From positions 64,480 through 98,527 of the forward strand of contig NZ_AWNK01000010.1 in the NCBI RefSeq assembly GCF_000469585.1: DNA of 34,048 nt, given 5' to 3'. The position numbers and the translations under genes were made by a program. The DNA is from Chrysiogenes arsenatis DSM 11915 (GTDB taxonomy: Bacteria; Chrysiogenota; Chrysiogenetes; Chrysiogenales; Chrysiogenaceae). Below are positions 1-34,048 of the stretch, in pieces (position 1 is the first letter of the stretch; the number at the start of each line of letters is the position of its first letter). The notes under the pieces are model-generated. The model was not told the DNA's origin, searched no databases, and was given only the letters and a program-made list of their open reading frames with translations.

Positions 1-27
1 GTAAGGGATGATAATGCGCGGGTGAAA

Positions 28-531
28 TTACTTCTCTGATGCTTTTTTTTCCGATTCGGTGTGATGACTCTCGGTCTCTACCCCTTCGGTGCGTGGCGTG
101 GCAATGCCAATATCGTCAGCGATGTAATCTTCTGGAGCGTCAATGGGTTTCTTGCTATTTTCATCGACTTCTTCAGGTTTTTCTTCTGGCTTTGTTTGTT
201 CATCAGGAGTGAGGTCGGCCATCTCGCTGCTCAGGTGAATTTCTTCCAGCAATGAATCGTGAACCGTAATTTCCGCTTCTATTTTTTCCACCTGCTCGAT
301 AAGGCCAAGAAATTCTTCATTAAACTGGAGATTTCCCGTCTTGAGCAATTGATAGGTTAATTCCCCTAATTCCTGAAGCTTAGCGGATTTTTTCCGCTCA
401 AGGTTGACGATTTCAAGCTTGAGTTTGCCGATTTTTGTCAGCTTAACCACTTCGTCTTTACTTTTTACAACCCCTTTACGAATCGATTCGTAAATTTTGT
501 CAAGCGATCCGCGTGTATCTTTGGAATCCAT
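28..531 (-). CDS. Coiled-coil hypothetical protein
   Basis: This is a 167-aa soluble protein with no signal peptide or membrane segment. Residues 1-95 are rich in K, E and L with heptad-like spacing and are probably a coiled coil or helical hairpin. Residues 105-167 are acidic, P/E/S/T-rich and probably disordered. The ATG is preceded by a strong ribosome binding site (GGAGGTG, 5 nt away). It lies 18 nt downstream of engB on the same strand, so co-transcription is likely. I do not recognise a family; the N-terminal part vaguely recalls small coiled-coil proteins found next to housekeeping genes in Deltaproteobacteria. No function is assigned. Confidence 0.75.
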   Translation of the reverse strand: MDSKDTRGSLDKIYESIRKGVVKSKDEVVKLTKIGKLKLEIVNLERKKSAKLQELGELTYQLLKTGNLQFNEEFLGLIEQVEKIEAEITVHDSLLEEIHLSSEMADLTPDEQTKPEEKPEEVDENSKKPIDAPEDYIADDIGIATPRTEGVETESHHTESEKKASEK

Positions 532-549
532 GTGGCACCTCCGTGCTGG

Positions 550-1170
550 TTATGTAGCCGTGTTGACAATGCGACGACTGGTAAGCTCCCACCAGAATTC
601 TTCTACGCCAACACGAGTGACGGATGAAAATGGCAAGAGAGTAACGCTGCGTGAACTGTAGCTCTTCTTGAGAACCGAAAGCCGTTTGTTCAGCTCAGAC
701 TTTCCGAGTTTATCTGTTTTTGTCGCCAGAATCAACACTGGCAATTGGACTTTTTCCAGCATTGCCAGCGCTTCGATATCGTTTTTCTGTGGCTCAAGGC
801 GGGAGTCGATAATCAGTACTGCCAGTACGAGCGCCTTGCGGTGAGCCAGATAGTGGTAGATGGTTTTATTCCATTCCTGCCGCTGCGCTTGTGAAACCTT
901 TGCGTAGCCATAGCCCGGCATATCGACAAAGTAGGCTTCATCGTTAATATTAAAGTAGTTAAAGAGCCGTGTGCGCCCTGGAGTTTTGCTGGTTCTGGCG
1001 ACTGAATTGCGGCGCAGCACCGAATTCAGGCAGCTCGATTTGCCGACATTGGAACGACCAAGAAAAACCACCTCGGGGCGATCTTCGGTTGGGCATTTGT
1101 CGAGCGATGGTGCCGAAGTGATGAATTCGACCTTATTCGCATTGTAGATAGTTTTCGGCTCGTTGGTCAT
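550..1170 (-). CDS. engB: Ribosome biogenesis GTPase EngB (YsxC/YihA)
   Basis: A 206-aa TRAFAC-class GTPase, the usual length for EngB, which takes part in large-subunit ribosome assembly. All G motifs are visible: G1 GRSNVGKSS near residue 38, the switch region with TPGRTR near residue 63, G3 DMPGYGYA near residue 83, and G4 TKTD near residue 151. The ATG has an upstream GAAGGA. It follows the rpsU terminator by 36 nt and precedes the coiled-coil gene. Assignment is secure from motifs and length. Confidence 0.97.
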   Translation of the reverse strand: MTNEPKTIYNANKVEFITSAPSLDKCPTEDRPEVVFLGRSNVGKSSCLNSVLRRNSVARTSKTPGRTRLFNYFNINDEAYFVDMPGYGYAKVSQAQRQEWNKTIYHYLAHRKALVLAVLIIDSRLEPQKNDIEALAMLEKVQLPVLILATKTDKLGKSELNKRLSVLKKSYSSRSVTLLPFSSVTRVGVEEFWWELTSRRIVNTAT

Positions 1171-1205
1171 GTCTCAATTCCTTCGTGAGTACCCTGTTGG
1201 ATACG

Positions 1206-1230
1206 AAAAAAGGGAACCATTCGGTTCCCC
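1206..1230 (-). terminator. Intrinsic terminator of rpsU
   Basis: On the minus strand a GGGAACC / GGTTCCC stem with a GAAT loop is followed by six Ts, 8 nt after the rpsU stop codon. It separates rpsU from engB, so engB may depend on read-through or on a promoter in the remaining 36 nt. Confidence 0.85.
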
Positions 1231-1238
1231 TTCTGTTT

Positions 1239-1451
1239 TTAGCCCTGCATTCTGCGGAGCTTGTTGAGCAATTTCTGCTGCTTGCGCTTTGCTTTCAGAA
1301 GCTTGCGTCTTCTGGCTTCGGTTGGCTTTTCGTAGAAGGTATATTTCTTCATCTCACGAATCAGACCTTCCCGTTCAACTTTCCGCTTAAATGCTTTCAA
1401 CGAATCGCTGATGTCGTCGCCATCCACTCGGATAAATGCGTTGACGCTCAC
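1239..1451 (-). CDS. rpsU: 30S ribosomal protein S21
   Basis: A 70-aa basic protein with the S21 pattern: an N-terminal beta strand, then SLKAFKRKVEREG and a K/R-rich tail with the KKYTFYEKPTEARRRK segment. S21 binds the 16S rRNA 3' region in the small-subunit platform. I chose the GTG at 1451 because a GGGGTGA ribosome binding site lies 6 nt before it. The TTG two codons upstream would be almost on top of that site. A TTGACT -35-like element about 50 nt upstream suggests its own promoter, and a terminator follows, so it is probably monocistronic. Confidence 0.96.
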   Translation of the reverse strand: MSVNAFIRVDGDDISDSLKAFKRKVEREGLIREMKKYTFYEKPTEARRRKLLKAKRKQQKLLNKLRRMQG

Positions 1452-1544
1452 GATCAATCACCCCATTTCTGTATACATTAGCCGGAATAGTTAGCATAGT
1501 GCCGCGCGCGAAGTCAAACTATTTTCGACCGCGTGAGCGGGTGG

Positions 1545-2102
1545 CTACACGCCAAAGACTTTGCAGCGGGCATGGAAACATCCGACAAACTCACGGTGGT
1601 AGCGATGGAAGAGTTCGTCGCTAAAGGCTTTCGCATCGTGTATGCCAAGTTCCGGCAGCGAGATGGTCGGCACCGGGGTGTTGTGTGAAGAGAGATTAAA
1701 GCCGCAGTGGATCAGCGTTGAAACACGCGAGGCAGTGGCAATGGAGACCGACAGTTTTCTATCGTTGGCGTAGATATCGTCGCCACGGCGCGCAACCGGT
1801 GCGCCATGTTCGCGGAGTAAATCGGTGACCAGCGAGATAAAGAGTCGTTGCAAAAAGACCGTCGCGAGGAGGTCGATATCGAAATATTCGTGAATGCAGT
1901 GGAGCATAGATTCGGAATATATTGGTGCGTTCTGCGCCACATCATCGCTATCGACAAGGTGTTCAAGTTCAACGCGGCAACCGCCGAGAAAGGCAACCGC
2001 CCCATTTCCCATTACCCCGCCACTGGTGCGCGGAAAAAGTTCGCGCAGTTGTGTACCGTCGTAAAAGAGCGGTTTTTCCAGAAAGGTGTACGCAAACGAC
2101 AC
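1545..2102 (-). CDS. DUF366 family protein
   Basis: A 185-aa protein matching what I recall of DUF366 (PF04017), a family of unknown function found in archaea and some bacteria. Visible landmarks are the IYSESMLHCI segment near residue 81, RGDDIYANDRKLSVSIAT near residues 125-142, and the closing HxRxKxFGV-like end. No membrane segment or signal peptide is present. It starts with GTG 3 nt after the pseB stop, with GGGGA inside the pseB end as likely ribosome binding site, so it is probably translated from the same transcript. The family name is reasonably secure; the reaction is unknown. Confidence 0.75.
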   Translation of the reverse strand: MSFAYTFLEKPLFYDGTQLRELFPRTSGGVMGNGAVAFLGGCRVELEHLVDSDDVAQNAPIYSESMLHCIHEYFDIDLLATVFLQRLFISLVTDLLREHGAPVARRGDDIYANDRKLSVSIATASRVSTLIHCGFNLSSHNTPVPTISLPELGIHDAKAFSDELFHRYHREFVGCFHARCKVFGV

Positions 2103-2105
2103 GGG

Positions 2106-3080
2106 CTAGTCCCCAATCATAGCGCGTAGTTGTTCGACACCCAGCCATTCGGCGTTATTATCGCTGGAGTAGACGAATCCTTCTGGCACTGGTGTTCCCT
2201 GAATTTTTGTTTTCCCTTTCCACCACCACGCTTGTGGGAGAATAACATAACGATCATCGAGTTCGACGGCGCTACGGGCATCGTCTTCTGGCACCATAAC
2301 TTCATGCAGCTTTTCGCCGGGGCGAATGCCTGTTACGACTTGTTGGCAATTTGGTGCAATGGCGAGCGCTAAATCCATAATATTCATAGAAGGGATTTTC
2401 GGGACGAAAATTTCGCCGCCGTGCATCATTTGGAATGAAGAGAGGACGAATTGCACCCCTTGCTCCAACGTGATCCAAAAGCGGGTCATCCGTGAATCGG
2501 TAATCGAAATCTCTTCGCCTGTGGCGGCCTTGGCTTTGAAAATAGGGATAACGCTGCCGCGCGAGCCGATGACGTTGCCGTAGCGCACAACCGAAAATAT
2601 CGGGCTTTTGCCGCCGCTGTACGCATTGCCCGCGATAAAGAGTTTGTCGGAACAGAGTTTGGTGGCACCGTAGAGGTTGACGGGGTTGGCGGCTTTATCG
2701 GTCGAAAGGGCAATAACTTTTTTGACATCGGCTTCAAGGCACGCTTCGATGATATTTTGCGCCCCGAGAATGTTGGTCTTGACGGCTTCAAACGGGTTAT
2801 ATTCGCAGGCGGGAACTTGCTTGAGCGCAGCGGCGTGAATCACATAGTCAATCCCTTTGAGCGCCATAGTGAGCCGTTGCTTGTCGCGCACATCGCCAAG
2901 GAAATAGCGGACTTTAGGGTTTGACAGCGTTTCCTGCATTTCAAATTGCTTCAGCTCGTCACGCGAATAGACGACGACGCGCTTGGGCTGATGGTCGCGT
3001 AGCAGAATTTCGATACATTTTTTCCCAAAAGAGCCTGTGCCACCAGTAATCAGGATGCTTTTTCCGTCAAGAAAGCTCAT
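2106..3080 (-). CDS. pseB: UDP-GlcNAc 4,6-dehydratase (inverting), PseB
   Basis: A 324-aa extended short-chain dehydrogenase. It has the Rossmann motif GGTGSFG (13-19), the catalytic STDK (126-129) and YxxxK (Y137, K141). The family makes UDP-2-acetamido-2,6-dideoxy-arabino-hexos-4-ulose from UDP-GlcNAc, the first step of pseudaminic acid synthesis, often used to glycosylate flagellin. The start at 3080 is preceded by GAGGTG at 5 nt; an in-frame ATG eight codons upstream lacks a site. No other pse genes are in the window. It sits between a small membrane protein gene and the DUF366 gene, all co-directional. Related dehydratases (FlaA1, CapD) are longer or lack the SFGK signature, so PseB is favoured. 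Confidence 0.9.
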   Translation of the reverse strand: MSFLDGKSILITGGTGSFGKKCIEILLRDHQPKRVVVYSRDELKQFEMQETLSNPKVRYFLGDVRDKQRLTMALKGIDYVIHAAALKQVPACEYNPFEAVKTNILGAQNIIEACLEADVKKVIALSTDKAANPVNLYGATKLCSDKLFIAGNAYSGGKSPIFSVVRYGNVIGSRGSVIPIFKAKAATGEEISITDSRMTRFWITLEQGVQFVLSSFQMMHGGEIFVPKIPSMNIMDLALAIAPNCQQVVTGIRPGEKLHEVMVPEDDARSAVELDDRYVILPQAWWWKGKTKIQGTPVPEGFVYSSDNNAEWLGVEQLRAMIGD

Positions 3081-3114
3081 GTGGTCACCTCGTAATTGTT
3101 GCAAGAGCGCTCTA

Positions 3115-3456
3115 TTAGCGCTGTTCTAAGAGTTGTGACTTTTCGGGTCGTGCCGCAAGACTCTCCGCAAGCGTGGCGAGCGCACGGTATTCAAAACGGG
3201 TAATTTCCCCATCTTGCATGTAAATATCGAGCCGCCGTTGTACTTCCGGCCATGTTTCTGCGTAGGCGCGAATTTCGGCATATTGATCGTTGCTGATTTC
3301 TACACCGTCAAAGTAGAGCTTCGTACTTATCCCCAAAAGAAGCACCAGAATGGCTGCTGATACCCAGTGGAGGCCACCAAGCTTTTCTTCGCGCCACCAT
3401 CCACTGATGAGGATGAAGAGGAGAAGCAGAATGATACCACCGAAGATGAATGTCAT
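3115..3456 (-). CDS. Small membrane protein, unknown
   Basis: A 113-aa protein with two hydrophobic segments (about residues 2-20 and 31-47) separated by a short WWREEK loop, followed by an alpha-helical soluble tail of about 60 residues rich in E, R and A. No recognised motif. It lies between prfC (21 nt) and pseB (35 nt) on the same strand, which suggests a shared transcript. No function can be assigned. Confidence 0.65.
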   Translation of the reverse strand: MTFIFGGIILLLLFILISGWWREEKLGGLHWVSAAILVLLLGISTKLYFDGVEISNDQYAEIRAYAETWPEVQRRLDIYMQDGEITRFEYRALATLAESLAARPEKSQLLEQR

Positions 3457-3477
3457 TATTCTCTCCTTTACAAACGT

Positions 3478-5076
3478 TTACAGCCCAGAAAAACCCTGCT
3501 CGCGAGTTTTGGCAAATACCACGTCCGGCCATTGTTCCTGAACGTATTTAAGCTGCCAAGCGTTTGGAGCAAGGTACGTCAGATGATCCTCGGCGTCTAG
3601 TGCCAGATTGGCTCGACATTTTTTTTCAAAATCGGCCAGCATCTTCTTGTCCGCACATTGAATCCAGCGAGCGGTGGAATATTCGACTGGCATATAGTGC
3701 GCCTCGACCGAGTACTCATTTTTCAGGCGTGCGACCGTTACTTCAAACTGCAAAATCCCGACTGCGCCAAGGATAAAGTCATTGCCCATCAGCGGACGGA
3801 AAACCTGTACCGCTCCCTCTTCGGCAAGCTGTACTAGCCCTTTTTGCAGTTGCTTCGCCTTCATCGGATTGTCCAGCACCACTTTTTTAAAGTGTTCTGG
3901 GGCGAAGTTGGGAATGCCGGTAAATTGTAATAACTCTTTTTCCGTGAAGGTATCGCCGATTTTGATCGTACCGTGATTATGCAGGCCGATGATATCGCCG
4001 GAAAACGCCTCTTCGACATTGGCGCGATCCTGCGCCATGAAAATCGTAGCGTTGGCAATAGAAACATCTTTGCCGATGCGGTGATGGCGCAGCTTCATGC
4101 CACGGGTGAATTTGCCGGAGCAAATACGCAAAAAGGCAATGCGGTCGCGGTGCGCGGGATTCATGTTGGCCTGAATTTTGAACACAAAACCGGAGAATGA
4201 AGCTTCGTCCGGTGCAATCATTCGAGACGTGGTTGGGCGCGGACGCGGAGCAGGCGCCAGTTCTACCAGTGCATCAAGCAGTTCGCGTACGCCAAAGTTA
4301 TTGATAGCACTGCCGAAAAATATCGGCGTCTGGCCACCGTTCAGGAATTGCTCCGGATCAAACGGACTGGCCGCCCCTTCCAGGAGTTCAATATCAGTAC
4401 GCAGATCGTCAGCTTGCGAACCAAGGTGTTCGTCCAGCAAGGGACTGTCGAGCGAGTCGATTAGCACCACATCGCTGTGACGTTCCGATTTTTTGGACTG
4501 GAACAGGCACAGCGAACGGGTAAAAAGGTTATATACCCCGCGAAACGATTTCCCCATGCCAATCGGCCACGTCATCGGCACGCATTCCACCTGCAATTTA
4601 TTTTCGATATCTGCCAGAATGTCGAGGGGCGCAAGCCCTTCGCGGTCGAGCTTATTGATGAACGTCAGGATTGGCGTGTTGCGCATGCGGCACACTTCCA
4701 TCAACTTTTCCGTCTGCGGTTCAACCCCTTTCCCGCTGTCAATCACCATCATGGCGCTATCAACCGCCGAAAGAACGCGGTAGGTATCTTCAGAAAAGTC
4801 TTGGTGGCCGGGGGTATCAAGCAAGTTGACTTCAAAATCGCGGTAGTCAAATTTCATCACCGACGACGTCACCGAAATCCCGCGCTCCTGTTCAATCTTC
4901 ATCCAATCGCTGGTGGCGTGACGATCTGACTTGCGCGACTTGACCGTTCCCGCCATCTGAATCGCGCCGCCAAAAAGCAGCAGCTTTTCGGTCAGTGTGG
5001 TTTTTCCGGCGTCCGGGTGTGAAATAATGCCAAACGTGCGGCGGCGGGCGACTTCATTTGCAATGATACTTTGCAC
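3478..5076 (-). CDS. prfC: Peptide chain release factor 3
   Basis: A 532-aa translational GTPase of the usual RF3 length. It removes RF1/RF2 from the ribosome after peptide release. G1 HPDAGKT is at 20-26, the switch segment RGISVTSSV at about 64-72, G3 DTPGHQD near residue 87 and G4 NKLD near residue 141. The C-terminal domains II and III are complete. It begins with GTG preceded by AAGGA at 7 nt. It is the first gene of a probable prfC - membrane protein - pseB - DUF366 unit. An intrinsic terminator only about 30 nt upstream of its start, behind a tRNA-like element, suggests either attenuation or an unseen promoter in between. Confidence 0.96.
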
Positions 5077-5104
5077 AGTAGAATCCTTGTCTGGTTAAAA
5101 ATAG

Positions 5105-5125
5105 AAAAAGGCACGGACTCGTGCC
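5105..5125 (-). terminator. Intrinsic terminator between tRNA-like element and prfC
   Basis: On the minus strand the stem GGCACG / CGTGCC with a 4-nt loop is followed by TTTTTC and further Ts. It lies 19 nt after the 3' CCA of the tRNA-like element and about 30 nt before the prfC start, so it either ends the short RNA or works as an attenuator for prfC. Confidence 0.75.
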
Positions 5126-5144
5126 AGCAAAACGCAATGCAAAA

Positions 5145-5211
5145 TGGTTGGAGCGGGAAAATTGGTTGACTATCCCGAACAGTGGGCTCTGCCAAGCTGA
5201 GCGACACTCCA
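5145..5211 (-). tRNA. tRNA-like element (CGG anticodon position), T-arm missing
   Basis: Read on the minus strand, 67 nt fold like a tRNA. A 7-bp acceptor stem (TGGAGTG with CGCTCCA, one G-T pair) is followed by A73 and an encoded CCA. The D-stem GCTC/GAGC is perfect with a loop containing GG and A21. The anticodon stem has 4 of 5 pairs around the loop TTCGGGA, which would read CGG (proline). Between position 43 and the acceptor there are only 12 nt, so the variable loop and T-stem cannot form. It has a near-consensus promoter upstream and a terminator downstream. It may be a decayed tRNA-Pro gene, a tRNA mimic or a leader element of prfC. I am confident of the likeness, not of function. Confidence 0.55.
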
Positions 5212-5227
5212 AACATAATGGCTACGT

Positions 5228-5255
5228 ATGATAAACCATTAGCGAATCATGTCAA
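5228..5255 (-). promoter_or_regulatory. Sigma-70 promoter for tRNA-like element and possibly prfC
   Basis: On the minus strand a perfect -35 TTGACA (5250-5255) is separated by 16 nt from TATCAT (5228-5233). The predicted start is about 10 nt before the tRNA-like element. Confidence 0.6.
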
Positions 5256-5270
5256 CTTTGAATTCAATTT

Positions 5271-5291
5271 GGGTGTGGGGTTGGGGGGGGG
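5271..5291 (+). other. Potential G-quadruplex / nine-G run
   Basis: The plus strand has GGG, GGGG and a run of nine G within 21 nt, enough for four stacked G-tracts. It lies about 16-36 nt upstream of the TTGACA element on the opposite strand. Long homopolymer runs can also vary in length by slippage or sequencing error. Confidence 0.5.
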
Positions 5292-5351
5292 TGGAGGAAT
5301 CCACAGGCAAGGATACTCAAGTTCGGTGGATCCCTTACCATGTGAACGAGT

Positions 5352-5378
5352 TGGTGGAGCGGGGGAATCGAACCCCCT
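5352..5378 (-). pseudogene. 3' end fragment of a tRNA or tmRNA (possible att remnant)
   Basis: On the minus strand a T-arm with stem GGGGG/CCCCC and the canonical loop TTCGATT is followed by GCTCCACCA. The 3' strand of the acceptor is two nt too short for a real tRNA, and nothing upstream gives a D-arm or anticodon arm, because that DNA is an unrelated small ORF. The ending resembles tmRNA 3' ends. Such 3' fragments are typical leftovers of integrase sites. Upstream lie a truncated DUF1016 gene and an inverted repeat, consistent with an old insertion point. Confidence 0.5.
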
Positions 5379-5395
5379 ATTCGTGGCGTATGCTC

Positions 5396-5512
5396 TTATG
5401 TAAGCGAAGTTTGCCAATTAATACTGCGTATCTTGTTTGGGTAGAGGTTTGCTACCAAGCACTCCAGAGACGCCACAACCCCAAGCCAAGCACGTACGAA
5501 TGAGTTAGTCAT
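5396..5512 (-). CDS. 38-aa small ORF inside inverted repeat
   Basis: A 38-codon ORF whose ATG is preceded by AAAGGAGA at about 6 nt, a strong ribosome binding site. The N-terminal half is hydrophobic (about residues 5-21, WLGVVASLECLV), followed by a polar tail. The last 15 or so codons are encoded by one arm of a roughly 35-bp inverted repeat (5419-5453), which argues for caution: the repeat may be the real feature. No relatives recognised. Confidence 0.35.
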   Translation of the reverse strand: MTNSFVRAWLGVVASLECLVANLYPNKIRSINWQTSLT

Positions 5513-5577
5513 AATGGTCTCCTTTACTATTGAAAGTGTAAAGCGAACCTCTACCCCAAACGATACGCCAATATTTA
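5419..5577. repeat. Imperfect inverted repeat, arms about 35 bp
   Basis: The plus-strand sequence at 5419-5453 and the reverse complement of 5542-5577 align closely. They share GCGTATC, then GTTTGGG(G)TAGAGGTT and GCT, with a 2-nt indel and a few substitutions. The arms enclose about 88 bp. The arrangement resembles a miniature element or a fold-back RNA. No transposase is encoded. Confidence 0.6.
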
Positions 5578-5613
5578 AGCTACACTTCGCTATATGCCAT
5601 AAGTTGTTTAAAA

Positions 5614-5748
5614 CTAGGGAGTATATTTTGTTTTTTGACACCGTGGGCAGGGTGGCAATGTATCCGTCTTGTCATTTAGCACAACAACCTGCCCGCAATT
5701 ATCGCAAGTATATGTCCCTAGTCCTGGTTTTTCGCCTGTGTTAGACAT
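5614..5748 (-). CDS. Small zinc-ribbon protein
   Basis: A 44-aa protein with a textbook ribosome binding site (TAAGGAGG, 5 nt before ATG). It carries two CxxC knuckles, C15-D-N-C18 and C34-P-R-C37, separated by 15 residues, and the pattern YTCxxCGQ...DxLPPCPRC typical of small rubredoxin-like zinc ribbons. It probably binds one zinc or iron. Similar short ribbons occur in accessory regions and their role is unknown. It lies between the truncated DUF1016 gene and the inverted repeat, on the same strand. Confidence 0.8.
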   Translation of the reverse strand: MSNTGEKPGLGTYTCDNCGQVVVLNDKTDTLPPCPRCQKTKYTP

Positions 5749-5824
5749 TTTTCCTCCTTATGATTTTTGAGGCGGCATGAATTGCGAATCAATCATAACT
5801 CAGAAAATTATATCCTGCACCTCC

Positions 5825-6232
5825 CTATTTTATCAACAAGAAACATGGTAGAGCGCATTTGTCGTTAATGGCAAGGTTGTGGCTCCAACCAATTTCTCGC
5901 ACCAGTGGTGCGAGTTTTTCTCGTACAGAGTAGGTTTCGAAAAATGCTTTCATCCGCCAGAGGTTGGAAGCTGAAAAGCCACCTATACCGGGGAACTCCG
6001 TCTGTAAGTCGACGGCGAGCAGCTCCACCACGGATTTACCCCAACCTTCAGCATTCTGCCGTTCGACGATCATCTGCCCAATGTCCCAATAGAGGCCGAC
6101 CAGTTGCTTGTTGACCGCCTTGAGGGCTTCGTATTGGGCGGAGCGGATGCGCTGTTTGATCTCGGTCAGTAGGTGTGGGTAGTCGCCCGGTTTGTCGAAG
6201 CTGTTTGCTGGAGTTTTGTCGGTCGGCTTCAT
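5825..6232 (-). pseudogene. Truncated DUF1016 (YhcG-type) nuclease gene, N-terminal part only
   Basis: The 135-aa frame begins like DUF1016 N-terminal domains: YPHLLTEIKQRIRSAQYEAL, LVGLYWDIGQMI, then GWGKSVVELLAxDLQTEFPG, FSxSNLWRMKAF and PLVREIGWSHNL. Full proteins are about 330-370 aa and end in a PD-(D/E)xK nuclease domain, which is absent here. Homology appears to stop just after the REIGWSHNL motif, and the last 15 or so residues look unrelated. A good ribosome binding site (GGAGGG) remains, and the start is 30 nt past the hypF stop. These genes often travel in mobile or defence regions. The remnant supports a past insertion and deletion. Confidence 0.75.
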
Positions 6233-6262
6233 GGTTAATCCCTCCTTGCATTTTCAATCAGG

Positions 6263-8527
6263 TTATCGTTTTTCTTGAATTCCCTGTGCCGCTGCCAGCA
6301 ATTGCCCCAGTGCCAGCGCGCCATCGTTGGGCGGATAGATGCGCGGGAGGTAGATTGGCAGGCCGGTTTCCCGCAGTGCTTCCAACGCCAACGTGCACAA
6401 CACGCGATTTTGAAAAACGCCACCACAAAGCACGACTGGAAGCCCTTCTTGGCGGGCAAGGGTGACGATCAGTTTCGCCAAGGTGTGGAAAAACCGCGTG
6501 GCTCCTACGGTGGGGTTTTGTTCCAGCATCAGCGCGCGCGCCATGGGGCGTGGGTCGATCAGCATACCGTCGATTGGCATGGGGTAAGGTTTTACGTGTA
6601 GATTGGGGTCGAAGTGGGCTTCGAGTCGCATCGGGGCGTCGGCGTCGTGCCGCGCAATGTGACACAGGCCAAGGAGGCTGGCGGCGATATCAAAAAGCCG
6701 TCCCATCGATGTGGTGCGGATGGTGGTGGGTTTGCTGGCCAGCCCCGCAAGAAGGTGAATTTCCTGCGGCGTGAAGGTGGCAAGCGCGCGATCATCGGTT
6801 GGGATAGCGGCGGCACCGAATATTTCGCAGAGCATACCTAATGCACTGCGGCGCGGTTCACGCGCACATTTTTCGCCGCCGGGGAGTGGGAATGGTCGCA
6901 GATGGGCGAGTCGTTGAAATCCTTGGGGGTCGACGCGTAGCACTTCGCTGCCCCAGATCATGCCATCGCTGCCATAGCCGGTGCCATCCCACGCCAGTCC
7001 CAGCACGGGTTCGTTCAGTTGGTATTCTGCCATAACGGCCAGAATGTGTGCGTGGTGATGCTGCACGCGCACGAGTGGCAGCCCTTGCTGGGTCGCCCAG
7101 CGCGTGGTGTCGTAGTTGGGGTGCAGGTCGCATGTGATCTGCTGCGGTTCAAAGCGGTAGAGGCGGTAGAGTGTTTCGCGCATTCTGTCAAACGTGGCAA
7201 AGCTTTCCAGCGTGTCAAGGTCGCCGATATGCGGGCTGAGAATGGCCTGATCGTCCCAACCGATGGCGATGGTGTTTTTCTGCTGCCCGCCAACAGCCAG
7301 CGTTGGCACGGCGAGTGGGATGGGTAGGCGGGTGGGATGGGGCGCCATGCCGCGCCCTTTGCGCACGGGCAGCGGGCGGTCGCCAATGACGGCAATCACG
7401 CTGTCGTCGCAGCCGTTGACGATTTCGCGGTCGTGGTCGAGGACGGCGTCGTACACGCCTGTCAGATGGCGAGCGAGCGTGTCAAATTCGGTGATGATCG
7501 GTTCGTCGGCAATGTTAGCGGATGTCGCGATAATCGGTGTACCCAGTTGTTCCAGTAAGAGCATGTGGAGTGGCGTGTAGGGGAGAAATGCCCCGATCCA
7601 CGGCAGGTCGGGGGCGACGTGCGAGCTGAGTTGCTGGGCGCCGTCGTCATGGCGTGTGGTGATCAGCACGATAGGGTGGGCGGGGTGTTGCAGCTGCCGC
7701 CGCTCTTCCGGCGTGGGCTGAAGGTACGCATTCAGCTGATCAATAGTGGGAAACATGACGGCAAACGGTTTGGTCGGACGGCGTTTGCGCTGGCGCAAGG
7801 TTGCCACGGCATAGTCATTGGTGGCATCGCAAATCAGGTGATAGCCGCCAAGGCCGCGCAAAGCGATGATGCCACCACGCTGAATCCATGCGGCGGCTTG
7901 GTGCAGGGCGTTTTCGCCAGTGGCGCACTCCTGGCCCGTGCTATCGCGCAACCAAAGGCGCGGACCGCAGGCAAAACAGCTCACGGGCTGGGCGTGAAAG
8001 CGGCGATTGGCGGGGTCGTGATATTCCGCGGCACACGCCGGACACATCGAAAACGGTGCCATCGATGTTGCGGGGCGGTCATACGGTAAAGTGTGCAGGA
8101 TCGAGTAGCGCGGCCCGCAATTGGTGCAGTTGATAAACGGATAGCGGTAGCGGCGGTTGCGGGGATCGTGCATTTCGGTGACACACTCATCGCACAGGGC
8201 AATGTCGGGCGGCACGGAGACGGTTATGTGGTGGGCGCTGTGCTCGGTGAGATTGATGTGAAAACCCTGCTGTATTTGATAGGGAATCTCATTGTGCTGT
8301 TGTGTGGCAATATGCGCCATGGCGGGGAGTGCGGTGGGGAGCGAGGTGAGGAATTGTTCGATGGCGCTGCTCAGGCCGTGGAGTTCGGCGGTAACGCCGG
8401 TAGCAGTGTTGCGGACTTCTCCATCAAGTCGGAGTTCTTTGGCGAGCCTGGCGATGGCGGGGCGGAATCCGACCCCCTGCACCGTACCGGTAAAGTGAAG
8501 GCGGATTCCTTTGAGGTGAGCAAGCAT
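6263..8527 (-). CDS. hypF: Carbamoyltransferase HypF
   Basis: A 754-aa protein, the normal HypF length. It makes S-carbamoyl/thiocyanate on HypE from carbamoyl phosphate and ATP, supplying the cyanide ligands of [NiFe] hydrogenases. Domains in order: acylphosphatase with GTVQGVGFRP (14-23); two zinc fingers C112/C115/C134/C137 and C162/C165/C184/C187; a YrdC/Sua5-like domain (about 205-390, KRRPTKPFAVM); and a Kae1-like domain with the metal-binding HHHAH motif and the late CGGVFQNR motif. It begins 1 nt after the xre stop, so the two are translated from one mRNA. No catalytic motif appears lost. Confidence 0.97.
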   Translation of the reverse strand: MLAHLKGIRLHFTGTVQGVGFRPAIARLAKELRLDGEVRNTATGVTAELHGLSSAIEQFLTSLPTALPAMAHIATQQHNEIPYQIQQGFHINLTEHSAHHITVSVPPDIALCDECVTEMHDPRNRRYRYPFINCTNCGPRYSILHTLPYDRPATSMAPFSMCPACAAEYHDPANRRFHAQPVSCFACGPRLWLRDSTGQECATGENALHQAAAWIQRGGIIALRGLGGYHLICDATNDYAVATLRQRKRRPTKPFAVMFPTIDQLNAYLQPTPEERRQLQHPAHPIVLITTRHDDGAQQLSSHVAPDLPWIGAFLPYTPLHMLLLEQLGTPIIATSANIADEPIITEFDTLARHLTGVYDAVLDHDREIVNGCDDSVIAVIGDRPLPVRKGRGMAPHPTRLPIPLAVPTLAVGGQQKNTIAIGWDDQAILSPHIGDLDTLESFATFDRMRETLYRLYRFEPQQITCDLHPNYDTTRWATQQGLPLVRVQHHHAHILAVMAEYQLNEPVLGLAWDGTGYGSDGMIWGSEVLRVDPQGFQRLAHLRPFPLPGGEKCAREPRRSALGMLCEIFGAAAIPTDDRALATFTPQEIHLLAGLASKPTTIRTTSMGRLFDIAASLLGLCHIARHDADAPMRLEAHFDPNLHVKPYPMPIDGMLIDPRPMARALMLEQNPTVGATRFFHTLAKLIVTLARQEGLPVVLCGGVFQNRVLCTLALEALRETGLPIYLPRIYPPNDGALALGQLLAAAQGIQEKR

Positions 8528-8528
8528 A

Positions 8529-8774
8529 TTAGCGTTTCGATGGTTTTGCGTTCATGGCATCAGCAAAGGCGAAGCAGGCTTCAGCAGAAACAAAGCCGGA
8601 AGTCACCTGCTCTATCACCTGCGCGAGTTTGAGCGAAGGGTAGTGAATGCCCCGTTCAATAGCGCTGATATGGGCGCGCGAAACGTGTAGCAGGTCGGAA
8701 AGATCAGCCTGTGTCATATTGCGCGTGATGCGGTATTCGTAGAGTGGATGGATTGGTATGGCTTTAAATTTCAT
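8529..8774 (-). CDS. Xre-family helix-turn-helix regulator
   Basis: An 81-aa single-domain HTH_3 protein. The helix-turn-helix covers about residues 13-48 (RNMTQADLSDLLHVSR, HISAIERG, PSL). The ATG at 8774 has GGGGAGGA 4 nt before it; the upstream in-frame ATG places that site inside the gene. It directly precedes hypF, an unusual pairing that suggests it controls hypF or autoregulates the pair. A promoter with a nearby CAATT/AATTG dyad lies upstream. Confidence 0.88.
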   Translation of the reverse strand: MKFKAIPIHPLYEYRITRNMTQADLSDLLHVSRAHISAIERGIHYPSLKLAQVIEQVTSGFVSAEACFAFADAMNAKPSKR

Positions 8775-8816
8775 GGAATCCTCCCCGTTCATTTCTCATG
8801 CGCTACACCCAGTATA

Positions 8817-8856
8817 AATATGAGAATTGAATGGATTTGTGTCAATTGTTAATTGT
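8817..8856 (-). promoter_or_regulatory. Promoter and palindrome upstream of xre-hypF
   Basis: On the minus strand TTGACA (8840-8845) and CATATT (8817-8822) are 17 nt apart. A dyad CAATT-GTT-AATTG (8843-8855) overlaps the -35 box, a suitable place for autoregulation by the Xre protein. Confidence 0.5.
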
Positions 8857-8857
8857 G

Positions 8858-10492
8858 TTATTTCCAGAAACCTATTCGGCCTACTTGCATGGCAAGTATC
8901 CGATTTGTCCAAATCCCTCCGGTTAACACGGGAGTCAGCGTTTGCGAAGCGTCGGCAAGCTGGCTGGCAACAGCATGGGCGGTAAAGTCTGCAAAGCTTT
9001 CAATGCAACCAAAAGCAATAGCCGCTGGCGAAGCGCCCGCCATGCGATAGCTGATGACGGAACGCAGCAGCCAACGGGGATCGAACAGTGCCTCGAATGA
9101 TGTGCCCTGCGGCGCACCGTACTGCAAGCGCAGCCCTTTGGCAAAGGGTTGCTGGAGGGCGATGGATTCAAGTTCGGCGGCATCGTCATCGAGCGTATTT
9201 TGGGCATTTCCTTGTCCGAGAATGCGGCTGGCAACGCCCCAGACGTGCCAGACACTGCCAAGGTGCAGCGGGGTGTGATCGTGGCTCAGATGTTGCCAAA
9301 TTTCGGGATAAGTAGCGCGAAAAGTTTCTAAAAGACGCGCGGCACCTTCGTCGAGCGTGGCAATGCTCTGCACCAGTCCGGCGACAGTTTGCGTTTGGTC
9401 GATGGCGCACGGCACGGCTGTTTGCTGCCCATCATGGCCGATTTGGTAGAGTGCTAACGCTTCACTCCCGAGTGGAGCGTGACAGACGATCGTTCCGGCC
9501 ACTTCGTTGTGCGGCAGCGCATGGAGGTCGAGCGACCGCTGGCCGTCGCGAATACGTAGTGTGCTGTCGGTGCAGGCTATGCGTGGCCGCTGTTCCGGCT
9601 GAAAGAGTTCGCCGCTGAAACTCAGCCGATAGCTGGCATTTTCTGGATCATCGCATGGCCATGTCACCAGTGGCAGCGATTCAGCATCGGCTAGCGGTTG
9701 TGCTATCAAAAAAAGCATTAGGTCGTCGGGTAAGGCGCACCATATACCGCCCCAATCGCTGTGTGTGCGTTGGCGGAGTGCTTCGCGGACGGGGACAAAG
9801 AGGGCAGGTTTTTCGATGGTAGCGCAGAGTTTTTCTTCTTCTGGGGTGGCGTGTGTCCAACGCGATATCCCACTGAGATCGGCAAAAATAAGGGTTGCGC
9901 CGCGACGATTCCGAGCACTTTGGGCGTCAATCATTGCGACTTCCTGCCAGCCACTGAATGTGTGCACCGCGACTGATTCTCCCTGACGCAAGGTTTCCAC
10001 GCATTGTTGAAAAAGGAGGGGGAATTCTTCGCTCGCATGCGCCACGGTGCCGACGCCGTTTGGTTCATGCCATTCCAGAGTCCGTGGTTGTGGCGCAAGG
10101 CTCTTTGTGTACCCACAACAGGGGCAGAAATGAAACGGATTGGTATATGCGTGGCTGTGCGGATCGTTTACATTCGCAACACAATGGGCGCACGGTGGAA
10201 TATTGAGTGGTATGTTTGGTAGGTTCCACTGTTCGTTTTCAGCGGGCCACTCGGTTGCGATAGTGACGTTCGCTTCACTCAAAAAAAGCGATGTCGGGAT
10301 TTCGAGCGCCAAGACTTCGCCAAATTGACCGAGCGCTTCGGCGGTGCCACGTGCAAAGAGCAGTGTTTGTGTCTGGCGACGGACAAGCTGTGTTTCCAGA
10401 GTGGGTGCGGCGCTCATGCAGCGTTGCAAAAAGCGTTCAATAATTCCGGTATCCGCACAATTTTCAAAGGTAAAGAGGAGTGTATGGTTCAT
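8858..10492 (-). CDS. HypF-like / HydE-type hydrogenase maturation protein
   Basis: A 544-aa divergent relative of HypF. It has one zinc finger (C101/C104, C123/C126, spacing C-x2-C-x18-C-x2-C, as in HypF), a weakly recognisable YrdC-like middle, and a C-terminal Kae1-like part ending with TGGIWTNRIL, matching the CGGVFQNR motif of HypF. The acylphosphatase motif is absent, the second finger is absent, and the HHHAH metal motif is missing. The C-terminus stops soon after the TGGIWTNR motif. Its start overlaps the hydD stop by 4 nt. The hydD - hypF-like order recalls hydDE in Wolinella and Helicobacter, where HydE is HypF-related (from memory). A non-catalytic maturation role for a particular hydrogenase is inferred. 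Confidence 0.75.
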   Translation of the reverse strand: MNHTLLFTFENCADTGIIERFLQRCMSAAPTLETQLVRRQTQTLLFARGTAEALGQFGEVLALEIPTSLFLSEANVTIATEWPAENEQWNLPNIPLNIPPCAHCVANVNDPHSHAYTNPFHFCPCCGYTKSLAPQPRTLEWHEPNGVGTVAHASEEFPLLFQQCVETLRQGESVAVHTFSGWQEVAMIDAQSARNRRGATLIFADLSGISRWTHATPEEEKLCATIEKPALFVPVREALRQRTHSDWGGIWCALPDDLMLFLIAQPLADAESLPLVTWPCDDPENASYRLSFSGELFQPEQRPRIACTDSTLRIRDGQRSLDLHALPHNEVAGTIVCHAPLGSEALALYQIGHDGQQTAVPCAIDQTQTVAGLVQSIATLDEGAARLLETFRATYPEIWQHLSHDHTPLHLGSVWHVWGVASRILGQGNAQNTLDDDAAELESIALQQPFAKGLRLQYGAPQGTSFEALFDPRWLLRSVISYRMAGASPAAIAFGCIESFADFTAHAVASQLADASQTLTPVLTGGIWTNRILAMQVGRIGFWK

Positions 10493-11037
10493 CGTGATGT
10501 CTCCAGCGAAGGTTGGCAGCTTTTTTGTGCCAATTCGGTTAGTGTTTTTTCGGCAATGCGTGTGGTTTGGACGCCTAAACCGTGCAAATGTGCCAGAAGT
10601 TTTTTCTCCATAACGGCTGCGCCGTGCAATACGGCAGGTGTCATAACAAAAGAGGTTTCGGCAATCACTTCAGGGACAACTCCCAAAATGAATGTGGTTG
10701 GCCGGTCGCCCGCCATATCCATCATGGTGAGGGTGTGCAGCATTTCCACTTCGTGGGCACTCCCCTGCCAGCGGATGGCGTCGGGGATAACGGCATAATC
10801 AAAAAAATAGACCTCGCCAACGGCACTGTTCGCCACGTCTACGGTGTCAAGAATGACAACATGATCGTACGCGGCGATGGTGGGAATCAAGTGGTGCGCC
10901 AGTGTGCCACCATCAAGAATATCTACTTGATGTGGTCCATCGTAGCGATAGTTGGTAATCATGAGCGTAGCCAAATGTACGCCCACCCCTTCGTCACCAA
11001 AGAGGACATTGCCGATGCCGAGCAGGAGAATTTTCAT
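10489..11037 (-). CDS. hydD: Hydrogenase maturation protease, HydD/HyaD family
   Basis: A 182-aa endopeptidase of the HyaD/HybD/HydD family, which clips the C-terminus of the [NiFe]-hydrogenase large subunit after nickel insertion. It has GIGNVLFGDEGVG (8-19), with E16 as nickel-sensing ligand, the ILDTVD segment (62-67) with the second ligand Asp, and H95 in HEVEML as the third. Length is typical. It overlaps the HypF-like gene by 4 nt (coupled translation) and is transcribed away from folC. No large- or small-subunit genes are in the window. Confidence 0.92.
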   Translation of the reverse strand: MKILLLGIGNVLFGDEGVGVHLATLMITNYRYDGPHQVDILDGGTLAHHLIPTIAAYDHVVILDTVDVANSAVGEVYFFDYAVIPDAIRWQGSAHEVEMLHTLTMMDMAGDRPTTFILGVVPEVIAETSFVMTPAVLHGAAVMEKKLLAHLHGLGVQTTRIAEKTLTELAQKSCQPSLETSR

Positions 11038-11136
11038 GGTAACCTCGTTTGGTGAAATTGGGCGTTGCTGCGGGCATTTCTAGCACTCGGATAGCTGCGC
11101 ATCAAGGTTTTTATCCGGTACAGGTGGGAGTATCCG

Positions 11137-11244
11137 GTGAAATATTTTGATCTGGAAACCGTGCCAGCCGTTCCGGTATTCATAGCCTTCAAGAAAAAAA
11201 ATATGCTACAGTACGCAAAGTTTCAGATCAATGGGAGAGGCTAA
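11137..11244 (+). CDS. Possible 35-aa ORF coupled to folC
   Basis: A 35-codon frame with GTG start, preceded by GGTGGGAG at about 6 nt. Its TAA overlaps the folC ATG (TAATG). The predicted peptide has a hydrophobic stretch (VPAVPVFIAF) and a basic segment. No homologue recognised. The stop/start overlap and the upstream site are what make it worth listing; it could equally be an ordinary 5' leader. Confidence 0.3.
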   Translation: MKYFDLETVPAVPVFIAFKKKNMLQYAKFQINGRG

Positions 11245-12455
11245 TGGAACGCTACCTTGAAGACCTGCTGCGACAGACGCAACATACGATTAAACTTGGG
11301 CTTGAAAATACAGTATTGGCCATGGAAATCTTTGGCAATCCGCATCGGCGCTATCGTTCGATCTTGGTTGCCGGAAGTAATGGTAAAGGAACCACGGCGG
11401 CGTATATTGCCGCTGGGCTCCGTGGAGCGGGATTTCGCACGGGACTTTTTTCTTCGCCACATCTGGTTTCGCTTGCGGAACGAATCAATTTGGATGGGAA
11501 AGATATAGATGTCGCTCTATTAAAGGAGTATATCGACTCGACGGTGACGACCTGCCGCAGGCATAACCTTGAGCTGACTTTTTTTGAGATTATGACGGTT
11601 GTTTGCGCTCGTTGGTTCGCCGATCAGCAATGCGAGTATGCGGTGATAGAAGTTGGCCTTGGTGGGCGACTCGATTCGACGAATGTCCACCCGAATGAGT
11701 GGTCGGTGGTAACCACTATCGGCCTGGAACATACGCAGATTCTTGGCAATACGGCAGAGGAGATCGCGGCGGAAAAACTAGCAATTGTCAAGCCAGGAAC
11801 GGTGTTAATTACCGGCGATGCCACTGGATGGGAAAAACCACTGGCGGAGGCGCTGAAGAAAAATAGTGCTACCCATATAGACTCGCGCGGCGAAGATATT
11901 GCGCCAGATGTGCACGATGCGCTGAGCTATCCTTTCCTTGAAGCAAATTTTCGCCATGCCGTTGCCTTTATGCGGTACCTTGGGGTTGTCGATCCGGCAA
12001 TATTGCGCCAGATGGCGGCCGTTCGTGTCCCGTGTCGTATGCAGGAACGGACGTACAAAAATCGCCCATTACTGCTGGATGCGGCGCATAACTCGCCCGC
12101 GATAGAAGTTATTCAGCCGCACGTGAAGGAGTTTATCGCACGCCATAATCAGCGGAGCATCTTAGTCACAACGCTGCTGCGCGATAAGGAGCTGGATAAA
12201 ACCGTCTGTGACTTTTGGAAATGCTTTGATGTGGTGATTCTGACGCCGATCAGTAATCCGCGTAGCCGTACTTCGGACGAGCTTTTTGCGTTGCGTAATA
12301 ATTGCGGGCACGAAAAAATATTTATGGCGCGGGGGGTTGGCCCTTCTGTGAAAGCGCTCAATAATTTTATCACCGGAAAAAGCCCGTTTTCGGTCGTGGT
12401 CACCGGATCGATTTATCTGCTTGGACAAATCCTGCCACTGCTGGAGGAGGCGTGA
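11244..12455 (+). CDS. folC: Folylpolyglutamate / dihydrofolate synthase
   Basis: A 403-aa Mur-ligase family protein that adds glutamate to folates (and dihydropteroate in bifunctional forms). It has the P-loop AGSNGKGT (44-51), TGLFSSPHL near residue 71, the FEIMT segment, GLGGRLDSTN near residue 138, and DAAHNSPA near residue 280, all characteristic of FolC. GGGAGAGG precedes the ATG. Its last 4 nt overlap lptD. Whether it also has dihydrofolate synthase activity cannot be read from the sequence. Confidence 0.95.
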   Translation: MERYLEDLLRQTQHTIKLGLENTVLAMEIFGNPHRRYRSILVAGSNGKGTTAAYIAAGLRGAGFRTGLFSSPHLVSLAERINLDGKDIDVALLKEYIDSTVTTCRRHNLELTFFEIMTVVCARWFADQQCEYAVIEVGLGGRLDSTNVHPNEWSVVTTIGLEHTQILGNTAEEIAAEKLAIVKPGTVLITGDATGWEKPLAEALKKNSATHIDSRGEDIAPDVHDALSYPFLEANFRHAVAFMRYLGVVDPAILRQMAAVRVPCRMQERTYKNRPLLLDAAHNSPAIEVIQPHVKEFIARHNQRSILVTTLLRDKELDKTVCDFWKCFDVVILTPISNPRSRTSDELFALRNNCGHEKIFMARGVGPSVKALNNFITGKSPFSVVVTGSIYLLGQILPLLEEA

Positions 12456-14557
12456 TTCGGCACTTTTTGTCAGCACGCTTGCGCTCTCTGGCGCTTTGTT
12501 CCACCCTTCTTGCGAGCCATATGGCGTATGCCGATCAATGTACGACTTCGGCGGCGTTGATGGCCGACGCGGTAACGCGCAATCCGGCAACCGAGCAGAT
12601 GATTGCGACGGGAAATGTCACGTTAGAAAATGAAGAGTATCGTATTCGTGCGGATCGTGCCGAATATTTTGAACAGGAACGGCTTATCGTTTTTCGCGGC
12701 AATGTTACCGTCGACAGTGTCGGAAGTCGCATTACGACGGAGCAGATTGAATATTCTTTAGACAGCGGACTTGGCGAAGCAACGAACGCCCAAATCGTTC
12801 ACGATGATACCTACCGCTTTTCAGCCACCAGCCTGCGTCGCACCGGAGCGCTGAGTTATCAACTCGAATCGGGAACTTTCACCACCTGTGCTGGTGATTG
12901 CCCCGATTGGCAATTTCGTGCGGGGCAGGCTGAAGTGACGCAAGGGCGTTATTTGGTCGCTCGCGATGTGACGTTTCGCATCCGCAATGTTCCCGTTTGG
13001 TATTTTCCCTATTTGGTCTATCCCGTCAAAAATCAGCGCGAAGCGGGGATCTTGATTCCGGCATTGACGAGCAGTTCGAATAATGGAACTGGATTGGAAA
13101 TGACGTACTTTCATCCATTTGGCGATGCGCGCGATATTTCAATTTTTGCGAACGTGTACACCCGCACTGGTGTGATGCTGGGCGGCGAATATCGTCAGGC
13201 TGATGATGGCTTTGGCGCGCTCGCACTGAATCACCGCTTCATTCAGGAAAGCAAGACCAAGTCCGACGATCCGCACCGCTATCGCACGTACGGTGAATAT
13301 CAATTGCGGCGTGATGCGTGGATGGTTGATGGTCGCTACGATGCGGCTTCTGATCGCGATTTTGCGCATGATTATAACGATGAGTCCGGCCCAGAGTGGT
13401 TGCGCGATGCTGGCCGCAGTGAAACGCTGGCCAGTGTTGGTTATCAGGGAGAGGCGTGGAGTGCGTTTGTGCGTGGGCAGAGCCAGCAGACGTGGATTCA
13501 TGAAGCCACGCAGCACCGCGATAATCGGCTGACGACCGCCCCCTATGGCGCGGCATTTCTGGAACGCTGGGGTAGCGACTGGCAGCTTTCTGGATCGCTG
13601 GATGCTGGTTCCTATCGGCTTCGCGAATCGACACTTCCGTTTACGACTGACGGCAACCGTTTGCGCTACAGCAGCCGTAATTCTGACTATGACGCGATTG
13701 ATTTTAGTCGTGCCACCCTGACGCTCCACCGGCCACTGGCCACGCGCTATTGGGGAATGGAGTGGCAAGTGGGTTTGCAAGGAGAAACGTGGAAGCCGCA
13801 GGACGGAACCACACTGAACGCTCTCAATGAAAAACCACTTTGGCGAGCTGAAGGCGATGAGACAATCAGTTATCTGCTCCCCTTTGTGCAAGTGCGCTGG
13901 AACAGCGCCCGTTTGTACGCCGATCACGGGTGGGCGCGCCACAGCATCGGATTAGAATTTGACGCCGATTACCGTCAAGATTCTAGCGTAACGGCCGCTC
14001 AGCCACTGTTCGATACCTTGCTGGCACAGCATGAGCATCGCTTTACGCCGCGGCTGGTCAACCGACTCACCGGAACCAATTGGTACGCGGAGCACCATAT
14101 TGGGCAACCATTTTCCCCAACAGAATTTGGCAACAATAATTCAGGCGAAATCCTGAACGGCATTGTGTTGGGGATTGGCCGCTTTCGCGTTGATTGGCAC
14201 TCGTTGTACGATCCAAATCAAAAAGAAGTGACGCGCCAAAGTGTTGGAACTTCATGGGAACTGTTGCAAGGGGTACGGCTGGGTGCAGTGCACACGTATG
14301 AACGGCGTGGTGTCAGTAATGGGGCGCTCGATCTGCGCCTGACGCGCGGACAGTGGGAAGTGATTCTTGGTACGGAAATGACCGCCGAAGAAAACAGTGT
14401 CAAGCGAGCCTTCAGTGAAATGACCCCGCGCCGTAAGCACGTTGAAGTTATCCATCATGCCGACTGCTGGCAAATGCGCGTGGGAGTTGCCGAAGACCGC
14501 ACGCCCGCGATTGAAGTTGATCGCACGGTCTATGTCAAATTTACCTTAGCGGGGTAA
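12452..14557 (+). CDS. lptD: LPS assembly outer-membrane protein LptD
   Basis: A 701-aa outer-membrane beta-barrel that inserts lipopolysaccharide into the outer leaflet. Residues 1-27 form a signal peptide ending AYA. Residues about 50-150 are the OstA-like jellyroll repeats (ATGNVTLENEEYRIRADRAEYF, then FRGNVTVDS). The barrel follows from about 195 with PVWYFPYLVYP and the conserved REAGILIPAL segment. The start is GTG, overlapping the folC stop, with GGAGGAGG just before. Cysteines are few, so the disulphide pattern of the E. coli protein is not obvious. Its partner LptE is not in the window. Confidence 0.93.
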   Translation: MIRHFLSARLRSLALCSTLLASHMAYADQCTTSAALMADAVTRNPATEQMIATGNVTLENEEYRIRADRAEYFEQERLIVFRGNVTVDSVGSRITTEQIEYSLDSGLGEATNAQIVHDDTYRFSATSLRRTGALSYQLESGTFTTCAGDCPDWQFRAGQAEVTQGRYLVARDVTFRIRNVPVWYFPYLVYPVKNQREAGILIPALTSSSNNGTGLEMTYFHPFGDARDISIFANVYTRTGVMLGGEYRQADDGFGALALNHRFIQESKTKSDDPHRYRTYGEYQLRRDAWMVDGRYDAASDRDFAHDYNDESGPEWLRDAGRSETLASVGYQGEAWSAFVRGQSQQTWIHEATQHRDNRLTTAPYGAAFLERWGSDWQLSGSLDAGSYRLRESTLPFTTDGNRLRYSSRNSDYDAIDFSRATLTLHRPLATRYWGMEWQVGLQGETWKPQDGTTLNALNEKPLWRAEGDETISYLLPFVQVRWNSARLYADHGWARHSIGLEFDADYRQDSSVTAAQPLFDTLLAQHEHRFTPRLVNRLTGTNWYAEHHIGQPFSPTEFGNNNSGEILNGIVLGIGRFRVDWHSLYDPNQKEVTRQSVGTSWELLQGVRLGAVHTYERRGVSNGALDLRLTRGQWEVILGTEMTAEENSVKRAFSEMTPRRKHVEVIHHADCWQMRVGVAEDRTPAIEVDRTVYVKFTLAG

Positions 14558-14576
14558 TTCTACTCTGTTAAAAAAC

Positions 14577-14613
14577 AAAAAATCCCCCGCGTGGCACGCG
14601 GGGGATTTTTTTT
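14577..14613. terminator. Bidirectional terminator between lptD and the cupredoxin cluster
   Basis: The stem TCCCCCGCG / CGCGGGGGA with a 5-nt loop is flanked by A-runs on the left and eight Ts on the right. It ends both lptD (plus) and the CuA-like gene (minus), whose stop codon immediately abuts it. Confidence 0.92.
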
Positions 14614-14997
14614 CTATTCAACAACTAAAGTTCCACGCAAGCGCGTATGTAGCGGACTACAGATAACGCTGCACACAAAGCCGAATTCCCCTTTGCGTTT
14701 CGGGGTAAACTCAATGGTTTTCATTTTACCGGGCAGGATTTTGCCCGCGTCAACACCCAGTTCGCCGATAATAAAGCCGTGGGTAACATCTTCGCTGATG
14801 AGGCGCAAGCGCACAGGTTCGCCCTGTTTGACAACGACTCGGTTTGGCGAAAAACCGCCATCTTCCGCCGCACGGATGATAATGTCGATGGTGTTTGGTT
14901 CCTTGCCAATGTTTTTTGCCAGCGTGAAGCCGATCGGCAGGCCGATAACCATGGCAATCACGACCAGTGCAGCAAGTATTTCTTTGAATGATCTCAT
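14614..14997 (-). CDS. Membrane-anchored CuA-like cupredoxin
   Basis: A 127-aa protein with an uncleaved-looking N-terminal membrane anchor (about 8-27) and one cupredoxin domain. Ligand candidates are H73 (DVTHG) and C109-x3-C113-x3-H117, the CuA arrangement, but the final Met ligand position is Leu120. A CuA centre with an altered axial ligand, or another copper site, is possible. It starts 20 nt after the CuA-NapH-like gene on the same strand and resembles that protein's N-terminal domain (both share EDVTHG and GTLVVE), so it is probably a duplicated module serving the same complex. It probably acts in the periplasm, tethered to the inner membrane. Confidence 0.85.
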   Translation of the reverse strand: MRSFKEILAALVVIAMVIGLPIGFTLAKNIGKEPNTIDIIIRAAEDGGFSPNRVVVKQGEPVRLRLISEDVTHGFIIGELGVDAGKILPGKMKTIEFTPKRKGEFGFVCSVICSPLHTRLRGTLVVE

Positions 14998-15017
14998 TGT
15001 CCCCTCGCTTTCTGCAC

Positions 15018-16985
15018 TTACATGAACAGCCAGATAAACAGGCTGGTGACCAGCGTCAAGAAGGCCGTTACCGGCAATAGAATCGCCACCTTCTGCCCAC
15101 CGCTGACGTCATATTTTGCCAGTAGTTTCGCTCCGATGGTATTGGAGAAAAGCAGTCCGACAAAGAGGATAGCCGCCTGAATGTACGGATAGAATGATGT
15201 GCCAACCGGCTTCCATTCGATTCCCTTGGTGCCGAACAGATCCCAGCCCCAGCCGAAGGGGTCGGAAATAACGTGCAAAATGTAAATGCCGTTAATAAAG
15301 AGGAACGATACGCTGAATGCCATCCAGCAGGCCAGTCCCAGCGGTACCAGAACATATGTCATGGTGACAAACAGGTCGCCAAAAGGGATTGGATCTTTAT
15401 TTTCCTCTATTGGCGCAGCTTCCGCTTCTTTTTCCTTACTGCCAAAGATTAGCCCTTTGGTGATGATAGCGAGCTGCACTACCGGATAGAAAATATTCCC
15501 CAGCGATGAGAGTTTGCGATCGGCTAACCCTTTACCGATCCAGACGGCAATGGCAAATAGGATCGGCACCACAATCAGATTCAGCGCCAGGAAACCACCC
15601 GCGTACCAAGCAAATCCCGGCATGCTCAGGTTTGCCCATTGCTTGACAGAACCCCACGAACTTTGGAAGATAACGGAATAGGCGAGTGCACACGAAAGCA
15701 TGATGAAGGCTTTGTAGGCTTCGTCCATGCTTTTCCCTTTGCTTACCAACAAGTCGCTACCGAACTTCTGCCAAACGAGGCGGATGTTATTTTTTGAGCA
15801 GGTCTTAAAGCATTCGGTGCACAGTCCGCAGTAGGCATTACGTTCGATATTCCACGGTGCTTCCATCCACGGACAGCCATACCCTTTTTCGCTACCGACA
15901 ATGCACTCTTTTTCGCGGTGCCCTTTACACACGGCTTTGTCACCCACGCGCACACCCAGTGGCGCAAGCAGTGAATAGAGGCCGATGAATCCCCCGACCG
16001 GGCAAAGGTAGCGGCAGAAAATCCGTCTGCCGTAAATGAGCGAAAAGACGATGGCCAATACGATAAACAGTGACAGTACTACTCCCGTCACGACAGGACG
16101 GGTGAGGATGATACCACTTAAAAGCGCAACTAATAAGAACGACCAGTTTTGCAACCAGATATTCTTCAGCCGCTTTGGCCATTTGGCGTTCGTCAGTGGT
16201 TGCTCGCTCCCCTTATCTACAAATGCCTTATGGTCAATCCACTCACCGGGAGCAGGCAGTGGACACATGGTACACCACAGGCGTCCGCCAAGCGGCAGAA
16301 GGATCAGAATCAGCGCCGCCCACCAGACAATCCAGACAAAAATCAACGAGAAGTTGGCGTTGCCGACATGAGTTCCGGCAAACGCGGCATAGAGAATAAT
16401 GGCAAAGAAAAATACGTTGACGACCATGAGGATATACTGCAAAGAGCGCTGCTTGAGCAAAGCCAGCAGCCACGGAAAGCGCGACGTCAGGTCAATTGGA
16501 GGCTCGGCCTGTGCCGCCGTGACCTGCGCAAAATAGGTTTTACGCTTCAGGAAAATATAGAGCAGGCTGCCAAGTCCGATCGCAATCGTGACCAGCAACG
16601 CGGTCGGAGCAACAAACCCCGGCTCTACCACGAGCGTGCCGACCATGAAGGGGTGCATTGGGCCACAAACCACGTTGCAGCGGAAGGTAAAATTACCGAC
16701 CTTATCGGCAACGAATTCAACCGTGCCTATCTGTCGATCTTTTGGCGAATCCTGCACGCTTACATCGTATTCGTCAATATAGAGGCCGTGAGTCACATCT
16801 TCGGCAATCAGTTTTATTTGTACTCGATCGCCTTCGCGAACTTTGACAACACTGGGTTTATATTCAAATTGACTGGCATGAATCTCGATGACGACCAGAT
16901 CGGCCGTATCTTGCGCCGAAGCTGGAAGAGCAATGATTCCTAAAAATAAAATGAGGCTAAAAAAAGAGGCGAACAGTCGCTTCAT
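15018..16985 (-). CDS. CuA-domain / NapH-NosR-like Fe-S membrane protein fusion
   Basis: A 655-aa protein. Residues 1-24 are a signal peptide (ASA-Q). Residues 28-122 are a cupredoxin domain with H66 and C103-x3-C107-x3-H111-x2-M114, a complete CuA motif. After a membrane segment (about 125-146) comes a multi-helix domain with CTMCP (238-242) and CRYLCP (324-329) motifs as in NapH, NosR and YccM. It is followed by ferredoxin-type cysteines C353, C361, C371 and C386/C389/C392/C396, and more membrane helices to the end. NapH/NosR relatives pass electrons from quinol across the membrane. NosR carries an FMN domain where this protein has CuA. GGAAGG precedes the ATG. The peroxidase gene lies upstream with a terminator in between. 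Confidence 0.88.
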   Translation of the reverse strand: MKRLFASFFSLILFLGIIALPASAQDTADLVVIEIHASQFEYKPSVVKVREGDRVQIKLIAEDVTHGLYIDEYDVSVQDSPKDRQIGTVEFVADKVGNFTFRCNVVCGPMHPFMVGTLVVEPGFVAPTALLVTIAIGLGSLLYIFLKRKTYFAQVTAAQAEPPIDLTSRFPWLLALLKQRSLQYILMVVNVFFFAIILYAAFAGTHVGNANFSLIFVWIVWWAALILILLPLGGRLWCTMCPLPAPGEWIDHKAFVDKGSEQPLTNAKWPKRLKNIWLQNWSFLLVALLSGIILTRPVVTGVVLSLFIVLAIVFSLIYGRRIFCRYLCPVGGFIGLYSLLAPLGVRVGDKAVCKGHREKECIVGSEKGYGCPWMEAPWNIERNAYCGLCTECFKTCSKNNIRLVWQKFGSDLLVSKGKSMDEAYKAFIMLSCALAYSVIFQSSWGSVKQWANLSMPGFAWYAGGFLALNLIVVPILFAIAVWIGKGLADRKLSSLGNIFYPVVQLAIITKGLIFGSKEKEAEAAPIEENKDPIPFGDLFVTMTYVLVPLGLACWMAFSVSFLFINGIYILHVISDPFGWGWDLFGTKGIEWKPVGTSFYPYIQAAILFVGLLFSNTIGAKLLAKYDVSGGQKVAILLPVTAFLTLVTSLFIWLFM

Positions 16986-17020
16986 CTTGGTACCACCTTC
17001 CGTATAAAACCCAACTCTGA

Positions 17021-17053
17021 AAAAAAGTCGCCCCCAGTACGGGAGCGACTTTC
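17021..17053 (-). terminator. Terminator between peroxidase gene and CuA-NapH-like gene
   Basis: On the minus strand a 12-bp stem (AAAGTCGCTCCC with GGGGGCGACTTT, one G-T pair) is followed by Ts. It sits 22 nt past the peroxidase stop and 36 nt before the next gene, so it probably lowers expression of the downstream pair. Confidence 0.88.
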
Positions 17054-17074
17054 ATCAGTAAACCAGAGCCACAA

Positions 17075-18085
17075 TTATGGCAATTCAGGCTTTTCAACTA
17101 TTGGCAGCGTACCACCAAGGGACTTGAGGAATGCTACGAGTTCCCCTTTTTCTTTGTCGCTCAGGTTCAGCGGACGTACCAGTGGGCTGGTGTTCGGATG
17201 ACCGTCGCCACCTTTATTTTTGAACTCAACCACATCTTCTATCGTTCTCAATGAACCGGCATGCATGTATGGCGCGGTGTGTGTGATGCCACGAAGAGCA
17301 GCGGTTTTGATTTTCCCGAGGTCTTCTGGGTTGCCAGTGAAGCCAGCGCGGCCTTTGTCTTCATCTTTGATGCCGATATTGTGGAAGTTATTGTCGGTCA
17401 GACTTGAACCATTATGGCAGCTAATGCAGCTTGCTTTGCCAGCAAAGAGTTGCATGCCACGCTTTTCCACGTCGTTCAGCGCTTTATCGTCCCCTTTTAG
17501 GTAGCGATCAAAGGCGGTATCGGTAATTACGATGGTGCGCTCGAAAGAAGCGATAGCTTTACCAATGTTCTCGGGGTTGATACTGTTTTCACCGAATACT
17601 GTATTAAAACGCTCAACATAGGCTGGAACAGCTTTCAGGCTATCAACCAGAACGTCGAGTTTCTGGTTCATTTCGCCTGGATCTTGAATCGGGCCAAGAG
17701 CTTGCTGCTCAAGGGTTTTCATCCGGCCATCCCAGAATTGCAGGCTGTAGTAGCCAGAGTTAATGATGGTAGGTGAATTGCGCGCCCCTCTGTGTCCTTT
17801 AAAGCCAAGGAACGTTCTGCGAGCATCGCTCCACCCTTTGGTTGGTTCGTGACAGCTGGCGCAGCTTAATGTTCCGTCGCCGGAAAGGCGGGTGTCGAAG
17901 TAAAGCAGTTTTCCGAGTTCAATTTTTTCAGGAGTTTGGGGGTTATCTGCTGGAATTGGCATTTCACCGAGTGGTTGGAATACTTTTTTGGGGTCAAGAT
18001 TCTGATTCGCGGCAACTGATGTTGCTCCCATGATCAATGAAAGACCGACGATGCAGGAAATGATGCTTTTCTTCTTGAAGTTCAT
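17075..18085 (-). CDS. Di-haem cytochrome c peroxidase (CcpA/MauG family)
   Basis: A 336-aa periplasmic protein with signal peptide (to about SVAA, 26) and two haem c sites, CASCH (75-79) and CISCH (220-224). It has the peroxidase signatures GARNSPT (100-106), FWDGR, QALGPIQDPGEM and the APYMH segment with M274 as the probable axial ligand of the high-potential haem. Such enzymes reduce hydrogen peroxide with electrons from small cytochromes or cupredoxins; MauG-type relatives oxidise proteins instead. It lies 27 nt after the gene for a type 1 copper lipoprotein, a likely electron donor. Peroxidase activity is the default reading; MauG-like function cannot be excluded. Confidence 0.93.
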   Translation of the reverse strand: MNFKKKSIISCIVGLSLIMGATSVAANQNLDPKKVFQPLGEMPIPADNPQTPEKIELGKLLYFDTRLSGDGTLSCASCHEPTKGWSDARRTFLGFKGHRGARNSPTIINSGYYSLQFWDGRMKTLEQQALGPIQDPGEMNQKLDVLVDSLKAVPAYVERFNTVFGENSINPENIGKAIASFERTIVITDTAFDRYLKGDDKALNDVEKRGMQLFAGKASCISCHNGSSLTDNNFHNIGIKDEDKGRAGFTGNPEDLGKIKTAALRGITHTAPYMHAGSLRTIEDVVEFKNKGGDGHPNTSPLVRPLNLSDKEKGELVAFLKSLGGTLPIVEKPELP

Positions 18086-18111
18086 ACTCTACCTCTCCCT
18101 AAAAAAATTTG

Positions 18112-18552
18112 TTACTCAACAATAAACGTCATTTTAATCCATGGATGGAGCGTGCAAAGCGGCTCATGCACTCCGGGCTCACCCGGAGCCGTCCACAGTC
18201 GGCGTACGGTCTGCCCGCCGTATACCAGAATCTCAGGTAAGTCGGCTGTCGAGGAAAGGAAGTTGTGTTCGCCATCTTCGTCCGTGTTTTTGATAACAAA
18301 CAAAATCTTTTCACCCGCCTTAATGTTGACCGTGTTCGGTAAAATCGTTTCCGGCGTAAAGTCGAGCTCAATCACGCGAGCATCTTCAGCACCCGCTGGA
18401 ATCGGCTCGTCCTTTGTGTACTCCACCGCAGCAGTCGGACTGCTGGCAGCGGCGGTGCTGGCAGTAGCGCTACTTTTCTCCTTGTCACTCCCACAAGCTG
18501 TAATCGTGATCAAAAGCGCAAGCAGAACCGAAAACAAAAACCAATTACGCAT
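18112..18552 (-). CDS. Type 1 copper (cupredoxin) lipoprotein A
   Basis: A 146-aa lipoprotein: lipobox ITAC with C20, a flexible S/T/A-rich linker (25-45), then a cupredoxin domain with ligands H96, C133, H136 and M141 in the plastocyanin-like spacing C-x2-H-x4-M. Chosen start is the ATG at 18552, preceded by GGGAGGTG; the in-frame ATG six codons earlier contains that site. It is paralogous to the protein at 22236-22691 (shared PAGAEDAR, EHNFLS, LHPWIKMTF or IHPWIKMTF). Directly upstream of the peroxidase gene, it probably supplies its electrons from a membrane-bound position. Tether orientation (inner or outer membrane) is not certain. Confidence 0.9.
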   Translation of the reverse strand: MRNWFLFSVLLALLITITACGSDKEKSSATASTAAASSPTAAVEYTKDEPIPAGAEDARVIELDFTPETILPNTVNIKAGEKILFVIKNTDEDGEHNFLSSTADLPEILVYGGQTVRRLWTAPGEPGVHEPLCTLHPWIKMTFIVE

Positions 18553-18848
18553 CTCTTCACCTCCCTTCACTCTTTTCGATAATAGTATCTGTTACGATTT
18601 CTATCAGAGGCATAAGGAGATATCAAGTGATTTTTAGTGCGAGTGAGAATTATTTTTATTTAAATTGAATGGCTAATTGGCAATGAATGTTGGAATTGAT
18701 TTTAGATGGAATAAGTTATGCTTTGTAGAGGGTAATGTGTGTAATAGTGAATATAGAATAGGTTTATAAAATGGAACGTATCTTCAGGAGAAGCAAACAG
18801 CGTTTTGATGTGCGCAACACGCAAAGCGGTGTCAATGAGCACTGCAAA
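18553..18848. other. Intergenic region, probable promoter of peroxidase block
   Basis: About 295 bp between the cupredoxin A start and the ABC ATPase stop, AT-rich over 18600-18780. A promoter for the minus-strand peroxidase block is expected here, but I see no convincing consensus boxes, terminator or gene. A 30-codon plus-strand frame at 18771-18863 lacks a ribosome binding site. Confidence 0.4.
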
Positions 18849-19523
18849 TTAACTTTCCTGTAGCAAGCCTTGATCCATCCGATAGCGGCGGGTAGCCCAC
18901 TCTGCCCAGCAATGGTGGTGGGTCACCATAACAACAGCTTTGCCGCGCTCCACTTCGGAACGGAGCAATTGCATGACTTTTTCTGCCCACGAGGGGTCGA
19001 GGTCATTCGTCGGTTCATCTGCAATCACAAGCGGAACATCCTGCGCGAGCGCCCGTGCAATGGCAACACGGCGCCTTTGGCCGACGCTAAGTGCATGCGG
19101 TAGAAAATGAAGCCGTTCTGACAAACCAACTGCTTCGAGAAGCTGTTGCGCTTGGGTGCGCTGCAGGGCAGAAGGGCGTTTTCCATAACGCAGTGTATGG
19201 GTAAAAAGAACGTTTTCAAGTACGGTCAGAGCTGGAAGCAGGTTGGCCTCCTGAAAGATAAAGCCGACATGGGAGGCTCGCAATCGTGTTAGTTCCCGTT
19301 CGCCAAGGGGAGAAAGTGCCTGTTTGGCCAAGGCTACTTCTCCCGATGTAGCGCGCAGTAACCCCCCCATCACGTAGAGAAGTGTGCTTTTTCCGGTTCC
19401 AGAAGGACCTTCTATCGCAATAAAATCACCAGCTTGAATAGTCAGATTGATACCAGCAACTGGGCGCACCTGTTCGTCGCCACGGTACTCTTTCACGACT
19501 TCTGTCAACTGGCATATACTCAT
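18849..19523 (-). CDS. ABC transporter ATPase, LolD/MacB type
   Basis: A 224-aa ATPase with Walker A GPSGTGKS (39-46), Q-loop Q91, signature LSVGQ (145-149), Walker B LVIADEP (165-171) and a His switch in VTHHH. The signature's second Gly of LSGGQ is replaced by Val, uncommon but tolerated in some systems. It pairs with the FtsX-type permease 24 nt upstream. ATPases of this class drive lipoprotein release, macrolide or peptide export or mechanical signalling; the substrate here is unknown. It is the last gene of the unit beginning with cupredoxin lipoprotein B. Confidence 0.93.
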   Translation of the reverse strand: MSICQLTEVVKEYRGDEQVRPVAGINLTIQAGDFIAIEGPSGTGKSTLLYVMGGLLRATSGEVALAKQALSPLGERELTRLRASHVGFIFQEANLLPALTVLENVLFTHTLRYGKRPSALQRTQAQQLLEAVGLSERLHFLPHALSVGQRRRVAIARALAQDVPLVIADEPTNDLDPSWAEKVMQLLRSEVERGKAVVMVTHHHCWAEWATRRYRMDQGLLQES

Positions 19524-19547
19524 ACGTTCTCCTCTGTCCGGTCGTTC

Positions 19548-20747
19548 TTAATCGAGATCACCACGTGAAATGGCTTCTTGTGGATCGAGCCGTGATGCCC
19601 TCCATGCAGGATACAGCGCGCTCAATGCACCAATTCCTACCGCCATGACTAATCCTGCACCACTACTGCCAAGTACTGTCATGGCATCAACATGCCATGG
19701 TGGAATCACCAACGCCCCTTTGAGCCATTCCAGTGCATAGAGTGCACCTGCTGTGCCAAGGAGCGACCCTAACAACCAACCGGTGATGATGGTGCATGTC
19801 ACTTCGCCAGCAATCAGCAATAATACATCGCTGCGTTGGCCTCCGAGCGCGCGGATGACACCGATTTCCCGTTTCCGTTCACGCGCAAGAGCAAGGAAGC
19901 GCCCCAGTAAAGCAATTCCGGTGCTCAACGCAATTCCGCCCCAAATCCACACGAAGACAATGGCAAACGAATGCATCTGTTGCCGCATGCCACGGATAAT
20001 TTCCCCCGCAGCGACTGCCTGAACCGGCAACCCAGAATTATTAATTTCGCGCGCCACAAGCAGTGGTAGCGAACCCGGTTCAGTTTGTAGCATGACGACT
20101 GAAACCAGCGCTTCGGGCGGATATTCTTTCCAAAGTCCTTGCAAATAGGGGCTTTCTTTCGCTAAACGGCGGGCGACATCAATTGGAAGAAATACCGTAT
20201 CGTCCATGCCGGTTCCGGTGAGTTCTAACTTTCCTGCCACCGTAAAAATGCCATCAAGAATGATGGCGCGATTGCCAAAGAACGGTTTTACCACGCCGCC
20301 GATTAAGATTTGGTCATCGGCCAGCTTTTGGATATCCTGATTTTTCAGCCATGGATGAACGATAAAGTCGCTCGCCGGATCGTAGCCAATCAAGCGCTTG
20401 GCTTCGCGCAGATCACAGCAACTTTCGTCCAACGATTGCGTGAAAAACTGCGGTGTTACTCGTTTGACATGTGGTAATTGCGCAATGTGCTCAACCAAAT
20501 CCCGGTGCATATACACATTCACTGGCTCAGCGGTGAAAATCGTCTGTTGTGGCGTTACGCCCATTCCCTGCGGAAACACAATGACATCAGCCCCAAGCCG
20601 TTCCGACGCGAGGCTTACGCTTTGCTGTAAGAGCGAAAATACAAGGTGCGCCACAACAAACATAGCAATGGCAAAGGTCACAACCAGCACCGTGATCAGC
20701 GACTGTTGTGGGCGACGGGTAAAGTTGCGCCAGACGAGCAGGAACAT
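19548..20747 (-). CDS. FtsX/MacB-type ABC permease
   Basis: A 399-aa permease with one N-terminal membrane segment (about 16-40), a large periplasmic region (about 42-262) and three C-terminal segments (about 265-385), the FtsX/MacB layout. The loop ARERKREIGVIRALGG between the second and third segments is the conserved coupling region. A Cys pair (ESCCDL) lies in the periplasmic part. The start at 20747 is 5 nt after the DUF4418 stop with AGGAG upstream; a longer frame would run into that gene. Related permeases occur with P19/DUF2318 iron-uptake genes in Campylobacter, a possible functional parallel. Confidence 0.9.
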   Translation of the reverse strand: MFLLVWRNFTRRPQQSLITVLVVTFAIAMFVVAHLVFSLLQQSVSLASERLGADVIVFPQGMGVTPQQTIFTAEPVNVYMHRDLVEHIAQLPHVKRVTPQFFTQSLDESCCDLREAKRLIGYDPASDFIVHPWLKNQDIQKLADDQILIGGVVKPFFGNRAIILDGIFTVAGKLELTGTGMDDTVFLPIDVARRLAKESPYLQGLWKEYPPEALVSVVMLQTEPGSLPLLVAREINNSGLPVQAVAAGEIIRGMRQQMHSFAIVFVWIWGGIALSTGIALLGRFLALARERKREIGVIRALGGQRSDVLLLIAGEVTCTIITGWLLGSLLGTAGALYALEWLKGALVIPPWHVDAMTVLGSSGAGLVMAVGIGALSALYPAWRASRLDPQEAISRGDLD

Positions 20748-20752
20748 GTAGA

Positions 20753-21178
20753 TTACGCTCCTGCCAGAATTTTCCGGAAACGCCACCAGAGCAGCAAGCC
20801 AACAACTATAGCGAGCACTCCTTCCGCAATCAGCCATATCTCCGTATCGCGACACGGCATTGTTTTGCTCATGCACACACCAATGACCCATGACTGGGGA
20901 GCGACAAGAATACACACACCGATTGCTGCTACAACCAGTCCAAGTACCGCTGCGAACTGGCGCCGTAAAACCAGCAAAAGCCCAACAGTCGTGAGCAGCC
21001 CGCCCAGCAGTATTTCTGCCTTCGCGCTGTAAGCGCAGCGCATGGGACGGAGTGCGCCACTTTTCATTTCAACAAAATCAGTACAGACGGGAACCAACAA
21101 TTCTGGTGTTAGGATAACAACGATACCGAGGATCAGCGGTATCCAGCAAAGCACATTCCATACAGGCGATTCTTTCAT
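20753..21178 (-). CDS. DUF4418 membrane protein
   Basis: A 141-aa protein with four predicted membrane helices (about 9-25, 54-70, 75-95, 116-132). It has conserved-looking segments MRCAYSAKAE (46-55) with C48, and IGVCMSKTMPCRDTE with two Cys, a pattern I associate with DUF4418, a family of unknown function. Cysteine and methionine residues near the membrane surface could bind a metal. Its start overlaps the stop of the beta-propeller gene by 4 nt, and the permease follows after 5 nt, so the product probably works with the transporter. Confidence 0.8.
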   Translation of the reverse strand: MKESPVWNVLCWIPLILGIVVILTPELLVPVCTDFVEMKSGALRPMRCAYSAKAEILLGGLLTTVGLLLVLRRQFAAVLGLVVAAIGVCILVAPQSWVIGVCMSKTMPCRDTEIWLIAEGVLAIVVGLLLWWRFRKILAGA

Positions 21179-22233
21179 TCCCTGCTCCCACTTTGTTTTA
21201 TATAATACACAGCACCCACTGGGCCGCCAACAACAGGAATACTCTGTACTTCTTTGCCTGCCGCAATATCAAAAACCTGCACTAAATCTGAATCCATATT
21301 GGTTACGGCAACCCGATTTTCGTTGGAGAGAATCGGTATTACGGCAAAAGGGTATTTGCCAGTCGTTAGACGGCTGATCTCTGGATATCCCTCTGTTAAT
21401 GCGTAGCTGACGAGGCGTTCTGAATCATGCAACACCACATGAAGGGCGTTGTTTGAAATGCTCATCGAAGCTGGCATATCGCCAGTGTGAATCTTTCCGA
21501 TATTCTTGCCCTGCACCAAATCATGCACCAAAATTTCGGTGGCATCATCCTGAGAGCCATGACCGCCGCTATACAGTATCGTCCCGTTGGGATGCAAAGC
21601 GAGTCCTGCTGACTTCGGTACGGCTTCATAGGTTTCGATAACAATGTGCGCATCCAAATCGACCAGCGTCAACGTTGCGGCGTCGTGATTCAGCACGGCT
21701 AAGCGATTATTACTCAAGATCTCCACATTATAGGGCGCTTTGCCTGTCTCGATCTGCGCTATTTCTTGCCGAGCAACTACATCCAGAATGGAAAAAGCAT
21801 CCCCTTTGGTATTGCTGACATAGGCGTGCGCTTTCGATTCATCAACCGTGACCATCCCCGGGACGCGACCGACTTTGGCCGTGCCCAGTACCGCAAACGA
21901 ATCGAGATCAAGGAACCATACTTCGTGCCCCAAAGCGCATACCACTAACAGCTGGTTGCGTGGGCGATCAACCGCCAACCCATAGGGCTTGCTGCCAACG
22001 CGCTGTTCTGAAACAACAGTACCGCGAGCCAGATCAATCGCTACGACTTTGTCTTCGTTCATCGCAGTAACATACAGCCGCTCAACGGCGGTAATGGGCA
22101 CCACATTGACAGGAGTAAGTGCAGTCAAACCCGCATCGCTACGCACAACTTCTTTGCGTTCACACCCGCTCAAAACCAACAGCAGAAGAAGTGCCACAAG
22201 TGCCCATGAGCGGTTTACAAAAAATACGTGCAT
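21175..22233 (-). CDS. YVTN-type beta-propeller lipoprotein
   Basis: A 352-aa lipoprotein (lipobox LSGC, C24). From about residue 45 it is built of repeats of the form ...V(V/A)xIDLxxG/S-xxVxxxxVGxxPYGLAVD..., the YVTN/YncE or cytochrome-d1-like propeller pattern; about seven blades fit the length. No CxxCH is present, so it does not carry c-type haem. It follows the cupredoxin B gene by 2 nt and overlaps the DUF4418 gene. Such propellers often act as periplasmic scaffolds or metal/haem-handling partners (NirF-like). Its partner here is probably the cupredoxin or the transporter. Confidence 0.88.
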   Translation of the reverse strand: MHVFFVNRSWALVALLLLLVLSGCERKEVVRSDAGLTALTPVNVVPITAVERLYVTAMNEDKVVAIDLARGTVVSEQRVGSKPYGLAVDRPRNQLLVVCALGHEVWFLDLDSFAVLGTAKVGRVPGMVTVDESKAHAYVSNTKGDAFSILDVVARQEIAQIETGKAPYNVEILSNNRLAVLNHDAATLTLVDLDAHIVIETYEAVPKSAGLALHPNGTILYSGGHGSQDDATEILVHDLVQGKNIGKIHTGDMPASMSISNNALHVVLHDSERLVSYALTEGYPEISRLTTGKYPFAVIPILSNENRVAVTNMDSDLVQVFDIAAGKEVQSIPVVGGPVGAVYYIKQSGSRE

Positions 22234-22235
22234 GC

Positions 22236-22691
22236 TTATTCAACAACAAAGGTCATTTTAATCCATGGATGAATCGTGCACATAGCACCATAGGTGCCGG
22301 GGGTGGTTGGAGCCGTCCAGACACGCTTGACGGTTGCTTCCGGATTTACGAGAATTTCTGGTAGCTCTGCTTCGGCAGAAAGGAAGTTATGCTCCCCTTC
22401 GTCATCCGTATTTGTGATAACAAAGAGGATTTTTTCGCCAGCTTTCATAGTGATTTCGTTCGGCTCAATTGTTTCGGGTGTAAATGTTAAAATGATTTCA
22501 CGAGCGTCTTCGGCACCAGCAGGAGCAGGCTCTTCCTTCACAGTTTCTTGAGTTACAGGAGCTGCCGTTGTTACGGCTGCAGCAGCGGGAGTCGCACTGC
22601 TAGTGCTTTGCGTCTTTTTTGCGTCATTGCCGCAAGCCGTTAAGAGAAGTGCTACCGAGGCCGCCACGAGAAAGGGGATCATTTTTTTCAT
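22236..22691 (-). CDS. Type 1 copper (cupredoxin) lipoprotein B
   Basis: A 151-aa lipoprotein: lipobox LTAC (C20), a low-complexity A/T/P linker (25-60), and a cupredoxin domain with H101, C138, H141, M146. It is about the same length as, and clearly homologous to, lipoprotein A. AAGGAG precedes the ATG. It is the first gene of the propeller-DUF4418-ABC unit. Two copies at the heads of two adjacent units suggest that each unit carries its own copper electron carrier or copper-binding subunit. Confidence 0.9.
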   Translation of the reverse strand: MKKMIPFLVAASVALLLTACGNDAKKTQSTSSATPAAAAVTTAAPVTQETVKEEPAPAGAEDAREIILTFTPETIEPNEITMKAGEKILFVITNTDDEGEHNFLSAEAELPEILVNPEATVKRVWTAPTTPGTYGAMCTIHPWIKMTFVVE

Positions 22692-22805
22692 ACAGAAACT
22701 CCTTTTTGGTCATTTTAGTAATAATACGCGATATCAATAACAGAAAGCATAAAAATGCACAAGTAGTATTCTATGGTGTGCTGGAGGTAAGAGTTCTCAG
22801 CGTCT

Positions 22806-24158
22806 TCAGGTATTATTTGACGCAGCGATCAACGGGAGAATCCGTTCGAGTTGATTGGCGCGCGAGCCTTTCACCAAGAAGGTTGCGCCATGAAATTGTG
22901 CGCAGGCGGCAACTATTTCGGTGTACGAAGTGCAATGAATGGCCTTTGCTCCCAGCTCTGTCGCCATTACTTGTGCTCCTTCGCCGTAGGTCACAACGAA
23001 GTCAAGTCCGTGGGCGGAGCGCGCAACTTCCCGATGCTTCGCATCACTAAAATTGCCCAGTTCGCGCATTTCGCCAAGAATAGCGATGCGCGGTGCGGGG
23101 AGCTTGAGCAGTTCGGCTACGGCTTGTTTCATCGAATCGGGATTGGCATTATAGCAGTCAAAAATCCAGACGTTGCCGGCGATGTGGTGCACTTCCCAGC
23201 GCAGTGGTGCTGGTTGGAATTGCCGCCAGCCGTGAAACATCTGCGCGTATGGGATGCCGACGGCATGCAAGGCGGCGGCAGCCAGCAGGAGATTTTTCTG
23301 CTGAAACTCCTGCGCAAAAGGGACATAAAACGCGGCGGCTTCAAGCGCGCCGGGTAGCACAACTTGTGCGAGATATTCGCCCCCTTCTACCGAGAAAAAA
23401 TCCTTCATCCGAACATCGTTATGCGCGCCAAAACCTGTGGCAATAACCGTGCGGGTTGTATGACGGGCGGCGGCCAGCAGTGCGGGATCGTCCCCGTCAA
23501 CGATGAGCGTGCGAGCAGAAGCCGCAAGTTCGAGCTTGGCCTGCATGATCCCTTCCCGACTGCCAAGGAGTCCAATGTGGGCGGTGCCAATATTGGTAAT
23601 AACGCCGATAGTTGGTTGTAAAATACGGCCAAGCGCTGCAATTTCACCAAATCCGCTCATGCCAAGCTCAAAAACGCTGAAAGCGGCATCATGATTGGAA
23701 CTGAGGAGCGAAATCGGCAAGCCGATGTGATTGTTGAAGTTACCGCGTGTTGAGTTGACATCGTCGCCACACGTTGCAATCATGCGGCACACTGTGGTTT
23801 TGCCAGAGCTACCGGTGACGGCAATCACGGGGCCGTTAAACCGCTTTCGCCACGTAGATGCCATCTGCGAAAGGGCGCTGAGTGTATCTTTGACAACCAG
23901 AAAAGAAAAACCGCTTTGCGTCCACCGCTCACTATTTTCTGGGAGTCGACTGACAAGTGCACACGCGGCTCCGCCACTCTGCGCTTGCGCAAGGTAGTTG
24001 TGGCCGTCATCGCGGTCAGTCATCAACGCAATAAAGAGGTTGCCCATCTCGATTTTTCGACTGTCTATGGTAAACCCGTCAAAGCGACAGCCGGGATCAC
24101 CAACAATGGTGCTGTCGGGAAAAAGCTGGTGGAGGTGCTCAAGCGTACATGGCTTCAT
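22806..24158 (-). CDS. murF: UDP-N-acetylmuramoyl-tripeptide--D-Ala-D-Ala ligase
   Basis: A 450-aa Mur ligase adding D-Ala-D-Ala to the peptidoglycan precursor in the cytoplasm. It has the N-terminal MurF-type domain (DSR at 32-34), P-loop TGSSGKTT (115-122), NFNNHIGLP, ELGMSGFGEI, the TNIGTAH segment and DCYNANPDSMKQA near residue 300. It stands alone here rather than in a dcw cluster and is divergent from mqnB. Confidence 0.95.
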   Translation of the reverse strand: MKPCTLEHLHQLFPDSTIVGDPGCRFDGFTIDSRKIEMGNLFIALMTDRDDGHNYLAQAQSGGAACALVSRLPENSERWTQSGFSFLVVKDTLSALSQMASTWRKRFNGPVIAVTGSSGKTTVCRMIATCGDDVNSTRGNFNNHIGLPISLLSSNHDAAFSVFELGMSGFGEIAALGRILQPTIGVITNIGTAHIGLLGSREGIMQAKLELAASARTLIVDGDDPALLAAARHTTRTVIATGFGAHNDVRMKDFFSVEGGEYLAQVVLPGALEAAAFYVPFAQEFQQKNLLLAAAALHAVGIPYAQMFHGWRQFQPAPLRWEVHHIAGNVWIFDCYNANPDSMKQAVAELLKLPAPRIAILGEMRELGNFSDAKHREVARSAHGLDFVVTYGEGAQVMATELGAKAIHCTSYTEIVAACAQFHGATFLVKGSRANQLERILPLIAASNNT

Positions 24159-24266
24159 GGTGTCCTCTCTTCTGGTGAGCGATTGTATCCCGTAAGATTC
24201 GGTTGATCTTGCTTCCTTGTCAAGTTATCTTCCGGTGGTGGTTGTTTCTTTTAAAGGAGGCTCGCC

Positions 24267-24893
24267 ATGATCCTTATTTATATTGCCAGTGATATTGAAT
24301 GTGAAGCGCTCCTCCCCTTTTTGCCGGGTGATGCAGAGGTCGTAGTCGGTGGCGTCGGCAAAGTTGCCACCACCTTTGCCGTGCTGCAAGCGCTGCGAAC
24401 GCACCAACCAAAGCTGGTAGTGGGTGTCGGCATTTCTGGTTACTACGGCAGTCGCTTGCGGGTGGGCGATGTCGCCTTAATCACACGTGACTATTGGATT
24501 GATGAAGGAGTGCAAACGCCAGAAGGGTTCCTGCATCTTTCGTCACTTGGCTTTGGTGATCCTTTCGTCGAAAGCCCTTTTGAATTTCCGGATCTCCCCT
24601 TTGGTGGAGACTATCGGGTGTTGCCATGCCCAGGGGCGACGGTGAGTAGCTGTTCTGGCATGTTGAGCGTTGCCCGCGAGCGGTATCATTCGTTTCCTGA
24701 TGGCATTACCGAGAGCATGGAACTGGGCGCGATGGGATACGTCTGCAATGCGCATAGCATACCGTGGTTTGGGTTACGCGGAATTAGTAACCTGTTAGAG
24801 GATAGAGATTCACGTCGATGGGATATGACGAATGCCCTGCGGCATGCGGGGGAATATTGCAAAATTTTGTGGGGGAGATTGGCGGGCTCCTGA
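24267..24893 (+). CDS. mqnB: Futalosine hydrolase
   Basis: A 208-aa nucleoside phosphorylase-fold hydrolase. It splits futalosine to dehypoxanthine futalosine in the alternative menaquinone pathway. Landmarks are the early GGVGKVATTFA segment, GISGYYG, ITESMELGAMGYVC (substrate-binding ESMExG) and the typical C-terminal GISNLLEDRDSRRWDM. AAAGGAGG precedes the ATG. It implies futalosine-route menaquinone, used by many anaerobes and Campylobacterota. suhB follows 37 nt downstream. Confidence 0.88.
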   Translation: MILIYIASDIECEALLPFLPGDAEVVVGGVGKVATTFAVLQALRTHQPKLVVGVGISGYYGSRLRVGDVALITRDYWIDEGVQTPEGFLHLSSLGFGDPFVESPFEFPDLPFGGDYRVLPCPGATVSSCSGMLSVARERYHSFPDGITESMELGAMGYVCNAHSIPWFGLRGISNLLEDRDSRRWDMTNALRHAGEYCKILWGRLAGS

Positions 24894-24930
24894 CGCGCCC
24901 TCTTCTGAAAACGAAAGGAATAATAACGCT

Positions 24931-25728
24931 ATGAACGCAACACAGTTTACGGTCGAAGTAGTTGATCTGGTTTGGAAGGCCGGAGCCATCATCCGCGAAC
25001 AGATCAATACCGCGAAAGATATTCAGTATAAAGGTGAAATCGACTTGGTTACTTCCACCGATCTCGCGGTGGAAGCTTTTCTGAAAGAAGGGCTTGCAAA
25101 ACTCTTCCCCGACTACACGCTTGTAGCGGAAGAGAGCGCCGATATCTCTTCGGGGAAAGTGCCAGCTAAAGCAATTTATATCGATCCCATCGACGGTACG
25201 ACAAACTTTGCCCATGATTTTCCTTTTGTCGCCATCTCGGTTGGCGCGTACCGTGACGGTCAAGGCGAATGGGGCATTGTGTACAACCCGTATAGCGACG
25301 AACTTTATCACGCCGTGGCGCAGCAAGGGGCATATTTGAATGGCAATGCTATTCAGATCAGCCACACCGATAGCTTGCGCCAAAGCTTGCTGGCAACAGG
25401 ATTTCCGTACAGCGTCGCGGGCAATCCCGCCCACCGTCGCCAAATGTTAGATGTGCTTGACCGCGTGCTGGAGCAGACACAAGGAATGCGCCGTTGCGGG
25501 AGCGCCTCGTTAGACCTTTGTTTTGTTGCACGTGGCATACTCGACGGGTTCTACGAATGGGGGCTGAAGCCGTGGGATATTGCCGCGGGTGCGCTGATTC
25601 TGCAGGAAGCCGGAGGAAGCGTGACGGATATGCGCCGCCAAACGCATGATATGTTCGCCGATGGCATTGTGGCCACCAACGGACGAATTCACGAGCAACT
25701 GTTGAACCTTATGGGTACGGTGGGATAG
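24931..25728 (+). CDS. suhB: Inositol-1-monophosphatase family protein (SuhB-like)
   Basis: A 265-aa Mg/Li-sensitive phosphatase. It has the metal ligands EE (67-68) and DPIDGTTNF (85-93) and the C-terminal WDIAAG (215-220), all intact. The start at 24931 has AAAGGAA upstream; a longer frame would overlap mqnB without a site. Substrates in this family include inositol phosphates, other sugar phosphates and 3'-phosphoadenosine phosphates, so the exact substrate is open. SuhB can also act with the Nus factors in rRNA transcription. Confidence 0.92.
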   Translation: MNATQFTVEVVDLVWKAGAIIREQINTAKDIQYKGEIDLVTSTDLAVEAFLKEGLAKLFPDYTLVAEESADISSGKVPAKAIYIDPIDGTTNFAHDFPFVAISVGAYRDGQGEWGIVYNPYSDELYHAVAQQGAYLNGNAIQISHTDSLRQSLLATGFPYSVAGNPAHRRQMLDVLDRVLEQTQGMRRCGSASLDLCFVARGILDGFYEWGLKPWDIAAGALILQEAGGSVTDMRRQTHDMFADGIVATNGRIHEQLLNLMGTVG

Positions 25729-26022
25729 TAGGTGCGACTGAGCGGTAGTGTTTTTTGGGAATTCAGCTATCAGTATTCCCTTCCTTCTATTTCGATATTG
25801 CGGACAATCATAGAAAACTACGCGGGTTGCACTTATTGCATTTGCCTTGATTTCCGCCGATTGTGCGGCATTTATCGCCTAGAGTAGGCATTCTGTCATT
25901 ACGTTTTTGAGTCAATGGATGGCAAATGTACTGGAAGTGTATTTGTCGCTACTATTTTTGGGTTCACTGGTTCCAGCACACTGCGCGCCAGGCAAGGCGT
26001 TCTCGATAAGATCTTGCCGGAA
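25729..26022. other. Intergenic region without recognised gene
   Basis: About 294 bp between the converging suhB and HipA-like genes. A GGGAAT...ATTCCC hairpin (about 25758-25781) lies about 30 nt after the suhB stop but lacks a clear T-run, and a GGCAAG...CTTGCC hairpin (about 25992-26019) lies before the HipA-like stop. Either could be a weak terminator. No other structure was recognised. Confidence 0.4.
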
Positions 26023-27405
26023 TTACATTCGTGCCCGTAACGTGATGAGTGTGTTGGTGTTTTCCCTCGCAATATGCCGGAATCCATCGGTTATGCGCTG
26101 ATCCTGCGAGGCGGTTGACCAAAAAGCAATGGCGGCTTCACACGCGGTGAGCCATAGTGCTCGCTGGCGTGGCAAGGGCGGGGTTGGTGTAAATTCACGC
26201 AGGGGGAGTTCGCCTCCGGCCAGCGGAGCATAGAGCATGGGGAGCATGTCGTAGCTTGGGGCAAGTTGCAGTGTACCTTGGTATGGGCGAAAACTGAGGT
26301 TGCCAAAGTGCATATCGGTATTGGCGATAAGTGTTCCAAACCACCACAGAAGATGGACACGGTCGCGGTCGTTTTTTTGTAACCATCCACGGCTGTGCAT
26401 CGCATCGGCGAGAGATGGCCAATTGACAGGTGCTTTGCCCAGTAGGGCGGCATTGATAATTTCTAGGCTGATGAGTGGGCTACGGCCAAACTGTCCATGT
26501 CGATCAAAGCGTTCGACTTCAAGAAAAATTCGGTTGTGAGCGTGCAGGATGCGGCTTTTGGCGGCACGCAGATCATGCCATTCGTTGATCTGTTCCGACG
26601 CTAATTGTTCACATATCAATAAGTCGCGCCAGCGTGTGACCGCTGGTGAATTGTCGGCACCGGAAAATTTTACAATGACATGTGGGGTTGCACTGCCTGG
26701 CAGTTCGCGTATGGCGGTGAATTTAGGAAACTCTCCGGCGGCGCTTGATCCTGCTCTGCCAGAACTGAGCGCTTGCTCGGCTAGCTCGATATAGCGTGTT
26801 TCTAAATGAACTTCGCTGAGTGGTGATGGTGGGTTCAGTTTGTCCAGTTGCCAACGCTCACAGGCCGTGTCGCCTACGATCAGATTGCCACTGAGGTCGC
26901 ACCCCTTATGTGTGAGCACATATATCAGGTGTTCATCGCTCCATTGGAGGGGATTGTCGGGAACTTCCAGAGGCTGGTGAATGGCTCGGGCGAAGTTCCT
27001 CCCCATAAACCCTTGTGGTTGAAGTTGGTAGAGGGGATAGGGTAACCCATCCCACCAGCCGCCATGATTTTCGTCGCCTTGTGGCCAATCTGTTCCTTCT
27101 AACGACATCCAAGATCCCGCGGGATGAACAAGAGCAAGTGGAGCGAAAAGACTTGCTTGGCCTGCTTCGTTAATCTGATAGACGGGGATATCTTCTACGC
27201 TGCCGCGCACTGCGCGGCGCAATGCATAGCGTGTGCGGCGTGCTTTTCCGCTGACAAGGAGGGCGGGCCACGGCTCTTTTAGTAGTCGGTGCAGCGTTGC
27301 CAAGCTGATGTTCAGTTTTTTGGCAAGTGTAGTGGCTTTGCTGCCAGCTTCTCTGGAGAGGACATGTTCGAGCCGTTCTCGTGCTTGCTGATATTTGTTT
27401 GCCAT
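26023..27405 (-). CDS. HipA-family serine/threonine kinase, HipH/YjjJ type
   Basis: A 460-aa HipA-like kinase. An N-terminal winged-helix or HTH segment (about 6-60, ATTLAKKLNISLATLHRLL) replaces a separate HipB, as in E. coli YjjJ/HipH, which has similar length. Kinase landmarks: a G-rich loop SSAAGEFPKF (220-229), K246 (VIVKFS), E266, catalytic N362-T-D364-M-H366-F-G-N369, and metal-binding D386. The family phosphorylates proteins (GltX for HipA) and causes growth arrest. No HipB-like gene is adjacent. A dyad directly upstream of the start suggests autoregulation by its own HTH. Confidence 0.85.
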   Translation of the reverse strand: MANKYQQARERLEHVLSREAGSKATTLAKKLNISLATLHRLLKEPWPALLVSGKARRTRYALRRAVRGSVEDIPVYQINEAGQASLFAPLALVHPAGSWMSLEGTDWPQGDENHGGWWDGLPYPLYQLQPQGFMGRNFARAIHQPLEVPDNPLQWSDEHLIYVLTHKGCDLSGNLIVGDTACERWQLDKLNPPSPLSEVHLETRYIELAEQALSSGRAGSSAAGEFPKFTAIRELPGSATPHVIVKFSGADNSPAVTRWRDLLICEQLASEQINEWHDLRAAKSRILHAHNRIFLEVERFDRHGQFGRSPLISLEIINAALLGKAPVNWPSLADAMHSRGWLQKNDRDRVHLLWWFGTLIANTDMHFGNLSFRPYQGTLQLAPSYDMLPMLYAPLAGGELPLREFTPTPPLPRQRALWLTACEAAIAFWSTASQDQRITDGFRHIARENTNTLITLRARM

Positions 27406-27411
27406 GCCGAC

Positions 27412-27447
27412 CTCGTTGAGGAGATTTCTGATGAAATTCTTAACGAG
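27412..27447. promoter_or_regulatory. Dyad symmetry upstream of the HipA-like gene
   Basis: Nested inverted repeats CTCGTT...AACGAG (27412-27417, 27442-27447) enclose ATTTC-TGAT-GAAAT. The site begins 7 nt before the start codon and overlaps the ribosome binding site, consistent with an operator or an mRNA hairpin that masks the site. Confidence 0.5.
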
Positions 27448-27538
27448 ATTTTGCGATATAAGCTTCAGAAAATCAATATGTTATATTTTTATATTCGAAT
27501 AATGACCATGTTTTTTGATGCAAATGCTACGTGGATTA

Positions 27539-29707
27539 TTATCGCGTTTTCCCCGCCCGCATGCTGTTCGCGATGGCGAGTAACGCGACGCCGACGTCGG
27601 CCAGTACGGCTTGCCAGAGTGATGCGAGTCCCAGCACGCCCAGTCCCATAATGGCGAGTTTCAGTCCGAGTGCCAGTGCAACGTTTTGCCGTGCAATACT
27701 GATGGTGCTGCGAGCAATGCGTATCATGCGTGGTAATCGTTCGAGCGATTCTCCAAGCAAAACAATATCGGCGGCTTCAAGGGTGACGTCGGCACCGCGT
27801 CGTCCCATAGCGATGCCGACATGGCTGGCGGCGAGCAGGGGGGCATCGTTGATGCCATCGCCAACGGCGATAACGGTCTTTCCGTTTTGCTGCTCTTCGC
27901 GCAAAAGGTTTACTTTATCGTGCGGCAGTAATCCGCCGTGGGCACGTTCTATGCCGATAGCGTGGGCGATGCGGGTGGCCCGTTCTGGCGTGTCGCCTGA
28001 GGCCATCACACATTTTAGCCCCAAGGCTTTCAGTTGTTGGAGGGCGCTTTCGGCGTCTGGCCGCACGGTATCAGCCAGCAGGCAGCGCCCGGCATAATGG
28101 CCATCGACGATGCAGTAGAGTGCGAGTTGGTTTTCGTCGGCAACCTTAGGAAATGACAGATCGGGATGGGTGGATTTCAGTCGTTCTCCGCCCAGCCACA
28201 CGTCATGGCCGTCAATGACGCCGCGCATCCCAACGCCGGGGATTTCTTCGAGCTGTGAGGGCACCAGTGGCGTGATGCCGAGGGCGCGAAATGGCTCAGC
28301 CAAAGGATGATTGGAGTGGCATTCGAGTGACACGGCGTATTGCTTCAGGAGTGCTTCCTCCCACCCGTCAGCGCATTCCCATTGGACGATAGAAAATTCT
28401 CCCTGCGTGAGAGTGCCGGTTTTATCAAAAATGATAGTTGTGGCGCGGCTGAGGGTATCCAAAAAGGCCGCTCCCTTCACCAGTATGCCTTGCCGTGCGC
28501 TGTTGCCGAGTCCCACGAAATAGGTGAGCGGTACTGAAAGGACGAGTGCGCAGGGGCATGAGATGACGAGAAAGATCAGCGCGCTGTAGATGTGGTCGCT
28601 CCACAGTCGTCCGGTGTGCCACCACCCGAGCGTATCGCCCAGTCCGGGTATTCCGGCGAGGAGTGCAGCGGCAATGACGACGGTTGGTGTGTACCAGCGG
28701 GCAAAGCGGGTGATGAATTTTTCGAGTGGTGCTTGGTTGCGGCGGGCGGAGCTAATCAATTCGATGATTTTCCCTAGGGTTGAATCACCGTAGTTGGCGA
28801 CAGCGACGATGTGTGCTGGCGATCCGGTTACGACGCTTCCGGCGAGGAGCATTTCCCCTTGATAGTGCTGTACGGGAAGGCTTTCGCCAGTAATGGCGCG
28901 GCAGTCGAGTTCGGCGCGTTGATCAAGCAAAGTACCGTCGACGGGGATGGTTTCGCCGGGGCGGACAATGATGGTGTCGCCGGGGAGAAGCGCTTCGGGT
29001 GGAACATCTTCCCACTGATCTTCACGCTTGCGGTGCGCTACGGCTGGGCGGAGTGACCGCAGTGCTTGGATGTTGCCGCGGCTACTTTCTAGCGCCCGTT
29101 CTTCAAGGTGCGAACCAATGGCAAAGAAGACCATAACACCCGCCGCTTCTTCCCACGCCCCCAATGCCGCCGCTGCCAGAGTGGCGAGCGACATGAGGAA
29201 ATTTTCGTCGAAGATGGTTTGCCATTCGCGCCGCAAAATATTTTTCGTGGCTTGCGTGTAGACGGGAAAGCCCGCCCACAGTGCGAGCGATCCAAAGCCG
29301 ATGGCCAATGCGCCTTCGCCGAGCGGTGAGTCTGGCCAGTACGGGCTATGACCCATAATCCAGAGTGCAATATAGAGAAAAATCATACACCAGAGCGAGG
29401 GAGGAAGAGCCCGCCACCATGAAGTTGCTTGAGTTGAGGGTGCGAGGTCGCTTGGAACCTGATGGAAATAAACTCCCGGCTCAATGCTATCAGCGATGCG
29501 ATTGATCTTGGCAAGGAGCTCATCACTATTGTCGCAATCCGCGCTGAGGTGGGCGGTTTTTTCCAGAAGATCAAGCTGGAATTTTTCTACTTCGGTAAGT
29601 TGCCGAATGGCGCGAGCGATGGCATCGGCGCAACTGGCACAGTGGAGGTTGTTGATATGGAGTTGAATCGTATGGTGATGGTCGTGATGATGATGAGCGT
29701 GTGACAT
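27539..29707 (-). CDS. zntA: Zn/Cd/Pb-type P1B ATPase
   Basis: A 722-aa heavy-metal exporter. A His-rich start (HAHHHHDHHH, 3-12) precedes one HMA domain with the metal site C23-A-S-C26. The P1B core follows with TGES (273-276), membrane CPC motif (384-386), phosphorylation DKTGT (428-432), HP-motif region HSNHPLAEPF and hinge GDGINDAP. CPC together with the His-rich tail favours Zn/Cd/Pb over copper, but specificity is not provable here. GAGG precedes the ATG. A promoter with a perfect dyad at its start site lies upstream. The symbol is by family; cadA is equally possible. Confidence 0.92.
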   Translation of the reverse strand: MSHAHHHHDHHHTIQLHINNLHCASCADAIARAIRQLTEVEKFQLDLLEKTAHLSADCDNSDELLAKINRIADSIEPGVYFHQVPSDLAPSTQATSWWRALPPSLWCMIFLYIALWIMGHSPYWPDSPLGEGALAIGFGSLALWAGFPVYTQATKNILRREWQTIFDENFLMSLATLAAAALGAWEEAAGVMVFFAIGSHLEERALESSRGNIQALRSLRPAVAHRKREDQWEDVPPEALLPGDTIIVRPGETIPVDGTLLDQRAELDCRAITGESLPVQHYQGEMLLAGSVVTGSPAHIVAVANYGDSTLGKIIELISSARRNQAPLEKFITRFARWYTPTVVIAAALLAGIPGLGDTLGWWHTGRLWSDHIYSALIFLVISCPCALVLSVPLTYFVGLGNSARQGILVKGAAFLDTLSRATTIIFDKTGTLTQGEFSIVQWECADGWEEALLKQYAVSLECHSNHPLAEPFRALGITPLVPSQLEEIPGVGMRGVIDGHDVWLGGERLKSTHPDLSFPKVADENQLALYCIVDGHYAGRCLLADTVRPDAESALQQLKALGLKCVMASGDTPERATRIAHAIGIERAHGGLLPHDKVNLLREEQQNGKTVIAVGDGINDAPLLAASHVGIAMGRRGADVTLEAADIVLLGESLERLPRMIRIARSTISIARQNVALALGLKLAIMGLGVLGLASLWQAVLADVGVALLAIANSMRAGKTR

Positions 29708-29713
29708 GGTTGC

Positions 29714-29734
29714 CTCGCAAGAGAATGTTGCGAG
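29714..29734. promoter_or_regulatory. Operator-like dyad before the P-type ATPase gene
   Basis: Perfect inverted repeat CTCGCAA-7nt-TTGCGAG, 6 nt upstream of the start codon and just downstream of the predicted -10 box, where a metal-sensing repressor would block transcription. It also covers part of the ribosome binding site. Confidence 0.55.
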
Positions 29735-29736
29735 TA

Positions 29737-29765
29737 ATAGTATGGAATAAGTGAGCTATTGGCAA
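29737..29765 (-). promoter_or_regulatory. Predicted sigma-70 promoter of the P-type ATPase gene
   Basis: On the minus strand TTGCCA (29760-29765), 17-nt spacer, TACTAT (29737-29742). The predicted start falls inside the CTCGCAA/TTGCGAG dyad. Confidence 0.45.
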
Positions 29766-29818
29766 ACTATTTTGTTGCAACTAACAGATGGCGTCATGGC
29801 TTTTAATTACGGTGTTAT

Positions 29819-31864
29819 CTAATGCCGATGGGAGAAATGGTGAGCTTCGATAGCTAAGAGTTGATCGAGCGGGAGTGGCCGGTAGATGCCAAAACCTTGT
29901 GCGTAGTCAATTCCCATGGCGCGTACGCGCTCAAGCACTTCGTCGTTTTCGACACATTCGGCAACGGTTTTCAGTCCGAGCCCATGCGCCATCTGTTGCA
30001 GGGCGCTGACGGCCTGACTCGACGCATTGCTGGACAGCATTCCCATAACCAGTGAGCCGTCAAATTTGACGACTTCCAGCAAGCCGCGTTCGGCCATTTG
30101 CACGACCATGCTCATGCTGGAATATCCGGAACCAAAATCGTCGAGTGCGAGGCGGATGTGGTGATGGTGATGGAGGTAGTCGACGACGTCCATGCTGGTC
30201 AGTAGTGATTGTTCGGTAATTTCAAAGAGTACGCGGATCTGACTGCGCTGGGCGGCGGCGGTAAAATTGCGTAGTTCGGTAATGTATTCGCTGGAACGGA
30301 GTGAGATCGGGTGGACGTTGACAAAAAGGCTCGGGCAGCGCGTAGCCAGTTGTTCAAAGTCTTGGGTGATGCGGCGCAAGACCAGAGTGTCAAAATTGAC
30401 CATCGCGCCCATGCCGGCGATCATATCCATGTAGCGCCCTGGGCTGACGTGGTTGCCGTTATCCTGAATGCGGGCAAGGATTTCCACTTGTTCTATGCGA
30501 CCTGTTTGCGTGTTGATAATTGGTTGGTAAAATACGGTGAAAAGCTCTTCGCGAAAGGCTTCAATCAGGTATTCGCGATCACAATGATGCCGCTCCAACC
30601 CTTTCAGAAAGTCGCCAAGGTCATTTGGGTCGATCCAGACATGGTTAGCCGAAGTGTGGGCGGAACGCTGGGCAAGGTATTGCCAGAGTGTTTGCAGTTC
30701 ATCGGGGAGGTCGTGAAGTTTGGCATCGAGTATGAGCGAGCCGGAAACGAGTCGAAACGGGATGGGTGTTTGTCGAAAACGGATTTCCTGTGTAGTTAGT
30801 GCGTTGACGATATGTTCGCGCAGAGGCATAAAAATATCGTCACTCATCCCAATAAAGGCAATAATAAAGAGCGAGCCGGTGCGGATATACACGATTTTTC
30901 CGCCACCGCAACCGTGCAGGAGTTTATCGATACGCATTTCGAGATGTTCTAGGAGATGGTCGCCTGCTTCGGCACCCCAGAGGGCAGCTATCGGTTCGTA
31001 ATCGACAACATTGACGACCATAAGACCCACTTGCCCTTCATTGCTGAGTTGACGCGTTAGGAATTGCTGAAAGCGCGGGCGCGAGTTTTCGTAGTACAGG
31101 ACAAAGAAGTTACTGAATTTACGAATGGCGGCATAAAACGCATCTTGCATGCGGCGGTAGCCAAGGAGCGCAACCAGATAATCGTCGCTACGGAGGGCTT
31201 CAAAGAGTTCCCCTGCAAGACGATGGCATTGCAGGTGGTATTCCCAGAATTCTTCGGCCATGGAGTCTTCGCTGATCAAAAAGCGCATATCCGCACGTTG
31301 TACTAAGGCGCAAAAACCACAAGTGTAGTCTTGCTGGGGCAGGGATTGTGTGTCGGCTGCTTGCAAGATGTCGATGACGTGGGCGCGAATGTCGCTCATC
31401 CATTCGAGAAGCGACATATAAAATTTGGTGTAGGAAAAGGTTGATATGAGCGAAAGGTCGTAATCTTCTGGTGCTTGCGCTTGGTGAAGGAGGAGTGAGT
31501 GGGAGAGTTTTTCGAGGGCGAGCTGCAGAATGGAGCACCAGCGCGATCCGCCACATTTTCCGATTGCGGGGCCGCCAAGTACCCGTTCGACGGTGCGGTT
31601 CCACGCCATCACGTCGGAGATAGGAACATTATATTCGGTAAGCAATGTAGCGCACTGATCAAAAAGATGTGCCGCTGCTTTGGCATCACCATCGTGCAGG
31701 GTTTCGAGTACGTGTAGGTAGGTGCGGAGGATTTCGGTGGCGGCTTCTTCGTCAAGGCCAGCACGAACCTGCGCCTTAATCCAGCGCTGCAGAGGTATGC
31801 TATCGACAAGCTTTTGCGCTTGTGCTTGGCGGAATGGGTTGCGTTGGACTGGGGGAGTTATCAT
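29819..31864 (-). CDS. EAL-domain c-di-GMP phosphodiesterase with degenerate GGDEF
   Basis: A 681-aa cytoplasmic protein. Residues 1 to about 270 are mostly helical, contain several Cys and His, and match no domain I recognise (a sensor is likely). A GGDEF-fold region follows, in which the signature is replaced by TGSLF, so it is probably inactive. The C-terminal EAL domain keeps the likely catalytic set: E in EILARI (for EVL), N in FVNVHP, E in FEITEQ, DD in LDDFGSG, K in VKFDGS, E in AECVEN and Q in YAQGFG. Hydrolysis of c-di-GMP is therefore likely. The start at 31864 follows GGAGG; an upstream in-frame ATG lacks one. A perfect 14-bp palindrome sits upstream. Confidence 0.88.
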   Translation of the reverse strand: MITPPVQRNPFRQAQAQKLVDSIPLQRWIKAQVRAGLDEEAATEILRTYLHVLETLHDGDAKAAAHLFDQCATLLTEYNVPISDVMAWNRTVERVLGGPAIGKCGGSRWCSILQLALEKLSHSLLLHQAQAPEDYDLSLISTFSYTKFYMSLLEWMSDIRAHVIDILQAADTQSLPQQDYTCGFCALVQRADMRFLISEDSMAEEFWEYHLQCHRLAGELFEALRSDDYLVALLGYRRMQDAFYAAIRKFSNFFVLYYENSRPRFQQFLTRQLSNEGQVGLMVVNVVDYEPIAALWGAEAGDHLLEHLEMRIDKLLHGCGGGKIVYIRTGSLFIIAFIGMSDDIFMPLREHIVNALTTQEIRFRQTPIPFRLVSGSLILDAKLHDLPDELQTLWQYLAQRSAHTSANHVWIDPNDLGDFLKGLERHHCDREYLIEAFREELFTVFYQPIINTQTGRIEQVEILARIQDNGNHVSPGRYMDMIAGMGAMVNFDTLVLRRITQDFEQLATRCPSLFVNVHPISLRSSEYITELRNFTAAAQRSQIRVLFEITEQSLLTSMDVVDYLHHHHHIRLALDDFGSGYSSMSMVVQMAERGLLEVVKFDGSLVMGMLSSNASSQAVSALQQMAHGLGLKTVAECVENDEVLERVRAMGIDYAQGFGIYRPLPLDQLLAIEAHHFSHRH

Positions 31865-31877
31865 GAAAATCCTCCAA

Positions 31878-31891
31878 AATGATCGATCATT
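31878..31891. promoter_or_regulatory. Perfect 14-bp palindrome upstream of the EAL gene
   Basis: AATGATCGATCATT lies 13 nt before the start codon and just upstream of the ribosome binding site. It is a plausible binding site for a dimeric regulator. Confidence 0.4.
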
Positions 31892-32140
31892 CATAAACGA
31901 ACTTATGGCGCAAAGCAATACCGGAAAGATATCTGAATGTATTTTCACACTTGCCTTTCGCAGGCGAATTCGCTAGTTTGAGCGGCATGTGGTTTGCTAG
32001 CGTAGTTCGTGATGTTGTTGCAACCCTGTTTATTGTATCTGAATCAGAAGGGCTTTCTGTTCATCGGAAATTATTGCCGCACTGATTCGCGTACTGTTTG
32101 TACATGAAAGAAATCAACCATTGTTTTTAAGAGGAACACA

Positions 32141-32560
32141 TTGAAAAAGCACCACCAGTATGATGCCGATCGTCAACCGGCAAATGTTTCGCACGATTAT
32201 TATTCGCGTGTCGACCAATATCCGTCGCACATTGGGTATTCGCGCCCCGCATCCACGCAGACGCCGTCACCATCACGTCCAAAGCCAGCACCAAATCCCA
32301 ATCGGAACACATCAAAGCCCAAAACTGCTGCGGTAGCGCCTGTCCCGCAATCAAGAGGTCAGAACTTGCAGGCTGGCGAGATTACCCGCATTGGGAATAA
32401 AGGGTTTGGCTTTATTCGCTGTAAAGAGTCGGGCGATGAGGTCTTCTTTAAAACAGAGCGTTTCGAAGGGGAAGCTCCTCCTTTCGTGGGGCAAAAAGTT
32501 CGCTTTGCCATGCAAGAGGGGAATCGCGGGAAATTTGCCCGTATCGTTTACCCAGCGTAA
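32141..32560 (+). CDS. Cold-shock-domain protein with disordered N-terminus
   Basis: A 139-aa protein. Residues 1-76 are P/S/K/N-rich and almost surely disordered (repeated PKPAPNP-like segments). Residues 78-137 form a cold-shock-type OB fold with RNP1-like KGFGFI (87-92), RNP2-like DEVFFK (99-104), and the closing GxxVRFxxxxGxRGxFAxIV strand. It should bind single-stranded RNA or DNA. Start is TTG at 32141, with AAGAGGA upstream; no in-frame ATG fits the disordered part. An ordinary CspA is only about 70 aa. It is transcribed divergently from the EAL gene. Confidence 0.8.
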   Translation: MKKHHQYDADRQPANVSHDYYSRVDQYPSHIGYSRPASTQTPSPSRPKPAPNPNRNTSKPKTAAVAPVPQSRGQNLQAGEITRIGNKGFGFIRCKESGDEVFFKTERFEGEAPPFVGQKVRFAMQEGNRGKFARIVYPA

Positions 32561-32567
32561 AAAATAG

Positions 32568-32595
32568 CTGACAAATCTCCATGTTTTTCTATAAT
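32568..32595 (+). promoter_or_regulatory. Sigma-70 promoter upstream of the 209-aa gene
   Basis: CTGACA (32568-32573, 5 of 6 match), 16-nt spacer, perfect TATAAT (32590-32595). It starts just after the cold-shock gene stop. Confidence 0.6.
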
Positions 32596-32624
32596 TTGTT
32601 GTGGTAACAGGGAACATATGGTTT

Positions 32625-32642
32625 GAGGCACTCTATTTGCAT
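32625..32642 (+). promoter_or_regulatory. Sigma-54 promoter upstream of the 209-aa gene
   Basis: GGCAC-N5-TTGCA with GG (32627-32628) and GC (32639-32640) exactly 10 nt apart, the invariant sigma-54 spacing. Predicted start near 32652, 37 nt before the ATG. It lies downstream of a sigma-70-type promoter, giving tandem control. Confidence 0.65.
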
Positions 32643-32688
32643 TGAGGAAATGTAGGAAATCATTTCTTCATTCCTTAGGAGGACTCCA

Positions 32689-33318
32689 ATGATTACAGCC
32701 ACCTCGCTCCATCAAATATCAAATTCTACGAATGCTGCGACGACCAATCGCGACGACTCGGTTAAGTCTGGCGCTCCCGCACGCGGCTTGGCAAAAACAT
32801 TGGCGAACGCGGTGCGTGATCGCGCGGAACTGACGAGTGTTGCCAGTGCAGGCAACGAGGCGCATCGTCCGCTTTCGGCGAGTCGGGTGTTTGATCTCCT
32901 GACAGGGCAGGGTGGCGGCTCGCAAGGTGTTTTCAGTCAGTATTTGACAGAGATTGATCAACGTCAGATAACCTTCCCGCCCAAACAGGCGCCTGAGTCG
33001 GTATACCGCGCATGGAAAGATGCGACTTCTCAAGCTGACGGCGATACCGTTGCCGCGATAGAAGAAGACCTGAAATTCGATCAGGTTATGGAGATGTTCC
33101 GCAGCCATAAGCCAAGTGCTATTATTGGTGCGAGTAAGCAAGAGGATGAGAAGAAAAATCCGTATCAACAAGAAGCTACGCGGGCTTTCGTGGAGGCAAC
33201 GCAACGCACTGTGGAGCGCTATTCTGCCGTTGAAAGTTATACCGAGAATGATTCCATGATCACGCGGAAAACCGTATTAGAATCCTTTCAACTTTCGGTA
33301 CAGAAGCTCGGATTTTAA
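32689..33318 (+). CDS. Unknown 209-aa protein behind a sigma-54 promoter
   Basis: A soluble protein with no signal peptide. Residues 1-65 are S/T/N/A-rich and probably disordered; residues 65-209 are predominantly helical and polar, with few Cys. TTAGGAGG precedes the ATG. I do not recognise a family. The tandem promoters and a following bidirectional terminator make it a single-gene unit. In Campylobacterota and related bacteria sigma-54 commonly drives hook and basal-body flagellar genes, so a flagellar or regulatory role is conceivable but unproven. Confidence 0.75.
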   Translation: MITATSLHQISNSTNAATTNRDDSVKSGAPARGLAKTLANAVRDRAELTSVASAGNEAHRPLSASRVFDLLTGQGGGSQGVFSQYLTEIDQRQITFPPKQAPESVYRAWKDATSQADGDTVAAIEEDLKFDQVMEMFRSHKPSAIIGASKQEDEKKNPYQQEATRAFVEATQRTVERYSAVESYTENDSMITRKTVLESFQLSVQKLGF

Positions 33319-33334
33319 GGTTTCATCCTCCGCT

Positions 33335-33380
33335 CAACGCAAAAAGCCCGATGACTCTGGCCATCGGGCTTTTTGCGTTG
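33335..33380. terminator. Bidirectional terminator
   Basis: Perfect 19-bp inverted repeat (CAACGCAAAAAGCCCGATG and its complement) with an 8-nt loop. The GC-rich core is flanked by AAAAA and TTTTT, so it can end both the 209-aa gene and the opposing DUF1858 gene. Confidence 0.95.
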
Positions 33381-33385
33381 TTTCG

Positions 33386-33589
33386 TTAGTCAATAACGTT
33401 ATTCAGTGCTTCCAGTAGTTCCGCAAGCTCGATGCCGTGAGCACCAGCGCCCTGCGAAATGTTTTCGAATCTGGCCGCTGCGCAGCCTAAACAGCCGAGG
33501 CCAAAGCTGGCGAAAACTTCAACGGTCTGTGGATATTGTTGTACAACATCCATAATTCCCATATCTGGGGTAATTTTTTGCTGTGACAT
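33386..33589 (-). CDS. DUF1858-domain protein
   Basis: A 67-aa protein matching DUF1858: IxPDMxIMDVVQxYPxTVEVFxxFGxGCxGC, with C33 and C36. The domain resembles the N-terminal segment of ScdA/RIC-type proteins and occurs as a stand-alone protein in many anaerobes, probably in hybrid-cluster or metal-cofactor biology, though the role is undefined. AAGGAGG precedes the ATG. A promoter TTGACA (33645-33650) - 18 nt - TAAGAT (33621-33626) lies upstream on the same strand. Confidence 0.9.
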   Translation of the reverse strand: MSQQKITPDMGIMDVVQQYPQTVEVFASFGLGCLGCAAARFENISQGAGAHGIELAELLEALNNVID

Positions 33590-33620
33590 GCGAAAAGCCT
33601 CCTTGGTAACTTCAAAGGGT

Positions 33621-33650
33621 ATCTTAATTGTGCAATTTATTGAGTGTCAA
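33621..33650 (-). promoter_or_regulatory. Sigma-70 promoter of the DUF1858 gene
   Basis: On the minus strand a perfect TTGACA, 18-nt spacer, then TAAGAT. It is back to back with a plus-strand TTGACA (33675-33680) that serves the synthase gene. Confidence 0.55.
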
Positions 33651-33674
33651 ATACTTTTTCCGGCCAACTGCCAA

Positions 33675-33704
33675 TTGACACCACTTTGATACTTCGAGTA
33701 CCAT
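33675..33704 (+). promoter_or_regulatory. Sigma-70 promoter of the polyprenyl synthase gene
   Basis: TTGACA (33675-33680), 18-nt spacer, TACCAT (33699-33704); an alternative pair TTGATA/TATTCT lies just downstream. Confidence 0.45.
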
Positions 33705-33731
33705 AGGTCTATTCTATCGACAGGAGTATCG

Positions 33732-34048
33732 ATGAACATTGGCGAAGTTTACGCCCTGCTGGTTTCTGAGGTTGCCCGTATTGAACAGGAAATTCAGGGA
33801 AATCTCCACTCGCGGGTCGCGCGAGTAAAAGAAATAGGCGAATATATTTTCAGCAGCGGTGGCAAGCGGCTCCGCCCACTTCTTGTGTTGCTCGCATGCA
33901 AGCAGTGTGAGGGGAATGTTGATCGAGCTATCCGCATTGGCGGTGTTGTGGAGTACATTCATACTGCAACCCTTTTGCACGATGATGTTATTGACGAAGC
34001 AAGTTTGCGGCGTGGCCGCCACTCGGCAAACTTTACATTTGGTAACCC
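33732..34048 (+). CDS. Polyprenyl diphosphate synthase, 5' part (cut by window end)
   Basis: The first 105 codons of a trans-isoprenyl diphosphate synthase: SGGKRLRPLLVLLA (42-55) with the GGKRLRP substrate-binding motif, then EYIHTATLLHDDVID with the first Asp-rich DDxxD (84-88) and RRGRHSAN. Such enzymes of the IspB/HepT type make the side chain of menaquinone, in keeping with mqnB elsewhere in the window. CAGGAG precedes the ATG. Chain length cannot be judged from the visible part. Confidence 0.93.
   Translation, partial: MNIGEVYALLVSEVARIEQEIQGNLHSRVARVKEIGEYIFSSGGKRLRPLLVLLACKQCEGNVDRAIRIGGVVEYIHTATLLHDDVIDEASLRRGRHSANFTFGN

Follow-up and report, generated by a model that had tools for sequence, protein, structure and literature searches.

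What could a run of nine genes that combines copper proteins, a di-haem protein, an iron-sulfur membrane protein and an ABC transporter do for Chrysiogenes arsenatis, a strict anaerobe that respires arsenate? The question arises from a locus in the window (the whole 34,048-nucleotide stretch of DNA that was analysed), for which the original prediction proposed an electron path from quinol to peroxide. The main conduits described from quinol to the periplasm are bc1, ACIII, NapGH, NrfH and NosR, a flavin protein. The gene content, gene order and metal-ligand residues of the locus are conserved, and the association recurs across phyla. In our judgement it is an even call whether the cluster constitutes a copper-wired periplasmic peroxidase system, respiratory or detoxifying, with an ABC half that matures its copper centres. 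If true, strict anaerobes like Chrysiogenes would possess a copper-wired peroxide defence or peroxide respiration.

Organization of the cluster

All nine genes lie on the minus strand, at the place and of the families originally predicted, in two close-packed blocks (22691-18849 and 18570-14614):

22236..22691, minus strand: Cup1, type-1 copper cupredoxin lipoprotein (lipobox TAC; CTIHPWIKM)
21175..22233, minus strand: YVTN-type seven-bladed beta-propeller lipoprotein (lipobox SGC)
20753..21178, minus strand: DUF4418 small membrane protein (C32, M46xC48, C102, M107xC109)
19548..20747, minus strand: FtsX/MacB_PCD-type ABC permease (SCC motif in the MacB-like, presumed periplasmic, domain)
18849..19523, minus strand: ABC ATPase, LolD/MacB-like by family match
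18571..18848, minus strand: 278-bp gap between the ABC and redox blocks, where a second transcription unit probably begins
18112..18570, minus strand: Cup2, type-1 copper cupredoxin lipoprotein (CTLHPWIKM)
17075..18085, minus strand: di-haem MauG/CCP superfamily protein (two CxxCH; Lys at the sixth-ligand position of the second haem)
15018..16985, minus strand: CuA domain fused to a NapH-like polytopic [4Fe-4S] membrane protein (CuA-NapH), 655 aa
14614..14997, minus strand: small membrane-anchored CuA protein (HGF...CSVICSPLHTRL; Leu for the axial Met)
14577..14611, unstranded: bidirectional intrinsic-terminator-like hairpin between lptD (plus) and the cluster (minus)

In the ABC block, 2 bp separate Cup1 from the propeller, which overlaps DUF4418 by 4 bp, followed by spacings of about 5 bp (DUF4418-FtsX) and 24 bp (FtsX-ATPase). 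The redox block is spaced by 26 bp (Cup2-peroxidase), 89 bp (peroxidase-CuA-NapH) and 20 bp (CuA-NapH-small CuA), and is divided from the convergent lptD by the strong terminator-like hairpin with its 16-bp stem. A promoter scan of the cluster returned matches no commoner than chance, with one weak promoter-like match in the 278-bp gap (18607-18579). At locus L260 the blocks diverge at the equivalent of this gap. Alignment with Desulfurispirillum indicum places the true FtsX start near 20747 rather than at the listed ORF start of 20915; the Cup2 ORF begins at a GTG, but comparison with D. indicum and the alignment point to a start at an ATG within it.

Conservation of the two blocks

In D. indicum all nine genes keep their order, at 49-80% identity and between different flanking genes, and the cluster is thus not a chance assembly. 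A locus from another phylum (L260/G575) carries the set minus Cup1, with the blocks divergent and with 64-68% identity in the redox half versus 32-38% in the ABC half; the halves would therefore have been joined more than once, or rearranged and yet kept adjacent. Since the blocks are intact in D. indicum and recur in the other phylum in divergent orientation and differently diverged, sequence comparison indicates that they belong together. The original interpretation is borne out in part, and the refuting conditions set with it were passed only partly. Both halves are found together in three genera, two phyla and two arrangements, as well as in one Planctomycete operon, whose end enzyme is different, but DUF4418 is present in only two of the 42 genomes with CuA-NapH, so the halves usually stand apart; in both of these genomes at least one copy adjoins a CuA-NapH or nosZ gene. 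ORF calls in neighbour loci were mechanical, so that short genes may have been overlooked or given wrong starts. No description of this exact set was found in the literature searched (with most subscription journals and preprints outside its coverage), congruent with what had been stated at the outset.

The redox half

CuA-NapH retains the five CuA ligands, with H66, C103, C107 and H111 invariant in 14 relatives and M114 present in C. arsenatis, and the NapH part has 11 Cys that do not vary across 14 relatives from several phyla, bearing out the initial assignment of the fusion. The predicted structure comprises a CuA fold followed by roughly nine to ten long helices. Foldseek agrees on the CuA fold, and in a PDB fold search the 50 matches listed covered only the CuA domain and included no solved structure related to the membrane part. 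This part matches the Fer4_5/NapH type, while the NapH/MauN model TIGR02163 is hit over region 293-402 only, at 30 bits and hence below its cut-off of 213. As NosR (with NapH), the protein is polytopic and has [4Fe-4S] clusters of the NapH type along with a redox domain in the periplasm, and in L180 it is located beside NosZ. In contrast to NosR, however, the periplasmic domain is CuA instead of FMN-binding, a second, separate CuA protein is present, and the end enzymes are others. Neither an FMN domain nor a match to the NosR model was detected (NF046105; NosR being taken as a periplasmic FMN domain plus a C-terminal [4Fe-4S] membrane part, with a model score >1000). A true NosR relative, scoring 474, coexists with CuA-NapH in L011. 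Plasmid searches with CuA-NapH and Cup1 as queries yielded nothing useful.

For the small protein, the predicted CuA-like character holds for the H, C, C and H ligands but not for the axial Met, which C. arsenatis, D. indicum and L260 all replace by Leu, leaving the CuA ligand set incomplete. Cup1 and Cup2 are both Cupredoxin_1 lipoproteins with a lipobox and the type-1 motif CxxHxxxxM.

The di-haem protein was assigned through PF03150 (CCP_MauG, 195 bits) together with two CxxCH haem motifs, C75ASCH and C220ISCH. These two haems and an EMN/EQA active-site segment are shared with bacterial di-haem CCPs (Nitrosomonas CCP, 1iqc; Geobacter MacA) and with MauG/MbnH. The sixth haem ligand is Met in CCP, at the high-potential haem, and Tyr in MauG, whereas the position is occupied by Lys in both Chrysiogenetes and by Phe in L260; Met is kept in Deferribacterota-type relatives. 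Furthermore, Phe takes the place of the CCP distal His, D. indicum has Leu instead of the inter-haem Trp, and the donor, differently from the known enzymes, is likely a copper protein. Judged by these residues the protein is a non-canonical peroxidase, with a sixth ligand that is neither Met nor Tyr. Since Met or Tyr as well as the distal His are absent, and the Trp is replaced in D. indicum, we propose peroxide chemistry as putative only. A haem-Lys was considered as a defining hallmark of the cluster peroxidase and dropped, because L260 has Phe at the same position.

MauG and MbnH oxidatively modify a partner protein, and the di-haem protein could instead be a maturation enzyme of this kind, with the copper proteins as its acceptors or donors and the end reaction of CuA-NapH elsewhere. 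It is nearer to the MauG/MbnH models than to the classical CCPs found across the wider phylum (the relatives there are only 37-43% identical to it), and the CCP axial Met is missing. However, its scores of 260 bits for MauG (TIGR03791) and 227 bits for TIGR04039 fall below the curated cut-offs of 443.85 and 362.85, the MauG Tyr is likewise lacking, as is, in D. indicum, the Trp between the haems, none of the nine genes encodes a MauA- or MbnP-like substrate, and the best PDB matches are bacterial CCPs (1e-57, versus about 1e-20 for MauG). We therefore regard a maturase as unlikely.

The ABC half

DUF4418 scores 76.1 bits against PF14387 (cut-off 27), placing it within the family, and its four Cys, arranged in two MxC-type motifs, are near-invariant among 29 relatives. 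A Cys-Cys motif occurs in 25 of 26 FtsX permeases paired with DUF4418 and in none of the five unpaired FtsX checked, and FtsX proteins of iron-type loci that are unpaired with DUF4418 lack it; the motif thus appears diagnostic of the DUF4418-paired permease. The trio of DUF4418, Cys-Cys FtsX and ABC ATPase, present in the C. arsenatis cluster and in most of the DUF4418 loci examined, has been assigned no function in the literature searched, which holds a passing mention only. The propeller type varies between lineages (YVTN-type in C. arsenatis, PQQ_2/ACSF4-type in L212), and seven other His are conserved in D. indicum, apart from the loop positions discussed below.

Maturation of CuZ needs NosDFY (PMC7660919). 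In a similar manner, DUF4418-FtsX-ABC and the propeller lipoprotein may work together as a machine that uses ATP to load, assemble or repair periplasmic copper centres, with the two DUF4418 loops (with C and MxC) and the FtsX Cys-Cys as candidate Cu(I)/thiol-handling sites. Gene association is what suggests such a role in copper-site assembly. In both systems an ABC transporter and a repeat-fold protein of the periplasm are encoded in one operon together with CuA enzymes, and DUF4418-FtsX-ABC is found even inside four nosZ clusters (L185, L250, L251 and L255), but here the permease is of FtsX/MacB Cys-Cys type rather than NosY, the partner is DUF4418, a beta-propeller replaces the NosD beta-helix, and nosZ is absent. 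In the Planctomycete L212 the trio lies directly 3' of the small CuA gene, in a CuA-NapH/molybdoenzyme operon. The occurrence in nosZ/CuA operons together with the conserved Cys/Met motifs renders copper-centre maturation a testable hypothesis. The ABC part is associated with copper enzymes in other genomes.

Alternatively, the ABC half could acquire metal (iron/copper) as a FetMP-FetABCDEF-type transporter and have a function apart from that of the redox half. The Campylobacter FetMP-FetABCDEF and P19-FTR1 systems likewise have FtsX-type permeases, an ABC ATPase and periplasmic metal proteins, FetBCD ABC proteins support FetMP iron uptake in Campylobacter (PMC10783030), and DUF4418-FtsX-ABC is encountered in FTR1/P19 and FtrD-like iron loci of other genomes. 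Because the trio mostly occurs without CuA genes and also in iron loci, it may handle iron, thiols or something broader. Against uptake, FTR1 (PF03239) has zero matches in the C. arsenatis genome (control searches positive), the cluster contains no P19 or FtrD-like gene, its FtsX is the DUF4418-paired Cys-Cys type that is missing from unpaired iron-locus permeases, and the ABC half is tied to CuA/NosZ genes in several lineages. Separate metal acquisition is accordingly improbable, to the same degree as the maturase. FTR1/P19-type iron uptake as such was rejected, as the genome lacks FTR1.

Proposed electron path and end enzymes

Returning to the copper-wired peroxidase system, we infer the quinol donor, every electron-transfer step, the electron direction, the peroxide substrate and the copper cargo as follows. 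CuA-NapH would oxidise menaquinol, and the electrons would run through its [4Fe-4S] clusters into the CuA domain that it carries on the periplasmic side; the small anchored CuA protein and then a type-1 cupredoxin lipoprotein would relay them to the di-haem peroxidase, which would reduce H2O2 or a related oxidant. The arrangement would resemble NosR, thought to donate electrons to NosZ (PMC7660919), with CuA replacing the flavin domain, and H2O2 serves as a respiratory oxidant for E. coli Ccp (PMC8115020).

The di-haem peroxidase is the end enzyme of this chain in three genomes only, among those examined. Elsewhere, CuA-NapH and the small CuA protein lie beside NosZ (directly, in L180), an alpha/beta/chaperone set of the type II DMSO-reductase family (L028 and L212, the latter an ethylbenzene dehydrogenase relative) or CuA-cytochrome c fusions, and accompany a propeller in L017, L031 and L044. 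Somewhat short of an even prospect, we propose that the two proteins represent a widespread flavin-free class of quinol dehydrogenase that can be fitted with different end enzymes in the periplasm (NosZ, type II molybdoenzymes, cytochromes, MauG-type peroxidase). On the same reading, such copper-wired systems would be matured by DUF4418-FtsX(CC)-ABC, in many cases together with a propeller lipoprotein, as a so far undescribed Cu(I)/thiol machine that runs on ATP and parallels NosDFY in function. If true, a CuA-terminated NapH whose end enzyme can be exchanged would add another general route for quinol-to-periplasm transfer, and may account for the feeding of NosZ in organisms without NosR.

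Some type II DMSO-reductase-family enzymes, including ethylbenzene dehydrogenase relatives as in L212, oxidise their substrate, and electrons might thus run in reverse, from a periplasmic donor into the quinone pool via CuA-NapH. However, the potentials of CuA and type-1 copper are usually far above that of menaquinone, so its reduction would be uphill, and the L180 partner, NosZ, is a reductase; reversed flow is hence quite improbable.

A degenerate nitrous oxide reductase, with the propeller and separate CuA proteins as a split NosZ, is the most far-fetched reading and was rejected because Y/G/Y/A/A/F/V occupy the propeller loop positions in Chrysiogenes/Desulfurispirillum where Rokubacteria propellers, which lie beside CuA-NapH and small CuA, carry seven His, and because the genome has no full-length nosZ (TIGR04246 and NF052460 gave none over cut-off, with C-terminal CuA matches only in C. 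arsenatis, G000, and in G002), in line with the original remark that no nosZ lies nearby, and although the CuA domains resemble NosZ C-termini and propeller and CuA share one cluster as in clade III lactonase-type NosZ (L-NosZ), they are unfused, the weak L-NosZ match of the propeller is far under the model cut-off, nosD and nosL are missing among the nine genes, and C. arsenatis reduces nitrate/nitrite to ammonium (PMC3828317).

As for the proposed quinol dehydrogenase class, CuA-NapH proteins occur in both bacteria and archaea.

Organization and conservation of the cluster

C. arsenatis is described as strictly anaerobic, respiring with arsenate, nitrate or nitrite and forming ammonium as the nitrogen product (PMC3828317). 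Flanked in the window by housekeeping genes (folC, lptD, murF and futalosine hydrolase, identified by reading translations), the cluster consists of nine minus-strand genes in two tight blocks, separated by a 278-bp gap.

22691 to 18849, minus strand: block A, with Cup1 cupredoxin lipoprotein, propeller lipoprotein, DUF4418, FtsX/MacB_PCD permease and ABC ATPase
18570 to 14614, minus strand: block B, with Cup2 cupredoxin lipoprotein, di-haem peroxidase-like protein, CuA-NapH fusion and small CuA protein
14577-14611: strong, bidirectional terminator-like hairpin between block B and the convergent lptD

The nine-gene cluster was correctly described in the original prediction. In the same-family Desulfurispirillum indicum, the same nine genes occur in the same order with 49-80% identity. 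The neighbors in D. indicum are unlike those of C. arsenatis, with glucosaminidase-like and glycogen phosphorylase-like genes upstream (read from translations) and differing genes also downstream. In G001, a third genome of the family, neither CuA-NapH nor DUF4418 nor the peroxidase had a match. Outside the phylum, locus L260 (genome G575) was reached by a PF14387 (DUF4418) search within the phylum of a Bacillota bin. Its small CuA, CuA-NapH, peroxidase and single cupredoxin genes are co-directional and 64-68% identical to those of C. arsenatis, while propeller, DUF4418, FtsX and ABC genes run in the opposite direction with 32-38% identity. A tree built on the NapH part joins Chrysiogenes, Desulfurispirillum and L260 in a single clade with full support, grouped with Chloroflexota sequences. 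That adjacency is retained despite the halves differing in orientation and strongly in divergence argues for a functional link between them. What was the least certain point of the earlier interpretation, namely that the sub-blocks belong together, is strengthened. L260, the Planctomycete locus L212 and most other comparison loci stem from draft or metagenome-assembled genomes; single-contig contamination is nevertheless an unlikely cause of the pattern, because independent assemblies agree.

CuA-NapH and its partner enzymes

The window CuA-NapH scores far under the NapH and NosR models, and was therefore classed as NosR/NapH-like rather than as a family member. Searching the genome collection with CuA-NapH patterns recovered 155 related loci, the best 80 of which were retained, from Chloroflexota, Rokubacteria, Planctomycetota, Bacteroidota, archaea and others. 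Among these best 80, a second CuA protein directly follows CuA-NapH in nearly all non-Bacteroidota loci. The CuA ligands H66, C103, C107 and H111 and eleven cysteines of the membrane part are invariant in 14 aligned fused relatives. Bacteroidota-type proteins (L045-L080) have Glu instead of the CuA Met, and the conserved genes that follow them read as FG-GAP/VCBS-like and TPR proteins.

The partner enzymes vary. CuA-cytochrome c fusions, often with a PCYCGC protein upstream, accompany CuA-NapH in Chloroflexota, and a propeller does so in Rokubacteria-type genomes. At L028, L212 and L215 the partner is a type II DMSO-reductase-family alpha/beta/chaperone set including an EB_dh-CuA fusion; in the L212 operon (8154-13999, minus strand), the haem gamma-subunit-like EB_dh fused to CuA is directly followed by NapH and small CuA. 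In the nosZ cluster L180 (925-6867, minus strand) the partners are NosZ, NosD and NosF, and CuA-NapH, directly upstream of NosZ, occupies the place expected for NosR, which was not seen in the stretch read; CuA-NapH is thus a candidate flavin-free electron supply to NosZ. Mainly because partners are exchanged between lineages, CuA-NapH is interpreted as a general quinol-to-periplasm conduit. In the window, quinol would be the electron donor, as proposed originally, and electrons would flow from quinol through Fe-S, CuA and type 1 copper towards the peroxidase.

Two further contexts were observed. A rubrerythrin/ferritin-like gene, weakly resembling the MbfA iron exporter model, lies inside the CuA-NapH operon of L024 (10399-10941), with similar genes in L025, L033, L037 and L038. 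L084, L085 and L136, from the same GTDB phylum, encode a distant CuA-NapH relative of 895 aa, ~30% identical over the NapH part; cytochrome c biogenesis-like and FtrD-like genes are close by.

The DUF4418-FtsX-ABC module

DUF4418 is sparse, being found in 5/193, 2/42, 8/294 and 14/399 genomes of the four sets searched. At nine of the ~33 places read it adjoins CuA or NosZ genes: the window, D. indicum, L260, the Planctomycete loci L212 and L213, and the nosZ clusters L185, L250, L251 and L255. Chance would, by a rough estimate rather than a computation, account for <1 of these ~33, as each genome has only a handful of CuA/NosZ-type genes. L212 carries, on one strand, DMSO-reductase-family alpha, beta, chaperone, EB_dh-CuA, NapH, small CuA, DUF4418, FtsX, ABC and propeller lipoprotein genes, and thus follows the logic of the window with a different end enzyme. 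L213 (3-7087, plus strand) has the same module with another end enzyme, a CuA protein and an 851-aa multihaem cytochrome preceding DUF4418-FtsX-ABC-propeller. The NosZ clusters of L250, L251 and L255, adjoined by FtsX-ABC-DUF4418, hold genes read as Rieske/cytochrome b type. Other copies reside in FTR1/P19 or FtrD-like loci (L229, L230, L146), and many of those read have no obvious partner. DUF4418 of L259, L261 and L263 lies near genes resembling, by sequence, nitrogenase-type component proteins.

Four cysteines and two methionines of DUF4418 are nearly invariant in 29 sequences, as two C...MxC segments, and a Cys-Cys pair is present in the MacB-like domain of 25/26 FtsX proteins paired with DUF4418, compared to 0/5 of the unpaired forms checked. 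Such conservation hints at Cu(I) or thiol chemistry, and copper may be the object of the machine. The closest functional parallel is NosDFY, which nitrous oxide reductase needs for the maturation of its CuZ site (PMC7660919), and the closest rival parallel is Campylobacter FetBCD, an ABC system of unclear substrate within a P19/FTR1-type locus (PMC10783030). The component domains of the cluster are already known. For the flavin-free CuA-NapH conduit, the exchange of its partners and the copper association of DUF4418-FtsX-ABC, no description was found in the literature searched, which left most subscription journals outside.

The peroxidase

Pfam domain and best PDB matches place the window peroxidase in the CCP/MauG superfamily. 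At the sixth-ligand position of the high-potential haem, the other CCPs of the phylum have Met and MauG-type proteins have Tyr; the two Chrysiogenetes have Lys there, and L260 has Phe. C. arsenatis, D. indicum and L260 all show Phe at the position of the N. europaea CCP distal His. The active-site Gln and Glu segment is retained. Judging from these replacements in the alignment, the protein is neither a canonical CCP nor a MauG. By family, H2O2 reduction is the likeliest activity, held with moderate confidence, and peroxide would then be the acceptor of the chain. On an Azonexus plasmid (L178, 4872-10420), two CCP-family genes lie directly upstream of arsenite oxidase (azurin) genes, the second with 42% identity to the window peroxidase.

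The propeller

The window propeller yielded a confident propeller model (mean pLDDT 83.7). Its nearest structure is the archaeal YVTN propeller 1l0q, and BtuG, hydrazine synthase beta and AztD were further matches. The blade-loop positions occupied by His in Rokubacteria propellers hold other residues here, hence no CuZ-like site is proposed. The Rokubacteria propellers are encoded in operons of propeller, CuA-NapH and small CuA:

L017, 8956-9900, plus strand
L031, 8983-9933, plus strand
L044, 1-918, plus strand

They have no fused CuA domain and reach 103-109 bits against the L-NosZ model (cut-off 700). Seven His are invariant, six in blade-connecting loops and one in SHQIF, and the repeat context equals that of the NosZ CuZ ligands (NSHGMAMAPDG versus SPHGINVTPDG). 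Together with CuA-NapH and small CuA, the Rokubacteria propeller possibly represents a split N2O-reductase-like enzyme.
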